Assembly: GCF_024347575.1 (NCBI RefSeq)
Contig: NZ_AP025503.1
Span: 1,674,001-1,738,000, forward strand
Reading direction: 5' to 3'
Length of the DNA: 64,000 nucleotides
Origin: Vibrio pelagius
GTDB lineage: Bacteria; Pseudomonadota; Gammaproteobacteria; Enterobacterales; Vibrionaceae
Shown here: piece by piece, positions 1 through 64,000 of the stretch
How positions within the stretch are numbered: the stretch's first letter is position 1
How the letters are laid out: every line of letters starts with the position of its first letter
Made by a program: the position numbers and the translations under genes
The notes under the pieces: model-generated
Told to the model about the DNA's origin: nothing
Seen by the model: the letters and a program-made list of their open reading frames with translations, nothing else
Databases searched by the model: none

Positions 1-3000
1 AGGCTCACCGCTGGCAGTGTCTCGCCTGCATTCACCGCGTCAACACCCGCTTGCGTCAGTACCACATCGGTGCCGCTGATCGCGTAGTAACCATCGGTGT
101 TTGTGCCCGGCGTGAAGGCCACACTTGGTGTGCCGTCTTCTTCATCCGACGCCGTGAACGTCGCCACCACGGTATCTACCGCCGCGTCGTTTTCATTGAA
201 CGCTGCCTCTGCCACCACATCGATGGTTGGGCCGTCATTTTGAGCGTTATAAGTTGGTGTATCGCTGTCAACCGCCGTCGCATTGTCGCTATCGGTCGCC
301 GTTAGGCTCACCGCTGGCAGTGTCTCGCCTGCATTCACCGCGTCAACACCCGCTTGCGTCAGTACCACATCGGTGCCGCTGATCGCGTAGTAACCATCGG
401 TGTTTGTGCCCGGCGTGAAGGCCACACTTGGTGTGCCGTCTTCTTCATCCGACGCCGTGAACGTCGCCACCACGGTATCTACCGCCGCGTCGTTTTCATT
501 GAACGCTGCCTCTGCCACCACATCGATGGTTGGGCCGTCATTTTGAGCGTTATAAGTTGGTGTATCGCTGTCAACCGCCGTCGCATTGTCGCTATCGGTC
601 GCCGTTAGGCTCACCGCTGGCAGTGTCTCGCCTGCATTCACCGCGTCAACACCCGCTTGCGTCAGTACCACATCGGTGCCGCTGATCGCGTAGTAACCAT
701 CGGTGTTTGTGCCCGGCGTGAAGGCCACACTTGGTGTGCCGTCTTCTTCATCCGACGCCGTGAACGTCGCCACCACGGTATCTACCGCCGCGTCGTTTTC
801 ATTGAACGCTGCCTCTGCCACCACATCGATGGTTGGGCCGTCATTTTGAGCGTTATAAGTTGGTGTATCGCTGTCAACCGCCGTCGCATTGTCGCTATCG
901 GTCGCCGTTAGGCTCACCGCTGGCAGTGTCTCGCCTGCATTCACCGCGTCAACACCCGCTTGCGTCAGTACCACATCGGTGCCGCTGATCGCGTAGTAAC
1001 CATCGGTGTTTGTGCCCGGCGTGAAGGCCACACTTGGTGTGCCGTCTTCTTCATCCGACGCCGTGAACGTCGCCACCACGGTATCTACCGCCGCGTCGTT
1101 TTCATTGAACGCTGCCTCTGCCACCACATCGATGGTTGGGCCGTCATTTTGAGCGTTATAAGTTGGTGTATCGCTGTCAACCGCCGTCGCATTGTCGCTA
1201 TCGGTCGCCGTTAGGCTCACCGCTGGCAGTGTCTCGCCTGCATTCACCGCGTCAACACCCGCTTGCGTCAGTACCACATCGGTGCCGCTGATCGCGTAGT
1301 AACCATCGGTGTTTGTGCCCGGCGTGAAGGCCACACTTGGTGTGCCGTCTTCTTCATCCGACGCCGTGAACGTCGCCACCACGGTATCTACCGCCGCGTC
1401 GTTTTCATTGAACGCTGCCTCTGCCACCACATCGATGGTTGGGCCGTCATTTTGAGCGTTATAAGTTGGTGTATCGCTGTCAACCGCCGTCGCATTGTCG
1501 CTATCGGTCGCCGTTAGGCTCACCGCTGGCAGTGTCTCGCCTGCATTCACCGCGTCAACACCCGCTTGCGTCAGTACCACATCGGTGCCGCTGATCGCGT
1601 AGTAACCATCGGTGTTTGTGCCCGGCGTGAAGGCCACACTTGGTGTGCCGTCTTCTTCATCCGACGCCGTGAACGTCGCCACCACGGTATCTACCGCCGC
1701 GTCGTTTTCATTGAACGCTGCCTCTGCCACCACATCGATGGTTGGGCCGTCATTTTGAGCGTTATAAGTTGGTGTATCGCTGTCAACCGCCGTCGCATTG
1801 TCGCTATCGGTCGCCGTTAGGCTCACCGCTGGCAGTGTCTCGCCTGCATTCACCGCGTCAACACCCGCTTGCGTCAGTACCACATCGGTGCCGCTGATCG
1901 CGTAGTAACCATCGGTGTTTGTGCCCGGCGTGAAGGCCACACTTGGTGTGCCGTCTTCTTCATCCGACGCCGTGAACGTCGCCACCACGGTATCTACCGC
2001 CGCGTCGTTTTCATTGAACGCTGCCTCTGCCACCACATCGATGGTTGGGCCGTCATTTTGAGCGTTATAAGTTGGTGTATCGCTGTCAACCGCCGTCGCA
2101 TTGTCGCTATCGGTCGCCGTTAGGCTCACCGCTGGCAGTGTCTCGCCTGCATTCACCGCGTCAACACCCGCTTGCGTCAGTACCACATCGGTGCCGCTGA
2201 TCGCGTAGTAACCATCGGTGTTTGTGCCCGGCGTGAAGGCCACACTTGGTGTGCCGTCTTCTTCATCCGACGCCGTGAACGTCGCCACCACGGTATCTAC
2301 CGCCGCGTCGTTTTCATTGAACGCTGCCTCTGCCACCACATCGATGGTTGGGCCGTCATTTTGAGCGTTATAAGTTGGTGTATCGCTGTCAACCGCCGTC
2401 GCATTGTCGCTATCGGTCGCCGTTAGGCTCACCGCTGGCAGTGTCTCGCCTGCATTCACCGCGTCAACACCCGCTTGCGTCAGTACCACATCGGTGCCGC
2501 TGATCGCGTAGTAACCATCGGTGTTTGTGCCCGGCGTGAAGGCCACACTTGGTGTGCCGTCTTCTTCATCCGACGCCGTGAACGTCGCCACCACGGTATC
2601 TACCGCCGCGTCGTTTTCATTGAACGCTGCCTCTGCCACCACATCGATGGTTGGGCCGTCATTTTGAGCGTTATAAGTTGGTGTATCGCTGTCAACCGCC
2701 GTCGCATTGTCGCTATCGGTCGCCGTTAGGCTCACCGCTGGCAGTGTCTCGCCTGCATTCACCGCGTCAACACCCGCTTGCGTCAGTACCACATCGGTGC
2801 CGCTGATCGCGTAGTAACCATCGGTGTTTGTGCCCGGCGTGAAGGCCACACTTGGTGTGCCGTCTTCTTCATCCGACGCCGTGAACGTCGCCACCACGGT
2901 ATCTACCGCCGCGTCGTTTTCATTGAACGCTGCCTCTGCCACCACATCGATGGTTGGGCCGTCATTTTGAGCGTTATAAGTTGGTGTATCGCTGTCAACC

Positions 3001-6000
3001 GCCGTCGCATTGTCGCTATCGGTCGCCGTTAGGCTCACCGCTGGCAGTGTCTCGCCTGCATTCACCGCGTCAACACCCGCTTGCGTCAGTACCACATCGG
3101 TGCCGCTGATCGCGTAGTAACCATCGGTGTTTGTGCCCGGCGTGAAGGCCACACTTGGTGTGCCGTCTTCTTCATCCGACGCCGTGAACGTCGCCACCAC
3201 GGTATCTACCGCCGCGTCGTTTTCATTGAACGCTGCCTCTGCCACCACATCGATGGTTGGGCCGTCATTTTGAGCGTTATAAGTTGGTGTATCGCTGTCA
3301 ACCGCCGTCGCATTGTCGCTATCGGTCGCCGTTAGGCTCACCGCTGGCAGTGTCTCGCCTGCATTCACCGCGTCAACACCCGCTTGCGTCAGTACCACAT
3401 CGGTGCCGCTGATCGCGTAGTAACCATCGGTGTTTGTGCCCGGCGTGAAGGCCACACTTGGTGTGCCGTCTTCTTCATCCGACGCCGTGAACGTCGCCAC
3501 CACGGTATCTACCGCCGCGTCGTTTTCATTGAACGCTGCCTCTGCCACCACATCGATGGTTGGGCCGTCATTTTGAGCGTTATAAGTTGGTGTATCGCTG
3601 TCAACCGCCGTCGCATTGTCGCTATCGGTCGCCGTTAGGCTCACCGCTGGCAGTGTCTCGCCTGCATTCACCGCGTCAACACCCGCTTGCGTCAGTACCA
3701 CATCGGTGCCGCTGATCGCGTAGTAACCATCGGTGTTTGTGCCCGGCGTGAAGGCCACACTTGGTGTGCCGTCTTCTTCATCCGACGCCGTGAACGTCGC
3801 CACCACGGTATCTACCGCCGCGTCGTTTTCATTGAACGCTGCCTCTGCCACCACATCGATGGTTGGGCCGTCATTTTGAGCGTTATAAGTTGGTGTATCG
3901 CTGTCAACCGCCGTCGCATTGTCGCTATCGGTCGCCGTTAGGCTCACCGCTGGCAGTGTCTCGCCTGCATTCACCGCGTCAACACCCGCTTGCGTCAGTA
4001 CCACATCGGTGCCGCTGATCGCGTAGTAACCATCGGTGTTTGTGCCCGGCGTGAAGGCCACACTTGGTGTGCCGTCTTCTTCATCCGACGCCGTGAACGT
4101 CGCCACCACGGTATCTACCGCCGCGTCGTTTTCATTGAACGCTGCCTCTGCCACCACATCGATGGTTGGGCCGTCATTTTGAGCGTTATAAGTTGGTGTA
4201 TCGCTGTCAACCGCCGTCGCATTGTCGCTATCGGTCGCCGTTAGGCTCACCGCTGGCAGTGTCTCGCCTGCATTCACCGCGTCAACACCCGCTTGCGTCA
4301 GTACCACATCGGTGCCGCTGATCGCGTAGTAACCATCGGTGTTTGTGCCCGGCGTGAAGGCCACACTTGGTGTGCCGTCTTCTTCATCCGACGCCGTGAA
4401 CGTCGCCACCACGGTATCTACCGCCGCGTCGTTTTCATTGAACGCTGCCTCTGCCACCACATCGATGGTTGGGCCGTCATTTTGAGCGTTATAAGTTGGT
4501 GTATCGCTGTCAACCGCCGTCGCATTGTCGCTATCGGTCGCCGTTAGGCTCACCGCTGGCAGTGTCTCGCCTGCATTCACCGCGTCAACACCCGCTTGCG
4601 TCAGTACCACATCGGTGCCGCTGATCGCGTAGTAACCATCGGTGTTTGTGCCCGGCGTGAAGGCCACACTTGGTGTGCCGTCTTCTTCATCCGACGCCGT
4701 GAACGTCGCCACCACGGTATCTACCGCCGCGTCGTTTTCATTGAACGCTGCCTCTGCCACCACATCGATGGTTGGGCCGTCATTTTGAGCGTTATAAGTT
4801 GGTGTATCGCTGTCAACCGCCGTCGCATTGTCGCTATCGGTCGCCGTTAGGCTCACCGCTGGCAGTGTCTCGCCTGCATTCACCGCGTCAACACCCGCTT
4901 GCGTCAGTACCACATCGGTGCCGCTGATCGCGTAGTAACCATCGGTGTTTGTGCCCGGCGTGAAGGCCACACTTGGTGTGCCGTCTTCTTCATCCGACGC
5001 CGTGAACGTCGCCACCACGGTATCTACCGCCGCGTCGTTTTCATTGAACGCTGCCTCTGCCACCACATCGATGGTTGGGCCGTCATTTTGAGCGTTATAA
5101 GTTGGTGTATCGCTGTCAACCGCCGTCGCATTGTCGCTATCGGTCGCCGTTAGGCTCACCGCTGGCAGTGTCTCGCCTGCATTCACCGCGTCAACACCCG
5201 CTTGCGTCAGTACCACATCGGTGCCGCTGATCGCGTAGTAACCATCGGTGTTTGTGCCCGGCGTGAAGGCCACACTTGGTGTGCCGTCTTCTTCATCCGA
5301 CGCCGTGAACGTCGCCACCACGGTATCTACCGCCGCGTCGTTTTCATTGAACGCTGCCTCTGCCACCACATCGATGGTTGGGCCGTCATTTTGAGCGTTA
5401 TAAGTTGGTGTATCGCTGTCAACCGCCGTCGCATTGTCGCTATCGGTCGCCGTTAGGCTCACCGCTGGCAGTGTCTCGCCTGCATTCACCGCGTCAACAC
5501 CCGCTTGCGTCAGTACCACATCGGTGCCGCTGATCGCGTAGTAACCATCGGTGTTTGTGCCCGGCGTGAAGGCCACACTTGGTGTGCCGTCTTCTTCATC
5601 CGACGCCGTGAACGTCGCCACCACGGTATCTACCGCCGCGTCGTTTTCATTGAACGCTGCCTCTGCCACCACATCGATGGTTGGGCCGTCATTTTGAGCG
5701 TTATAAGTTGGTGTATCGCTGTCAACCGCCGTCGCATTGTCGCTATCGGTCGCCGTTAGGCTCACCGCTGGCAGTGTCTCGCCTGCATTCACCGCGTCAA
5801 CACCCGCTTGCGTCAGTACCACATCGGTGCCGCTGATCGCGTAGTAACCATCGGTGTTTGTGCCCGGCGTGAAGGCCACACTTGGTGTGCCGTCTTCTTC
5901 ATCCGACGCCGTGAACGTCGCCACCACGGTATCTACCGCCGCGTCGTTTTCATTGAACGCTGCCTCTGCCACCACATCGATGGTTGGGCCGTCATTTTGA

Positions 6001-9000
6001 GCGTTATAAGTTGGTGTATCGCTGTCAACCGCCGTCGCATTGTCGCTATCGGTCGCCGTTAGGCTCACCGCTGGCAGTGTCTCGCCTGCATTCACCGCGT
6101 CAACACCCGCTTGCGTCAGTACCACATCGGTGCCGCTGATCGCGTAGTAACCATCGGTGTTTGTGCCCGGCGTGAAGGCCACACTTGGTGTGCCGTCTTC
6201 TTCATCCGACGCCGTGAACGTCGCCACCACGGTATCTACCGCCGCGTCGTTTTCATTGAACGCTGCCTCTGCCACCACATCGATGGTTGGGCCGTCATTT
6301 TGAGCGTTATAAGTTGGTGTATCGCTGTCAACCGCCGTCGCATTGTCGCTATCGGTCGCCGTTAGGCTCACCGCTGGCAGTGTCTCGCCTGCATTCACCG
6401 CGTCAACACCCGCTTGCGTCAGTACCACATCGGTGCCGCTGATCGCGTAGTAACCATCGGTGTTTGTGCCCGGCGTGAAGGCCACACTTGGTGTGCCGTC
6501 TTCTTCATCCGACGCCGTGAACGTCGCCACCACGGTATCTACCGCCGCGTCGTTTTCATTGAACGCTGCCTCTGCCACCACATCGATGGTTGGGCCGTCA
6601 TTTTGAGCGTTATAAGTTGGTGTATCGCTGTCAACCGCCGTCGCATTGTCGCTATCGGTCGCCGTTAGGCTCACCGCTGGCAGTGTCTCGCCTGCATTCA
6701 CCGCGTCAACACCCGCTTGCGTCAGTACCACATCGGTGCCGCTGATCGCGTAGTAACCATCGGTGTTTGTGCCCGGCGTGAAGGCCACACTTGGTGTGCC
6801 GTCTTCTTCATCCGACGCCGTGAACGTCGCCACCACGGTATCTACCGCCGCGTCGTTTTCATTGAACGCTGCCTCTGCCACCACATCGATGGTTGGGCCG
6901 TCATTTTGAGCGTTATAAGTTGGTGTATCGCTGTCAACCGCCGTCGCATTGTCGCTATCGGTCGCCGTTAGGCTCACCGCTGGCAGTGTCTCGCCTGCAT
7001 TCACCGCGTCAACACCCGCTTGCGTCAGTACCACATCGGTGCCGCTGATCGCGTAGTAACCATCGGTGTTTGTGCCCGGCGTGAAGGCCACACTTGGTGT
7101 GCCGTCTTCTTCATCCGACGCCGTGAACGTCGCCACCACGGTATCTACCGCCGCGTCGTTTTCATTGAACGCTGCCTCTGCCACCACATCGATGGTTGGG
7201 CCGTCATTTTGAGCGTTATAAGTTGGTGTATCGCTGTCAACCGCCGTCGCATTGTCGCTATCGGTCGCCGTTAGGCTCACCGCTGGCAGTGTCTCGCCTG
7301 CATTCACCGCGTCAACACCCGCTTGCGTCAGTACCACATCGGTGCCGCTGATCGCGTAGTAACCATCGGTGTTTGTGCCCGGCGTGAAGGCCACACTTGG
7401 TGTGCCGTCTTCTTCATCCGACGCCGTGAACGTCGCCACCACGGTATCTACCGCCGCGTCGTTTTCATTGAACGCTGCCTCTGCCACCACATCGATGGTT
7501 GGGCCGTCATTTTGAGCGTTATAAGTTGGTGTATCGCTGTCAACCGCCGTCGCATTGTCGCTATCGGTCGCCGTTAGGCTCACCGCTGGCAGTGTCTCGC
7601 CTGCATTCACCGCGTCAACACCCGCTTGCGTCAGTACCACATCGGTGCCGCTGATCGCGTAGTAACCATCGGTGTTTGTGCCCGGCGTGAAGGCCACACT
7701 TGGTGTGCCGTCTTCTTCATCCGACGCCGTGAACGTCGCCACCACGGTATCTACCGCCGCGTCGTTTTCATTGAACGCTGCCTCTGCCACCACATCGATG
7801 GTTGGGCCGTCATTTTGAGCGTTATAAGTTGGTGTATCGCTGTCAACCGCCGTCGCATTGTCGCTATCGGTCGCCGTTAGGCTCACCGCTGGCAGTGTCT
7901 CGCCTGCATTCACCGCGTCAACACCCGCTTGCGTCAGTACCACATCGGTGCCGCTGATCGCGTAGTAACCATCGGTGTTTGTGCCCGGCGTGAAGGCCAC
8001 ACTTGGTGTGCCGTCTTCTTCATCCGACGCCGTGAACGTCGCCACCACGGTATCTACCGCCGCGTCGTTTTCATTGAACGCTGCCTCTGCCACCACATCG
8101 ATGGTTGGGCCGTCATTTTGAGCGTTATAAGTTGGTGTATCGCTGTCAACCGCCGTCGCATTGTCGCTATCGGTCGCCGTTAGGCTCACCGCTGGCAGTG
8201 TCTCGCCTGCATTCACCGCGTCAACACCCGCTTGCGTCAGTACCACATCGGTGCCGCTGATCGCGTAGTAACCATCGGTGTTTGTGCCCGGCGTGAAGGC
8301 CACACTTGGTGTGCCGTCTTCTTCATCCGACGCCGTGAACGTCGCCACCACGGTATCTACCGCCGCGTCGTTTTCATTGAACGCTGCCTCTGCCACCACA
8401 TCGATGGTTGGGCCGTCATTTTGAGCGTTATAAGTTGGTGTATCGCTGTCAACCGCCGTCGCATTGTCGCTATCGGTCGCCGTTAGGCTCACCGCTGGCA
8501 GTGTCTCGCCTGCATTCACCGCGTCAACACCCGCTTGCGTCAGTACCACATCGGTGCCGCTGATCGCGTAGTAACCATCGGTGTTTGTGCCCGGCGTGAA
8601 GGCCACACTTGGTGTGCCGTCTTCTTCATCCGACGCCGTGAACGTCGCCACCACGGTATCTACCGCCGCGTCGTTTTCATTGAACGCTGCCTCTGCCACC
8701 ACATCGATGGTTGGGCCGTCATTTTGAGCGTTATAAGTTGGTGTATCGCTGTCAACCGCCGTCGCATTGTCGCTATCGGTCGCCGTTAGGCTCACCGCTG
8801 GCAGTGTCTCGCCTGCATTCACCGCGTCAACACCCGCTTGCGTCAGTACCACATCGGTGCCGCTGATCGCGTAGTAACCATCGGTGTTTGTGCCCGGCGT
8901 GAAGGCCACACTTGGTGTGCCGTCTTCTTCATCCGACGCCGTGAACGTCGCCACCACGGTATCTACCGCCGCGTCGTTTTCATTGAACGCTGCCTCTGCC

Positions 9001-11450
9001 ACCACATCGATGGTTGGGCCGTCATTTTGAGCGTTATAAGTTGGTGTATCGCTGTCAACCGCCGTCGCATTGTCGCTATCGGTCGCCGTTAGGCTCACCG
9101 CTGGCAGTGTCTCGCCTGCATTCACCGCGTCAACACCCGCTTGCGTCAGTACCACATCGGTGCCGCTGATCGCGTAGTAACCATCGGTGTTTGTGCCCGG
9201 CGTGAAGGCCACACTTGGTGTGCCGTCTTCTTCATCCGACGCCGTGAACGTCGCCACCACGGTATCTACCGCCGCGTCGTTTTCATTGAACGCTGCCTCT
9301 GCCACCACATCGATGGTTGGGCCGTCATTTTGAGCGTTATAAGTTGGTGTATCGCTGTCAACCGCCGTCGCATTGTCGCTATCGGTCGCCGTTAGGCTCA
9401 CCGCTGGCAGTGTCTCGCCTGCATTCACCGCGTCAACACCCGCTTGCGTCAGTACCACATCGGTGCCGCTGATCGCGTAGTAACCATCGGTGTTTGTGCC
9501 CGGCGTGAAGGCCACACTTGGTGTGCCGTCTTCTTCATCCGACGCCGTGAACGTCGCCACCACGGTATCTACCGCCGCGTCGTTTTCATTGAACGCTGCC
9601 TCTGCCACCACATCGATGGTTGGGCCGTCATTTTGAGCGTTATAAGTTGGTGTATCGCTGTCAACCGCCGTCGCATTGTCGCTATCGGTCGCCGTTAGGC
9701 TCACCGCTGGCAGTGTCTCGCCTGCATTCACCGCGTCAACACCCGCTTGCGTCAGTACCACATCGGTGCCGCTGATCGCGTAGTAACCATCGGTGTTTGT
9801 GCCCGGCGTGAAGGCCACACTTGGTGTGCCGTCTTCTTCATCCGACGCCGTGAACGTCGCCACCACGGTATCTACCGCCGCGTCGTTTTCATTGAACGCT
9901 GCCTCTGCCACCACATCGATGGTTGGGCCGTCATTTTGAGCGTTATAAGTTGGTGTATCGCTGTCAACCGCCGTCGCATTGTCGCTATCGGTCGCCGTTA
10001 GGCTCACCGCTGGCAGTGTCTCGCCTGCATTCACCGCGTCAACACCCGCTTGCGTCAGTACCACATCGGTGCCGCTGATCGCGTAGTAACCATCGGTGTT
10101 TGTGCCCGGCGTGAAGGCCACACTTGGTGTGCCGTCTTCTTCATCCGACGCCGTGAACGTCGCCACCACGGTATCTACCGCCGCGTCGTTTTCATTGAAC
10201 GCTGCCTCTGCCACCACATCGATGGTTGGGCCGTCATTTTGAGCGTTATAAGTTGGTGTATCGCTGTCAACCGCCGTCGCATTGTCGCTATCGGTCGCCG
10301 TTAGGCTCACCGCTGGCAGTGTCTCGCCTGCATTCACCGCGTCAACACCCGCTTGCGTCAGTACCACATCGGTGCCGCTGATCGCGTAGTAACCATCGGT
10401 GTTTGTGCCCGGCGTGAAGGCCACACTTGGTGTGCCGTCTTCTTCATCCGACGCCGTGAACGTCGCCACCACGGTATCTACCGCCGCGTCGTTTTCATTG
10501 AACGCTGCCTCTGCCACCACATCGATGGTTGGGCCGTCATTTTGAGCGTTATAAGTTGGTGTATCGCTGTCAACCGCCGTCGCATTGTCGCTATCGGTCG
10601 CCGTTAGGCTCACCGCTGGCAGTGTCTCGCCTGCATTCACCGCGTCAACACCCGCTTGCGTCAGTACCACATCGGTGCCGCTGATCGCGTAGTAACCATC
10701 GGTGTTTGTGCCCGGCGTGAAGGCCACACTTGGTGTGCCGTCTTCTTCATCCGACGCCGTGAACGTCGCCACCACGGTATCTACCGCCGCGTCGTTTTCA
10801 TTGAACGCTGCCTCTGCCACCACATCGATGGTTGGGCCGTCATTTTGAGCGTTATAAGTTGGTGTATCGCTGTCAACCGCCGTCGCATTGTCGCTATCGG
10901 TCGCCGTTAGGCTCACCGCTGGCAGTGTCTCGCCTGCATTCACCGCGTCAACACCCGCTTGCGTCAGTACCACATCGGTGCCGCTGATCGCGTAGTAACC
11001 ATCGGTGTTTGTGCCCGGCGTGAAGGCCACACTTGGTGTGCCGTCTTCTTCATCCGACGCCGTGAACGTCGCCACCACGGTATCTACCGCCGCGTCGTTT
11101 TCATTGAACGCTGCCTCTGCCACCACATCGATGGTTGGGCCGTCATTTTGAGCGTTATAAGTTGGTGTATCGCTGTCAACCGCCGTCGCATTGTCGCTAT
11201 CGGTCGCCGTTAGGCTCACCGCTGGCAGTGTCTCGCCTGCATTCACCGCGTCAACACCCGCTTGCGTCAGTACCACATCGGTGCCGCTGATCGCGTAGTA
11301 ACCATCGGTGTTTGTGCCCGGCGTGAAGGCCACACTTGGTGTGCCGTCTTCTTCATCCGACGCCGTGAACGTCGCCACCACGGTATCTACCGCCGCGTCG
11401 TTTTCATTGAACGCTGCCTCTGCCACCACATCGATGGTTGGGCCGTCATT
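1..11450 (-). repeat. 303-bp tandem repeat array (37 full copies plus 239 bp)
   Basis: The coding repeat of the adhesin has a period of 303 bp, equal to 101 codons. Full units run from 11450 down to 240, and a partial unit fills 239-1. Reading the copies side by side I found no base differences, and the 255-bp stretch that is open in an opposite frame encodes the same 84 residues in every copy where it is complete. Such homogeneity points to recent expansion or ongoing gene conversion. The true copy number is unknown because the array leaves the window. Confidence 0.97.
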
Positions 11451-13097
11451 AACCGGAGTCACACCAACATTCACTGTCAGTGTGTCTGTGCCACCTTGGC
11501 CGTCAGAGACGATAACAGTAAAGCTGTCACTGCCGTTGTAGTCTTCGTTTGGTGTATAAGTCCAGTTGCCGTTTTCGTCGACAGTCACTGAGCCATTAGT
11601 TGGATCGCTGCCTTTGGAAAAGCTTAATGAGTCGTTGTCTCCGTCAGATGCAGAAAGTGAGCCGCTGACTGGAGTGTCTTCGTCTGTGGTTACTGCTACG
11701 CTGTCGCCTAATGGATCGCCATTGCTATCAACAAGCGTCGGAGCATCGTTTACTGGAGTCACACCAACATTCACTGTCAGTGTATCCGTGCCACCTTGGC
11801 CGTCAGAGACGATGACTGTGAAGCTGTCACTGCCGTTGTAGTCTGAGTTTGGTGTGTAGATCCAGTTACCGTTCTCATCAACCGTCACTGAGCCGTTAGA
11901 TGGATCGCTGCCTTTTGAGAAACTAAGAGAATCATTATCACCGTCTGAGGCAGAAAGAGAGCCGCTGACTGGCGTATCTTCATCGGTCGTGACTGAAACA
12001 CTGTCGCCTAGAGGGTTGCCATTGCTATCAACAAGCGTCGGGGCATCGTTCACCGGAGTCACACCAACATTCACCGTCAGTGTATCAGTACCACCTTGGC
12101 CGTCAGAGACAATAACCGTAAAGCTATCGCTGCCGTTGTAGTCTTCGTTTGGTGTATAAGTCCAGTTGCCGTTTTCATCGACAGTCACTGAACCATTAGA
12201 TGGATCGCTGCCTTTGGAGAAGCTTAATGAGTCATTATCGCTATCAGATGCAGAGAGAGAGCCACTGACTGGGGTATCCTCATCGGTCGTGACTGAAACA
12301 CTGTCGCCTAATGGATCGCCATTGCTATCAACAAGCGTTGGGGCATCGTTGACAGGGGTAACGTCAATATTAACTGTGATTGTATCTGTGCCACCTTGGC
12401 CGTCAGCGACGATAACGGTGAAGCTATCACTGCCGTTGTAGTCTGCGTTTGGGGTGTAGGTCCAGCTGCCATCTTCCGAAAGAGCTAACTGACCATTTGA
12501 TGGGGATTGACCCTCTGAAAATGTGACCGAGTCACCATTTGCATCTGTTGCTTCTAGTTGACCACTAACTGACGTATCTTCGTCTGTTGAAATTGACAGC
12601 GTATCTCCAGATAGAGAACCATCAGGGTTAGTAAAATTGGGCGTGCTATTTTCCGAGGTAAATGAACGGAATGCTTCTAAAAGAGTCAGGCTTTGAGTTT
12701 CTGACAAACCGATTGACTGAAACCCACTGGTTACAAACTCAGTTTCGGGAATAGTCTCTTCACCGTCACGCTCGATAGTGCCGCTATTAACTAAGCTTGA
12801 GCCACTTTCACCGGCAGCAGTAGCGAATTCATCGCCGAGTTGCGTCGGGTCCGCTCCCTCTTCTAATGCAGCGAAAATATTTGCGATGTCTTCATCAAGT
12901 TCTATCTCGACATCATCTTCAAATCTCTTCACAGACAAGTTAGGGTTGACCGCCTCATCATTTTGACTTTCCAAAATGAGGTCACCAGCTCTTAATGCTT
13001 CTCCGGCTTCCAAAACTCGCACGTTGCCATCAAGGCCTATAACAATACGTTGTCCAGCACCTAGTACGCCTACTAGGCTTAAAATTGTCATATCCAT
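1..13097 (-). CDS. Giant LapA-type repeat adhesin with retention module (3' end beyond left edge)
   Basis: One open frame of 4365 codons in the window, without a stop, continuing past the left edge. Residues 1-100 resemble the LapA/BapA retention module (hydrophobic start, IVIGLDGNVRVLEAGE, RAGDLI) and contain TAAG at 93-96, the di-alanine motif cut by LapG-type periplasmic proteases. Residues about 150-549 are four 100-aa VCBS/cadherin-like units (TDEDTPVSGSL, NWTYTPN, NDAPT). From residue 550 on there are 37 full and one partial 101-aa Ig-like units beginning NDGPTIDV. The protein is inferred to be a type I-secreted, surface-held adhesin whose repeats act as a stalk; the ligand-binding and secretion-signal regions would lie off the left edge. 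The start at 13097 follows AGGGGTGA closely; a second ATG at 13091 has better spacing. The repeats are more GC-rich than neighbouring genes. A tolC-ompA pair is divergent from it. Confidence 0.93.
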   Translation of the reverse strand, partial: MDMTILSLVGVLGAGQRIVIGLDGNVRVLEAGEALRAGDLILESQNDEAVNPNLSVKRFEDDVEIELDEDIANIFAALEEGADPTQLGDEFATAAGESGSSLVNSGTIERDGEETIPETEFVTSGFQSIGLSETQSLTLLEAFRSFTSENSTPNFTNPDGSLSGDTLSISTDEDTSVSGQLEATDANGDSVTFSEGQSPSNGQLALSEDGSWTYTPNADYNGSDSFTVIVADGQGGTDTITVNIDVTPVNDAPTLVDSNGDPLGDSVSVTTDEDTPVSGSLSASDSDNDSLSFSKGSDPSNGSVTVDENGNWTYTPNEDYNGSDSFTVIVSDGQGGTDTLTVNVGVTPVNDAPTLVDSNGNPLGDSVSVTTDEDTPVSGSLSASDGDNDSLSFSKGSDPSNGSVTVDENGNWIYTPNSDYNGSDSFTVIVSDGQGGTDTLTVNVGVTPVNDAPTLVDSNGDPLGDSVAVTTDEDTPVSGSLSASDGDNDSLSFSKGSDPTNGSVTVDENGNWTYTPNEDYNGSDSFTVIVSDGQGGTDTLTVNVGVTPVNDGPTIDVVAEAAFNENDAAVDTVVATFTASDEEDGTPSVAFTPGTNTDGYYAISGTDVVLTQAGVDAVNAGETLPAVSLTATDSDNATAVDSDTPTYNAQNDGPTIDVVAEAAFNENDAAVDTVVATFTASDEEDGTPSVAFTPGTNTDGYYAISGTDVVLTQAGVDAVNAGETLPAVSLTATDSDNATAVDSDTPTYNAQNDGPTIDVVAEAAFNENDAAVDTVVATFTASDEEDGTPSVAFTPGTNTDGYYAISGTDVVLTQAGVDAVNAGETLPAVSLTATDSDNATAVDSDTPTYNAQNDGPTIDVVAEAAFNENDAAVDTVVATFTASDEEDGTPSVAFTPGTNTDGYYAISGTDVVLTQAGVDAVNAGETLPAVSLTATDSDNATAVDSDTPTYNAQNDGPTIDVVAEAAFNENDAAVDTVVATFTASDEEDGTPSVAFTPGTNTDGYYAISGTDVVLTQAGVDAVNAGETLPAVSLTATDSDNATAVDSDTPTYNAQNDGPTIDVVAEAAFNENDAAVDTVVATFTASDEEDGTPSVAFTPGTNTDGYYAISGTDVVLTQAGVDAVNAGETLPAVSLTATDSDNATAVDSDTPTYNAQNDGPTIDVVAEAAFNENDAAVDTVVATFTASDEEDGTPSVAFTPGTNTDGYYAISGTDVVLTQAGVDAVNAGETLPAVSLTATDSDNATAVDSDTPTYNAQNDGPTIDVVAEAAFNENDAAVDTVVATFTASDEEDGTPSVAFTPGTNTDGYYAISGTDVVLTQAGVDAVNAGETLPAVSLTATDSDNATAVDSDTPTYNAQNDGPTIDVVAEAAFNENDAAVDTVVATFTASDEEDGTPSVAFTPGTNTDGYYAISGTDVVLTQAGVDAVNAGETLPAVSLTATDSDNATAVDSDTPTYNAQNDGPTIDVVAEAAFNENDAAVDTVVATFTASDEEDGTPSVAFTPGTNTDGYYAISGTDVVLTQAGVDAVNAGETLPAVSLTATDSDNATAVDSDTPTYNAQNDGPTIDVVAEAAFNENDAAVDTVVATFTASDEEDGTPSVAFTPGTNTDGYYAISGTDVVLTQAGVDAVNAGETLPAVSLTATDSDNATAVDSDTPTYNAQNDGPTIDVVAEAAFNENDAAVDTVVATFTASDEEDGTPSVAFTPGTNTDGYYAISGTDVVLTQAGVDAVNAGETLPAVSLTATDSDNATAVDSDTPTYNAQNDGPTIDVVAEAAFNENDAAVDTVVATFTASDEEDGTPSVAFTPGTNTDGYYAISGTDVVLTQAGVDAVNAGETLPAVSLTATDSDNATAVDSDTPTYNAQNDGPTIDVVAEAAFNENDAAVDTVVATFTASDEEDGTPSVAFTPGTNTDGYYAISGTDVVLTQAGVDAVNAGETLPAVSLTATDSDNATAVDSDTPTYNAQNDGPTIDVVAEAAFNENDAAVDTVVATFTASDEEDGTPSVAFTPGTNTDGYYAISGTDVVLTQAGVDAVNAGETLPAVSLTATDSDNATAVDSDTPTYNAQNDGPTIDVVAEAAFNENDAAVDTVVATFTASDEEDGTPSVAFTPGTNTDGYYAISGTDVVLTQAGVDAVNAGETLPAVSLTATDSDNATAVDSDTPTYNAQNDGPTIDVVAEAAFNENDAAVDTVVATFTASDEEDGTPSVAFTPGTNTDGYYAISGTDVVLTQAGVDAVNAGETLPAVSLTATDSDNATAVDSDTPTYNAQNDGPTIDVVAEAAFNENDAAVDTVVATFTASDEEDGTPSVAFTPGTNTDGYYAISGTDVVLTQAGVDAVNAGETLPAVSLTATDSDNATAVDSDTPTYNAQNDGPTIDVVAEAAFNENDAAVDTVVATFTASDEEDGTPSVAFTPGTNTDGYYAISGTDVVLTQAGVDAVNAGETLPAVSLTATDSDNATAVDSDTPTYNAQNDGPTIDVVAEAAFNENDAAVDTVVATFTASDEEDGTPSVAFTPGTNTDGYYAISGTDVVLTQAGVDAVNAGETLPAVSLTATDSDNATAVDSDTPTYNAQNDGPTIDVVAEAAFNENDAAVDTVVATFTASDEEDGTPSVAFTPGTNTDGYYAISGTDVVLTQAGVDAVNAGETLPAVSLTATDSDNATAVDSDTPTYNAQNDGPTIDVVAEAAFNENDAAVDTVVATFTASDEEDGTPSVAFTPGTNTDGYYAISGTDVVLTQAGVDAVNAGETLPAVSLTATDSDNATAVDSDTPTYNAQNDGPTIDVVAEAAFNENDAAVDTVVATFTASDEEDGTPSVAFTPGTNTDGYYAISGTDVVLTQAGVDAVNAGETLPAVSLTATDSDNATAVDSDTPTYNAQNDGPTIDVVAEAAFNENDAAVDTVVATFTASDEEDGTPSVAFTPGTNTDGYYAISGTDVVLTQAGVDAVNAGETLPAVSLTATDSDNATAVDSDTPTYNAQNDGPTIDVVAEAAFNENDAAVDTVVATFTASDEEDGTPSVAFTPGTNTDGYYAISGTDVVLTQAGVDAVNAGETLPAVSLTATDSDNATAVDSDTPTYNAQNDGPTIDVVAEAAFNENDAAVDTVVATFTASDEEDGTPSVAFTPGTNTDGYYAISGTDVVLTQAGVDAVNAGETLPAVSLTATDSDNATAVDSDTPTYNAQNDGPTIDVVAEAAFNENDAAVDTVVATFTASDEEDGTPSVAFTPGTNTDGYYAISGTDVVLTQAGVDAVNAGETLPAVSLTATDSDNATAVDSDTPTYNAQNDGPTIDVVAEAAFNENDAAVDTVVATFTASDEEDGTPSVAFTPGTNTDGYYAISGTDVVLTQAGVDAVNAGETLPAVSLTATDSDNATAVDSDTPTYNAQNDGPTIDVVAEAAFNENDAAVDTVVATFTASDEEDGTPSVAFTPGTNTDGYYAISGTDVVLTQAGVDAVNAGETLPAVSLTATDSDNATAVDSDTPTYNAQNDGPTIDVVAEAAFNENDAAVDTVVATFTASDEEDGTPSVAFTPGTNTDGYYAISGTDVVLTQAGVDAVNAGETLPAVSLTATDSDNATAVDSDTPTYNAQNDGPTIDVVAEAAFNENDAAVDTVVATFTASDEEDGTPSVAFTPGTNTDGYYAISGTDVVLTQAGVDAVNAGETLPAVSLTATDSDNATAVDSDTPTYNAQNDGPTIDVVAEAAFNENDAAVDTVVATFTASDEEDGTPSVAFTPGTNTDGYYAISGTDVVLTQAGVDAVNAGETLPAVSLTATDSDNATAVDSDTPTYNAQNDGPTIDVVAEAAFNENDAAVDTVVATFTASDEEDGTPSVAFTPGTNTDGYYAISGTDVVLTQAGVDAVNAGETLPAVSLTATDSDNATAVDSDTPTYNAQNDGPTIDVVAEAAFNENDAAVDTVVATFTASDEEDGTPSVAFTPGTNTDGYYAISGTDVVLTQAGVDAVNAGETLPAVSLTATDSDNATAVDSDTPTYNAQNDGPTIDVVAEAAFNENDAAVDTVVATFTASDEEDGTPSVAFTPGTNTDGYYAISGTDVVLTQAGVDAVNAGETLPAVSLTATDSDNATAVDSDTPTYNAQNDGPTIDVVAEAAFNENDAAVDTVVATFTASDEEDGTPSVAFTPGTNTDGYYAISGTDVVLTQAGVDAVNAGETLPAVSLTATDSDNATAVDSDTPTYNAQNDGPTIDVVAEAAFNENDAAVDTVVATFTASDEEDGTPSVAFTPGTNTDGYYAISGTDVVLTQAGVDAVNAGETLPAVSLTATDSDNATAVDSDTPTYNAQNDGPTIDVVAEAAFNENDAAVDTVVATFTASDEEDGTPSVAFTPGTNTDGYYAISGTDVVLTQAGVDAVNAGETLPAVS
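11451..12652 (-). repeat. Four 300-bp VCBS/cadherin-like coding repeats
   Basis: Units of 300 bp (100 codons) lie between the retention module and the 303-bp array. The three units nearest the array are closely similar to each other and share SVTVDENGNW, YTPN, DYNGSDSFTVIV and SDGQGGTDTLTVNVGVTPVN. The unit nearest the N-terminus is more divergent. They differ from one another by scattered synonymous changes, unlike the homogeneous 303-bp units, so the two arrays have different histories. Boundaries are approximate. Confidence 0.85.
12810..12821 (-). other. TAAG cleavage motif of retention module (LapG-type site)
   Basis: Residues 93-96 of the adhesin read T-A-A-G within EFATAAGES. LapG-family periplasmic cysteine proteases cut LapA-type adhesins between the two alanines of such a motif, at a similar distance from the N-terminus, and c-di-GMP-bound LapD restrains them. 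Neither lapG nor lapD is visible in this window, so the link is by motif and position only. Confidence 0.75.
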
Positions 13098-13485
13098 ATT
13101 CACCCCTAAGTCCACTTTTGAAGTGGCGTGTCAAAAATGCGACACATAAAAAATGCTAATTAAATAAAATATAACACCTATTTATAGCTATTTCATAGTC
13201 AGCGCTCATTCATTTAACAAAAATAGATACAGAGTAATGACAAAGATCACATCAAATGATAGTCTGAGTGCTAGAAAAATCGATATAACTTATTGTGTTT
13301 TCTAACATTAAAGAAGATGACAACTGGTAAGTTCTGTTAAAATCTCAGGAGATTTAACAGTCTCAATAGACCCGTAAAAACCTTCTCTTTTTTATCAATA
13401 CAATCCAAAGATCGTTACTTTTTTGGCGCATGAATTAGTGACCTATTTCAGTTTGATTTTTGTTTGTAATTAGTACAATACGGAG
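13098..13485. promoter_or_regulatory. Divergent promoter region, adhesin and tolC
   Basis: This AT-rich 388-bp gap separates the divergent adhesin and tolC-ompA genes and must hold both promoters. A possible CRP-like site at 13236-13251 reads AATGA-N6-TCACA, matching 8 of the 10 conserved positions of TGTGA-N6-TCACA. I could not fix -10/-35 boxes with confidence. No gene is seen. Confidence 0.4.
13112..13145 (-). promoter_or_regulatory. Hairpins in adhesin 5' leader
   Basis: Two short inverted repeats precede the adhesin ribosome binding site: CCACTT-TTG-AAGTGG at 13112-13126 and GTGTC with GACAC at 13128-13145. On the minus strand they fall immediately upstream of the AGGGGTGA Shine-Dalgarno region and could modulate translation. 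No function has been shown. Confidence 0.35.
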
Positions 13486-14799
13486 ATGTCAGTGAATACG
13501 ATTAAAACCGCAACGTTTGGGCTTGCAGTTATCTTTAGTATGCCCTCATATAGCCAAACTTTAGAGCAGGCGGTTGCGTTTACTCTTGAAAACAACCCAG
13601 ATATAAAAAGCGCTTATAACGAGTACATCAGCAAACGTTATCTCAATGACGCTTCTGGAGGCGCATACAGACCAAGTATCGACCTTGACGCAGGTATTGG
13701 CTATGAGCACACCGATCTTGTAACAAACGCAAATACAACAGATCTCACTCGTAAAGAAGCGACGATAACTCTCACGCAGTTGATATGGGATGGTTCCAAT
13801 ACTTTCAATGATATCGACCGGACTGCCGCAGATGCTGAATCAGTCCGTTATCAACTGCTGGCAACGGCACAAGATACAGCGTTGGAAGTAACAAAAATTT
13901 ATCTCGATGCGGTAAAGGCATACGAGGTACTTTCCCTTTCCGAAAGTAACCTAGCAACCCATAAAGATATCTACCGCGATATCAAAAAACGGGTAGATTC
14001 AGGTATTGGATCCACTGCTGACATGTCACAAGTTGAGGCTCGTATAGCTAAAGCACACGGTAATTTACTTGCCGCTCAAAACAACCTCCTTGATACACAC
14101 ACTCAATTCAAGCGCCTCACTGGTCAAAAGCCACTTGGATTGACTTTCCCAAGAGCAGACTCTACTGCGATTCCATATACCATCGACAATGCACTTGAGC
14201 TTGCGTTTCAAACTCACCCTGTTATTCAAATTGCTCGTGCCGATGTCGATTCTGCAAAATTTCAGTACCAACAATCAAAAAGCACGAACTACCCAACCAT
14301 ATCTGTTGAAGCCGCACAAACTTGGCGAGACGATGCCGGCGGTACAGAAGGCAGTAGCGACGAATTTTCAGCGATGTTGCGACTTAGGTACAATCTTTAT
14401 AATGGAGGGGCAGATCAAGATAAAGCAGAAAGCGCGGCTTACCAGCTTAACAAAGCGAAAGATCTAAGAGAAAGAAGCTATCGAAATGTTGAAGAGAGCT
14501 TAAGACTATCTTGGAGCGCACTTGATTTAACTGTTCAACAGAAAGAATTTCTGTCTGACCACGTTGATTCAGCGTCTGATACTGTCATTTCTTATGAAAA
14601 ACAATACCGTATAGGCAAACGTACTCTCCTTGATTTACTCAACACCGAGAATGAGCTTTTTGAAGCACGAAAAGATTACCTAGATGCTAAATATGATGAA
14701 CAATATGCAAAGTACAGAGTCATGAACGCGACAGGCAACCTACTCACGGCACTGCGAGTACAAACGCCCGAAGAGTGGCACGAAGAAGTGGAGTACTAA
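13486..14799 (+). CDS. TolC-family outer membrane channel for type I secretion
   Basis: The 437-aa product has a signal peptide (residues about 1-23, ending SYSQ) and two homologous halves typical of TolC/LapE/AggA outer-membrane factors, each with long alpha-helical stretches and short beta strands (PSIDLDAGIGYEH; YPTISVEAAQTW). Motifs include LEQAV at the mature start, QLIWDG and YNLYNGG. It likely forms the outer-membrane exit duct of a type I secretion system exporting the divergent adhesin; the ABC and membrane-fusion partners are not in the window. ATG 13486 sits directly against GGAG, so GTG at 13492, with a 6-nt gap, may be the true start. An ompA-like gene follows 3 nt after the stop. 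Confidence 0.9.
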   Translation: MSVNTIKTATFGLAVIFSMPSYSQTLEQAVAFTLENNPDIKSAYNEYISKRYLNDASGGAYRPSIDLDAGIGYEHTDLVTNANTTDLTRKEATITLTQLIWDGSNTFNDIDRTAADAESVRYQLLATAQDTALEVTKIYLDAVKAYEVLSLSESNLATHKDIYRDIKKRVDSGIGSTADMSQVEARIAKAHGNLLAAQNNLLDTHTQFKRLTGQKPLGLTFPRADSTAIPYTIDNALELAFQTHPVIQIARADVDSAKFQYQQSKSTNYPTISVEAAQTWRDDAGGTEGSSDEFSAMLRLRYNLYNGGADQDKAESAAYQLNKAKDLRERSYRNVEESLRLSWSALDLTVQQKEFLSDHVDSASDTVISYEKQYRIGKRTLLDLLNTENELFEARKDYLDAKYDEQYAKYRVMNATGNLLTALRVQTPEEWHEEVEY

Positions 14800-14802
14800 G
14801 CA

Positions 14803-15420
14803 ATGAAAAAAATTAGCATCTTATCTACTTTGATCATGGTGACGTCATCATCAGCCATAGCTCAGCAGTTCCACGATGAATATGCCTACTTACCGACACC
14901 AAAACCAGTGCAAATCTATGACTTGCAAGACGATGACAACGACGGTGTCATTAATGCTCGTGACCTCTGCCCGGGGACGCCTGTTGGTGCTGAAATAGAT
15001 AATGATGGTTGCGGATCATATTTTGAATCTTCTGAGCAGAAGCAGCTTCATATTTTGTTTGCGAATAACTCAACGGAAATCAACCCTGCCTTCTTGAGTC
15101 AGATCCGTCAAATGGCTGCTTTTTTAAAACGCTATGAAACCACGACTATTCAACTGCAAGGTTATGCCAGCAAAACGGGTAACGCACAGCATAATTTAAT
15201 ACTTTCGAAAGAGCGGGCAGCGAATGTGCGTCGCGCTCTGATCAGCAACGGTATTGCGCCATCACGAATCAATATTATTGGCTACGGTGATTCGGCTTCA
15301 GGAGGAGTCAATCAAGACAACATTAGTCATGCACTCAATCGTAAAGTAGTGGCATCTGTGGCTGGGTTTAAGGGACACATCAAAGAAGAATGGCATATCT
15401 TTACTAAAATACCCAAGTAG
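14803..15420 (+). CDS. OmpA-family peptidoglycan-associated outer membrane protein
   Basis: The 205-aa protein has a signal peptide (to about residue 20, SAIAQ), then an acidic calcium-binding thrombospondin type 3-like stretch (DDDNDGVINARD, LCPGTP, EIDNDGC), then an OmpA C-terminal domain (about 75-190). The domain shows LQGYASKTG and NLILSKERAANVRRAL, equivalent to the peptidoglycan-binding signature. It starts 3 nt after the tolC-like stop, so the two are probably co-transcribed. TolC-OmpA pairs beside giant adhesins are a familiar layout in vibrios; the OmpA protein may anchor or stabilise the secretion apparatus at the cell wall. That role is inferred from context. Confidence 0.88.
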   Translation: MKKISILSTLIMVTSSSAIAQQFHDEYAYLPTPKPVQIYDLQDDDNDGVINARDLCPGTPVGAEIDNDGCGSYFESSEQKQLHILFANNSTEINPAFLSQIRQMAAFLKRYETTTIQLQGYASKTGNAQHNLILSKERAANVRRALISNGIAPSRINIIGYGDSASGGVNQDNISHALNRKVVASVAGFKGHIKEEWHIFTKIPK

Positions 15421-15537
15421 CTGAAAACTTAATGGTCGCAAATAACCAGTAAAGGTATAGGTTACCCCACTTCAGCCATGTACCTAAGGCTGTGTTAGTG
15501 GTAACCTTGCTCCGTTATCAATATAGAGAACTATTTC

Positions 15538-15888
15538 ATGAGCAAACTAACAGCTGATACTCAAGCAAACCTTGATCTATTCGTTTCTGAATCAAAAGAA
15601 ACCAAACTTGTATGGGGCCTTCGTAACGAAGAAGGTTGGCTAGCATGTGACTCTACTGAATTTGAAAATAGCGAAGTTATGCCTTTCTGGTCTTCGAAGG
15701 AAGATGCTCAAACGCACAACGTTGAAGAGTGGGCTGATTTCGAAGTACTTGAAATCCCTCTTGATATCTTCGTTGAAGATTGGCTACTAACACTTGCTGA
15801 AGATGGCGTATTAGTGGGCGTTAACTGGAACGCTTCTTTAGAAGGCAAAGAGCTTGAGCCTTCAGACCTAGCTAAGCTATACATCTAA
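15538..15888 (+). CDS. DUF2750 family protein
   Basis: A 116-aa acidic cytosolic protein matching the DUF2750 pattern: VWGLRNEEGW near residue 26, MPFWSSKEDA near 49, a WL pair near 82 and GVNWNASLEGKELEP near the C-terminus. No catalytic residues are evident and the family has no established function. The start follows AGAGAA. A Rho-independent terminator lies just downstream, suggesting a monocistronic unit. Confidence 0.85.
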   Translation: MSKLTADTQANLDLFVSESKETKLVWGLRNEEGWLACDSTEFENSEVMPFWSSKEDAQTHNVEEWADFEVLEIPLDIFVEDWLLTLAEDGVLVGVNWNASLEGKELEPSDLAKLYI

Positions 15889-15897
15889 ATCATAAGA

Positions 15898-15927
15898 AAT
15901 GGTCGCTCAACAGCGGCCATTTTTTTA
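15898..15927 (+). terminator. Rho-independent terminator after DUF2750 gene
   Basis: Stem AATGGTCGCT / AGCGGCCATT with a 4-nt loop, followed by a run of T. It lies 10 bp after the stop codon. Confidence 0.85.
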
Positions 15928-16008
15928 TCTGTTGTTTAACATTCGATGCTATCCCCGGCAAAGACAGAGATTTCACTCACACATTTCTGAACACTTTCCA
16001 CTGATAAT

Positions 16009-18081
16009 TTGAACCAAGATCAAACTAAATTTAGAATGGCGTTCTTTATCTGGTTCAGACGTTCATTTGTGATTCGCCTAATTTATTTATTCTTATTTAT
16101 CTTCATAAGCTTACCTGTCAAATCTGAGATTGATAGGACGGAGGCTGATGTTAAAATTCACCTGGGCGAAACCCCTAATTCAGACTGGAATACTCTTTAT
16201 CTATCAACACTCAACACAGATTCAGTTAGAGCACTCAACATGCTCAAATCTCGATACACCAGCGCTGAATCTAACGGTGAAAAGCTTTATATCGCTGCCC
16301 TCCTCTATCACTATATGAAACGCCATGATCAACCCTTTTATGGAGGAAGCTCAGGCAATGAAAATTACCAAGCGTTAGAAGTCAAGTTCATTGAGTCGTT
16401 GTCCTTAGATAGTCAGGGGCAATATCAAGCAGCCCAACAAGGATTAATGCAGCTGCTCAAACAGATGAAAGCTCAAAATGACCAAACTGGTAAATTGTTA
16501 TTGAAATATCACCTTTGCCGTTCTTTCAATGAACAGTCTCGCTATCATCAAGCCAATTACTACTGTTCGATACTTGAGGCAGACATCAACGATATTGCAG
16601 ACCCTGTAGTGCCCAAATCTATCGCTTACCGCGTTATCGCCAATAATCAGTACTTCAGAAGCGATTACCAAGCAGCGCTGAATACCTATATGACTTTGAT
16701 TGAGTTATTTCCTCAAGGGCAAGACATATCTGGGATCTATAACGATTTAGGTAACCTTTTCAAAGAGATGAAACAGTTTGATAAGTCAGAACAATACTTG
16801 AAAGCAGCCCTCAACTTACGCCTCAATGCTTCTGATCTTATGAAAGCACAGGTTCGCCACAGTCTCGCTAAACTCTATATGGCTCAGTCTAGCTACGACC
16901 TAGCTATCTCACAGTTCCTTCAAGCTAAGACATTGCTCTATTCTTCTGGTCACAACTACGGCACGGCCATGACGACACTAGGTTTAGGAAAAGCATATAC
17001 CGCAACCCAACAATACCCTTTAGCACGAGCATACCTCACTGAGTCTTTGAGCCTTGCTACCGAACTCAATAATGACGTGATGCGGATCCAAGCCTACCTC
17101 GCCATTAGTGAAATGTTCGAAAAGCAGGAGCTATTGAGTGAAGCATTTGATTACGCCGAGCGCGCTTTGATACTTGCGAGACAAGTTGAACGAGAGAGCT
17201 ATATAGCTGACGTGTATATGCAGTTATCGAAGCTTTACCGGACTCAAGAAGATTACCAACAAGCACTCTTCTACTATGAGCAATATGCGCAATCTCAAAT
17301 CGCGACTCGCAATACAGATAACCGCTTAGCACTAGAGGCATTGAGCTTAGCGCACAATCAATATGAACAAGAGCTAGAGAGCTCTCAGCTACGTAATCAA
17401 CATGACCTTAACCAACTTCAAATAGAGAAAATGCAACAGCAAAAGCTGATGTATAACGCCATCGTTCTATTACTGGTTGTCACAGCTAGCCTCACTTTTT
17501 ACTCGAATAAGAAAATACGCCGTAAAGCTTCCATTGATTCAATGACAAAGGCGTACAGTCGTGCGGAAATCATTAAACGAGTGAAAGAGACCAAAGCGTC
17601 TTCAAAAGCGAATAAACAACACGTACTTGTTCTATTAGATCTAGACAGGTTCAAGACGATTAATGATCAATTTGGCCACCCTACCGGCGATCGCGCATTG
17701 GTTCATGTTAGCCATCAGATCGTTAAGCATCTAAACAAAGGAGAGTTATTGGGGCGTCTTGGCGGAGAAGAGTTTCTCATTCTGCTAAAAGATACCAATA
17801 TCGAAGATGTGCGTGAACGCGTTGAAGAGATCCACTACGCTATTTCCACTAGTGAATTTCTATCAGAATCAAAAAAGCCACTCACGATTACTGCAAGTTT
17901 CGCCTATTTGGCGACGCAGAAATCACTGAGTGACTTTGATATTCTTTATTCAGTGCTTGACCAAGCACTCTACCAAGCAAAAGCGAATGGAAGAAACTGC
18001 ATCATTGATGCGTATAACGACCCCATCGCTGCTAATAGCTTTAGCGATTCACCGATTGCTTACGAACCAATTCAGCCATGA
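16009..18081 (+). CDS. TPR-sensor diguanylate cyclase (GGDEF)
   Basis: The 690-aa protein has an N-terminal hydrophobic segment (about 20-38), a long periplasmic tetratricopeptide region (about 120-440), a coiled stretch, one transmembrane helix ([19 protein letters not shown], about 483-501) and a C-terminal GGDEF domain with an intact GGEEF active site ([12 protein letters not shown]). It is predicted to make c-di-GMP in response to a periplasmic cue. The product-inhibition I-site RxxD is replaced by NKGE, so feedback inhibition may be absent. The start is a TTG without a clear Shine-Dalgarno; ATG at 16036 is an alternative. Its 3' end overlaps the convergent queC gene by 41 bp. Confidence 0.9.
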
Positions 18082-18736
18082 TTTGCTCGCGATTGTCTAG
18101 ATAGTCGTTGAGCCCTACTTTACGTAGCTCACATGCTGGACAATCACCACAACCATCGCCAATCACACCGTTGTAGCAAGTCAGAGTTTTACTACGAACC
18201 AGCTCAAGCGCCGAGTACTGGTCTGCAAGCGCCCAAGTTTCCGCTTTGTTCAGCCACATAAGCGGAGTCTTGATATCCAGCTCTCTGTCCATACCTTGTA
18301 CAAGCGCAGAGTTCATTGCCTTTACAAAATCATTACGGCAATCAGGGTAGCCAGAAAAGTCTGTTTCACAAACACCTGTGATCACCACTTGAGCACCGAT
18401 TTGGTACGCATAGATACCTGCCAACGTTAGAAACAGGATATTACGGCCTGGTACGAATGAATTTGGCAAGCCATTCTCTTGCAGTTCATGAGATACAGGG
18501 ATGTCGTCACGCGTCAGTGAGCTAATCGCAAGTTCGTTCAATAACGTTACGTCCATAACCTTGTGTGCTTTTACTCCTAGCTCTTTTGCTAATTTCTGCG
18601 CAACTTCGATTTCTAATCGATGACGCTGGCCATAATCAAAAGTAATCGCATGAACTTCATCATATTCTTTAAGAGCTTGAACCAAACACGTGGTCGAATC
18701 TTGTCCACCACTGAATACAACAACTGCTTTTTTCAT
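18041..18736 (-). CDS. queC: 7-cyano-7-deazaguanine synthase QueC
   Basis: The 231-aa protein converts 7-carboxy-7-deazaguanine to preQ0 with ATP and ammonia, in queuosine synthesis. The PP-loop ATP-pyrophosphatase motif SGGQDSTT is at residues 9-16; the C-terminal zinc ligands are in [16 protein letters not shown]. The length matches the family. It follows queE by 29 bp on the same strand, so the two probably form an operon. The last 41 bp are antisense to the end of the GGDEF gene. Confidence 0.97.
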
Positions 18737-18765
18737 TTTTATTCCTTTTCAACAATGCTGCTAAG

Positions 18766-19434
18766 TTACGCAATGCTCAAATATTTGTGCGTTTGAATAG
18801 ATAGGCGCCAATTTCGCTCGATACACGTGTCAATACATAGCTGTGTCGCACGATCTTTTTGGCTAATCGGCTGCAGTGCAATAACCGTGTCTGAAGAGAC
18901 CTTTGCACGCTCTAATAGGTGATCAAGTTGGTCGACATCTTTAGACGTACCCACTGGGTGCTTAATTTCATCAGCACGCTGGAGAGCACTGTCTAAGATT
19001 TCTAGCTTCGCTTTCATCGCCACTTTAGGTGACACCGTCACCCAAGTGTTCGCCGTCGCTTTCACTTCTGATGTTCCACTGGTCTCAATTTGGCAGCGGC
19101 ACCCCATCTTTTCAAAGGCTTCAGTTAAAGGTACAAGATCGTAAATACAAGGTTCACCACCGGTAATCACAATATGTTTAGCATTGAAGCCTTGTTTAAC
19201 ATATTGGTCAACTATGCCTTGAGCATCAACTGAGGACCAAGTTGGCGAGTCTTCTGTTTTCACCACAATATCGCCAAGGGATGTTTCATCTTCAGCCAAT
19301 GCTTCCCATGTCTGTTTCGTGTCGCACCAAGAGCAACCGACCGGACAGATTTGCAGGCGCACGAACACCGCTGGAACACCAGTAAAGACACCTTCACCCT
19401 GGATGGTTTCAAACATTTCATTAATCTTGTACAA
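18766..19434 (-). CDS. queE: 7-carboxy-7-deazaguanine synthase QueE (radical SAM)
   Basis: QueE makes 7-carboxy-7-deazaguanine from 6-carboxytetrahydropterin. The radical SAM cluster motif CxxxCxxC is present as CPVGCSWC, with FETIQGEG at the N-terminus and ITGGEP in the middle. I chose the TTG at 19434 (YKINEMFETIQGEG after it) because GAGGGA lies just upstream and the resulting 222 aa matches the E. coli protein; an upstream in-frame TTG at 19467 would add 11 residues. The residue before the cluster motif is Ile (LQICPVGC) where Gly is usual. It lies upstream of queC. Confidence 0.93.
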   Translation of the reverse strand: MYKINEMFETIQGEGVFTGVPAVFVRLQICPVGCSWCDTKQTWEALAEDETSLGDIVVKTEDSPTWSSVDAQGIVDQYVKQGFNAKHIVITGGEPCIYDLVPLTEAFEKMGCRCQIETSGTSEVKATANTWVTVSPKVAMKAKLEILDSALQRADEIKHPVGTSKDVDQLDHLLERAKVSSDTVIALQPISQKDRATQLCIDTCIERNWRLSIQTHKYLSIA

Positions 19435-19623
19435 CTTTCCCTCAGCTCGCATCATTTCGTAAAACAAATTAGGCGGAGACGATAAAGCACTTAAAGGCTT
19501 GGGTCAAACAAATGAGTATTACAAAATCCGTTGATCAAAGCCCTAGCTTGCAGTTTCCACTTGGCTTATCCTTGCCAACATTCATTTTTGTTAGCTTTTT
19601 ATTTTTAGTAAGTAAGGATCCAC

Positions 19624-20433
19624 ATGTACAAACTGATTGCTCTGGATATGGATGGCACACTATTAAACAGTGATAAAGTCATCTCTGCAGAGAACAAAGA
19701 TGCGATTGCCCGAGCTCGTGCTGCAGGCGTTAAAGTTGTATTAGCATCGGGACGCCCACTTGAAGGGATGCAGAGCAAACTCGACGAGTTAAACATCAAT
19801 GGCGAAGATGACTTCGTCCTTTTCTACAACGGCTCGATGGTACAAAACGTATCAACCAAAGAGGTGATTCATAGCGAAATCAGCCACGGTAAAGCGGCTA
19901 AGGAGATTGCTAAACTTGCTCATGAATTGGGTGGATATGTTCATGCATTCAGTAAGGTTCATGGTCTAATCACGCCAGAGAACAACGAATACACCGGCAT
20001 TGAAGCGCGCATCAACGGCCTAGAAATTACTGAATTCGATTTTTCTCAACTAGAAGACGATCACGAGATCATCAAAACCATGATTGTCGCAGAGCCGGGC
20101 AAACTGACAGAAATCATTGGGAAATTACCTGAACAACTTAAATCTCAATTCACAATTGTTCAAAGTGCGCCATTCTTCCTTGAGTTTTTAAACCCTAAAT
20201 CAAACAAAGGTGTCGGTATCGAAGCCATTGCGAACCATCTTGGCATTCACTCTGATGAGGTGATTTGTATGGGTGACGCTGAAAATGACCATCATATGCT
20301 GGAATACGCAGGCCTCGGTATTGCAATGGAAAACGCGATGGAAGAGACGAAACAAATTGCCAACTACATTACCGCAAGTAATGACGACCACGGTGTAGCG
20401 AAAGCTATTGATAAGTTTATCTTCGACAAGTAA
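19624..20433 (+). CDS. yidA: Cof-type HAD-IIB sugar phosphatase, YidA-like
   Basis: The 269-aa HAD phosphatase aligns along its length with E. coli YidA. HAD motif I is DMDGTLLN (nucleophile Asp 8, acid/base Asp 10), motif II SGRP, and the motif III/IV region has NKGVGIEAIA and CMGDAENDHHMLEYAG. It likely dephosphorylates sugar phosphates in the cytosol. AAGGA lies 7 nt before the ATG. It is divergent from queE-queC and is closed by a terminator. Confidence 0.92.
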   Translation: MYKLIALDMDGTLLNSDKVISAENKDAIARARAAGVKVVLASGRPLEGMQSKLDELNINGEDDFVLFYNGSMVQNVSTKEVIHSEISHGKAAKEIAKLAHELGGYVHAFSKVHGLITPENNEYTGIEARINGLEITEFDFSQLEDDHEIIKTMIVAEPGKLTEIIGKLPEQLKSQFTIVQSAPFFLEFLNPKSNKGVGIEAIANHLGIHSDEVICMGDAENDHHMLEYAGLGIAMENAMEETKQIANYITASNDDHGVAKAIDKFIFDK

Positions 20434-20470
20434 TCGCTAATTGGGCTCTCGCCCTTCCGGGTAAAAACAC

Positions 20471-20496
20471 AAAAGGCTGTCTTCACAGCCTTTTTT
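20471..20496 (+). terminator. Rho-independent terminator after yidA
   Basis: Stem AAAAGGCTGT / ACAGCCTTTT with a CTTC loop and trailing T run, 37 bp after the yidA stop. Confidence 0.9.
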
Positions 20497-20513
20497 ATTA
20501 CGCGATATCGATT

Positions 20514-21926
20514 CTAAACTCTTTTCCAAGGTAAGCGGAAAGCAACTACACCAAGCAGAATCAACAGCGGAAAACGAAGTGTTTCGACAATCAAGGAACC
20601 AATACCGCTAAACGAAACAAAGCTTCCTACCCAGCTAATTACTCCATTGGTTGCTAAAAGCAGCACGATCACGCCCAGTACAATGTTAAATGAGAACTGA
20701 CCTACTAGGGGATTAGCGTGAGTCAAAGTCACCAAGCAGGCAATAGTCATTAGAATCGCGACCCAAAATGTGAACGTTGGAAGTGGCCATATGACGGTTA
20801 AAACAATAGAAATAATCGCAAGTCCCCACCAAACCGACTTGGAACTCAATAACTCACTAATGTTTACATCTGGCTTTGTATCTAATCGAACAATGTGCCA
20901 AGTCGCTAGGCCACCTAACACCGCCCCCATTAAGACATCACTGAAGAACGCACTTCCTGAATATGCTTTAAATAGTATAATCCACAACAAACCAATACCG
21001 ATCCAAGACCACGCTTTTTGATCGTCGAGTTTGTTCAGCTTCCAAACGACCAGACTGGTGAGGCTTACCCAGATAGCCGCTAACATGCTTGGAAAACTAT
21101 AACCGCTGCTATCCACCAGCTTAAGCGTTGGGAGGTATGCGTGTGGACGAGGCAAACCAAAGCCCTGATGAGCAATCAAAGTCAGTAGAGTCACGGAGAT
21201 AAGCGTAAAACCAAACTTGAGCGCAAAATTGCGGCCAAAATGCCAAGCTATCAAAGGCAAAACAACAATAAAAATCCAAGGTTGCGCAAGAAGATCGGTC
21301 ACTAGAATAGTATGACGAATAGTACTTGGCAGTGAGTTTATGGCAGTTTGAAGCATTGCGATGACACCAAGCTCCCCTTGATGGATTTGAGGCGCTGCGG
21401 CGACTAACTCAGAGACATAAGTAGCGGGTTGATCCGACGCGCGACCAAACATCTCGACAATGGTGTTCCACTGCTCTGGGTAGCGGTATTCTTTGGCATC
21501 TAGCGCTTCAGGAGTTAGAAGCATAGCGCGGCTTACCTCTACACCATAGTGCGGAGCAAACCAGATTGGCAGCTCAAACCCACCGATCTCGTTTTTCGTG
21601 TCGTAGCTGATGATTTCCGAATCAGAAACACAATCAAACACCACTGCACCATCGGTATACCCCAGAACATCACCAACGGTAACGGCTAGGCCAGCCTCTT
21701 CCCATGTCTCCCTTTGAGCGGCGACATAAGCAGGCTCGCCAGGCACTATAGTGCCACCTGGTAAAGACAATTGACCTGTAATGATCTCATCGACCAAAAC
21801 AATTTGGTCATCAGCTCGAACTAAACAGAGCGCCCCCGCTAGGTTATCGGGCAGTTGTTCTTGAGCCGATACATTTGAGATGCCTAAAATAGAAACCAAT
21901 ATTATGAGGAAGAAACGATGTAACAA
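20514..21926 (-). CDS. Secreted Nudix domain fused to membrane PAP2-like domain
   Basis: The 470-aa protein has a signal peptide (SILGISNVSAQ), a Nudix domain at about 28-170 with a full Nudix box (GG at the start, RETWEEAGL at the end), then a polytopic PAP2-like region from about 190. The architecture matches proteins annotated as bifunctional Nudix hydrolase/PAP2 phosphatase. The Nudix domain probably hydrolyses a nucleotide-linked diphosphate outside the cytosol. The PAP2 catalytic motifs look degraded: KxxxxxxRP has His for Lys (HQGFGLPRP), PSGH reads PSML, and SRxxxxxHxxxD reads SGSAFFSD. The membrane part may therefore be inactive. The start is a TTG with a weak ribosome site. Confidence 0.82.
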   Translation of the reverse strand: MLHRFFLIILVSILGISNVSAQEQLPDNLAGALCLVRADDQIVLVDEIITGQLSLPGGTIVPGEPAYVAAQRETWEEAGLAVTVGDVLGYTDGAVVFDCVSDSEIISYDTKNEIGGFELPIWFAPHYGVEVSRAMLLTPEALDAKEYRYPEQWNTIVEMFGRASDQPATYVSELVAAAPQIHQGELGVIAMLQTAINSLPSTIRHTILVTDLLAQPWIFIVVLPLIAWHFGRNFALKFGFTLISVTLLTLIAHQGFGLPRPHAYLPTLKLVDSSGYSFPSMLAAIWVSLTSLVVWKLNKLDDQKAWSWIGIGLLWIILFKAYSGSAFFSDVLMGAVLGGLATWHIVRLDTKPDVNISELLSSKSVWWGLAIISIVLTVIWPLPTFTFWVAILMTIACLVTLTHANPLVGQFSFNIVLGVIVLLLATNGVISWVGSFVSFSGIGSLIVETLRFPLLILLGVVAFRLPWKRV

Positions 21927-22002
21927 CGAAAGTACCTACAAACAAATAAGAAAATATGAACGAAAACAACGCAGTGTAATGGAGTCACTCACCACGCGCA
22001 GC

Positions 22003-22482
22003 CTAGCTTTTCACCAAAGACTTTCTCCACCATTGAATGTGCGGTATGAACCCCATTTTTTGATAGAACTGCTTGGCATTGTCATTAAAGTCCCATACTT
22101 CAACGAACACCTGCTTCACTCCATAATCATCAAATGTTTTCTCTAATTTACTGAATAACTTCTTGGCAATCGCTTGATTTCGGTAATCGGGCAAAACAAA
22201 CAATTCATCAATACTGCCCATTTGAACCGGTTTACTCACTGTGGACACCAATTCACAAAAATGTCCGGTGACAAAACCCACTATCAGCTGTCCTTTCAAA
22301 GCCACATAAACCAAGCATTGAGGATCATCAAGGTATCGAGCGATACTCTTTTCCTGTTCAATCTCCTCAGCAGTTTTAAAGTGCTCCGGGCTAGCGAGAT
22401 GGTGATAATGATGTAGATCGAACATCATCTCGTTCAGCTGCTCAAGGTCTGAGCTTTGTGCAGCTCTCAATGTTAGGCTCAT
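22003..22482 (-). CDS. GNAT family N-acetyltransferase
   Basis: The 159-aa single-domain GNAT has the acetyl-CoA-binding motif A at about residues 92-105 (LPDYRNQAIAKKLFSKLE; the Q/RxxGxG/A pattern is partly relaxed) and the C-terminal segment VEVWDFNDNAKQFYQKMGF typical of small-molecule acetyltransferases. The substrate cannot be told. It is monocistronic, between the Nudix-PAP2 gene and the prp operon terminator. Confidence 0.85.
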   Translation of the reverse strand: MSLTLRAAQSSDLEQLNEMMFDLHHYHHLASPEHFKTAEEIEQEKSIARYLDDPQCLVYVALKGQLIVGFVTGHFCELVSTVSKPVQMGSIDELFVLPDYRNQAIAKKLFSKLEKTFDDYGVKQVFVEVWDFNDNAKQFYQKMGFIPHIQWWRKSLVKS

Positions 22483-22613
22483 AGCGTAGAGTCTTCTTTT
22501 ATTTCACAAAATAACACTATAGCTTAGTTTACTTACCCATAGCGACGATACAAGCACAGATACTTGTAACAGCCTGTTTAGCCGCTACGATTATTCCAAT
22601 TGAATAAAGAAGA

Positions 22614-22644
22614 AAGCCGCTTAGTAGTCATCACTAAGCGGCTT
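22614..22644 (-). terminator. Terminator of the prp operon
   Basis: Perfect 12-bp inverted repeat AAGCCGCTTAGT / ACTAAGCGGCTT with a 7-nt loop, about 50 bp beyond the prpE stop. The T run on the minus strand is short and broken. Confidence 0.7.
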
Positions 22645-22694
22645 ATTAAACGTCTTTATTTTATTAACTGTACTAATTGTATTAACAATACTAG

Positions 22695-24641
22695 CTAAAC
22701 CTCTTTAGATAGACGACTTTCGATTTCTTTTAGGCTAGACGGGTCATCAATCGTTGAAGGAACAACGTACTGCTCTCCGTCCGCGATTTGCCGTATCGTC
22801 TTACGGAGAATTTTTCCAGAACGAGTTTTAGGCAGACGATCAACCACCAGCGCTTGTTTAAAACAGGCAACCGCCCCAATTTCATTACGAACCTTGCCTA
22901 CCAATTCACCTTGAAGCTCAACGTCATCGACTTTTACGCCATCTTTGAGCACCACTAATCCAAGCGGAAGCTGCCCTTTTAAGTCATCGTGAATTCCCAC
23001 AACCGCACATTCAGCAATAGCAGGGTGGCCACCAACTATCTCTTCCATTTCACCGGTCGACAATCTATGGCCGGCAACGTTAATCACATCGTCGATACGT
23101 CCCATAATGAATAGATAGCCCTCTTCATCTAGATATCCACCATCACCCGATACGTAGTAACCGGGGAACTGACTCAAGTAGCCAGATTCGAAACGATCGT
23201 GATTGCGCCACACGGTAGGGAGACAACCCGGAGGCAGAGGCCGCTTAATCGCAACGAAGCCTTGCTGATTTGGCTGAGCCGTTTCTCCCAACTCATCCAA
23301 GATCTCGACTTGATAGCCCGGAACAGGTTTAGTGGCTGAACCAGCTTTCACCGGCATCAGTTCTAAGCCGGTTGGGTTACCCGCTATCGCCCAACCTGTC
23401 TCGGTCTGCCACCAATGATCGACAACCGGTTTAGCTGTTTTACTTTCAACCCACTCTAGGGTTGGTGGGTCCAAACGCTCACCCGCCATAAAGATAGTGT
23501 CGAGCTTTGATAGATCATACTGCTTGAGACATTCGCCCTCTGGGTCTTCTTTCTTAATAGCGCGGAACGCTGTAGGAGCTGAGAATAAAACGTTCACAGA
23601 GTACTCTTCACAAACTCGCCAAAATGCACCCGGATCGGGAGTTCGAACTGGCTTACCTTCAAACAGAATGGTCGTACAACCGTGAATTAAAGGGGCATAG
23701 ACAATGTAAGAGTGACCAACAACCCATCCAACGTCAGAGGCAGCCCAGAAAACACCATCTTGAGGCATGTTGTAGATGGTACTCATCGAATACTTCATCG
23801 CGACCGCATGACCGCCATTGTCGCGCACAACCCCTTTAGGCTTACCTGTGGTGCCTGAGGTATACAAGATATAAAGAGGATCGGTCGCAAGCACAGGCAC
23901 ACAACCGTGAGGCAGTGCGTTCTCCATCTCCTGCTGCCAATCCAAATCTCGCTCATTTTGTAGCTCAGCTTCACATTCAGGACGTTGAAACACCAGTACG
24001 TTTTGTGGCTTCCAGCGGCTATCCATGATCGCTCTATCAACTAAAGGCTTGTAAGGGATAACTTTGTTGATTTCGATACCACATGACGCTGTGATCAGCA
24101 CCTTGGGCTCAGCGTCTTCAATGCGTACCGCAAGCTCATGAGGGGCAAAACCTCCAAATACCACTGAGTGAATCGCACCAAGTCTCGCACAGGCAAGCAT
24201 CGCCATCACCGCTTCGGGAATCATCGGCATATAGATAACTACTCGGTCACCCTTCTTGACTCCTTGAGCCGCTAGCAAACCAGCGACTTTCGCTACTTGA
24301 TCGCGTAACTCCACATAGCTGTAGTGCTTCTTAACGCCGGTTACGGGAGAGTCATAGACAAGCGCAGTGGTATCGCCTCGTCCCTGATCACAATGATAAT
24401 CAAGTGCGAGCCAACAAGTATTCATCACGCCATCCGAAAACCAGCGCTCAATACCATTATCATCTTTCTCTAAAATTCGGGTAGGTTCTTCAAACCAATC
24501 AATACATTGGGCTTGGCTTTGCCAGTATTGCTCAGGGTTACGCGTCGCAAAATCATAGGCAGCTTGGTAAGCACCTATTTGCATGGTAGCTTCGTTTGAA
24601 GTTTCAGTTGATTGCTCTTTTTGCTCTAGTGTAGAAGACAT
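22695..24641 (-). CDS. prpE: Propionyl-CoA synthetase PrpE
   Basis: The 648-aa acyl-adenylate-forming enzyme activates propionate to propionyl-CoA, the entry step of the methylcitrate cycle. The AMP-binding motif YTSGTTGKPKG is near residues 261-271, DHWWQTETG near 412 and the C-terminal lysine region TRSGKILRKT near 612. The length is usual for PrpE/AcsA, and its place at the end of the prp operon favours PrpE over acetyl-CoA synthetase. GGAGGAGG precedes the ATG. A 154-bp gap separates it from prpF. Confidence 0.93.
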   Translation of the reverse strand: MSSTLEQKEQSTETSNEATMQIGAYQAAYDFATRNPEQYWQSQAQCIDWFEEPTRILEKDDNGIERWFSDGVMNTCWLALDYHCDQGRGDTTALVYDSPVTGVKKHYSYVELRDQVAKVAGLLAAQGVKKGDRVVIYMPMIPEAVMAMLACARLGAIHSVVFGGFAPHELAVRIEDAEPKVLITASCGIEINKVIPYKPLVDRAIMDSRWKPQNVLVFQRPECEAELQNERDLDWQQEMENALPHGCVPVLATDPLYILYTSGTTGKPKGVVRDNGGHAVAMKYSMSTIYNMPQDGVFWAASDVGWVVGHSYIVYAPLIHGCTTILFEGKPVRTPDPGAFWRVCEEYSVNVLFSAPTAFRAIKKEDPEGECLKQYDLSKLDTIFMAGERLDPPTLEWVESKTAKPVVDHWWQTETGWAIAGNPTGLELMPVKAGSATKPVPGYQVEILDELGETAQPNQQGFVAIKRPLPPGCLPTVWRNHDRFESGYLSQFPGYYVSGDGGYLDEEGYLFIMGRIDDVINVAGHRLSTGEMEEIVGGHPAIAECAVVGIHDDLKGQLPLGLVVLKDGVKVDDVELQGELVGKVRNEIGAVACFKQALVVDRLPKTRSGKILRKTIRQIADGEQYVVPSTIDDPSSLKEIESRLSKEV

Positions 24642-24795
24642 AACGCCTCCTCCTTGAATTCGTCAGAAAACGATCAGCCGTATACTCGGCCTGTTGATCT
24701 TTTGTCTTTACGTTTTATTTCCCGTATTGAACAGCTTATTCAGGGCTTCGCACAACCAATGTCGTAATAGACAGACCATGCCATGACCCAAGCAT

Positions 24796-25968
24796 TTACA
24801 ATGGGCAAGGTACGCGCACCAACCCTTCCATTAGGATCCGAGCGCTTCTGCTCATCATGGCTTTCTCTACCGCCCAACCTTGAGGGGTTAACGAAGCACC
24901 GGCTCCCACTTTCAACGTTCCAGAAGGGTGTCCAAAGGTCGTAAAATCTCGTTCGCCACCACCCGCTGCGCGATTAACCAGTGTTCCGGATATGGCGGCG
25001 GCCGACGCGATGGCAACGGCTGCTGTTCCCATCATGGCGTGGTGCAGTTTGCCCATGGACAGCGCTCGAACCAAGACGTCAATCTCAGCCTCTTCGACCA
25101 TCTTCCCACTAGATGCTTTATACGGTTTCGGTGGCGATACAAACGCTACCTTCGGCGTGTGCTGACGCATTTGCGCCTCACTAATATCGTCAATCAACCC
25201 CATAGCAACAGCGCCGTGTGCTCGAATCGACTCAAACAGCGCTAAGGCTTTCTCGTCAGAGTTGATGTCTTCTTGCAGTTCGGTTCCTTGATATCCAAGA
25301 ACGGAGGCATCAACAAAGATGGTTGGTATCCCTGCGTTAACCAAACTCACCTCAATACAACCCAATTCAGGAACATCGAGTAGATCAACCGCTTGTCCGG
25401 TTGGAAGCACACTCCCCACCTCACCTGCGGGTTCCATAAAGTCGACCTGAATTTCAGCCGCAGGAAAAGTCACGCCATCCAACTCAAAATCACCGACCTC
25501 TTGAACTTGACCATTAATCATCGGTACATGGACAATAATCGTCTTCTCGATATTGGCTTGCCAAACCCGAACTTTAACTACACCATTCATTGGGACTCGT
25601 TCTGGATCAACTAAACCCGCATGAATGGCATAAGGCCCGATAGCCGCTGATAAGTTGCCACAGTTACCGCTCCAATCGACAAACGGTTTATCAATCGCTA
25701 CCTGACCAAATAGATAATCGACATCGTGCCCAGGTTGCTCACTCTTAGATGCAATCACCACTTTACTGGTACTGGATGTCGCTCCTCCCATACCGTCTGT
25801 CTGTTTGCCGTAAGGGTCTGGACTACCAATCACGCGCATCAGCAACTTGTCTCGATACTCGCCGGGCGTTTGCGCTCGCTCTGGCAGGTCGACGAGATTG
25901 AAGAAAACACCTTTACTAGTGCCACCTCGCATGTAGGTGGCCGCAATTTTCAATTGATGAATACTCAT
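24796..25968 (-). CDS. prpF: 2-methylaconitate isomerase PrpF
   Basis: The 390-aa PrpF family protein (diaminopimelate epimerase-like fold) has MRGGTSKGVFF at residues 13-23 and GNCGNLSAAIGPYA near 110. With AcnD it replaces PrpD: AcnD dehydrates 2-methylcitrate and PrpF isomerises the trans-2-methylaconitate product. It starts 9 nt after acnD with GGGAGG upstream, so it is translated from the same message. Confidence 0.95.
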   Translation of the reverse strand: MSIHQLKIAATYMRGGTSKGVFFNLVDLPERAQTPGEYRDKLLMRVIGSPDPYGKQTDGMGGATSSTSKVVIASKSEQPGHDVDYLFGQVAIDKPFVDWSGNCGNLSAAIGPYAIHAGLVDPERVPMNGVVKVRVWQANIEKTIIVHVPMINGQVQEVGDFELDGVTFPAAEIQVDFMEPAGEVGSVLPTGQAVDLLDVPELGCIEVSLVNAGIPTIFVDASVLGYQGTELQEDINSDEKALALFESIRAHGAVAMGLIDDISEAQMRQHTPKVAFVSPPKPYKASSGKMVEEAEIDVLVRALSMGKLHHAMMGTAAVAIASAAAISGTLVNRAAGGGERDFTTFGHPSGTLKVGAGASLTPQGWAVEKAMMSRSARILMEGLVRVPCPL

Positions 25969-25977
25969 AATGCCTCC

Positions 25978-28593
25978 CTACTGCGCCAAAAAGTCTTTGG
26001 CAAAGCGTTGAAGTACGCCACCAGCTTGATAGACATGCACTTCGTCTTCGGTATCGAGACGACAAGTCACTGCCACATCCAATCGGCTACCATCCTGACG
26101 TGTAATAACCAGCGCGAGATCAGCGCCCGGTGTGATATCCCCATGGACATCAAACAGTTCTGTGCCATCTAGCTTGAGCGTATTGCGATTTTCCCCTGCT
26201 TTAAATTGCAGTGGCAGCACGCCCATGCCGACAAGGTTGGTACGGTGGATACGCTCGAAGCCTTCAGCAACAATCGCTTCTACACCTGCCAAGCGAACAC
26301 CTTTGGCAGCCCAATCTCGAGATGAGCCTTGGCCGTAGTCTGCACCCGCGATCACGATCAGAGGTTGCTTTCTATCCATATAGGTTTCAATGGCTTCCCA
26401 CATGCGTGTTACCTTGCCCTCAGGTTCGATACGAGCGAGGGAGCCCTGTACCACTTTGCCATTTTCTTGGACCATCTCATTAAAGAGCTTAGGGTTAGCA
26501 AAAGTGGCACGTTGCGCCGTTAAGTGGTCGCCTCGGTGAGTCGCATAAGAGTTAAAGTCCTCTTCTGGCACACCCATTTTGGCTAAGTACTCACCGGCCG
26601 CACTGCTCGCGAGAATCGCATTAGACGGAGAAAGGTGATCCGTGGTGATGTTGTCACCCAGAATTGCCAGCGGTCGCATTCCTTTCAACGAACGCTCGCC
26701 CGCCAATGCCCCTTCCCAATATGGAGGACGACGGATGTAGGTGCTCTTCGGACGCCAATCGTAGAGAGGCTCGCTGGCAGACTGCTCTTCATCCAACTTA
26801 AACATTTGAATGTAGATATCGTTAAACTGTTGTGGTTTTACGTGCTGCGCGACAACTGCATCAATCTCTTCATCACTTGGCCATAAGTCGCTCAAATAGA
26901 TCGGATTGCCCGATGCGTCATTGCCGAGGCTGTGCTTCTCAATATCAAAGCGCATTGTCCCTGCAAGCGCATAAGCGACAACCAGTGGAGGGGAGGCCAA
27001 AAACGCTTGCTTGGCATAAGGGTGAATACGACCATCGAAGTTTCGGTTTCCAGATAACACCGCGGTGGTGTACAGATCTCTGTCTATGATTTCTTGTTGA
27101 ATCTTAGGATCTAGCGCGCCACTCATGCCGTTACAGGTGGTACAGGCATAGCCGACAATACCGAAGCCCAGCGTTTCAAGCTCATCCAATAAGCCGGCTG
27201 ATTCAAGGTAAAGCTTGGCCACTTTTGACCCCGGAGCAAACGAGGTTTTCACCCACGGTTTGCGGACAAGCCCCAATTGATTGGCTTTTTTAGCGACTAA
27301 GCCTGCTGCAACCACATTTCTTGGGTTACTGGTATTAGTACAAGACGTGATAGCAGCAATGATAACCGCACCATCTGGCATTTGACTGTCGTCGCTCTCA
27401 GTCAGCTCTTCATGGCTGATCCCTTGCTGCTGTAATTCAGAAGTTGGTAGTCGACGATGAGGGTTAGACGGGCCAGCAAGATTTCGCTCAACCTGCGACA
27501 AATCAAACTCAAGCACACGCTCATATTTCGCTGAAGTCATATCATCAGCCCAAAGCCCAACTTGCTTAGCATAACGCTCTACCAAATCGACCTGCTCTGG
27601 CTTACGCCCCGTTAGCTTGAGATACTGAATGGTCTGCTCATCGATGTAGAACATACCCGCAGTCGCGCCATATTCCGGTGTCATGTTAGAGATCGTCGCA
27701 CGGTCACCAATCGACAAGGCTCTCGCCCCTTCCCCAAAAAACTCCAGGTAGCTAGAGACAACACGCTCTTTACGCAAGAACTCAGTAATCGCGAGCACGA
27801 TATCTGTTGCAGTAATACCTTCTTGACGTTTCCCAGTGAGCTTAACACCCACGATATCAGGCAAACGCATCATTGATGGTCGTCCAAGCATCACAGTTTC
27901 AGCTTCTAGTCCGCCAACACCAATCGCGATAACGCCTAGTGCATCAACGTGAGGAGTATGGCTATCGGTACCGACACAAGTGTCTGGATATGCTAGGCCG
28001 TTTTTGTTTTGAATCACTGGCGACATCTTCTCAAGGTTGATCTGATGCATGATCCCGTTACCCGCAGGGATAACATTCACGTTCTTAAACGCCGTTTTAC
28101 ACCATTCAATAAAATGGAAGCGGTCTTCATTGCGACGCTCTTCAATGGCGCGGTTTTTATCAAAAGCGTCGTCTTCAAAGCCGGCGTGTTCAACAGCCAA
28201 TGAGTGATCAACAATCAGTTGCGTCTCAACCACAGGGTTTACTTTGGCTGGTTCGCCGCCTTGATCCGCAATGGCATCTCTTAAACCTGCGAGATCAACC
28301 AATGCGGTTTGCCCAAGGATGTCGTGACAAACAACGCGAGCAGGATACCAAGGGAAATCACGCTCTCGTTTTCTTTCGATGATCTGTTCTAGGCTGGCTT
28401 GTAGCGAGTCGATATCACAACGTCTTAGAATCTGCTCAGCCAGCACTTTAGAGGTGTAAGGTAAGGTGTCGTAACTACCGGGAGCGAGTTGCTCAACCGC
28501 TTCACGTACGTCATAAAATTCAAGGTTAGTTCCCGGCAACACTTTTCGAAACTGATTTCGATACTGCTCACGGTCTTGGGTATATTCGGTCAT
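25978..28593 (-). CDS. acnD: Fe/S-dependent 2-methylcitrate dehydratase AcnD
   Basis: The 871-aa aconitase-superfamily enzyme carries the 4Fe-4S ligand cysteines in AITSCTNTSNP and ACTTCNG and the C-terminal swivel domain (GADYGQGSSRDWAAKG). It dehydrates 2-methylcitrate in the methylcitrate cycle. Position between prpC and prpF distinguishes it from AcnA. GGAGGGG precedes the ATG. The length is normal for AcnD. Confidence 0.95.
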   Translation of the reverse strand: MTEYTQDREQYRNQFRKVLPGTNLEFYDVREAVEQLAPGSYDTLPYTSKVLAEQILRRCDIDSLQASLEQIIERKRERDFPWYPARVVCHDILGQTALVDLAGLRDAIADQGGEPAKVNPVVETQLIVDHSLAVEHAGFEDDAFDKNRAIEERRNEDRFHFIEWCKTAFKNVNVIPAGNGIMHQINLEKMSPVIQNKNGLAYPDTCVGTDSHTPHVDALGVIAIGVGGLEAETVMLGRPSMMRLPDIVGVKLTGKRQEGITATDIVLAITEFLRKERVVSSYLEFFGEGARALSIGDRATISNMTPEYGATAGMFYIDEQTIQYLKLTGRKPEQVDLVERYAKQVGLWADDMTSAKYERVLEFDLSQVERNLAGPSNPHRRLPTSELQQQGISHEELTESDDSQMPDGAVIIAAITSCTNTSNPRNVVAAGLVAKKANQLGLVRKPWVKTSFAPGSKVAKLYLESAGLLDELETLGFGIVGYACTTCNGMSGALDPKIQQEIIDRDLYTTAVLSGNRNFDGRIHPYAKQAFLASPPLVVAYALAGTMRFDIEKHSLGNDASGNPIYLSDLWPSDEEIDAVVAQHVKPQQFNDIYIQMFKLDEEQSASEPLYDWRPKSTYIRRPPYWEGALAGERSLKGMRPLAILGDNITTDHLSPSNAILASSAAGEYLAKMGVPEEDFNSYATHRGDHLTAQRATFANPKLFNEMVQENGKVVQGSLARIEPEGKVTRMWEAIETYMDRKQPLIVIAGADYGQGSSRDWAAKGVRLAGVEAIVAEGFERIHRTNLVGMGVLPLQFKAGENRNTLKLDGTELFDVHGDITPGADLALVITRQDGSRLDVAVTCRLDTEDEVHVYQAGGVLQRFAKDFLAQ

Positions 28594-28708
28594 AATCGCC
28601 CCTCCATATTGGGCGTAACTTCACTGTTTGATAAAGGTGGATGACGTCTAAATAGAGTCAGACGACATCCATTGCCGACAGAGCAATCCACTCTGTCTAT
28701 CGTTACAG

Positions 28709-29881
28709 TTAACGCAAATGGATAGGCAACCACTCTTGGTGCTCAGGCCCCGTGTAGTCCGCACTTGGGCGAATGATACGGTTGTTGGCTCTCTGCTCGA
28801 ACACGTGCGCAGCCCAACCAGTCAAACGGCTCATCACAAAGATCGGAGTGAACAGCTTAGTTGGGATATCCATGAAGTGATACGCCGAGGCATGGAAGAA
28901 GTCAGCGTTACAGAACAAGCCTTTCTCGCGCTTCATTACCGACTCAACACGCTCTGAAACTGCATACAGTTTAGTGTCACCCACTTCTTCAGAAAGCGCC
29001 TTAGACCATTGCTTAATCAGAGCGTTACGTGGATCGCTTTCACGGTAGATAGCGTGACCGAAGCCCATGATTTTGTCTTTGTTAGCAAGCATCTGCATGA
29101 TATTGGATTCAGCTTCTTCTGGTGTCTGCCAATCTTGAATCATCTCCATCGCAGCTTCATTCGCACCACCATGCAGAGGGCCTCGCAGCGTACCAATCGC
29201 CGCAGTCACACATGAGTGAATATCGGACAGTGTCGAAGCACACACACGTGCCGCAAACGTTGAAGCATTAAACTCATGCTCAGCGTAAAGGATAAGTGAA
29301 CAGTGCATCACCTGCTTATGTAGCTCAGATGGCGTTTCGTCGGTTAGCATTTTCAAGAAGTAGCCGCCGATACATGCTTCACTGTGATCCTCAGTATCTA
29401 CTCTCACGCCGTCGTGACTAAAGCGATACCAGTAACAGATAATGGCAGGAAACAGCGCAAGCATTCGCTCAGTCGCATTAAGTTGCTGAGTAAAATCTGT
29501 CTCTTGCTCAATGTTGCCCAACATGGAACAACCCGTGCGCATCACATCCATTGGGTGCGCATCAGCAGGAATTAACTCAAGCGCTGCTTTTAATGAATCA
29601 GGTAAGCCACGTAAGCCAACAAGCTTAGTCTTGTAATCATCAAGCTCTTTCGCATTGGGTAGATGGCCTCTGAGCAGTAGGTACGCCACTTCCTCAAACT
29701 GGGCATTATTAGCAAGGTCGGTAATGTCGTAGCCGCGGTACGTCAAACCAGTACCTGATTTACCCACGGTACACAAAGCAGTCTCGCCTGCACTTTGGCC
29801 TCGAAGACCCGCGCCGCCGATAGGTGCTTTAGCAGATGCTTTCTCTTCGACACTTGCTTTGTTGCTCACTGTAGTGGTCAT
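28709..29881 (-). CDS. prpC: 2-methylcitrate synthase PrpC
   Basis: Citrate synthase-family enzyme of 390 aa joining propionyl-CoA and oxaloacetate. Signatures: GLTYRGYDI near the N-terminus, LRGPLHGGANEAAMEM around the first catalytic histidine and MGFGHAIYRESDPRN around the second. The start at 29881 is supported by AAGGAG 6 nt upstream; an in-frame upstream start at 29956 lacks such support. Genes prpB (upstream) and acnD (downstream) are on the same strand. Confidence 0.95.
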   Translation of the reverse strand: MTTTVSNKASVEEKASAKAPIGGAGLRGQSAGETALCTVGKSGTGLTYRGYDITDLANNAQFEEVAYLLLRGHLPNAKELDDYKTKLVGLRGLPDSLKAALELIPADAHPMDVMRTGCSMLGNIEQETDFTQQLNATERMLALFPAIICYWYRFSHDGVRVDTEDHSEACIGGYFLKMLTDETPSELHKQVMHCSLILYAEHEFNASTFAARVCASTLSDIHSCVTAAIGTLRGPLHGGANEAAMEMIQDWQTPEEAESNIMQMLANKDKIMGFGHAIYRESDPRNALIKQWSKALSEEVGDTKLYAVSERVESVMKREKGLFCNADFFHASAYHFMDIPTKLFTPIFVMSRLTGWAAHVFEQRANNRIIRPSADYTGPEHQEWLPIHLR

Positions 29882-30072
29882 GATGAACTCCTTTTCTGTG
29901 TTAGCCGCCTGCACTCTCTGGTGCGTTTTTGATTCAGTCCCAAGCGCATATTTCATCCAAAATATAGAGTCACTTGGCTGTTGTAGGTCGAGCTAACCGT
30001 TTCACGTTATTGGATTAGGTATTCTTAATGTTTCTTTAAATTCGTTATTTTTGACTACGTTACTGAACCGCT

Positions 30073-30975
30073 CTATTCGCTCTCGTCACTCGCAAACAGC
30101 TGATCGAGCTTATTCTCGTAATCATGGTAATTGAGGTGCTGGTAAAGCTCTTTACGTGTCTGCATTGAATCAAGCAGCGCCTCTTGATTTCCTTCTGTTA
30201 ACAGATGTTTGTAGACATTTTCCGCTGCTTTGTTCATCGCTCTAAAGGCGCTCAACGGGTAAAGAACCATGTCGACATGAGCCTCTGCCAGTTCTTTGCA
30301 GTTGTATAATGGTGTCTGACCAAACTCAGTAATATTGGCCAAAATAGGAATATGACGGCCTGTGGCAGATTGCAGCGCTGTTGAGAACTTCACGTATTGA
30401 TCAAGCTGATTCATTGCTTCAGGGAAGATCATATCTGCGCCTGCTTCTACACATGCAATTGCACGTTCAATAGCACTATCGATGCCTTCAACGGCCAAAG
30501 CGTCTGTTCTCGCCATGATCACAAAGTCGATGTCTACCCTTGCATCTGCTGCCGCTTTTACTCGGTCGACCATCTCAGCTTGGCTTACAATGGCCTTATT
30601 TGGACGGTGACCGCATCGTTTCTGCGCCACTTGGTCTTCCATATGAATCGCCGCGGCTCCAGCTTTTTCCATCGCTTTGATAGTACGAGCAATATTGAAT
30701 GCCCCACCAAAACCAGTATCAATGTCGACCAAAAGTGGCAAATCACACGCATTAGTAATGCGCTCTACATCCACCAGCACGTCGTTTAATGTGGTGATGC
30801 CTAAATCGGGTAGTCCATAAGACGCATTGGCAATACCACCACCTGACAAATAGATAGCCTGATGCCCTAGGTTTTTCGCCATCATGGCGCAATAAGGGTT
30901 AATGGTTCCGACGATCTGCAGCGGATGGTTATTTGCAACCGCTTCACGAAACTTAGCTCCTGGCGATAGATTCAT
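30073..30975 (-). CDS. prpB: 2-methylisocitrate lyase PrpB
   Basis: The 300-aa member of the isocitrate lyase/PEP mutase family has the catalytic KRCGH motif ([10 protein letters not shown] near residue 121) and metal-binding [10 protein letters not shown]. It splits 2-methylisocitrate into pyruvate and succinate, the last step of the cycle. GGGAGAG precedes the ATG. It is the first enzyme gene after the GntR regulator, 102 bp downstream of it. Confidence 0.96.
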
Positions 30976-31077
30976 GATTTCTCTCCCTGATGTATTCGAT
31001 TTCTGTTGGTGTGACTGCGAACAGGTGCAGTCACCACGCTTTATGTGCTTTAAGTAAGAATTTCAGATTCACTCGAT

Positions 31078-31800
31078 TTATTGAGCGTCCTGTTTAACTT
31101 GCAATCGCTGCTCAATAAGGCGGCGACTGCCTGATATATGTCTTCTCATCAACATTTCTGCTAACTCTTCATCTCGCTGACTGATTGCTTGCAGAATAAA
31201 CTTGTGTTCGTTGAGAGCTTCGATTGGGCGTGATTGAGCTCGAGGAGATTGGTAGCGGTACATACGAAGCAAGTGATAAAGCTCATCGCACAAAAGCGCC
31301 TCTAACTTGCTATTACGACTCGCTTTGATGATTCGGTAATGGAAGTCAAAGTCACCGTGCTGATGGAAGTAAGAAGCGCCATCTACTTGGTCAATGTGCT
31401 TTGAGTGAGTCAGTAGCAACCCTTCTAAACTCATCAACTCTTCGGCTGTGATGTAACGAGCCGCCAATCTCGCCGCCATGCCTTCAAGTGCTTCTCGTAC
31501 CGAATAGAGCTCGATCAGCTTCTCTTCGCAAAGGGTAATTACGCGAGCACCAACATGAGGAATACGCTCAATCAGCCCAAGCCCTTCGACTCTCATCATG
31601 GCTTCTCGTAGCGGGCCACGGCTCACTTCAAATCGTTTAGCCAGTTCTGGCTCAGAGATTTTTGCGCCCGGCTCAAGTTCACCACTAACAATGGCTTCAA
31701 TCAGATACTCAGTCAGACTCGCTGACTTAGTATGCTCTTTGTCGCCCCCTTTTAACTTAGGGTCATCATTAAGCAAGGTATTTACTGCGGTTGTCGCCAT
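31078..31800 (-). CDS. GntR/FCD-family regulator of the prp cluster
   Basis: The 240-aa regulator has an N-terminal winged helix-turn-helix (about 27-95, with EPGAKISEPELAKRFEVSRG and PLREAMMRVEGLGLIER) and a C-terminal FCD ligand-binding domain (about 100-225; metal-ligand-like residues in FDFHYRI and H of ALNEH). It heads the prp operon and faces tctC, so it probably controls both from the shared intergenic region in response to a carboxylate intermediate. The palindromes found there fit the short TTGT..ACAA sites of FadR/FCD proteins. Its ligand is unknown. Confidence 0.88.
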   Translation of the reverse strand: MATTAVNTLLNDDPKLKGGDKEHTKSASLTEYLIEAIVSGELEPGAKISEPELAKRFEVSRGPLREAMMRVEGLGLIERIPHVGARVITLCEEKLIELYSVREALEGMAARLAARYITAEELMSLEGLLLTHSKHIDQVDGASYFHQHGDFDFHYRIIKASRNSKLEALLCDELYHLLRMYRYQSPRAQSRPIEALNEHKFILQAISQRDEELAEMLMRRHISGSRRLIEQRLQVKQDAQ

Positions 31801-31859
31801 CTTCTTTTCACCCTAATCCTACGTATTCATCTCTAATGATTGTTTTTAGAATCACAACA

Positions 31860-31871
31860 ATTGTTAACAAT
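31860..31871. promoter_or_regulatory. Operator-like palindrome ATTGTTAACAAT
   Basis: Perfect 12-bp palindrome 59 bp upstream of the GntR gene start. It is the best of four related sites in this gap and fits GntR/FCD operators. Confidence 0.6.
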
Positions 31872-31903
31872 CACTCGTCTTTGATAACAAAATAGCGTAC
31901 CAA

Positions 31904-31915
31904 CCTGTCAACAAT
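31904..31915. promoter_or_regulatory. Degenerate operator-like site
   Basis: CCTGTCAACAAT shares 9 of 12 positions with the ATTGTTAACAAT palindrome. Weak alone; supported by the neighbouring sites. Confidence 0.35.
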
Positions 31916-31922
31916 CAAGCAT

Positions 31923-31934
31923 ATTGTCGACAAT
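31923..31934. promoter_or_regulatory. Operator-like palindrome ATTGTCGACAAT
   Basis: Perfect 12-bp palindrome sharing the ATTGT..ACAAT arms with the site at 31860 and differing only in the central two bases. Likely bound by the adjacent GntR-type protein. Confidence 0.6.
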
Positions 31935-31969
31935 TTAGACTAAGGTATAGTGATTGAGTGCCATAATAG

Positions 31970-31981
31970 ATTGTTAGCAAC
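31970..31981. promoter_or_regulatory. Partial operator-like site on the tctC side
   Basis: ATTGTTAGCAAC has one intact arm and two mismatches to ATTGTTAACAAT. Confidence 0.35.
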
Positions 31982-32221
31982 TTACTAAAACGTTCACACC
32001 AACCCGACGATTTATCATCCAATTTACGAGCCGTGAACTTTATGAACTTTATTAATTCAATGCTCTTTATCCTCAATATCACCACATTAAAGACAATTCA
32101 TTAACACAACATTAACCTTTGAGCATCGACTGGTTATTTGAACTTCGCTCAATACCCAGTAGTTAATACATCAATAAGTTTCTCGCTTAACTAAGAGAAC
32201 AATACATAAGGAACGTGAAAC

Positions 32222-33193
32222 ATGTTCAAGGCAATGAAACCCTCTATCGCAGCGACTGTGATCGCCGCTACCTTCTCATTCAACACTTTTGCGGCAGACG
32301 TAGAGAAAATCCACTTCTTAATTCCTGGCGGCGCAGGCGGCGGTTGGGACATGACTGCTCGTGGTACTGGCGATGTATTGGTAAAGTCTGACATCGTAGA
32401 AAATGTCTCTTTTCAAAACCTGTCTGGTGGCGGCGGCGGTAAAGCGATTGCACACCTTATTGAAACGGCTAAGCGTCAAGAAGACACGCTAATGGTCAAC
32501 TCCACACCGATTGTTGTTCGTTCACTGACAGGGATATTCCCTCAATCTTTCCGTGACCTAACTCCAGTTGCTGCAACCATTGCGGACTATGGCGCGATCG
32601 TAACGTCTGCAGACTCTAAGTACGACACCTGGGAAGATGTGGTTAAAGAGTTCGAATCTAACCCTCGTAAAGTCAAAATTGCTGGTGGCTCAGCTCGTGG
32701 TAGCATGGACCATCTAGTCGTAGCGGCAGCATTTAAAGGTGAAGGTTTTGACGCTAAGAAAGTGCGTTACATTGCCTACGATGCAGGCGGCAAAGCGATG
32801 GCAGCTCTACTCTCGGGTGAGACACAACTGCTTTCAACAGGTCTTGGCGAAGTACTAGAAATGTCGAAATCTGGCCAAGTAAAGGTACTGGCGGTTACAG
32901 CACCTAAACGACTCGATGCAGCGCCGAATATCCCGACTCTAACTGAGTACGGTAACGAAACTGTTTTTGCTAACTGGCGTGGTTTCTTCGCAGCTCCGGG
33001 GACAAGCCAAGCGAAAATTGATGAGTGGAACCAAGCACTGACGAAAATGTACACCACCGATGAGTGGAAGGTGGTTCGCGACCGTAACGGTTGGATCGAC
33101 AACTACAAAGCCGATAAAGAGTTCTACACCTTCCTAGAAGATCAAGAGAAGCAAATGGGTGACCTAATGCGCGAACTTGGTTTCCTTAAGTAA
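32222..33193 (+). CDS. tctC: Tripartite tricarboxylate transporter substrate-binding protein TctC
   Basis: The 323-aa periplasmic binding protein of the TTT/TctC family has a signal peptide ending near FNTFAAD (residues 1-23) and the family pattern IHFLIPGGAGGGWDMTARG at the mature start. It captures a di- or tricarboxylate for the TctAB permease. AAGGAA precedes the ATG. It is first gene of tctC-tctB-tctA and is divergent from the prp regulator, which suggests a substrate linked to propionate or methylcitrate metabolism; the true substrate cannot be told from sequence. Confidence 0.93.
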   Translation: MFKAMKPSIAATVIAATFSFNTFAADVEKIHFLIPGGAGGGWDMTARGTGDVLVKSDIVENVSFQNLSGGGGGKAIAHLIETAKRQEDTLMVNSTPIVVRSLTGIFPQSFRDLTPVAATIADYGAIVTSADSKYDTWEDVVKEFESNPRKVKIAGGSARGSMDHLVVAAAFKGEGFDAKKVRYIAYDAGGKAMAALLSGETQLLSTGLGEVLEMSKSGQVKVLAVTAPKRLDAAPNIPTLTEYGNETVFANWRGFFAAPGTSQAKIDEWNQALTKMYTTDEWKVVRDRNGWIDNYKADKEFYTFLEDQEKQMGDLMRELGFLK

Positions 33194-33385
33194 TCACAAT
33201 ATTCAGGAGGGAATTACCAGCTCCCTCCTTCCTTATTCTCTGTTTTGCCATGCATGAGTTCACTCAATCTCCTTTGTAATTTGTGGGCAGTTGAGCACTA
33301 CTCTCTTCCTACATTCCGTTAGTGATCCCAGACATTTTTCATTAACCCGCTCATGCATGGCTTTTTTATTTTTATGGAGTTGGAT

Positions 33386-33886
33386 ATGTCGGAACAATCG
33401 AACACGTTCTTATCCAAAGAGAACCTACTCACTCGCGATCGCATCGGTGCCCTCGTTTTCTTACTGGTTTGCTTGTGCTATGGCTACCAAACAACCCTTA
33501 TTCCTCTGTTTCCTGGGGATGAATACGAACCTTTTACAGCGCGAACACTCCCAACCCTACTCACCTTTGCGGGTATTGGGCTGGCGCTGATCTTACTCGT
33601 AACCGGAAAACAAGAACCGAAGAATTCCTGCGATACCACACCGCTTAACTGGAAGCTGTTGATCGGTTTCTTGGTTCTAATGGCACTGTATGGTGTTGGG
33701 CTTACCTATCTCGGCTTTGTTTTAGCAACCGGCTTCTTCTTGTTGGCAGGTTTTTATCTACTGGGTGAACGCAGAAAGCCAATCCTGATTGGTGCTTCAT
33801 TTCCGTTCGTCATCGTTTTTTATCTTCTATTAACTCAGGGATTGGATATCTATCTAGAACCTGGTCTTATCTACACTCTTTGGTAG
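33386..33886 (+). CDS. tctB: TTT transporter small membrane subunit TctB
   Basis: The 166-aa protein has about four transmembrane helices (RIGALVFLLVCLCYG; TLLTFAGIGLALILLV; LLIGFLVLMALYGVG; PFVIVFYLLLTQG), the usual TctB layout. Start chosen at 33386, where GGAG lies 6 nt upstream; an in-frame upstream ATG at 33353 lacks this. It lies 10 bp upstream of tctA. Confidence 0.88.
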   Translation: MSEQSNTFLSKENLLTRDRIGALVFLLVCLCYGYQTTLIPLFPGDEYEPFTARTLPTLLTFAGIGLALILLVTGKQEPKNSCDTTPLNWKLLIGFLVLMALYGVGLTYLGFVLATGFFLLAGFYLLGERRKPILIGASFPFVIVFYLLLTQGLDIYLEPGLIYTLW

Positions 33887-33896
33887 GAACCGCATT

Positions 33897-35417
33897 ATGT
33901 TAGATGGAATTTTACAAGGACTTTCGACCGCGGTAATGCCGATGAACATCATGATGGTGATCGTGGGCTGCTTCGTTGGTACTTTTATCGGGATGCTACC
34001 GGGCTTAGGGCCTATTTCTGCGATCGCGCTAATGATCCCAATTACTTACGGTTTAGAACCTTCTTCAGGTCTAATCCTAATGGCAGGTGTTTATTATGGT
34101 GCGGTATTTGGCGGCTCCACTTCTTCGATTCTCATTAATGCTCCGGGATGTTCATCAACCGTAGTGACTGCATTTGATGGCTACCCAATGGCCCAAAAAG
34201 GTCAAGCGGGTAAAGCACTTGCGTTAGCGGCTTACTCTTCATTTACTGGAGGCACGTTATCAGCGATCATGCTCCTTATCGCAGCGCCGGCGCTTGCAAG
34301 CGTATCGCTAAGTTTCCAATCGTCAGATTACTTTGCACTGATGTTACTTGGCCTATCGGCCGTCGCAGCTTTCGCTGGCCCAGGACAAGTGATCAAAGCG
34401 TGGATGATGACCGTTCTAGGTTTGATGCTTTCAACGGTAGGTATCGATAAAGGTGTCGGTGTTGAACGATTCACTTTCGGCTTAACCGATTTGATGGACG
34501 GCTTTAGCTTCTTACTGCTCGCGATGGCAACATTCGCGCTGGGTGAAACCCTGATGGGTGTGCTTAAACCTCAAAAAGACACCAGCGAAGAAGAAAGCCG
34601 TAAGATGTCTGATATCGGCAGCATGAAAGTGACTAAAGAAGAAGTGAAAGACGTCGCCCCTGTATCGATTCGCTCGTCTATTCTTGGTTTCTTTACAGGC
34701 GTACTACCGGGTGCTGGTGCAACTATCGCAGCCTTCCTAAGCTATGGTATGGAACGTAGTCTCGCGCCAAAAGAGAAGCAGAAAGAGTTTGGTAAAGGCA
34801 GTATTCGCGGTCTTGTTGCACCAGAATCAGCAAACAACGCAGCTTCTAGTGGTTCGTTTGTTCCTCTATTAACACTTGGTATCCCAGGTTCAGGTACGAC
34901 GGCGATTATGCTTGGTGCTTTGATTGCCTACGGTATTCAACCAGGTCCGCGTCTGTTCGTTGAGCACCCAGATGTATTCTGGTCAGTTATTATCTCTATG
35001 TACTTCGGTAACATTGTACTGGTGATTTTAAATCTACCGCTGATCCCATATATCTCGAAACTGCTTGCCGTACCAAGAACCGTTTTACTACCTATGATTC
35101 TGTTCTTCTCAATTACTGGCGTTTACTTGGTGTCATTTAACACTATGGATGTCTTTATCATGTTGCTTATAGCAATGGCTGCCATAGGATTGAGATTAGC
35201 TGACTTCCCACTGGCACCACTGCTGTTAGGTTTCATCTTAGGCGGGTTGATGGAAGAGAACTTAAGACGTGCACTTATGATTAGTGATGGCGAATTGAGT
35301 TTCCTTTGGGAGCGCCCAATTACTATGAGCTTTACCATCCTTGCAGTGTTGGTTCTATTCAGCCCTCTATTCATGAAGCTGTTTAAGAGCCTTAAAGCCA
35401 AACCTGTAGAAGCTTAA
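33897..35417 (+). CDS. tctA: TTT transporter large permease TctA
   Basis: The 506-aa polytopic permease of the TctA family carries the conserved glycine-rich signatures GTFIGMLPGLGPISAIALM near residue 28 and GFFTGVLPGAGATIAAFLSY near 265, plus YGAVFGGSTSSILINAPG. It moves the carboxylate bound by TctC, driven by an ion gradient. The length is typical. A terminator lies 19 bp after the stop. Confidence 0.95.
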   Translation: MLDGILQGLSTAVMPMNIMMVIVGCFVGTFIGMLPGLGPISAIALMIPITYGLEPSSGLILMAGVYYGAVFGGSTSSILINAPGCSSTVVTAFDGYPMAQKGQAGKALALAAYSSFTGGTLSAIMLLIAAPALASVSLSFQSSDYFALMLLGLSAVAAFAGPGQVIKAWMMTVLGLMLSTVGIDKGVGVERFTFGLTDLMDGFSFLLLAMATFALGETLMGVLKPQKDTSEEESRKMSDIGSMKVTKEEVKDVAPVSIRSSILGFFTGVLPGAGATIAAFLSYGMERSLAPKEKQKEFGKGSIRGLVAPESANNAASSGSFVPLLTLGIPGSGTTAIMLGALIAYGIQPGPRLFVEHPDVFWSVIISMYFGNIVLVILNLPLIPYISKLLAVPRTVLLPMILFFSITGVYLVSFNTMDVFIMLLIAMAAIGLRLADFPLAPLLLGFILGGLMEENLRRALMISDGELSFLWERPITMSFTILAVLVLFSPLFMKLFKSLKAKPVEA

Positions 35418-35435
35418 TCAAATCTTACTTTATCT

Positions 35436-35457
35436 AGGGAGCCTTCGGCTCCCTTTT
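35436..35457 (+). terminator. Terminator of the tct operon
   Basis: Stem AGGGAGCC / GGCTCCCT with a 3-nt loop, followed by TTTT, 18 bp after tctA. Confidence 0.88.
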
Positions 35458-35581
35458 CTATTAATGGAGCAAGCATCCGTTGCAACAAATCACAAACTTA
35501 CCCATAACATCTTGATAAAGCTGGTTTTAGATTCAAAATTCAGTAAGTTAGTTATTCATCTCTCAATTAGGAACTATCGTC

Positions 35582-36340
35582 ATGGAATGGCTGATACTTT
35601 TTCTCGCTGGTGTGCTTGGTGGCATATTGAACTCCATTGCAGGTGGCGGCAGTTTTGTTACGTTCCCTGCTTTACTTTTTGTGGGCGTACCTCCGGTCGC
35701 TGCCAACGCAACCAATACCTTTGCTTCTTGTGCCGGTTACATAAGTGGGGCTTATGCATTAAAACAAGAGATTCTATCGGGCACAAAACAGCTTAAGTTG
35801 ACTTTGATTCTGAGTGTCTTGGGCGGTGCCATCGGTGCTTTCTTACTGCTACATACACCTGAGGCACTCTTTACCCAATCTGTTCCTTGGCTACTGCTAT
35901 TCGCAGCACTACTGTTTACCTTTGGCGGCCACATCAACAGCTTCATTAAAAAAGCGGCAAAAAAGCACAAACACGCAGGGAAAGCAGGCGCCTTCTTCTC
36001 TGCCCTATTGCTGCTTTTGGTATGTGTTTACGGCGGTTACTTCAATGCTGGTCTTGGTATTGTCACGCTAAGCTATCTTGCCTTAGCTGGTTATACCAAC
36101 ATCAATGTCATGAATGGGATTAAATTGTTGGTCTCAGCAAGCGCTTCAATGGCGGCCATTGTCTTGTTTATTGTTGATGGTTCAATTGATTGGAGTTCAG
36201 GACTTGTAGTCTTACTCGGTACACTGGTTGGTGGCTACTACTCTGCTCAGATATCACGCAACATTCCACAAAACTATGTTCGTAATAGCGTTATCGTTGC
36301 CAGTTTCTTGATCACCGCATACTTTTTCTACGCCAATTAA
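35582..36340 (+). CDS. TSUP (TauE/SafE) family membrane transporter
   Basis: The 252-aa protein has about eight membrane helices and the N-terminal family signature GVLGGILNSIAGGGSFVTFP with NATNTFASCAGY; the second half repeats it as GGYFNAGLGIVTLSYLAL. The family exports sulfite, sulfoacetate or other small organic acids, and the substrate is unknown here. TAGGAAC precedes the ATG. It follows the tct terminator, so it is probably expressed from its own promoter. Confidence 0.88.
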   Translation: MEWLILFLAGVLGGILNSIAGGGSFVTFPALLFVGVPPVAANATNTFASCAGYISGAYALKQEILSGTKQLKLTLILSVLGGAIGAFLLLHTPEALFTQSVPWLLLFAALLFTFGGHINSFIKKAAKKHKHAGKAGAFFSALLLLLVCVYGGYFNAGLGIVTLSYLALAGYTNINVMNGIKLLVSASASMAAIVLFIVDGSIDWSSGLVVLLGTLVGGYYSAQISRNIPQNYVRNSVIVASFLITAYFFYAN

Positions 36341-36543
36341 CCGGTTATTAAAAACCGCCAGATATGTCCTTTGCCTATAGGAGTTCGTTTTACTTTTGAG
36401 CGTTATACCAATCATGAAAATAGCATTCGCTGAATTTGTGAAGAGAATCTGATAATCACCTTGTTTGATATTAATTTAGATTAATTTTTATCCAGAGGTG
36501 CGATACTGACTGCGTAAAAGAAGCAAGCATATTAGGGGGCATT

Positions 36544-36735
36544 ATGAACATCAAACTCGGTCATGTTATGTCATCAAGCAGACTGATCTGCTTCATTGCA
36601 TTCTTAGCAGCAACCTTTGCGTGGATACTAAAAATGCCCGCTCTTTTTTCGGTTTCTGCTCTGTTTCTCGTCTTCAGCGCTGCAATCTACTTAAGTGATT
36701 TTATTAAGAATCAAAAGAAAAACCGCGAAGCCTGA
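36544..36735 (+). CDS. Small two-helix membrane protein, unknown function
   Basis: The 63-aa product has two predicted transmembrane helices (LICFIAFLAATFAWI; LFSVSALFLVFSAAIYL) and a basic C-terminal tail (KNQKKNREA). A strong AGGGGG Shine-Dalgarno before the ATG and a terminator downstream support real expression. I do not recognise the family. Confidence 0.65.
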   Translation: MNIKLGHVMSSSRLICFIAFLAATFAWILKMPALFSVSALFLVFSAAIYLSDFIKNQKKNREA

Positions 36736-36801
36736 GCAATCTCATTTCAACGCCACTGTTATGAGTCAACCTTATTTAGGACAGTTCAGTAGATAGTAAA
36801 G

Positions 36802-36827
36802 AAAAAGGAGCATGATGCTCCTTTTTT
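36802..36827. terminator. Bidirectional terminator
   Basis: AAAAAGGAGCAT and ATGCTCCTTTTTT form an almost loopless palindrome with A and T tracts on both sides, between the small membrane protein gene and the convergent VF530 gene. Confidence 0.85.
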
Positions 36828-36853
36828 GTATCTTGTTCAGTCCACCATAGCGA

Positions 36854-37270
36854 TTAACGGCGGAAATTACGTCCTTTACCACCAGAACGACGCGCTTTAA
36901 ATGAAGACGCGGCCTTAGCTTGAGATGCTAAGATAGACTCTACCGTCAGCTCCATCGGTTCTTTAGGCTCAAGCCCATGACGGAAAGTACGCGAACGCGG
37001 TGGCATTTGATACTCAAGATCAGACGCTTTAGGCATACGTTTGAAGCGGTACAAGTAAAAGTTCTCTACTTTCTCACGCGCCCACTGTGTTTTCTTTAAG
37101 TACTTCACCGCACTCGCAACAGACGGCTTCGTGTTAAAACAGTTCATGCGCATTGCTGCATCAAGTATTTCCCAACCGTAATGATCGACCAGCTCAGTGA
37201 TCATGGTTTCTAACTTTAAGCCATGCAGTGGGTTGTTTTTCTGCAGCTCAATTCTTTCTTCATCTGTCAT
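36854..37270 (-). CDS. VF530 family DNA-binding protein (DUF2132)
   Basis: The 138-aa protein has an N-terminal VF530/DUF2132 domain (about residues 11-75): NPLHGLKLETMITELVDHYGW, MNCFNTKPSVASAVKYLKKT, QWAREKVE. The basic C-terminal tail (FKARRSGGKGRNFRR) could contact nucleic acid. The family was named from a Vibrio fischeri structure; its role is unclear. The start follows AAGGT. Confidence 0.85.
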   Translation of the reverse strand: MTDEERIELQKNNPLHGLKLETMITELVDHYGWEILDAAMRMNCFNTKPSVASAVKYLKKTQWAREKVENFYLYRFKRMPKASDLEYQMPPRSRTFRHGLEPKEPMELTVESILASQAKAASSFKARRSGGKGRNFRR

Positions 37271-37840
37271 CGTCGTACCTTAAACAGAGCAAGTACTCTG
37301 CGTTAGTTCACCATCATCATAACGGTTGTTTACTTAGGTCAGCTTCCTGCATGCCTGTTACTGAAGGTAATGATGGCACAAAGCCTGTCACTCTCCTAAT
37401 TATCATCGATGGATATGTTTATTTATGGTCTGATCGCGTGAGAACTAACCGACACATCACTCAATAAGTCCGTTTTCTAATCCAAACATCCAACAATTCT
37501 GACTTCAGTACGTGGTTAGAACACATCTATTTCCGATACTGTCCACCCAACCTATTAATAATCATCGCATTTATTGAGCGTACTTTATGGAACCAACGTC
37601 GCTGTAAATACCCCTAATGGATTGGAAATCTAGATCGACATAACAAAAAAGCGAACCCAGTTAACAAAATAGATGATGCTCAAATGTAATAACCACATTT
37701 TTAGTGATGTATTTAGAATTTATAAGATGATGAGATTACAATTCATTAACAGGACTGGTATGTTCATATTCTTAAATATGAGAAATCAATAAGTCAAAGA
37801 AAAACAATTATATAATTATAAATAAAGGTCAGCCCCGCTC
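37271..37840. other. 570-bp intergenic region
   Basis: Divergent spacer between VF530 and the HD-GYP-like gene. The right half is very AT-rich and includes a short inverted repeat CATAT-tcttaa-ATATG near 37768, as expected of a promoter region. I see no gene, tRNA or known RNA. Confidence 0.5.
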
Positions 37841-38989
37841 ATGTTTGACTACTCCCAACTCAGTAAAATCGCAGCTAAAGATCAAGATATTACCTCCACA
37901 TTAGACGATCTTTTCCAGCTTGTGCGTTCGTTCTACCCGACGCTCTCGCGCCTTTCTATAGCTTTAACCAATGAAAACAAAGCTACCAATTACTTTGTTT
38001 CCGATGCCTTGTGCCAAGAAGCGAATGATAACTACATCGAATACAACATCAGACCAGAATCTTCCCTGAGAAAGATGTCTGAACTGCCTTCAATACGAGT
38101 TATCAATGACTTATCGACAATGAACCCCACACGACAAATTTGTCGCTTAATCGATATTGGACATCAAAGTAGCTACACCTCCCCAATCTACTATCGCGAC
38201 CAAAACCTTGGTTTTATCTTTATTAATGCCACCGCGATCGGTTTCTTCAATCAGAAAAGCATTCAAGCGGACATCGCGTACCTATCTCAACTTATCGCGA
38301 ACCTGTTTACTCGACTGCATGAGAGTCAAAAACACTTTCAAACTTCTCTCGCAATCGCCCTCAATATGGGCCATGCAAGAGATCCTGAAACCAAGGAGCA
38401 TTTGATTCGCATGGGACGTTACAGCGAAATACTGGCGCGCGCTATGTCAGAGCAAAAACCGGAAATCACCTATCAGTTCATTCATCGAATCCGTGTTTAT
38501 GCGCCTTTTCATGATATCGGTAAGTATCGTATCCCCGATCATGTACTTTTTAGTACCAAACGATTTACCGATGAAGACAGAGCCATAATGAATCAGCACA
38601 CGATTTTCGGTGAGGCTATGATTGACGATGTCGTCTCAATTTCAGATAACCACTCAATCTCACATGATGAAATACAGTTTCTGAAAAACATTATTCGACA
38701 TCACCACGAACGCTACGACGGAACGGGCTTACCTGACAGGCTATGTGGGACTCAGATTCCTCTAGAAGCGCGTATCGTTACTCTGGCAGATGTATTTGAT
38801 GCCTTGCTCAGCAAAAGAGCCTATAAATCGGAATGGGAACTTGATGATGTATTGGAGTACATCGAAGAAAACGTTGGCATAATGTTCGATCCAAACTGTG
38901 TTGATGCCCTTAAACAGAATCTCGATACCTGTATGGCAGTAAGGGAGCAGTTTTCGGACAAAGAAGAAGTCACTAGCTTTCAAGCATAG
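37841..38989 (+). CDS. GAF-like/HD-GYP-type phosphodiesterase
   Basis: The 382-aa cytosolic protein has an N-terminal GAF-like sensory region (about 15-165) and a C-terminal HD domain of the HD-GYP class (about 170-360). It keeps the metal-binding HDIGK near residue 225, QHTIFGE and HHHERYDGTG near 288. The eponymous GYP reads GLP (DGTGLPD). It probably hydrolyses c-di-GMP, opposing cyclases such as the TPR-GGDEF protein encoded at 16009-18081. Monocistronic; AAAGGT upstream of the ATG is a modest ribosome site. Confidence 0.87.
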   Translation: MFDYSQLSKIAAKDQDITSTLDDLFQLVRSFYPTLSRLSIALTNENKATNYFVSDALCQEANDNYIEYNIRPESSLRKMSELPSIRVINDLSTMNPTRQICRLIDIGHQSSYTSPIYYRDQNLGFIFINATAIGFFNQKSIQADIAYLSQLIANLFTRLHESQKHFQTSLAIALNMGHARDPETKEHLIRMGRYSEILARAMSEQKPEITYQFIHRIRVYAPFHDIGKYRIPDHVLFSTKRFTDEDRAIMNQHTIFGEAMIDDVVSISDNHSISHDEIQFLKNIIRHHHERYDGTGLPDRLCGTQIPLEARIVTLADVFDALLSKRAYKSEWELDDVLEYIEENVGIMFDPNCVDALKQNLDTCMAVREQFSDKEEVTSFQA

Positions 38990-39175
38990 TTTTCCACCCA
39001 GTAGACACTAAGAAGTCGCACTGGAAAGCGACTCTTGTCGATATGGCGTTTCGATAGCAACGATTCTCGAATCCAAAGCTGTTATCGGGCGCTTTATCCA
39101 GTTAAGAATCGTCATTATCTATTTAAGCTGTTATCGCTAATGGAAGCGAGGTAACTTCCCATACTCCAAAAACAA

Positions 39176-39202
39176 CAAAGCCCCGCATAATGCGAGGCTT
39201 TG
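39176..39202 (-). terminator. Terminator after tRNA-Val
   Basis: CAAAGCCcCGCAT / ATGCGaGGCTTTG hairpin. Read on the minus strand it follows the tRNA 3' end by about 10 bp and is followed by a T-rich tract. Confidence 0.85.
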
Positions 39203-39212
39203 TTTTGATATA

Positions 39213-39289
39213 TGGTGGATCCGGGCGAACTCGAATCGCCGACCCCCGCCATGTCAAGGCGGTACTCTAACCAACTGAGCTACGGATCC
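39213..39289 (-). tRNA. tRNA-Val (anticodon GAC)
   Basis: A complete 77-nt cloverleaf on the minus strand: acceptor GGATCCG/CGGATCC, D arm with AGCTCAGTTGGTTAGAG, anticodon stem CCGCC/GGCGG with loop TTGACAT (anticodon GAC), T arm GGCGA/TTCGAGT/TCGCC and encoded CCA. It closely resembles E. coli valV/valW tRNAs. It is the intact partner of the truncated copy next to it. Confidence 0.97.
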
Positions 39290-39325
39290 AAAATGTTCTA
39301 CGTTGCATTGTAATGCAGTAAGGGA

Positions 39326-39371
39326 TGGTGGGTCCGGGCGAACTCGAATCGCCGACCCCTACCATGTCAAG
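39326..39371 (-). pseudogene. 3' half of a second tRNA-Val, presumed integration junction
   Basis: These 46 bp match the intact tRNA-Val from the anticodon loop (CTTGACATGG) through the T arm and CCA end with few changes, then similarity stops abruptly at the anticodon stem. The 5' half (acceptor, D arm) is missing. Two tandem tRNA-Val genes, the upstream one split by an element that recombined at the anticodon loop, would explain this. It lies immediately to the left of the recombinase operon. Confidence 0.9.
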
Positions 39372-39577
39372 ACACCTAATTAATGGTTATAGAAAATATA
39401 AGTCACTGCAAACACTATAAATCAACACTTTAGCTTGAAAATGACCTCTACCTGTAATAGGTTAATATCTAACCAGCTGATATATGGGCACAACATGGTC
39501 ACATATTTCAAAGTTCCTATATCGGACATATTCTGACCTGCTTTTTTTCAATAAAGCAATTTGAGTGGACGTGTAGT
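39372..39577. other. Junction-proximal region before recombinase operon
   Basis: AT-rich 206 bp between the tRNA fragment and the recombinase operon. It holds an inverted repeat GGTTA-atatc-TAACC at 39460-39474. It is a plausible site for arm-type recombinase binding and for the operon promoter; neither is proven. Confidence 0.4.
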
Positions 39578-40144
39578 ATGGACATGCAAGAGAAGTTTCA
39601 CCGTGATTTATTTAAGCAAACAACATGGCAAGAGGTCAGCGTCAAGCAGCTTGTTACTGACGAAATTCTTGCTAGCTTCTACGAAAAAGCCAATCCAATT
39701 TCTTTGCTTCGCAATCAACCAAACCATCAGCATCATCCGACATATTTATTCAACTTACTCGCACTACAATCACCCATAATTTGCTACTCATTTCGTCGGC
39801 ACTATCGCTACCTTGCAGGCTCGTTCACTATCGAAAAACTGCGTGATGCCATCGCCAAAAATGAACTCCCTGCCGATAAAGAAATACCTGTTTTTGTTCT
39901 CCATAAAAAACCAAATAGCGAGCTACGAAAGCAAATTATTCAGTTCGATTTAACCAATAATCTCATCGATAAATGCTTCATCAGTGACACGAAAAAAATC
40001 AGTATTTTGTTACGAAATTGGTTTCAAAAAGACGAAGGTAAGCGGAGCATTTTTCAGTCGCAGGAATGGCTAAATCTCTATCCCAATTTGAATACTGCAG
40101 AGAAAACCGCAGCGTATTTATCTATATCCAAAAAAGACCTATGA
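39578..40144 (+). CDS. 188-aa protein, first gene of recombinase operon
   Basis: I do not firmly recognise this protein. The central part (FRRHYRYLAGSFTIEKL followed by EIPVFVLHKKP) is faintly like ParB/Srx-type nuclease-fold proteins, and the overall charge is mildly basic, but no catalytic motif is certain. It ends 8 bp before the 830-aa recombinase-like gene, which in turn overlaps the 1059-aa recombinase, so it is probably an accessory factor of the same recombination system. The ribosome site is weak. The first gene of some other multi-recombinase elements is likewise small and poorly characterised. Confidence 0.6.
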   Translation: MDMQEKFHRDLFKQTTWQEVSVKQLVTDEILASFYEKANPISLLRNQPNHQHHPTYLFNLLALQSPIICYSFRRHYRYLAGSFTIEKLRDAIAKNELPADKEIPVFVLHKKPNSELRKQIIQFDLTNNLIDKCFISDTKKISILLRNWFQKDEGKRSIFQSQEWLNLYPNLNTAEKTAAYLSISKKDL

Positions 40145-40152
40145 GGTGACCA

Positions 40153-42645
40153 ATGGATGAGTTAACCGAAGGCAAAATTGCACAACTTTTTCCAAGGGCG
40201 CCTATAGAAATCGTAAGGTTATGGCTGCCGGTTTTGGAAGCCATAGAATGCCCTTCCAATTTTCGCTCTCTTCGGTTTGTCATTCACACTCTCGATATCA
40301 GTGCTCAACTTGAACCTCAGCTCTTTAGCCAAACATTCGGTGTTCCCTACGACTTAATTGACGCGTTGTTCTCCATTACCTCCGAGCCCAACACAAAACA
40401 ATTTGAAGAATACTCCAACACAACGCTAGCGCATGGGTCGAAAGGCGATAAGCCCATCTACTCACTATTATTTGAGTTTCATCGAATCATCGATGCTCAA
40501 CTTGCCGAAACTTTGCTCGTTTTTCTCGACCACTACGCGCACCATGAAGCAGAAATTACTTCGCGAAATAAAGCCGAGCCCACATTGAGTTCGCTCCGCC
40601 TCCTGTATCCAGATCAGAAATTCACCCCATCTTATCTTGCAGGTCGAAACCCTAACGAAATTGCAAATCAACTTCTGCATTTTAAGAATGAACTGTTATC
40701 CGGTGATAGACATGAAGAAAACTGGAACAAGAACATGCGTGGGCGTATTTGGAACCTCATTCATTTTTACCAAGTCAATTGGTCTGACCGACATAAGCGG
40801 TCCAGAAAGTCCAAGCAAGCACTCCGAGGCTCCTATCGTCGCAATAAGCCTGAGAGACTAATTGGAAGTGATCATTTAACTACCTACTCGTTAAAAAAAC
40901 TCTCATTTTCCGAAGAGTATCTGAACAACGGCGTCTCACCGTTTGAAGACCTCCCTCCTCTCTCAGTTGTCAATAACGAGATACTTGATACGCCTAGGCC
41001 TGCCCATGAAATACCGGATATATCAGTAATAAGGGACGGTCAGAAAAACAAAGACAAAAATCGAAGCATTAACAAGTCGGTTACGCAGTCTCACAACATC
41101 ACCGTATTATCACGAAATGTCTTACAACCGCATGAACTCAACTACCTTCTTAACGAGCTGGTCTCTTCTAGAGCTGGTAATATCGACGGTATAGATAAAA
41201 ATAAGTTGCGTTGTATTGCACTAATCTGTCTATTGTTTTCTCGAGAGCTCGAAGACGTACTAAACCTTCAGGTATCAACGAAGGGTGCCGCACCAAAAAC
41301 CGGCTTTCACCTTCGCTCCCTGAAAACTGGGGCATTTAATACCTCATTCAAGTCAACAACACTTCGCACTGAACACAGTGAAAGCCCCAACCTGCGTAAA
41401 GCCCGATCTCTGCTAGCCGTTTCGCTTCCTCCTGAACTAGTACAAAGACTTAAATCAGCGGTCCTACAAGACGGCACTATTCGAGACAATTCAGGCACGA
41501 AAGAAAAAGTGTTAAAGGCACTACAAAAACTCATTGAAACACTTAACCGAAAACATCACTGCCAAATCAGCTTGAAGCGCATTGAAAATCATCTTAAGAA
41601 CTATGTAATTGCCACCGAGCGGTTTGACCCAGTCTTATTAGAGCCACTGATCGGCAAAGAGATCTATTACACTCGCTCCCCGCGTCACTACGCGTGGTAC
41701 GACCACGTAGAATTGAATCAGTTTGTTCAGCAGCTTTGGCAACAAGCATTTCCGACATTGCCATTCCAATACCAAGCTGAGTTCGTGTCTACAGATGTGA
41801 GCGATGACGATATCACCGGCTTTGGGTCAGAATTTACACCTAAACTAGCAGTGCTAAAGCAATTAGCCTCAACCCTTAGACTAGAACTTAGCAAGTGGAA
41901 GTCCTTCGATGCGTCTAGCTCACTCAATAGCATCATTGACTACCACAACGCCTACACCTTACATACCATCTATATGCTTCTGTGTGGGACTGGTTACCGA
42001 GCTGTATCTAATCCTTTACCCAGCTTTAGCTTTGCACTGATGCGCTACAACGCTATTTGTATTTCAGACAAAGACAGCGCGCTCACCTTCTCTCATATGC
42101 GCGTTATCGCCTGTCCGGCAACATTAAAAGCCCAGCTTAAACATTATCAACACCACCTAGACGCAGTCGCACGTTTGCTCTCGCACAATCGCACTTATGA
42201 TTCGAATCAACTCCGCTGGCACCGCTCAGCCTTGCGTTTTATCGAAATGACTTCAAAAAATGCGAGGTTAGACTGGCACTTTTCAGCCAAAAACTCTCAG
42301 AAGAATGACGGGCTCTTCTTGTTTTTTGAACACAATGAGAATGGAGAGCTAAAGTCCGTCAATGCTTATCCCACGACAATACGCCGACAGTCTAGTCAAT
42401 TACCCCAACTTCCACTGAATTTTGGGCGTCATTATCTTCGACGATATCTGCAGATAAATGATGTACCCCAAGAGCTTATAAAGCTTCAAATGGGCCACTG
42501 GGTCACAGGTGAAAACCCGCTTGAAGGTTTCTCTTCGCTTTGCATGACTGAGGCCATTAATGACCTACTTCCCAAACTTGATAAGATGATGAATGAGATT
42601 GGCTGGGAGTCTATACCATCGGCATTGACAAGGAAGCGCCAATGA
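40153..42645 (+). CDS. Large tyrosine-recombinase-fold protein, nucleophile apparently missing
   Basis: The 830-aa protein has a C-terminal tyrosine-recombinase catalytic fold (about 560-815): Arg 616 (CGTGYRAV), His 760 and Arg 763 (GRHYLRR), and His 782 (MGHW). In the related 1059-aa partner the nucleophilic Tyr lies nine residues after this His; here that position is Glu 791, and the nearest aromatic is Phe 793. The roughly 550-residue N-terminal part is not recognised. It overlaps the next gene by 4 bp (ATGA), implying coupled translation. It may be a structural or target-recognition subunit working with the active partner, as inferred for recombinase-fold proteins in other multi-integrase elements. 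The missing Tyr is read directly; the role is inference. Confidence 0.8.
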   Translation: MDELTEGKIAQLFPRAPIEIVRLWLPVLEAIECPSNFRSLRFVIHTLDISAQLEPQLFSQTFGVPYDLIDALFSITSEPNTKQFEEYSNTTLAHGSKGDKPIYSLLFEFHRIIDAQLAETLLVFLDHYAHHEAEITSRNKAEPTLSSLRLLYPDQKFTPSYLAGRNPNEIANQLLHFKNELLSGDRHEENWNKNMRGRIWNLIHFYQVNWSDRHKRSRKSKQALRGSYRRNKPERLIGSDHLTTYSLKKLSFSEEYLNNGVSPFEDLPPLSVVNNEILDTPRPAHEIPDISVIRDGQKNKDKNRSINKSVTQSHNITVLSRNVLQPHELNYLLNELVSSRAGNIDGIDKNKLRCIALICLLFSRELEDVLNLQVSTKGAAPKTGFHLRSLKTGAFNTSFKSTTLRTEHSESPNLRKARSLLAVSLPPELVQRLKSAVLQDGTIRDNSGTKEKVLKALQKLIETLNRKHHCQISLKRIENHLKNYVIATERFDPVLLEPLIGKEIYYTRSPRHYAWYDHVELNQFVQQLWQQAFPTLPFQYQAEFVSTDVSDDDITGFGSEFTPKLAVLKQLASTLRLELSKWKSFDASSSLNSIIDYHNAYTLHTIYMLLCGTGYRAVSNPLPSFSFALMRYNAICISDKDSALTFSHMRVIACPATLKAQLKHYQHHLDAVARLLSHNRTYDSNQLRWHRSALRFIEMTSKNARLDWHFSAKNSQKNDGLFLFFEHNENGELKSVNAYPTTIRRQSSQLPQLPLNFGRHYLRRYLQINDVPQELIKLQMGHWVTGENPLEGFSSLCMTEAINDLLPKLDKMMNEIGWESIPSALTRKRQ

Positions 42646-45600
42646 CAACATCTCGCACAGCAAAATTACGAATGGACGGAATGAAAGCCGAGTTCAAAGC
42701 TCAAGCTTTGCAAGAGTTCAACCATTATGTCGAACGACACCCACTGACAAAAGACAGTGAAGCAGAAAGAATCAAGATAATCGACAAAGTGTATAACCAC
42801 ACCGTCTCACTAGCTCGGCACAAAGACAACTGCATAACGCAAGAATCCCTAGCTAGCATTCAGAAGAAACTACCCAATGAAGAACCCTATTTATCCCTAT
42901 TTCATTCGGTTCTCAATCTTCTGATTTTCTACATAGAACGCAAAACAGGCATACGCGCGCCGGAACTGGCGATGACCACGACGCTCAAGCAAGAGGTACC
43001 TGTATTAACACCCGACACCTTTCTGAATTCAGAGCTTGCCGCGTCAATCTATGACCTCATCGAGTCCAAAAGTGCACTGAAAGCCTATATCAGTGAACCC
43101 ACGCGAAACTCAGGGTTCCTTATTCTGTGGCTGATACTCAAAGAGGGTATAAGCAAAGAAAAAGATATTTTACCCATACTACGCAGTCATGAACCGCTAT
43201 ATCGTATTGAAAGTCATTGTTTTTACAAGACGACTAAAGCACGTCGATTCTTGCTATCTAAAAAAGCGGAATTTTTACTCCAGGTTTGGTATCAATCAGA
43301 CTACCCCGCCTCTCATAACGCTACAAAAATAGTTCAAAAGTACTTGGTGGCTCACCACCTACTCTCTGCTCACCACTCTCTGGGTATCGTTTCGCTACGA
43401 CAGATGCTCAAACTCGAGTATGTGATGACACGAAGCAACATCGAGTTTAAGCTCTACAATCAGCGCCTCCCCAATTCGTTATTGAGTGACCATACCCTTG
43501 CCCGCTTATTCACCGGTCGCCGGATACATCATTCCCAAGAAGATACCACCGAATTAAAAACGACTGTGCGTCAGCAAAGACATTGGTTATCTGGCTTCAG
43601 TGCTGGAGAAGGTAAGATTCGAAAACGAGTCGATCAAGACATTGCCCAGCTGACAGCAAAAGAGCAAATCGACATAGTGTCCTATTTTACTGGCAAGTTA
43701 GCTAGCGCCTCGCCAAAAGATGCCAGTAAGGTATCGACTAAGGTACTCGCCACTCTACAAATACGGTTAGAAGACAAACATAAAATCCGCGCCATGCCAT
43801 TTTGTTGGCTTGTGCTTTCATGGTTGTATCACTTGCTTAAAAATGGCGGAAAATTTAAATCCACACTGAGGCTAAACACCATCAAGGATTACGTTTCAGC
43901 CGTGTCTTCGTCCTTTATTTCTGAGTTCTATGGCTGCGATCCGGAAAAGATGAACGAAATCGATTGGGCAGAAAAGTTCAATATTGTCATTGAGTCTATC
44001 GCCTCACCACAGCGTAAAGCGTATGTTGCCTATTTTGCAGAGTTTCTGATTGACAGTAATTTGGTACCCAACCTATGTTTATCCGACATCGATGTGCCAG
44101 CTTCGGAACACAATGTCGACGCGAATATTATTTCCCATTTTGAAGCAGACAACATCATCTCAGCACTGGAAAAGTCCAAGCATCGGAGAGCTGAGCTTGC
44201 CCAAACGTTATTTGTCTTTGGTTTCTTCCTCGGATTGCGCCGGAATGAAATCAAAGGGTTACAGTTCAAAGATTTTCACCACGAAAGCAATGAACACCAT
44301 ACCTTGCATATCCGGCCCAACAAATATCGACTGCTCAAGACCACCGATGGTTCTAGAAACTTGCCAGTCGAAAGTCTCCTTCCTGCGGCACACCTAGAGA
44401 AACTGCTTAGTTTAGTTGAAAGATCAAAATTAAAGCACATGTCGTTTGATAACCTGATTTTCCATCACTACACAGATAAAGACTTAAACGATGCGTTTAA
44501 ACTCCTTACGGATGTTATGAGGGGTGTGACCGGTGATGAGACTCTGCGCTTTCACCATTGCCGCCACTCCTTTGCGAATTGGGTCCTGTGCCTACTTTAT
44601 AATTTGAAGCAAACGCACTCTTGGCCGTTTCTTGAACACAATTATTTTTCTTCGGAGCGAGCTGAACAACTTCGTTGCCGGCTCCAGATAAGACAAAATA
44701 CTCGTAAACAGTTTTGGGCAGTGGCACAACTATTAGGGCATGCAAGCCCCGGCGCGACGACGTCGTCTTACTTTCATCTCTCTGATATATTTCATCGCAC
44801 ATACTATGCCAGCTACTTGACTGAGCTCTACGCGATACGTCAATTCTGGGGACAAGGCACCGTTCTAGACAGTGATGGCAATATTAAACTAAAGCCAAAC
44901 CAACAGAGCGTTGCTAAGCGATACCAACCAGAAGTTAAGTTGCTCTCAGCGCCTCAATCACCATTTGATAGCAGCGAATTCGACCCACCAAAAGTTGACC
45001 ATGTTAAAGTTGACCATGTTAACAAAGAATTATCGCTAGAAGTCATTTGGCGAGTTATTCGCAGGAATGCAGAAGGCCAAAGTACACGCACCATTTCTAA
45101 TGAAATGAACATCTCCGTTGAATTGGTCAAGCATATCCTGCAAACAGATAAGGAACTAACGCTTCGAACTCAACGTCGGTCGAAGCATAATGCGAAGCCG
45201 TACGTTAACTACCATTCAATGCTGAAGCCAAACACAATAGAAACCTCGAAATGGGTCACGGCCTTCGATAGCAAACGAGATGAACTCAGCTCCACGCTTA
45301 AGTTAGATTTACTTTTGCAGGGGATTAACGCCTTGGTTGGCTCAAAAGACGCGAAAGTTAGAACTTCGGATAAAGACTTTGCGCTTACACTCATCAAGCT
45401 CGTTGAGACTCTTTCTGTTCCCAGTCAAATCGTCGAGATAAAGTGGTATATGGAAAACGCTCCTCTCGCTGATTTAAGTCAAATCGAAGTTTACTTCCCA
45501 CATATAGCCTTTTGGTTACGTGTGTTAGAAGACAAGATAGGGCTCGATAAAAGCTGCTTTTCTATTATCCTTCCCAAGCAACTAAGCACGTTTAAAGCTG

Positions 45601-45821
45601 ATTTCGAAAAATACGCCAAAACTATCATCAGCGAAGACAGTAAGTACTTTAACTACATAGCACCTGGGCACGTGACCATAGAGGTGAAGCAAACTCACTT
45701 TTATTCTGACCGACGGAAAGAAGCAGAGGCTCTACCAAGCCGTCCGAGACGGAGGAAGTCCTTTGTGAGCTTTTTGAGGTTAGTAGCGATTTATTTGGAA
45801 CTCAACAGAAAAACCGATTGA
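42642..45821 (+). CDS. Large tyrosine recombinase with C-terminal helix-turn-helix extension
   Basis: The 1059-aa protein carries a complete tyrosine-recombinase active site: Arg 533 (LGLRRNEIKGL), Lys in the KYRLLKT strand, His 638 and Arg 641 (HHCRHSF), His 700 (LGHASPG) and Tyr 709 (SSYFH). A core-binding-like region precedes it and more than 500 residues of unknown N-terminal sequence lie before that. After the catalytic domain a linker (PPKVDHVKVDHVNKE) leads to a helix-turn-helix (VIWRVIRRNAEGQSTRTISN, about 801-835) and a further 200-residue region. It is probably the catalytic integrase/excisionase of the island inserted at tRNA-Val. It is much longer than phage integrases (about 350-450 aa). 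Overlaps the previous gene by 4 bp. Confidence 0.87.
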   Translation: MTTSRTAKLRMDGMKAEFKAQALQEFNHYVERHPLTKDSEAERIKIIDKVYNHTVSLARHKDNCITQESLASIQKKLPNEEPYLSLFHSVLNLLIFYIERKTGIRAPELAMTTTLKQEVPVLTPDTFLNSELAASIYDLIESKSALKAYISEPTRNSGFLILWLILKEGISKEKDILPILRSHEPLYRIESHCFYKTTKARRFLLSKKAEFLLQVWYQSDYPASHNATKIVQKYLVAHHLLSAHHSLGIVSLRQMLKLEYVMTRSNIEFKLYNQRLPNSLLSDHTLARLFTGRRIHHSQEDTTELKTTVRQQRHWLSGFSAGEGKIRKRVDQDIAQLTAKEQIDIVSYFTGKLASASPKDASKVSTKVLATLQIRLEDKHKIRAMPFCWLVLSWLYHLLKNGGKFKSTLRLNTIKDYVSAVSSSFISEFYGCDPEKMNEIDWAEKFNIVIESIASPQRKAYVAYFAEFLIDSNLVPNLCLSDIDVPASEHNVDANIISHFEADNIISALEKSKHRRAELAQTLFVFGFFLGLRRNEIKGLQFKDFHHESNEHHTLHIRPNKYRLLKTTDGSRNLPVESLLPAAHLEKLLSLVERSKLKHMSFDNLIFHHYTDKDLNDAFKLLTDVMRGVTGDETLRFHHCRHSFANWVLCLLYNLKQTHSWPFLEHNYFSSERAEQLRCRLQIRQNTRKQFWAVAQLLGHASPGATTSSYFHLSDIFHRTYYASYLTELYAIRQFWGQGTVLDSDGNIKLKPNQQSVAKRYQPEVKLLSAPQSPFDSSEFDPPKVDHVKVDHVNKELSLEVIWRVIRRNAEGQSTRTISNEMNISVELVKHILQTDKELTLRTQRRSKHNAKPYVNYHSMLKPNTIETSKWVTAFDSKRDELSSTLKLDLLLQGINALVGSKDAKVRTSDKDFALTLIKLVETLSVPSQIVEIKWYMENAPLADLSQIEVYFPHIAFWLRVLEDKIGLDKSCFSIILPKQLSTFKADFEKYAKTIISEDSKYFNYIAPGHVTIEVKQTHFYSDRRKEAEALPSRPRRRKSFVSFLRLVAIYLELNRKTD
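44991..45020 (+). repeat. 15-bp tandem duplication in recombinase linker
   Basis: AAAGTTGACCATGTT occurs twice in tandem, giving KVDHV-KVDHV in the linker after the catalytic domain. A simple slippage duplication. Confidence 0.85.
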
Positions 45822-45830
45822 TTTAAAAAG

Positions 45831-45871
45831 AGGTTATGTCGCATTAAGTTTCATTCCATGCGACAAAACCT
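45831..45871. repeat. Inverted repeat downstream of recombinase operon
   Basis: AGGTTATGTCGCA and TGCGACAAAACCT pair over 13 positions with one mismatch around a 15-nt spacer, starting 9 bp after the recombinase stop. No T run follows, so it is not a classic terminator. A processed mRNA end or a recombinase binding site are both possible. Confidence 0.6.
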
Positions 45872-46037
45872 ACTGAAGAATTTAACGAAAACAGTATGTT
45901 AAGTCATCAGCAACAGTTGCTGGGAACACAGCTAATTTCAGTAACATCAAATCGAAACTAAATGCTTGCCTTTGCAGTTAAATTTAGTGTGTTTGGGCAA
46001 AATTGGTTCCAAACGGATGAGACAGCTGAAGTATCTT

Positions 46038-49000
46038 TCAGTCTGAAGATAGAGCAAAACCACCTGCCGCCAACCGCTTTTTTCGAGGTGTCTGCTGATG
46101 ACTATCCACCGGTAGTGCAGGCTCGGCAAATAATGCCTCTAAGCTTGGGTAGCACTTCATGCCATCAACCTGCAACTCACCTGACATGACTCCGCTCTCC
46201 CAGTCCTTCTGGTTACCCAAAACAAACAGGTGATGCTTGGCACGAGTGACGGCAACATTGATAAGATTTGGTTTACTATTCACCCATTGTACACCACCCA
46301 TGTTCTTGCGCACCGAAGACGCAGCCGTACAGATAATTACGGTAGAGGCTTCTTTACCTTGAAAGGTATGCACAGTACCGATATTCTCAAAGGCAAACGC
46401 TTTAAGATCATCGTCTGCACGCCCCATAGCTGCCTTCATCCAATCATGCTGTGCGGGGTCCTTGACCATCCTGTTCCACGTGGTTTGCAATGTCTTACGC
46501 ATCTTGGAGAACGGAGTAATGATGTATACGCCACCCTCTACCATCTCAGGTTGGGTCTGGCACAAATGCTTGGTCAGTGCTAAAGCCGCTTCAGCTTCGG
46601 TGCCATTGTAATAACTGCCACCTCGAGTTTGTCCTTCAGGCTCAGTAATGTTAACCCAACCACTTTGCACTGCCTGCCACTTATAAGGCATTGATGCTAA
46701 AACCATCTTATTATCGTAAGCGATACGGTTGGCAATACCAAACATCGGTTCAGTACAACGACGGTGCACCAGTAATGGAATGCCTACCGTTCTATCACCA
46801 ATCCTCGAGAAATAGTTACCGCTTTTGTCGGCAATTGACTGAGCTGAAGAAGCGCTCACTAGGTAATCATCGCCCCAGCCTTTTTGGCCATCCTGCTGTC
46901 CGAGCAACACAAAATCATCCGCCAAATTTCGGTCAACATTCGGCGGCATAGTGACAACGGGTTCGAGCTGGATCGGGTCCCCGACAAAAATCGCTTGCTT
47001 ACAGCGTTGTAAAAGCCCAGCAACATGGTAGTTAACCGCCTGCCCAGATTCATCAAACATCACCAAACCAAAGCCTTGTGGCTTTTGCATCAGCTTAAAT
47101 TGCGCCTCAGCAGACGCCAGTGATGAGCTGACAACAGGGAAGAATAAGAACAGCAACGCCCAAGTGCGCTGATGGTAAGGCACTTTTTCATTGGTCTCCA
47201 GTCGACCATCAACCAGAAATTGTAGGTCTTTCCAATCTTGCTCAGTAATAGCCTCGGCACCCAGTTCAATAATTGCCTCGTTTAATACCAAGGAGCGAAT
47301 AAATAGCTCAGTACGAAGATGGTTGACCCCTTTGCTGCCCAGCGGCGATTGTTGCTGGATCCGTGCCTCTGCCGTTTTGGCATCCTCACCAGCATTCGCC
47401 TGATAGCTGAAACTAAACGGAGAATACTGCGGCTGATCAAGCTCCCATTTTCGACAGTGCTCAGCGGCATTACTACCCGTGATGTCGCGACGGAAGGTCT
47501 CCCAGCGAGCAAGAGCATCTTCATAGGCTGATTTGGCATTCTTATAGCGATCCTTTCGACGCTGACTTGCCATCTTCATGCCAAACCACTGCCGACGGAC
47601 GCGATCAAGGGCATCAATCGCAGCATCCCAATACTCAGTCTCGTAACCACACCAAGCCTCCGCCAACGCATCAACCGTTAGTTCACCTTCATCAATCTTG
47701 AGGAGCGATTGACAGAGTGCCTCAAGGAAATCTTTATACTGCGCATTCTTAAAGGCATGCGTAGCCTGAATGTCCTCAACCACCTGCTGCAACTGACCGC
47801 TACGGTGCCAGCGGTCAACAAAGCGGTCGATCACCGGCTGTGCCTCACCCTGCTCAGCTTTTTTCAATGAGTTAACAAAATAGCGCAACTGAAAGTGGTC
47901 ACCTAAGCCCTTGAGGTGCTGGCTTAATTTTTTAACCGTGTCCTTAAAGTCTTTACGATTACTGCTATTGCCCAATACCGCACAGAATATGCCCCAGTCA
48001 CCTTTTGGAGCAATGGACTTAAAATAGTGGGTATGCTCCTGGTAGTCACCCGCCAACTTGGCTAACGATGGAAGTTCTTTGGAGATATTTTCTACCGCCT
48101 TGTTGTTGCTCGAAGCAACCAGCATGCTGTGATCAAGCACGGCATTACACAATGACGCATCAAGCCACGACTTGGCTTTGTCAGGATCAAAGGCTTTATC
48201 AAGGTCTCGTGTTCGGCTTACAAATCGCTCAGCAATCACGTCTTTTAATAAGGTGGTCTTTCCGGTGCCGGGTGGACCATTGACCGCAACAACTGGATTG
48301 TCTTTACGCTGTAGGGCCACATTCACCGCCACGGTTTGTAACAAACTCAAGCCGTAAGCCGGATTCTCAGGCCAACGCCCCCGAATCAAACGATTAGTGA
48401 GCGGAAAGTACTGCTCTGCGGCATCCAGTGCTGGGGTCAGCTCTTGCTGATTTTTAGCCCCCAAAAGATACGCACTGAGCGGCGCCGACAGCCCCTCAGC
48501 TCCCTCTAAATCTAGGGTTTGAATGATATGTTCAAGATCCTGCACAAAGAAAGGGCCAAGCTGGCTGTTATCATTACCCTCTGGATAGTAGCAGTGACGC
48601 CAACGGAAAGTCATCGCGCCACTGGGATGGCGATGAGGGCGGTCGGTATCGTCCTCAGCAAACTGGCTATCAATCGGCTTACAACGTTGCTCCATGTAAT
48701 CGCGTGAAGCGGCATCTGGCCAAAACTCGCTTGCCAAGTCTCGGTTGATCTTGACGATCTGCTGTTGCAGCTCACGGGTGGTGAGTGCTGGTTTTCCATC
48801 CTCAGGGCTCAGGCTGTGGGCAAGGCGATTGGTAATCGTCTCATACCGCGACTCTACCCACTGTGAAAGTGACATATTTTTCGGTACAGATGAAGAACAC
48901 TTACGGTAAAGCGTCCGAATGGTTGCCATGTTGATGGACACGTCCTGATCTTCTTCCGAACGTGTCCAGCGGATGGTCCCGGTGCTTTGATCCCAACTCG

Positions 49001-49385
49001 GGATCATCGCTTGAGCGACAAGAAAGGTACGCGGCACCTGATAGTTAGGATGCTCTTCGCCCGGCTCAATCAGATATCCGGCTAGATGACACTGGAACAT
49101 AATCAACAAGCGGCTTTTGTCATCAAATTCAAGCTCACCCGTTAGACAACGTTGATTGGCACTATCGCCCCAATCTTCAATAAACGACTCCGCCTCTTTA
49201 CTTGCAATCCCTTTTTCTCTATCCATCGGACACTCGGGTAAATCAAAAAGCTCAGCATCCAGCCAATAGTTCATGATCCGTTTACAACGCTCGGTGTCCG
49301 TCACTACATTCAGCGTGGTGATGTTATGACTATGTTCATCACGCAACTGCAAACGGCTTTTTAACTTATCGAAGATTCGACTCAT
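46038..49385 (-). CDS. UPF1/DNA2-like superfamily 1 helicase
   Basis: The 1115-aa cytosolic protein carries Walker A GPPGTGKTTLL near residue 370, motif II FDESGQ near 775, motif III GDPIQLEPV, motif V TFQGKEASTVII and motif VI NVAVTRAKHHLFVLGN near 1042, characteristic of SF1B helicases. About 390 residues, largely helical in appearance, separate motifs I and II, and about 365 residues precede motif I; I recognise no nuclease motif in them. The start at 49385 (MSRIFDKL) is preferred over a GTG at 49475 without a ribosome site. Standing alone next to a recombinase operon, it is likely cargo and may be a defence or DNA-repair gene; this is inference. Confidence 0.85.
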   Translation of the reverse strand: MSRIFDKLKSRLQLRDEHSHNITTLNVVTDTERCKRIMNYWLDAELFDLPECPMDREKGIASKEAESFIEDWGDSANQRCLTGELEFDDKSRLLIMFQCHLAGYLIEPGEEHPNYQVPRTFLVAQAMIPSWDQSTGTIRWTRSEEDQDVSINMATIRTLYRKCSSSVPKNMSLSQWVESRYETITNRLAHSLSPEDGKPALTTRELQQQIVKINRDLASEFWPDAASRDYMEQRCKPIDSQFAEDDTDRPHRHPSGAMTFRWRHCYYPEGNDNSQLGPFFVQDLEHIIQTLDLEGAEGLSAPLSAYLLGAKNQQELTPALDAAEQYFPLTNRLIRGRWPENPAYGLSLLQTVAVNVALQRKDNPVVAVNGPPGTGKTTLLKDVIAERFVSRTRDLDKAFDPDKAKSWLDASLCNAVLDHSMLVASSNNKAVENISKELPSLAKLAGDYQEHTHYFKSIAPKGDWGIFCAVLGNSSNRKDFKDTVKKLSQHLKGLGDHFQLRYFVNSLKKAEQGEAQPVIDRFVDRWHRSGQLQQVVEDIQATHAFKNAQYKDFLEALCQSLLKIDEGELTVDALAEAWCGYETEYWDAAIDALDRVRRQWFGMKMASQRRKDRYKNAKSAYEDALARWETFRRDITGSNAAEHCRKWELDQPQYSPFSFSYQANAGEDAKTAEARIQQQSPLGSKGVNHLRTELFIRSLVLNEAIIELGAEAITEQDWKDLQFLVDGRLETNEKVPYHQRTWALLFLFFPVVSSSLASAEAQFKLMQKPQGFGLVMFDESGQAVNYHVAGLLQRCKQAIFVGDPIQLEPVVTMPPNVDRNLADDFVLLGQQDGQKGWGDDYLVSASSAQSIADKSGNYFSRIGDRTVGIPLLVHRRCTEPMFGIANRIAYDNKMVLASMPYKWQAVQSGWVNITEPEGQTRGGSYYNGTEAEAALALTKHLCQTQPEMVEGGVYIITPFSKMRKTLQTTWNRMVKDPAQHDWMKAAMGRADDDLKAFAFENIGTVHTFQGKEASTVIICTAASSVRKNMGGVQWVNSKPNLINVAVTRAKHHLFVLGNQKDWESGVMSGELQVDGMKCYPSLEALFAEPALPVDSHQQTPRKKRLAAGGFALSSD

Positions 49386-49920
49386 ATCTTTCTCATTACT
49401 AATGCATATAGAGTATGCATTTTTCCATTTATTCTCTAGCAAACGGGGAGGAGCTTGCCCGATTATTAATCTCACTATAATTTATAAAATAGCAATTTGA
49501 ACATACCCGCAATTTCACTATCCCAGAGTGTTTCAGCACCGTTAGCCTTACTAGCCCATCATTACAGGTAGCGTTCATCAAGAACCAACTCTGCTCAAAA
49601 TAGCGCTTTCGGAGCGGTATAATCGACACCTTGACCAAAATCAGCGTGATGACTGATAAGCCCAAAATCCATAAAATCAGGACATAGCCTGTTCGATAAT
49701 ATACATCATTAAAACTATCCTGACACCCTTTCAGTGTCAGGATATTAAGAGCTAACTGATTATTAAATAATGAAATTTAGATAGAAAAGGCCCCATTTAT
49801 AATTAAATAATCGTCGTTAATCAAACCAATAGATAATCACCCACTAGGCACTCATCGAAAAATTGAATCATAGTCGTCGCCAACGTAACAGCACCCAGAC
49901 AACTCTGGACGCTTTGAGGA
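49386..49920. other. 535-bp region between helicase and integrase module
   Basis: Promoter region of the helicase on its left. A short TTG-initiated minus-strand frame at 49429-49665 is not convincing. The right half is AT-rich with one strong hairpin (listed separately). No clear gene is seen. Confidence 0.4.
49717..49743. repeat. Perfect 10-bp hairpin
   Basis: ATCCTGACAC-cctttca-GTGTCAGGAT. It lies beyond the end of the xis-int-orf104 operon (minus strand) and may act in termination, although no T run follows. Confidence 0.55.
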
Positions 49921-50235
49921 TTAGTGATGATTTCGAGGATGTTCGGTCTGATTAAAGCTGAACTGAAGCTTTTCTATAACTTCATCTGGTTCATACTTGA
50001 ATTTTTTACTTCGGCAAAAAATGAGAATCTGCATCATCGAGTTCACCAATTGCCGAATATACAAACAGTCCGTCGAGCGATTCATTCGAAGTAAGTGATA
50101 CCTAACTCTCTTGGTGCAAGGCTCACGCAGGTCAAACAGCTCGTCTAGCGTAAGGTTAAAGAACCCTTTTTGATGAATAATCGATAAGCACACGCTGGCG
50201 CAGTGCACGGTTAACACATCCACTTTCATTGTCAT
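49921..50235 (-). CDS. 104-aa protein coupled to integrase, unknown function
   Basis: The start codon overlaps the integrase stop (ATGA), and GGAGGT lies upstream within the integrase gene, so expression looks real. The protein begins MTMKVDVLTVHC and has a basic centre with several cysteines; no domain is recognised. Being co-translated with an integrase, it may be a recombination or maintenance factor of the module. Confidence 0.6.
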   Translation of the reverse strand: MTMKVDVLTVHCASVCLSIIHQKGFFNLTLDELFDLREPCTKRVRYHLLRMNRSTDCLYIRQLVNSMMQILIFCRSKKFKYEPDEVIEKLQFSFNQTEHPRNHH

Positions 50236-51452
50236 GCTTGACCTCCTTTGTGCTCGTTTTGAGCTTTTGATAGAAGCTTTTCAAACGCACTGCCATCTTG
50301 GCGGGTTAAGTTCGGAACGAAACGGCTGTAGATTTCAAACAACATCTTGGTGGTGCTGTGACCCATCTGCTTAGCTATCCATTCTGGCGCCTCCCCTGCC
50401 GCTAGCCATAAGGTTGCTGCCGTATGCCTTGTTTCGTAGGGACGGCGGTATTCCATTCCAATGGCTTCTAAAGTCGGCTTCCAGATACGCTCTCGAAGAT
50501 TCGTCTTGTCGACTGGGTTACCCTGCGCATTGGTAAACACATACTCTCCACGACCAGTCACCTCATATTGCTCGCGCAAAGCTTTCAGCACCATACTTGA
50601 CATATCGATATCTCGTGCCGAGCCAATGGTTTTTACCGTTTGGGTTCGACGATGCACATATGTCTCTCGAATACTGATTTTCTCAAGGTCAAAATCAACG
50701 TACTTCCATTTGAGGCCATCGATTTCAGAGGTTCTCATGCCTGTAAAGAATCGGACGATGAAATAGTTTCGATACTCTTCACGCACGGCATCGATGAATG
50801 TCATCACCTCTTGTAGACTAAAAGGATGAACATCGCGTTTTTCAATGCGAAGCTGCTTGATGTTTTCAAAGCTCGAACGAAAGCCATATCGGTCAGCGGC
50901 TTCATTTAAAATCATGCGGAGCGGTGTCATCACATGGTTCACAAAGTCAGCCGACAACTGCTTACCCTCTTTGGGCTGCATCAAGCGTGCACGGTATTTC
51001 AAAATGTCGGGGCGAGTGATTTTATCTACCTCGACCTCGCCAAACTCAGGTATCAAGTAGTTGTGAAGATAAATCTTCATACTGTCTTTGTAGCTTTCTT
51101 TCCAACGCACTTCGTTTTCGTGGTACCACTCAATGGCGAACTCAGAAAAAGGGATAGTGCTAATACCCTGTATCTCGTGGCTCGCTGATTTATAGCTCCC
51201 TAGCATCGCCTCTTTCTTCTGCTGGGCAGCGATGTCGTCCTTAATGAATTTTTTCGCACGAGGTGAATCAGGAAAGTACTCACCATATACAAAGCAGCCT
51301 AAGCGAATATCGGTATCGATTTGTTTTAGTAGTCGATTGAGCTTGCGTTCATTAGCTGGCGTGTCAGCTAACAACGTCTGCTCTCGGCAACGAACACCTT
51401 TGTAACGAAAGTCCATAAATAGCTTTCCAGATCTACTTCTTACACTAGCCAT
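50232..51452 (-). CDS. Phage-type tyrosine integrase
   Basis: The 406-aa integrase has an N-terminal arm-type DNA-binding segment (SVRSRSGKLFMDFRYKGVRC), a core-binding domain (about 110-200) and a catalytic domain with Arg in GMRTSEIDGLKW, HxxR in ETRHTAATLW, His in QMGHST and Tyr in EIYSRF, so it looks active. GGGGAGAA precedes the ATG. It overlaps the excisionase gene by 8 bp upstream and orf104 by 4 bp downstream. It is a different lineage from the tRNA-Val recombinases and marks a second, nested or adjacent element. Confidence 0.93.
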   Translation of the reverse strand: MASVRSRSGKLFMDFRYKGVRCREQTLLADTPANERKLNRLLKQIDTDIRLGCFVYGEYFPDSPRAKKFIKDDIAAQQKKEAMLGSYKSASHEIQGISTIPFSEFAIEWYHENEVRWKESYKDSMKIYLHNYLIPEFGEVEVDKITRPDILKYRARLMQPKEGKQLSADFVNHVMTPLRMILNEAADRYGFRSSFENIKQLRIEKRDVHPFSLQEVMTFIDAVREEYRNYFIVRFFTGMRTSEIDGLKWKYVDFDLEKISIRETYVHRRTQTVKTIGSARDIDMSSMVLKALREQYEVTGRGEYVFTNAQGNPVDKTNLRERIWKPTLEAIGMEYRRPYETRHTAATLWLAAGEAPEWIAKQMGHSTTKMLFEIYSRFVPNLTRQDGSAFEKLLSKAQNEHKGGQA

Positions 51453-51681
51453 GACAAATTCTCCCCGAAGCCATTGGGATATAGTGCATATTTCTTGTAG
51501 CGGATTGATACAAATCCGCTTCTATGGCTTCCCAAATGTAAAGAATTTTTCTACCATTGAAGGGTCGAATGTAGTGCTTACCTTCGATGAATATAGAGTC
51601 TCGCAGTGACGAATTAATGTAGTTGGCGCTAAATTTGATACGCTCTGCGAGTTCTCTAGCCGTTAAGAGGGTTTGGTCCAT
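51445..51681 (-). CDS. Excisionase-like DNA-binding protein
   Basis: 78 aa from the ATG at 51681, which has AAGGAGGT 3 nt upstream; an upstream in-frame start at 51714 would add 11 residues but lies inside the operator-like repeat. The N-terminus (LLTARELAERIKFSANYINS) is a MerR/excisionase-type helix-turn-helix, followed by a wing with IRPFNGRKILYIWEAIEADL. It probably directs excision with the downstream integrase, whose gene it overlaps by 8 bp. Confidence 0.75.
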   Translation of the reverse strand: MDQTLLTARELAERIKFSANYINSSLRDSIFIEGKHYIRPFNGRKILYIWEAIEADLYQSATRNMHYIPMASGRICHG

Positions 51682-51694
51682 GCGACCTCCTTTT

Positions 51695-51752
51695 TGTCCC
51701 CTGACAAGATACATTATTCACTTTAGCTCATTAATGTCCCCTGTCAAGATAC
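51695..51752. promoter_or_regulatory. Paired 18-bp operator-like repeats
   Basis: TGTCCCCTGACAAGATAC (51695-51712) and TGTCCCCTGTCAAGATAC (51735-51752) are direct repeats 40 bp apart with one mismatch, in the gap between the divergent xis-int and Cro/CI-like genes. The first contains the palindrome TTGTC-CCCT-GACAA. They are probably bound by the adjacent regulator and control both directions. Confidence 0.7.
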
Positions 51753-51768
51753 AAAATGGTACATAATT

Positions 51769-51993
51769 TTGACTATCCGTTATAAGCTTAAAGAACTCAT
51801 TGAATTAAAAGAAAAAATTGAAGGAAAAAAAATCTCTCAGGCAGCAATTGCTAGAGAGATTGGAGTTCAAAGGTCTGCAATAAACAAGCTGGTTACAAGC
51901 AAGGATTATGTAACAACGACAACTACGTTGAATGCTTTGTGTGCCTATTTTAATTGTAAAATTGAAGATTTAGTCGAGTATGTGCCTGACTAG
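51769..51993 (+). CDS. Small Cro/CI-type (XRE) repressor
   Basis: The 74-aa single-domain helix-turn-helix protein has KISQAAIAREIGVQRSAINK as its recognition core (about 23-42) and a C-terminal helix NALCAYFNCKIEDLVEYVPD typical of small XRE regulators. It is divergent from xis-int and next to paired repeats, so it probably represses the integration module. The start is a TTG 16 bp past the second operator, with no good Shine-Dalgarno. Confidence 0.78.
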   Translation: MTIRYKLKELIELKEKIEGKKISQAAIAREIGVQRSAINKLVTSKDYVTTTTTLNALCAYFNCKIEDLVEYVPD

Positions 51994-52233
51994 AGTATGA
52001 CCTATTCTGAAAAACTACTCATCAGAGCATCGTCCTACCTAAATTTACACGCGTTATGCCATAGATAAAATGTTAGAGAATCGCTTGATGATCACAATAC
52101 TCAACGTGCCTTTAAAACTCATTTTTGGACATTTCTGAGTTAGCACTTTTGCTAAATTAGGGAAAGACGAATTAACTGAAGTATGGCAAACGTTAGTTTA
52201 ACTTGTCCCCAGAACCATTATTAGCGATCACGG
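51994..52233. other. Intergenic region with A-type repeat
   Basis: 240 bp between convergent genes. It contains the 35-bp A-type repeat at 52126-52160 also found upstream of the solo recombinase. Nothing else is recognised. Confidence 0.45.
52126..52160 (+). repeat. A-type repeat, copy 1 (TGGACA...CTAAATTAG)
   Basis: 35 bp sharing 28 positions with 55751-55785: TGGACA at the start, TGAGT at position 11 and TTTGCTAAATTAG at the end. The TGGACA..TGAGT part also occurs after the repeat at 62578. Confidence 0.6.
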
Positions 52234-53187
52234 CTAGTTATCCAGCGGCCATTCATGTGTTTCTATCAACCCTTTTGCAAGCAATTCATGACGAAGTTGA
52301 TGAATCTTGGCTTTGAGTTCATCACGTATCAATCGAATCGCTGGAGAGATTAGCTGACGACTTGGCAAGACGAGCCACATTTCGGTCAGTGGTATCTCAC
52401 AATCGGCCAATATCCTTTCTAATCGGCCCGCGAGTAGGTCCTTTCCAACATCAATAACTGATTTCTTCGCTATCCCTGCTCCATCAATGCACCACCTACG
52501 CACGATATCACCATCATTCACCGCTCTATCGCTGTTCATTTTGATTCTGTATTTTTGATCATCGTGATAAAGCTCCCAACCGTCGTGTAAGACCTCATAG
52601 AGCTTGTAGAGTAGGGCATTGTGTTGATACAAATCGCCAGGAACCATAGGTCGACCATGATTTTCAATATAATCAGGAGAAGCACATAAAACGTGCGGGA
52701 TATTGCAGATCTTAAATCCATACAAGTTGGATTCCTGCGCCGCCCCTTTGGTCATTGCTCGCAACGCTACATCAACTCCATCTCGGTAAAAATCGATTCG
52801 GCTATCACTTACGTGAAGCCTCAGAGATACGTATGGATGTTTATCCATCACACCATTTAGCAAAACGCGCATCAGGTTGCGCCCCATCTCAGAAGACACC
52901 GCGATACGAACTTCCCCACTGATGGATTGCTGCTCTTCCTTGACCAACACCTGTCCTTGTTGCAATAAATCCAATGCTTGTTGGCACAAAGGCAAGTAGC
53001 GTTCACCTTCTGGAGTTATGCGCATCTTTCGGGTCGTTCGAACAAATAATTCGGCGCCTAATACTTGCTCTATTCGTTTTAATGACACGCTTGCCGCAGA
53101 CGAGCTAATATCCAGTTGATTCGCCGCTGCTGTAATAGATTGAAGCTCGGCAACTTTCAGCAATACCTGTAAATCAGAAATTTTCAT
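52234..53187 (-). CDS. LysR-family transcriptional regulator
   Basis: 317 aa with an N-terminal winged helix-turn-helix (VAELQSITAAANQLDISSSA, then SVSLKRIEQVLG) and a periplasmic-binding-like effector domain. The ATG at 53187 is preferred over 53193 because AAGAAGG sits 6 nt before it. It is divergent from the DUF4437 gene with a 144-bp gap, so it probably controls that gene and DUF3299. The effector is unknown. Confidence 0.9.
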   Translation of the reverse strand: MKISDLQVLLKVAELQSITAAANQLDISSSAASVSLKRIEQVLGAELFVRTTRKMRITPEGERYLPLCQQALDLLQQGQVLVKEEQQSISGEVRIAVSSEMGRNLMRVLLNGVMDKHPYVSLRLHVSDSRIDFYRDGVDVALRAMTKGAAQESNLYGFKICNIPHVLCASPDYIENHGRPMVPGDLYQHNALLYKLYEVLHDGWELYHDDQKYRIKMNSDRAVNDGDIVRRWCIDGAGIAKKSVIDVGKDLLAGRLERILADCEIPLTEMWLVLPSRQLISPAIRLIRDELKAKIHQLRHELLAKGLIETHEWPLDN

Positions 53188-53331
53188 AACCATCCTTCTT
53201 CATCACCCACTCGCAATGGTTCAATCTTTATTATCCACGATTTAAGGAAAGTTTATTAAAGATTAGTACGTTTATCGAATGAATAACTTTGAATATTATT
53301 CATCTCAAGCAAACACAGCAGAGACATTTCT

Positions 53332-54153
53332 ATGAAATCACTAATTAAAGCATCGACATTAGCACTTGCGACAGCTCTACTTACTACTCCTTCTTTTGCC
53401 GATGAAGGTGCTTCAAAAGTTGTCGCTGCAAACGACATTGAGTGGGGTTATCTGAACCCGCTGCGCGGCGTACTTAGCCCAGGAGCAGCCGACCTTTGGG
53501 GTGACCGTACAACCGATACCGCAACAGGTATGTTAGTACGCTTTAAGAAAGGCTTTGAATCACCACCGCACATTCATAACATCACGTATCGCGGTATCGT
53601 GATTGAAGGTCAGATGCATAACGACGACCCAACATCAGAAAAAATGTGGATGCCACCCGGTTCATTCTGGACGCAGCCAGCAGGTGAAGACCACACAACG
53701 GCAGCGAACGGCGAAACTAACCTAATCTATCTTGAGATTGATGCGGGGCCATATCTAGTTAAACCGTCTGCGGAAAAATTCGATAATGGCGAACGCCCTC
53801 TGAACCTGCATAAAGACAACATTGTGTGGCTAAACAGCAGCGATCTTCACGACATCAGTGCAGAAGGTGTTCAATCCACATACGTTTGGGGTAGTACCTC
53901 TGATATGGGTGGCTCAATGATTAAACTGCCTGCCGGTTTTGAAGGCAAAATCACTACAGACTCAAGTGAGTTCCGCGCCGTTGTTATTGCAGGCTCGATT
54001 GAGTACAACTCAAAAGAACAAAGCAGCAATCTTACTTTAAACCCGGGAAGCTACGTGGAATCTGAGGGCAAGTTCTCTCATAACATCACCAACACGGGGG
54101 ACTCTGAGGCAACAATCTACATCCGTACTAACAGCAAGTACCAAGTGAAATAA
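53332..54153 (+). CDS. Periplasmic DUF4437 cupin-like protein
   Basis: The 273-aa protein has a signal peptide (cleaved after TTPSFA, about residue 23) and two cupin-like halves. The first half has [17 protein letters not shown] and PAGEDHTT, with His residues that could bind metal; the second half ([26 protein letters not shown]) is less complete. It fits the DUF4437 family, whose function is not established. Divergent from a LysR gene, and followed 116 bp later by a DUF3299 gene. Confidence 0.8.
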
Positions 54154-54269
54154 GCCCTAGCTCGCTTTGTCCCTCGCCATCGGCTTAATCCCCCTTAAAC
54201 CGGTGGCAATTTCCATCGACGCGCAAATCTGTGCAGCACAAGGGTTATGTACAATACAAAGGTTAATAT

Positions 54270-54785
54270 ATGAAACACATATTATTCATCGCTTCTTTAA
54301 TCATGGTGACATTCAGCTCTGCCTCTTTTGCAGCAAACCAAGTGCGCGATGAAAATACGGTAGAAATTGAGTGGCTTGATCTGATCCCAGAAAGCGAACG
54401 TGCACGCGTCAGCGATGAAACCCTCGCTGCCCTTGACCATAGTGCGAATGTTGCTCAGCAGGCTCTAGTGGGAAGTGTTCGTCCAGAACTGAATGGCAGC
54501 AACGTCAAAATACCGGGTTTCGTGATTCCATTAGAAGGGGACTCAGAGTCAATCTCTGAGTTTCTTTTGGTTCCCTTTTATGGTGCGTGTATTCACGTTC
54601 CACCACCACCTCCAAACCAGATTATTTACGTCAAGTTTGAAGAAGGAACTCCAACTAAAGACCTTTGGGATATCGTTTACATCACAGGAACCTTGAAAAC
54701 AGAAACAGTAATTTCTGATGACATAGGGGTCGAGTCAGGCTATTCCATTGAAGGTGCGAGCTTAGAGATATATAACAAAGCGTGA
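54270..54785 (+). CDS. Secreted DUF3299 protein
   Basis: 171 aa with a signal peptide (to about residue 21, SASFAA) and the DUF3299 hallmarks IEWLDLIPE, IPGFVIPLEGD and YGACIHVPPPPPNQIIYV. The conserved Cys-His pair in ACIHVPPPPPN suggests metal or haem binding, but no function is established. AAAGGT precedes the ATG. Confidence 0.85.
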   Translation: MKHILFIASLIMVTFSSASFAANQVRDENTVEIEWLDLIPESERARVSDETLAALDHSANVAQQALVGSVRPELNGSNVKIPGFVIPLEGDSESISEFLLVPFYGACIHVPPPPPNQIIYVKFEEGTPTKDLWDIVYITGTLKTETVISDDIGVESGYSIEGASLEIYNKA

Positions 54786-55051
54786 TCTAGTAAAACTAGA
54801 GACTCTACAGGGCTGCGGGTGACCCAAACCAATGATCTGGTAGTGAACAACTAAGGAAAGATCCATTTGGTTAGCTCGCACTTCACTAAACACTGCACTG
54901 GTTAGAAAATGTAGGCCAAATGGCTAGCCTTGAAGTGTGACAGACATGCATCTCGAATTGGAATGGGGCACTTGCGAGTTACGAAGTGCCACCTGTGAAC
55001 GTTCTGGACACAGGCCTCTCAGAGAGATGAAAAGCCTGAAAAGCCTGTATT
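54786..55051. other. Spacer carrying repeat R1
   Basis: 266 bp between the DUF3299 gene and the solo recombinase (convergent). Apart from the R1 repeat at 54965-55010 I see nothing recognisable. Confidence 0.45.
54965..55010 (+). repeat. R-type repeat, copy 1
   Basis: 46 bp, 45 of them identical to 62578-62623. It contains the hairpin GGCACTT-gcgagttacg-AAGTGCC and ends GTTCTGGACA. It lies just beyond the 3' end of the solo recombinase gene. Confidence 0.9.
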
Positions 55052-55648
55052 CTAGCAATCTGTTTGCTCTGAGAGCCTCAGAGCGTCTTCTAGCTCAACC
55101 CAAAGGTATCTAATAGTGTTATCTAGCTTCGAATGGCCTAGTAGGAGCTGGACCGCCCTGATGTTTTTTGTTCTAGCATAGATCAGAGTAGCTTTAGTCC
55201 GGCGCATGGAATGCGTGCCGTAATAATCCGCATTCAAACCAAGCTTTGCGGCCCAGCTTCTGATAATCGTACGATAAAATGAGTAGCTGATGGGTTGGCC
55301 TTTGCGACGACAGCTTGGAAATAGAAAACTATTTGCCTCTAAGTGCGCAGAGTAGACCCACCGACTGATACTCTGTTGTGTTCTCGGAGTAATCTCATAA
55401 TGAACATCAGTACCTGTTTTTTGCTGGATGCATTGAACCCTCTCATAGATCACCCCTTGCGAGGAAACATCATATACGTGCAGCTTTGGCAGATCACTCG
55501 CCCTTAATTTGCGATCAATAGCTAGGTTTAATAATGCAAGCTGCATTAGGTCGTTCTCAAGCTCAAGCCTAGTTCTGATTCGCCAAATCTCTTCCAGCTT
55601 GAATGGTCTTTTAATGCCGCTACATTTTCCCGAAGATAACTTTCTCAT
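55052..55648 (-). CDS. Solo catalytic-domain tyrosine recombinase
   Basis: 198 aa from the ATG at 55648, which has GAGGAGGGGG upstream; an in-frame upstream start at 55681 is less likely. It is essentially a catalytic domain of the FimB-like size class: Arg in RKLRASDLPKL, HxxR in THSMRRTKATL, His in LLGHSKLD and Tyr in TIRYLWVE. All catalytic residues are present and the core-binding domain is absent. It stands alone between the R1 and A2 repeats, both of which carry TGGACA, and it may be the mobile unit itself. Confidence 0.88.
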   Translation of the reverse strand: MRKLSSGKCSGIKRPFKLEEIWRIRTRLELENDLMQLALLNLAIDRKLRASDLPKLHVYDVSSQGVIYERVQCIQQKTGTDVHYEITPRTQQSISRWVYSAHLEANSFLFPSCRRKGQPISYSFYRTIIRSWAAKLGLNADYYGTHSMRRTKATLIYARTKNIRAVQLLLGHSKLDNTIRYLWVELEDALRLSEQTDC

Positions 55649-55750
55649 ATTGACCCCCTCCTCAAAGTTGTTGGTCAACATAGAGTCTGGCGATCAACTA
55701 GAACCGTTCCAGTCACGATAACATTCCATGAACATGAGCCGAAACATCCG

Positions 55751-55785
55751 TGGACAATTGTGAGTCAGTGACTTTGCTAAATTAG
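55751..55785 (+). repeat. A-type repeat, copy 2
   Basis: 35 bp resembling 52126-52160 at 28 positions, beginning TGGACA and ending CTTTGCTAAATTAG. About 100 bp upstream of the solo recombinase start. Confidence 0.6.
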
Positions 55786-56002
55786 CACTAAACGGCTTAC
55801 CTTGGATCTAGCAAAGCCTCTAGTAGAAAGGCCAGAATCAGTCAGCCACTACACTCTACAGTATTCACGGCCATACTCAGTTAAGGTTTGCAGTTTTGAT
55901 CGCTCATCGTCTGCGAAAATGGTAGAGGCTTGTCATTAAACATATCCGCTGCGGTGATTAGCGTATTGTTGCGTAGAGCTTAGCGTAAGCAGCTTTTGTA
56001 TA

Positions 56003-56029
56003 TTTAGAGGAGCTGGCTCCTCCTCTAAA
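56003..56029 (-). terminator. Possible terminator of the aap-iaaA operon
   Basis: TTTAGAGGAG-ctggctc-CTCCTCTAAA hairpin, 32 bp beyond the iaaA stop on the minus strand. The trailing T tract is weak. Confidence 0.45.
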
Positions 56030-56060
56030 AAAGCTAAGAACAGAAGAATGTCTAACATTA

Positions 56061-56990
56061 TTATTCATATATCTTCGCATTAGGGAATTCATTTGAACTA
56101 CCCCAACCGCGATACATGCCCTCGGTGTTAAACTGAAGTGTCACGCGTCCTTGGCTGTCGACCGCAATCACTCCACCACTCCCGCCCGTAGACGGCAAGT
56201 CATCAAATACAACATGTTTAGCCGCTTGCACTAATGTCTCATTGGCCAGTGACATGCGTGAGGAAATATTGTGGCCTACCACATGTCGTAGAAAATGCTC
56301 ACCATGCCCTGTCGCAGACACAGCACACGTCGTGTTGTTTGCGTACGTACCGGAGCCTATGACAGGTGAATCTCCTATTCGACCGTACTGTTTATTTGTA
56401 ATACCGCCTGTCGACGTGGCCGCCGCTAAGTTACCATGCTTGTCTTTTGCCACTGCGCCAACGGTACCATATTTGTAATCATTATCAGTTGGCTCAAGGA
56501 TAACTTCTTGCGCACTTTTCGCTGATTGAAGCTGCTGGAAACGCATCTCCGTCGAAAAATAATTATTTTCGACCTGAGCTAACCCTAAGTCTCTAACGAA
56601 CTGCTCTGCCCCTTCTCCCCCCAAATAAACATGCGGAGAGCGATCCATGACTGCGCGTGCAACATCTATTGGATTTGGGCTAAAACGTATCCCTGATACG
56701 GCCCCGGCATCCAGTGTTTTTCCACACATAATTGATGCATCTAACTCGTGCTTGCCTTGATGGTTAAATACCGACCCTTTACCTGCATTAAACCACGGAC
56801 AATCTTCAAGTTGGTTAACTGCCGCTTGTACGACATCTAGTGCATTCGCCCCATCTTTTAGGCAAGCTAAACCTACTTCAATTATGCCTTTTAGGATACT
56901 TTCAATTTCTTGCTCTTGCTCAGTGGTTAATTTTCCTTTAGACATAGCACCGGCACCACCGTGGATGGCGATGGAATATTCATTAAACAT
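56061..56990 (-). CDS. iaaA: Isoaspartyl peptidase / L-asparaginase (Ntn hydrolase)
   Basis: The 309-aa plant-type asparaginase has IHGGAGA near the start, NAGKGSVFN, ELDASIM and the autocleavage site with the nucleophilic Thr in YKYGTVGAVA, followed by STGGITNK and GRIGDSPVIGSGTYAN. It cleaves beta-aspartyl dipeptides and asparagine; no signal peptide is seen, so it is cytosolic. It starts 8 nt after aapP with AAGGAA upstream, so it is the last gene of the aap operon, suggesting that the imported substrate is an aspartyl or asparaginyl compound. Confidence 0.93.
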   Translation of the reverse strand: MFNEYSIAIHGGAGAMSKGKLTTEQEQEIESILKGIIEVGLACLKDGANALDVVQAAVNQLEDCPWFNAGKGSVFNHQGKHELDASIMCGKTLDAGAVSGIRFSPNPIDVARAVMDRSPHVYLGGEGAEQFVRDLGLAQVENNYFSTEMRFQQLQSAKSAQEVILEPTDNDYKYGTVGAVAKDKHGNLAAATSTGGITNKQYGRIGDSPVIGSGTYANNTTCAVSATGHGEHFLRHVVGHNISSRMSLANETLVQAAKHVVFDDLPSTGGSGGVIAVDSQGRVTLQFNTEGMYRGWGSSNEFPNAKIYE

Positions 56991-56998
56991 ATATTTCC

Positions 56999-57733
56999 TT
57001 AGTGGTGAATCAGCTGATTTAAAAACTCGCGAGTACGAGGAGATTTTGGATCTGAGAAAAACGCTTCTGGATTGTTTTCTTCTACAATCTGTCCTTGATC
57101 CATGAAGATAACTCTATCTGCAACTTTACGAGCAAAGCCCATTTCGTGCGTTACACAAAGCATCGTCATACCTTCACTGGCTAGATCAGTCATAACATCC
57201 AACACTTCAGAGATCATCTCAGGATCAAGTGCAGAAGTAGGCTCATCAAACAACATTACTTCAGGGTTCATACATAAAGCACGAGCAATGGCGACCCTTT
57301 GTTGTTGACCTCCAGAAAGTTGGTTAGGATACTTGTTCGCTTGTTCAACTATCTTAACTTTGTTAAGTAGTTCTAAAGCTTTTTCGATGGCGACATCTTC
57401 ATTCGTTCCTAAGTTGGACGTCTGTGGTAAAACACAGTTTTCCAATACCGTAAGGTGGGGAAATAAATTAAAAGACTGGAAACACATACCGACTTGTTTA
57501 CGCAGTTCGATCAAATCTTTAGGTGTATCACTTACCTCTTGTCCAAAGATATTAAGTGAGCCAGACTGATGTTTTTCAAGTTGGTTGATACAGCGGATCA
57601 GTGTCGACTTCCCTGAGCCAGAAGGCCCACAGATTACAATGCGCTCACCCTTTTTAACGCTAAGGTTGATGTCTCGTAAAGCGTGGTATGAGTCATACCA
57701 CTTGTTTAGGTTATTGGTGTTGATAACTTCCAT
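56999..57733 (-). CDS. aapP: Polar amino acid ABC transporter ATPase
   Basis: 244-aa ATPase with Walker [10 protein letters not shown] near residue 36, Q-loop [10 protein letters not shown], signature [15 protein letters not shown], Walker [14 protein letters not shown] and H-loop VTHEM. Closest in appearance to the GlnQ/AapP/BztD class. It energises the permease pair encoded just upstream. Confidence 0.95.
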
Positions 57734-57757
57734 GTGATTAAATTCTCCTAATAATCG

Positions 57758-58846
57758 TTATTTCAAACGGCGCTCTAAATGCGTAGCGTATTGAGAAAGA
57801 GAAAAACAGCAGATAAAGAAAAAGACAGCCAGAAACGCATACATTTCGTTTTCTAACCCTACCCATTTCGCATTTGATAATGTACTTGAAGCGATACCAA
57901 CAATATCCAACACACCCACAATCATCACCAGAGTGGTCTCTTTTAAAATGCCAACAAAGTGATTTAGTAAAGATGGAATCGAATTTTTTAGCACTTGAGG
58001 CAGAATAATTTGGCCCATCATTTTCCAATAGCCAAAACCTAGTGCCTCTGCCGCTTCAAATTGTCCCTGTGGAATGGATTGCAACCCTCCACGAATAGTT
58101 TCAGCCATATAAGCTGCAGTAAATAGAACCAAAACTGCAACTACACGCAGTAGGACATCAAATTCTTGACCTGGAGGTAAGAAAAGCTGAATCATCAAAG
58201 ATGCCATAAATAGCAAAGTGATGACGGGGACAGAACGAACCAACTCAATGTACCCAACACTCAGCCAATGAATAACTGGTCGCTTAGAACGTCTCCCCAG
58301 AGCCAGAAGAATCCCTAAAGGTAATGCAAACACCATACCAAAAATAGCCAAAAACAAAGTCAGCATTATCCCGGCAAATTTAGTGGTAGAAATGGATTCC
58401 AAGCCAAATGTGCCACCTTTAAGCAACATCCACATTGCAAAAGGTAAAACTGCGATATAACAAATCATCACCAACTTGTTAAAACGCTTGATATATAGCA
58501 TAGGAATTGCGATGGCGGCCAAGCCAAAAGCGACGTCGACTCGCCACTGTTGATCATCCGGATACATACCATAAGTGAATAACTCAATGCGGTTAACCAC
58601 GGGTAGCCAGCAAGCACCGGATGATGTGCAATCCTCCTGTGACGAACCAACAAACGTTGCATCAAAGATAAACCAATTGAGTAAAGTCGGTACCAACCAC
58701 AATACAAATAACATTCCACTAATCGTCAGAACTGTATTAAGCGCTGAAGAAAATAAATTTTGACGACACCAAGTTTGCCTGCTTGAGTTGATAGCGATTG
58801 CAGGTCTTGGCTCTATATATTCCATGATATTTTCACTTTGCATCAT
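57758..58846 (-). CDS. aapM: Amino acid ABC transporter permease, AapM/BztC-like
   Basis: 362 aa. The unusually long N-terminal part with extra membrane helices and a periplasmic loop, then the transport domain (VRSVPVITLLFMASLMIQ; EAAEALGFGYWKMMGQIILPQ as the EAA loop), match AapM/BztC. The ATG at 58846 overlaps the aapQ stop as TGATG, so translation is coupled; a GTG 3 nt earlier is also possible. Confidence 0.92.
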   Translation of the reverse strand: MMQSENIMEYIEPRPAIAINSSRQTWCRQNLFSSALNTVLTISGMLFVLWLVPTLLNWFIFDATFVGSSQEDCTSSGACWLPVVNRIELFTYGMYPDDQQWRVDVAFGLAAIAIPMLYIKRFNKLVMICYIAVLPFAMWMLLKGGTFGLESISTTKFAGIMLTLFLAIFGMVFALPLGILLALGRRSKRPVIHWLSVGYIELVRSVPVITLLFMASLMIQLFLPPGQEFDVLLRVVAVLVLFTAAYMAETIRGGLQSIPQGQFEAAEALGFGYWKMMGQIILPQVLKNSIPSLLNHFVGILKETTLVMIVGVLDIVGIASSTLSNAKWVGLENEMYAFLAVFFFICCFSLSQYATHLERRLK

Positions 58847-59994
58847 CACTTCCCTATCGCTACTTGTGAGTTATACCAGTTCATCAGCAAACTCGTGATC
58901 AAACTAAATACACAATATGTGCCCATAACAATAAGAATGCATTCAATTGCCTGACCAGTATTGTTGAGCGTCGTTCCTCCAGTAGAAGACACCAGCTCCA
59001 TAAACCCGATAACCACTCCCAAAGAGGAGTTCTTAATGATATTAAGATACACACTCGTTATCTGTGGAATCATCGGATAAACCGCTTGAGGAACAATTAG
59101 CTTCCACATCACAGCAGGCTCACTAAAACCAAGTGCTTTACCTGCTTCATGTTGTCCGTTTGATACCGACTGAATACATCCGCGTACGATCTCAGCAATG
59201 TAACTTGCGCTATACACAGACAGTGCAATCCATAAGGCAACTAACTCTGGAATGACAATCATGCCGCCTTGGAAGTTAAAGCCTCTAAGTGTTGGTGTGC
59301 TATAGTCTAAATTGCCAGAGACAAACGCAGAGAAAATCACCAAACAAGGAGGAATAACAACAATCGCAAGTAAACGTGGCCATAAAACAGGATGAAAACC
59401 AGTCCACTGAACTTTACTAATGGCAGAACGTCGATAAGAAAATGCTGCTATACAGGATGCTAACAGCGCTAAAAATACGTAGCTTCCCAACCCTTGTAGA
59501 GACAATTGCGGGATCGCTAACCCTCGATTAGAAAGGTAAACATTTTCGGCTATTTGAATACTGTTCCGCACTGCTGGCAAGCTCAAGAACAACGCATACC
59601 ACCAAACTAACTGTACGACTAGTGGTACATTTCGAATGAATTCTACGTATGCCCTGCTTAATCGGCTAATGACCCAGTTGTTGGAGACTCGACCGACACC
59701 AATAACAAAGCCCAAAATGGTCGCTAACAAAATGCTCAAAAATGACACAAGCAACGTATTAGCCACACCCACATAATACGCTTTCAAATAGGTATCATTC
59801 TGATCGTAATCGAGGAGGCTGAAAGTGATATCGTACCCAGCTCGTTCACCGAGAAAGTCGAACCCCGTTGTAATACCCAGTTTGTCAATGTTCTCGGAGG
59901 CGTTTGTACCAAGGTACAAAAATAAAATAGTGACTGTAATTAGGAGTACAGCTTGTTGCCCCCAATCAATCAAAGTCCCTTTGGTTAATTTCAT
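58846..59994 (-). CDS. aapQ: Amino acid ABC transporter permease, AapQ/BztB-like
   Basis: 382-aa permease with several membrane helices and EAA loop EAGKALGFSEPAVMWKLIVP. The motif FIRNVPLVVQLVWWYALFLS and the long insert between helices are typical of AapQ/BztB, the partner of AapM/BztC. It follows the binding-protein gene after a hairpin-containing 66-bp gap. Confidence 0.93.
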   Translation of the reverse strand: MKLTKGTLIDWGQQAVLLITVTILFLYLGTNASENIDKLGITTGFDFLGERAGYDITFSLLDYDQNDTYLKAYYVGVANTLLVSFLSILLATILGFVIGVGRVSNNWVISRLSRAYVEFIRNVPLVVQLVWWYALFLSLPAVRNSIQIAENVYLSNRGLAIPQLSLQGLGSYVFLALLASCIAAFSYRRSAISKVQWTGFHPVLWPRLLAIVVIPPCLVIFSAFVSGNLDYSTPTLRGFNFQGGMIVIPELVALWIALSVYSASYIAEIVRGCIQSVSNGQHEAGKALGFSEPAVMWKLIVPQAVYPMIPQITSVYLNIIKNSSLGVVIGFMELVSSTGGTTLNNTGQAIECILIVMGTYCVFSLITSLLMNWYNSQVAIGK

Positions 59995-60021
59995 GATGTG
60001 ATTCCTTCCTATCCATGGATA

Positions 60022-60048
60022 GTCAACCTACCGAGTAAGTAGGTTGAC
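60022..60048 (-). promoter_or_regulatory. Intercistronic hairpin between aapJ and aapQ
   Basis: Perfect 10-bp stem GTCAACCTAC / GTAGGTTGAC with a 7-nt loop and no T run, in the gap between binding-protein and permease genes. Such hairpins often stabilise the upstream message or dampen read-through, giving excess binding protein. Confidence 0.65.
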
Positions 60049-60060
60049 GTGTACTAGCAA

Positions 60061-61083
60061 TTAACGGAAAGGAGGTGAATACAATAAACCACCATCGGTA
60101 TACAAGGCGTTTGCACCACGCTCAAATTTAAGCGGTGAATTAGATCCAACGTGATGAGCAAAAATTTCACCGTAGTTGCCCGTCGCCTCAATAGCTTTAA
60201 GTGCCCAATCCTGATTAAGCCCGAGATCAGTACCAAGGCTGCCTTCTGTGCCCAATAGCCGCTTAACACCAGGCTTTTCCGATGTTTTCGCTAATTCAGC
60301 AGCATTGGCTTGAGTAACATTAAACTCTTCAGCTTCGATCAACGCATTACCGACCATTGTTACAATATCACGCCATTCATTGTCGCCCTGTTTAACATAC
60401 GCTCCCAGTGGTTCTTTAGAAATAACCTCAGGAAGGATCATATGTTCATTAGGATCTTTAAAGAGAGTTCGTCTCGCGGCGAGGCCTGTCACATCGTTAG
60501 TCAAAGCATCACAACGACCTTTTTGATACGCCGCATACAACTCTTCTGTTTTTTCAAAAACAACCGAGCGATAGCTCAATCCTTTAGCACCAAAGTAATC
60601 GGCTAAGTTATGTTCTGATGTTGTTCCTGGGGACAAACAGAATGTGGCACCATCGAGCTCAGAGGCAGATTTTACGCCCAATGATTTTCTTGTCATAAAC
60701 CCTTGACCGTCATAAAACCAAATTGTTGTAAAGTCCGCTCCTAGTTTAGCGTCACGCGAAACAGTCCAGGTAGTTGAGCGAGAGAGGATATCAATCTCAC
60801 CTGATGCAAGAGAAGTAAAACGGTTTTTAGACGTAGTAGTAATATATTCAACTTTGTCTGCAGATCCTAAAACAGCAGCGGCTACTGCACGACAATAGTC
60901 GACATCCATACCAGACCATTTACCCTGATCATTGATGTATGAAAAACCCATTTTGTCACTAGAGATACCACACTTTAACGTGCCACGCTTAATAATATCA
61001 TCCTTAAGATTTGCATAAGCCTGAGTGGCCACACTACTGGCTAATAAGCCTGTGACTAATAGCCCGACGGTTTTCAGCTTCAT
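60061..61083 (-). CDS. aapJ: Periplasmic amino acid binding protein, AapJ/BztA-like
   Basis: 340 aa with a signal peptide (to about residue 24, ATQAYAN) and the family-3 solute-binding signature GFSYINDQGKWSGMDVDYC followed by RAVAAAVLG. Length and motifs (GTLKCGISSDKMG; NDVTGLAARR) fit the AapJ/BztA group, which binds a broad set of L-amino acids including Asp, Asn, Glu and Gln. First gene of aapJQMP-iaaA, divergent from a LysR gene. Confidence 0.94.
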   Translation of the reverse strand: MKLKTVGLLVTGLLASSVATQAYANLKDDIIKRGTLKCGISSDKMGFSYINDQGKWSGMDVDYCRAVAAAVLGSADKVEYITTTSKNRFTSLASGEIDILSRSTTWTVSRDAKLGADFTTIWFYDGQGFMTRKSLGVKSASELDGATFCLSPGTTSEHNLADYFGAKGLSYRSVVFEKTEELYAAYQKGRCDALTNDVTGLAARRTLFKDPNEHMILPEVISKEPLGAYVKQGDNEWRDIVTMVGNALIEAEEFNVTQANAAELAKTSEKPGVKRLLGTEGSLGTDLGLNQDWALKAIEATGNYGEIFAHHVGSNSPLKFERGANALYTDGGLLYSPPFR

Positions 61084-61247
61084 AATAACTCCTTTTTACA
61101 CTTAACTTTCCTAGACATTCAACGCAAACACCTTGTTTACATTTCTACAACATATACGTTTACAACGGGAGATGGAAAGAGTTTAATGTCTTGTATTTTG
61201 CAACCGTTATGCAAAAATTCGATAACACTTCCAAATGGAGTACCGAA

Positions 61248-62144
61248 ATGAATATTAGGTGGTTGAAAGATTTTATTACATTGGCCGACTGTCAGAAATT
61301 CTCATTAGCTGCGAAGTTAAATGCATCATCCCAGGCTGCATTTAGTAGACGAATTCAACAATTAGAACAACACCTTAACGTCGTTTTATTTGACCGAAGC
61401 CAAACGCCCATCAAGCTGACACCAGAGGGAAAACGGCTATATCCAATCGCATCTGAAATGGTTCAAATGGCAGAGAGATGTGAGGAAATGGTGGCCAACA
61501 AACCTAATCCACTAACGATTGCATCTTTGCATACTCTAGCGTGCAACTTTTTTCCACAATGGTTTACTCAGATCTTAAGTCGAATGGATAGCCCAATCGT
61601 GACCAACATTGATTCTGGTGTTCGCTCTGTTACTGGTTATCAAGCAGCACTTCAGTCTCAAAGAGCGGACTGTTTGCTGTTTTACCGCGATCCCGCAAAC
61701 GCTAAATATTTTGAATCAGAAGAATTTGATGTTGTGAAACTAGACGATGAAACGCTTATCTGGGTTTGTGGGATAAATTTTCCTTTAGACAAATTGGAAG
61801 ACAACCTCATACCTCACCTTACTTACGCACCATCGTCTCAACTATTAGAACTATCACTCCCATTGCTCAACACAACCCCCCAAGCACAGAGACTCTCGGT
61901 CATATTTCAGTCTACAATTTCAGAATCTTTGCTACCAATGGCAATCCAGGGAAATGGCGTCACTTGTATTCCTTACTCCGTTGCCAAGAATCACATTGAA
62001 GAAGGTCGCCTAGTCCACATTTGGCAAGAACATTACCAATCACTCGAAATAGTGCTAATTCGTCTTCTTAACTCTAATAACCCCCACCCTTTTATTTGCG
62101 AGTTGTTTGAAGTCGCAAAACAGACTCCCCCCAAAGGCTCATAG
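61248..62144 (+). CDS. LysR-family regulator of aap-iaaA operon
   Basis: 298 aa starting at ATG 61248, chosen because GGAG lies 7 nt upstream; an in-frame TTG at 61191 would add 19 residues. The helix-turn-helix is WLKDFITLADCQKFSLAAKL with SQAAFSRRIQQLEQHL, followed by a ligand-binding domain. Divergent from aapJ with a 164-bp gap, hence the probable regulator of that operon. Confidence 0.88.
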   Translation: MNIRWLKDFITLADCQKFSLAAKLNASSQAAFSRRIQQLEQHLNVVLFDRSQTPIKLTPEGKRLYPIASEMVQMAERCEEMVANKPNPLTIASLHTLACNFFPQWFTQILSRMDSPIVTNIDSGVRSVTGYQAALQSQRADCLLFYRDPANAKYFESEEFDVVKLDDETLIWVCGINFPLDKLEDNLIPHLTYAPSSQLLELSLPLLNTTPQAQRLSVIFQSTISESLLPMAIQGNGVTCIPYSVAKNHIEEGRLVHIWQEHYQSLEIVLIRLLNSNNPHPFICELFEVAKQTPPKGS

Positions 62145-62577
62145 ATAACTATCAAGATGGCAAATATAGTCACAACAGAAAGTACGAGGTCTTTCGGCTT
62201 TACCAGGCCAAAGTAAATGCTGAAGACCATGTAAGCTTCCCCAACAAGCTGCTCGCTAGCAATTAAAGTTTTTGCGTTTACACTGGAAACAAACGGAAAA
62301 CGCATGATAAAAAATCACGCTACACAGACACACAAATCCTAAAGATTATGAAGGAAGTGGAAATAGGCAGAAAGGCCAACTGCATTTCACTGCTTTTCAA
62401 ACAGGCTCCACGTTAGATCTAATCCAAAAAGTTTTAACATTATTTAAATCCCCCTCAAATCAGTAGACATGAAACATGTTCACATTTTGAGCTAGTAAGA
62501 GCCAGATTGGATTATTGGAAAACTTGGTTAAATATTGATACCAAGAATTGCTATGAATAATTACTCTAAGTGGGAAA

Positions 62578-62623
62578 GGGGCACTTGCGAGTTACGAAGT
62601 GCCACCTGTGAAGGTTCTGGACA
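62578..62623 (+). repeat. R-type repeat, copy 2
   Basis: Matches 54965-55010 at 45 of 46 positions, including the GGCACTT/AAGTGCC hairpin and final GTTCTGGACA. Here TGGACA continues into AAAGTGAGTTACG, resembling the start of the A-type repeats. Confidence 0.9.
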
Positions 62624-62811
62624 AAAGTGAGTTACGAATTTCAGCCGATATTTGGATTGTGGATAACCTCGGCTACTGCAAATCATTTAGAACACCACAA
62701 AATAACGCCCAATAGTAAAGTGTTGCTATCGAAGAGCCTACTCAAAGCCTATAAAAAGCACAAAACTGCTACTTTTAGTTTGCGCATCTAAACCGTCCAG
62801 CATAATTAGAA

Positions 62812-62835
62812 AAAAGGCTCCTTTAGGAGCCTTAA
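62812..62835 (-). terminator. Rho-independent terminator after AIPR gene
   Basis: AAGGCTCC-ttta-GGAGCCTT with a run of T on the minus strand, 30 bp past the AIPR stop. Confidence 0.88.
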
Positions 62836-62865
62836 TCGTTATTAGAAAAGGAATCATCTGATTGA

Positions 62866-64000
62866 TTATGGAGCTTTGATTGCAGCCTTCAAGCCGTTGT
62901 AGAGTTCCGGTTGACTCATACTTACGGCTGAAACTAGAGCGCGAAAAGACGAAATAGCTTTCTCAATGTCTGTTGTGTTTTTTAAACCACCTGCTAACGC
63001 GTCATTCAGATGTATACATAGTGGTAAGGTTGTTTCTACAACAGAACTCCAAGTTTGTTTTGCTTCAGACGGTGACATGTTCCCAAATGCAATTCTAAAC
63101 CTGTTTGGTACTTGTCTACCTAAAAATACCTCAGTACAGGCAGCTATCGCTGATGTGAAGAGGTATATAGAACCACGTTGTCGGAAAAATGCTAAGATGT
63201 CCTCATCAACTTTTGTTAGTGAAGCTTTTGTTGAAATTTGTTGTTTTTTCTCTGTGATCGCTTTTACAAGACTGTATGCGCACACTATATGCGTCGCTTT
63301 CGTATTTTCATTGAAATATTTGGAGTAATATCTGTCGTTAACCCAGATACCTGATTTCTGGTTATAGGCCACAATTGGATCCCCATGAAAAGCTGCCAAC
63401 GCTTGACCCACAGCATATGATGCTAAAAGATTAGGCCGTCTTTTTATCGCGTCACCAGCTCCACCACGCCTTCCTCCTTCGTATTCTGCTTCTGGGATAT
63501 AATTCATTTCATCTTTGAGGCGCTTCTGTATTTTGTCTGTGCTCCTAAAATCCGCAGCTTCAACTTTGTTTTGGCTATTGTTGAACTGGATTATACGTTG
63601 TACAAGGTCTGCATCACCGTTGTCTATTGCAATAAAACGAGCTTGAACCATTGCATGCTTTGAAGGCAACCTCCTCGCACTACCTATTGCGCCAGTCGTT
63701 TGTGCTCCATTTACAATGGATAAACCCTCCAGCATCAATTGGTCATTTTCGTAGGAAAAACCATGAGTCAAAATTGTAAGACCGTTGTTATAAGCCCAAA
63801 AATTTTGTGGGTCGTTATCCGCAGTGTTCTTTATTCCATTATTTATGTTGGAATTGCTCGAACGAGAACCCAAGTAATCACGAATATTCGCAGAGAATAC
63901 TTTCGTTTTATACTTTTTGTATAATCGATATAAATCTTGTAGAGAAATTGCTGTGTTAAATGCTTCCCAATGGGGCCCTTTAACCGTATAGCCATCGTTA
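62866..64000 (-). CDS. AIPR-family abortive infection protein (5' end beyond right edge)
   Basis: The frame stays open to the right edge; the visible 378 codons are the C-terminal part. The AIPR signature is clear: FSANIRDYLGSRSSN, GIKNTADNDPQNFWAYNNGLTIL, LSIVNGAQTTGAI and RIIQFNNSQNKVEAADFRS. The TTG at 63873 lies inside this conserved block, so it is not the true start. AIPR proteins were first seen in phage abortive-infection contexts; their biochemistry is not well defined. It is closed by a terminator at 62812-62835. Confidence 0.88.
   Translation of the reverse strand, partial: NDGYTVKGPHWEAFNTAISLQDLYRLYKKYKTKVFSANIRDYLGSRSSNSNINNGIKNTADNDPQNFWAYNNGLTILTHGFSYENDQLMLEGLSIVNGAQTTGAIGSARRLPSKHAMVQARFIAIDNGDADLVQRIIQFNNSQNKVEAADFRSTDKIQKRLKDEMNYIPEAEYEGGRRGGAGDAIKRRPNLLASYAVGQALAAFHGDPIVAYNQKSGIWVNDRYYSKYFNENTKATHIVCAYSLVKAITEKKQQISTKASLTKVDEDILAFFRQRGSIYLFTSAIAACTEVFLGRQVPNRFRIAFGNMSPSEAKQTWSSVVETTLPLCIHLNDALAGGLKNTTDIEKAISSFRALVSAVSMSQPELYNGLKAAIKAP

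Follow-up and report, generated by a model that had tools for sequence, protein, structure and literature searches.

A small-mid-large recombinase operon at one end of a 60.2-kb tRNA-Val island in Vibrio pelagius

The three genes and their predicted products

The locus lies in a 64,000-nucleotide stretch of Vibrio pelagius DNA, referred to here as the window. It comprises three uninterrupted open reading frames (ORFs) on the forward strand, encoding a 188-aa protein with a ParB-like predicted fold (small, 39578-40144), an 830-aa recombinase-fold partner (mid, 40153-42645) and a 1059-aa tyrosine recombinase (large, 42642-45821). Small and mid are separated by an 8-bp gap and mid and large overlap by 4 bp (ATGA); with all three ORFs intact and on one strand, the coupled three-gene operon of 188, 830 and 1059 aa proposed in a preliminary description is confirmed. 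Protein searches retrieved 8 homologues of mid (one of them distant) and 45 of large at E<=0.001, the own entry being counted in both cases, and 43 homologues of small at E<=0.1. Because these homologues exist and the gene order recurs across genomes, the ORFs are taken as real genes and not chance reading frames. Nor is the operon decayed, intact orthologous operons being present in other species.

Family databases were little informative for the trio. Large matched Phage_integrase (PF00589) in Pfam at 24.6 bits, below the 27.1 cut-off, and small and mid had no Pfam match at E<=1; the small family, compared with Pfam, gave no convincing match. NCBIfam returned weak matches far under cut-off for small and large and none for mid, and PHROG matches within the trio were confined to large. 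Relatives of large were absent from the viral-contig scan and from phage records, and the plasmid records searched for large yielded one weak match. A sequence-only search of the PDB with profiles of all three proteins gave no useful match.

Tyrosine recombinases are marked by an R-K-H-R-H-Y catalytic motif, and this set is present in large as R533, K566, H638/H639, R641, H700 and Y710. The retained catalytic residues agree with the earlier designation of large as a recombinase predicted to be active. A weak helix-turn-helix (HTH)-like stretch follows at ~794-864. Small adopts a ParB/sulfiredoxin fold in prediction. The GERR-type phosphate motif is a feature of the ParB family; it was not found in small, where invariant G81, F83 and T84 (G-x-F-T, placed by eye) occupy the position. 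Five distant small proteins compared with small by hhalign showed no detectable similarity.

Mid has a recombinase catalytic fold, no single domain of it carries a complete catalytic set, and it appears to hold two recombinase-like catalytic domains. Domain 1 (~318-537) is a degenerate recombinase fold that lacks HxxR and GH and carries Y513 in all 14 aligned sequences. Domain 2 (~550-830) has R616, K640, H760, R763 and H782, with F793 at the position of the Tyr; R616, K640, H760 and H782 occur in 14/14 sequences and R763 in 13/14, and position 793, which an invariant Ser adjoins, holds F in 7 sequences, H in 4 and Y in 3. With Foldseek by itself the mid model had no significant match in the PDB; the recombinase match comes from a second structural comparison, in which domain 2 was barely tested. 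Alignment of domain 1 with domain 2 by hhalign places Y513 on F793 ungapped and is weak (probability 5.6, E 0.007). The preliminary description had called mid a protein without the catalytic Tyr; this holds for the C-terminal domain (F793) and fails for domain 1 (Y513, 14/14). Since mid seems to be a two-domain protein whose first domain keeps an invariant Tyr, the term nucleophile-less is too simple for it.

The attachment site and the 60.2-kb island

A 209-bp direct repeat has its left copy upstream of the operon (39163-39371, reverse strand); it is made up of a terminator-like hairpin, a tRNA-Val(GAC) gene (V1), a spacer and the 3' half of a second tRNA-Val(GAC) gene (V2). V1 (39213-39289, reverse strand) is intact and stands outside the island, and the truncated V2 half (39326-39371, reverse strand) constitutes attL. 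From there to the operon runs the left end of the island (39372-39577), which contains a tandem arm-like repeat pair, GGGCACA-N4-GGTCACA (39486-39503, forward strand). The right copy of the 209-bp repeat, 95% identical, was located on the same chromosome at G000:C1:1773361-1773569 (window-scale ~99361-99569), where the hairpin, V1 and a complete V2 recur (C1:1773361-1773600), and a match to the arm-like repeat pair is found at this right end as well (G000:C1:1773202, window-scale ~99202).

The left V2 stops past the anticodon loop, at 39371, and its half is identical at 46/46 positions to the complete V2 of the right end. The crossover would fall within the 7-nt anticodon loop, ATGTCAA. The junctions are 60,198 bp apart, and with the complete V2 lying 60.2 kb rightward the trio occupies one end of an island of that length. 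The island has, as tRNA-integrated islands do, a direct repeat of part of a tRNA gene at its bounds and a complete tRNA gene at one end. The preliminary description had also placed a tRNA attachment site beside the operon; the site is indeed at tRNA-Val, with the junction at truncated V2 and not at intact V1. As the repeat spans 209 bp including the hairpin and V1, and not merely the 46-bp half, the right end bears an extra whole tRNA gene. Genome G206 likewise has extra tRNA-Val copies.

In 12 other Vibrio genomes the tRNA-Val(GAC) locus consists of two tandem genes (10 genomes) or three (2 genomes). An empty site is seen in G139 and G009, where V2 is uninterrupted and the right flank of the V. 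pelagius island is common to both, in stretches 80-91% identical. The left backbone flank (window 32011-38988) sits elsewhere in both of these genomes. This displacement indicates a rearrangement with one end between 38989 and 39163, so synteny supports the right junction only. A separate 406-aa integrase is encoded inside the island at 50232-51452, ~11 kb from the end, and matches PHROG_1 (E 1.3e-57).

Relatives, tRNA targets and terminal repeats

The small-mid-large order was also found in V. halioticoli, V. albus, a Gammaproteobacteria metagenome-assembled genome and G206. In V. anguillarum (L029) the contig begins within mid. Far relatives of mid and large were recovered by hhalign at 99.8 and 99.7, respectively, and are mostly preceded by an ORF of 97-213 aa (381 aa in L180, 507 aa in L185 and 282 aa in L186); at L121 no ORF of at least 90 aa was found at the place of small. 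Mid stands directly upstream of large in 20/20 loci with large at E<1e-40, a count that is not independent, as the models drew in part on these loci and L180-L188 had come from the mid search. Among nine loci with a weaker large, mid is present in L182, L184, L185 and L193 and absent from L034, L192, L194, L195 and L196. L181, L187 and L188 carry mid with no match to large, and mid is split over two ORFs in L187 and L189. Across the class, 13 of 369 genomes had a match to the mid profile (own genome counted). Within the genus, 29 of 227 genomes matched the large profile; 5 of these matches were nearly full length, 2 were strong and partial, and 22 were weak.

Collection of homologue neighbourhoods and ends, as advocated in the preliminary description, disclosed the same layout at tRNA-Val, tRNA-Gly(TCC) and tRNA-Asp(GTC), a truncated tRNA 3' half lying upstream in 15/23 loci. 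The 23 leave out cut or broken loci (L029, L181, L186-L188) and second copies from the same genomes; tRNA types were assigned by eye on the anticodon loop, with ARAGORN confirming Gly at the far ends. No tRNA half was seen at the other 8 loci (L120 and L122, both on plasmids, and six distant loci) with patterns built from halves already seen, which other tRNAs would escape. As controls, six gamma-mobile-trio (GMT)-type operons and one SE-like operon were inspected, and a tRNA half was found upstream in 0/7, three of the seven having 0-300 bp of upstream sequence and two of the GMT-type operons having been checked by NCBIfam. For all three kinds of tRNA the cut position is past the 7-nt anticodon loop.

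Seven of the eight tRNA-Gly loci could be followed to the far end (the exception, in G259, is on a 54-kb contig). In these, ARAGORN called a complete tRNA-Gly(TCC) in 7/7 at the far end and in 0/7 at the near end, and the islands span 42-130 kb. The other tRNA-Val islands span ~35, 44 and 95 kb.

Two GGnC(A/T)C(A/C) units with a spacing of 10-12 bp were found as a pair 136-268 bp before the far-end T-arm in 11/11 islands, and, under the strict pattern, between the attachment site and the operon at the left end in 4/12. The pattern was drawn from these same island ends, after inspection; as background, one such pair was found in 247,606 bp of other Vibrio DNA, both strands taken together. It also occurs at 3/9 other tRNA-Val loci and at one of three tRNA-Val loci forming the bounds of other islands. 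One of the three, in G044, has a remnant of mid at a distance of ~28 kb, and on this ground such loci may be ends of decayed trio islands. A gene for a 70-73 aa HTH protein lies near the far end in 6/7 tRNA-Gly islands.

Proposed function and relation to known systems

The operon is very probably the integration and excision module of large islands that insert in the tRNA anticodon loop. The trio lies just inside the island end, adjoining the displaced tRNA 3' half, and a complete tRNA of the same type and strand is found at the other end. These split genes tie the integration module to tRNA anticodon loops; mobility itself is a prediction from sequence.

We infer a division of labour in which large cuts, mid acts as its partner, and small or an HTH binds the repeats. 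In the circular form of the island, attP would consist of the island's own copy of the tRNA 3' half, the anticodon-loop core and the left arm. Large would cleave and rejoin DNA in the 7-nt anticodon loop, on either side of which lie the inverted repeats of the anticodon stem, and the island would replace the tRNA 3' half and so leave a working tRNA. Mid would serve as a partner subunit, binding the core DNA and keeping the complex together, with no cleavage on its own. Small, through its ParB fold, and/or the HTH of large would bind the arm repeats, join ends 35-130 kb apart and set the direction of the reaction.

Large may instead work alone, mid being a recombinase-fold regulator and small a repressor of the operon, an account we regard as possible though unlikely. 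Against it, mid adjoins large in all 20 strong loci and keeps R616, K640, H760 and H782 in all 14 aligned sequences, residues that a mere DNA-binding relic would not need, and the repeats are present also at the far end, 35-130 kb off.

A speculative and rather doubtful elaboration takes mid as a tandem tyrosine recombinase whose active site is parted between its domains. Domain 1 would keep the nucleophile without the pocket, and domain 2 would keep the pocket with the nucleophile mostly dropped. Mid would then either cut in trans, with domain 1 of a given subunit reaching into domain 2 of another, or be silent, in which case large alone would cut; each site would then undergo a single strand exchange, and the Holliday junction would remain for replication (copy-out). 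The ParB-fold protein would serve as a clamp, pairing ends up to 130 kb apart via parS-like repeats.

If the preferred reading, an integration and excision module, is true, movers can be named for islands of 35-130 kb in Vibrio and some other Gammaproteobacteria, whose genes are currently annotated as hypothetical protein or plain integrase. The island family would gain defined ends, a target (the anticodon loop of tRNA genes) and a mark of three genes by which to search for it. Site-specific recombination would be extended by a ParB-fold protein and by a recombinase whose catalytic residues are parted between two domains, and the question of why several element families retain Tyr-less recombinase-fold partners would become directly testable on the clean attL, attR and attB sites available here.

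The closest architectural parallel, absent from the families named in the preliminary description, is the GMT island, reportedly described by Mahata et al. in 2024 with the genes GmtY-GmtZ-GmtX. According to NCBIfam entries and citing papers, GMT resembles the trio in its three genes, which encode a tyrosine recombinase, a large protein of integrase type and a small protein of ~212 aa, and in occurring on Vibrio cargo islands. It differs in arrangement, the order at L139 being Y(496)-Z(862)-X(212) as against small(188)-mid(830)-large(1059), and the few GMT-type operons checked have no upstream split tRNA of the kinds searched. No NCBIfam match to GmtX, GmtY or GmtZ was obtained for the window trio (E<=1) or for the trios of four relatives (E<=0.1). 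Comparison by hhalign with GmtX/Y/Z (4-5 sequences each) gave probabilities of at most 1.1, against 99.7-99.8 for mid and large of distant trios, and excludes close kinship only, as hhalign misses the shared recombinase fold (large versus GmtY 1.1; the catalytic core of large versus three other recombinase groups 2.7).

SE elements, of four genes and found in Gammaproteobacteria including Vibrio, place the recombinase-fold protein Tfp, which lacks the RHRY set, beside two active recombinases (PMC10214605, in excerpt). The SE operon is like the trio in pairing a recombinase-fold protein without catalytic residues with an active recombinase; Tfp, as presented in that excerpt, is without the RHRY set, whereas mid keeps R-K-H-R-H. 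The trio does not have the IntA-Tfp-IntB-Srap operon, and hhalign gave at most 3.8 (single sequences) against a set of the same genome, L035, which is SE-like by its gene sizes and by a 784-aa protein 74% identical to a V. alfacsensis plasmid protein. GInts carry ginABCD at one island end, encoding three putative recombinases, of which GinC has an incomplete motif, and an HLH protein (PMC5385486, in excerpt). They share with the trio a multi-recombinase operon at an island end and, compared by description only, differ in having four genes against three genes with one full catalytic set. In RIT elements three recombinases each have a possible catalytic motif; RIT and Tn554-type elements resemble the trio in their adjacent recombinase genes (PMC3414803, in excerpt). 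In the trio a full catalytic set occurs once, the other two proteins being a partner and a ParB-fold protein.

Membership of the trio, as a divergent branch, in a described multi-recombinase family (GMT, SE or GInt) is judged very improbable. The general plan is alike, one operon at a cargo-island end encoding an active recombinase together with a Tyr-poor recombinase-fold protein and a small protein, and the profile test is insensitive to deep kinship, scoring large against GmtY at 1.1 when both are tyrosine recombinases. Against this, no close kinship emerges with GMT by NCBIfam or hhalign, or with the SE-like set by hhalign, and gene order, number and sizes differ. GMT, SE, GInt and RIT thus seem alike in spirit and different by the tests run, which exclude close kinship alone. 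The trio islands probably represent an undescribed family of anticodon-loop islands, set apart from GInt and RIT by architecture. The earlier impression that the operon matched none of the named element families holds where tested, no clear homology of all three genes having been found. In the literature on multi-recombinase parallels (PMC10214605, PMC3414803, PMC8138268, PMC12715929, PMC12039261 and PMC5385486, each in excerpt) and beyond, a search confined mostly to titles and abstract openings found none describing a small-mid-large module.

Classical single-integrase tRNA islands resemble the trio islands in that the crossover falls in a tRNA gene and the tRNA is rebuilt at one end. In classical islands the integrase is usually beside the rebuilt tRNA; the trio islands differ in having a three-protein module, placed at the end with the displaced half. 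It is hardly credible that the island was moved by its 406-aa integrase (50232-51452) or by another element with the trio as passenger: this integrase lies in the same island and matches PHROG_1 strongly, but it is ~11 kb inside, and in other genomes the trio recurs beside three kinds of split tRNA.

Probable defence cargo and additional recombinases of the island

Two proteins carried by the island matched known defence proteins. The first, a helicase-like protein of 1145 aa encoded at window 46038-49475 (- strand), was matched by PADLOC to the Mokosh protein MkoC (E 3.9e-69) and is likely defence cargo. The second, likely also defence cargo, lies in a 596-aa frame that extends beyond the window (62866-64656, - strand) and matched AbiU with an E value of 1.7e-26 when a 335-aa piece of the frame was used as query. 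In addition to the trio, the island encodes an ordinary 406-aa integrase (50232-51452, - strand; PHROG_1 match) with a small ORF behind it (49921-50235, - strand); the two are located approximately 11 kb inward of the island end and may constitute a nested element. A short tyrosine recombinase of 209 aa (55052-55681, - strand) matched PF00589 at 60.7 bits, above the cut-off.

Island ends and flanking backbone

Close to the right end of the island, two neighbouring proteins with PHROG radical-SAM matches are encoded at L104 12899-15404 (- strand; approximately 95.9-98.4 kb on the window scale). At the far end of six of the seven tRNA-Gly trio islands (L200, L201 and L203-L206), a gene for a 70-73 aa HTH protein is conserved, and its product is a candidate directionality factor or regulator. 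To the left of the island, an end point of a backbone rearrangement was placed within window 38989-39163; in genomes G139 and G009, the genes of window 32011-38988 are found approximately 280-330 kb away from the tRNA-Val locus.

Other multi-gene sets in this genome and elsewhere

The same chromosome carries two further multi-gene sets. One, resembling the IntA-Tfp-IntB-Srap operon of SE (467/784/730/167 aa; L035, G000:C1:2360000-2374000, at 3555-10013), includes a 784-aa protein with 74% identity to a V. alfacsensis plasmid protein. The other, a four-gene set (209/527/987/409 aa; L034, G000:C1:218000-232000, at 5789-12180, - strand), includes a 987-aa protein distantly related to the trio's large recombinase (hhalign 96.9), and in L194 and L195 a 525-526 aa gene likewise precedes a large-type gene.

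A trio of the wider family is located on an Acinetobacter seifertii plasmid (L122, 2009-8028), and no tRNA half was found beside it. By tblastn, 231 Acinetobacter plasmid records matched a relative's large protein, over approximately 35% of its length among the matches listed. Among the trio proteins matched in Vibrio sp. SM6 (P0005, P0006, P0016, P0058 and P0059), the small and the mid protein each occur twice and the large one once; since the longest contig given for all five is the same 86,777 bases, this strain probably carries two trios on one contig.
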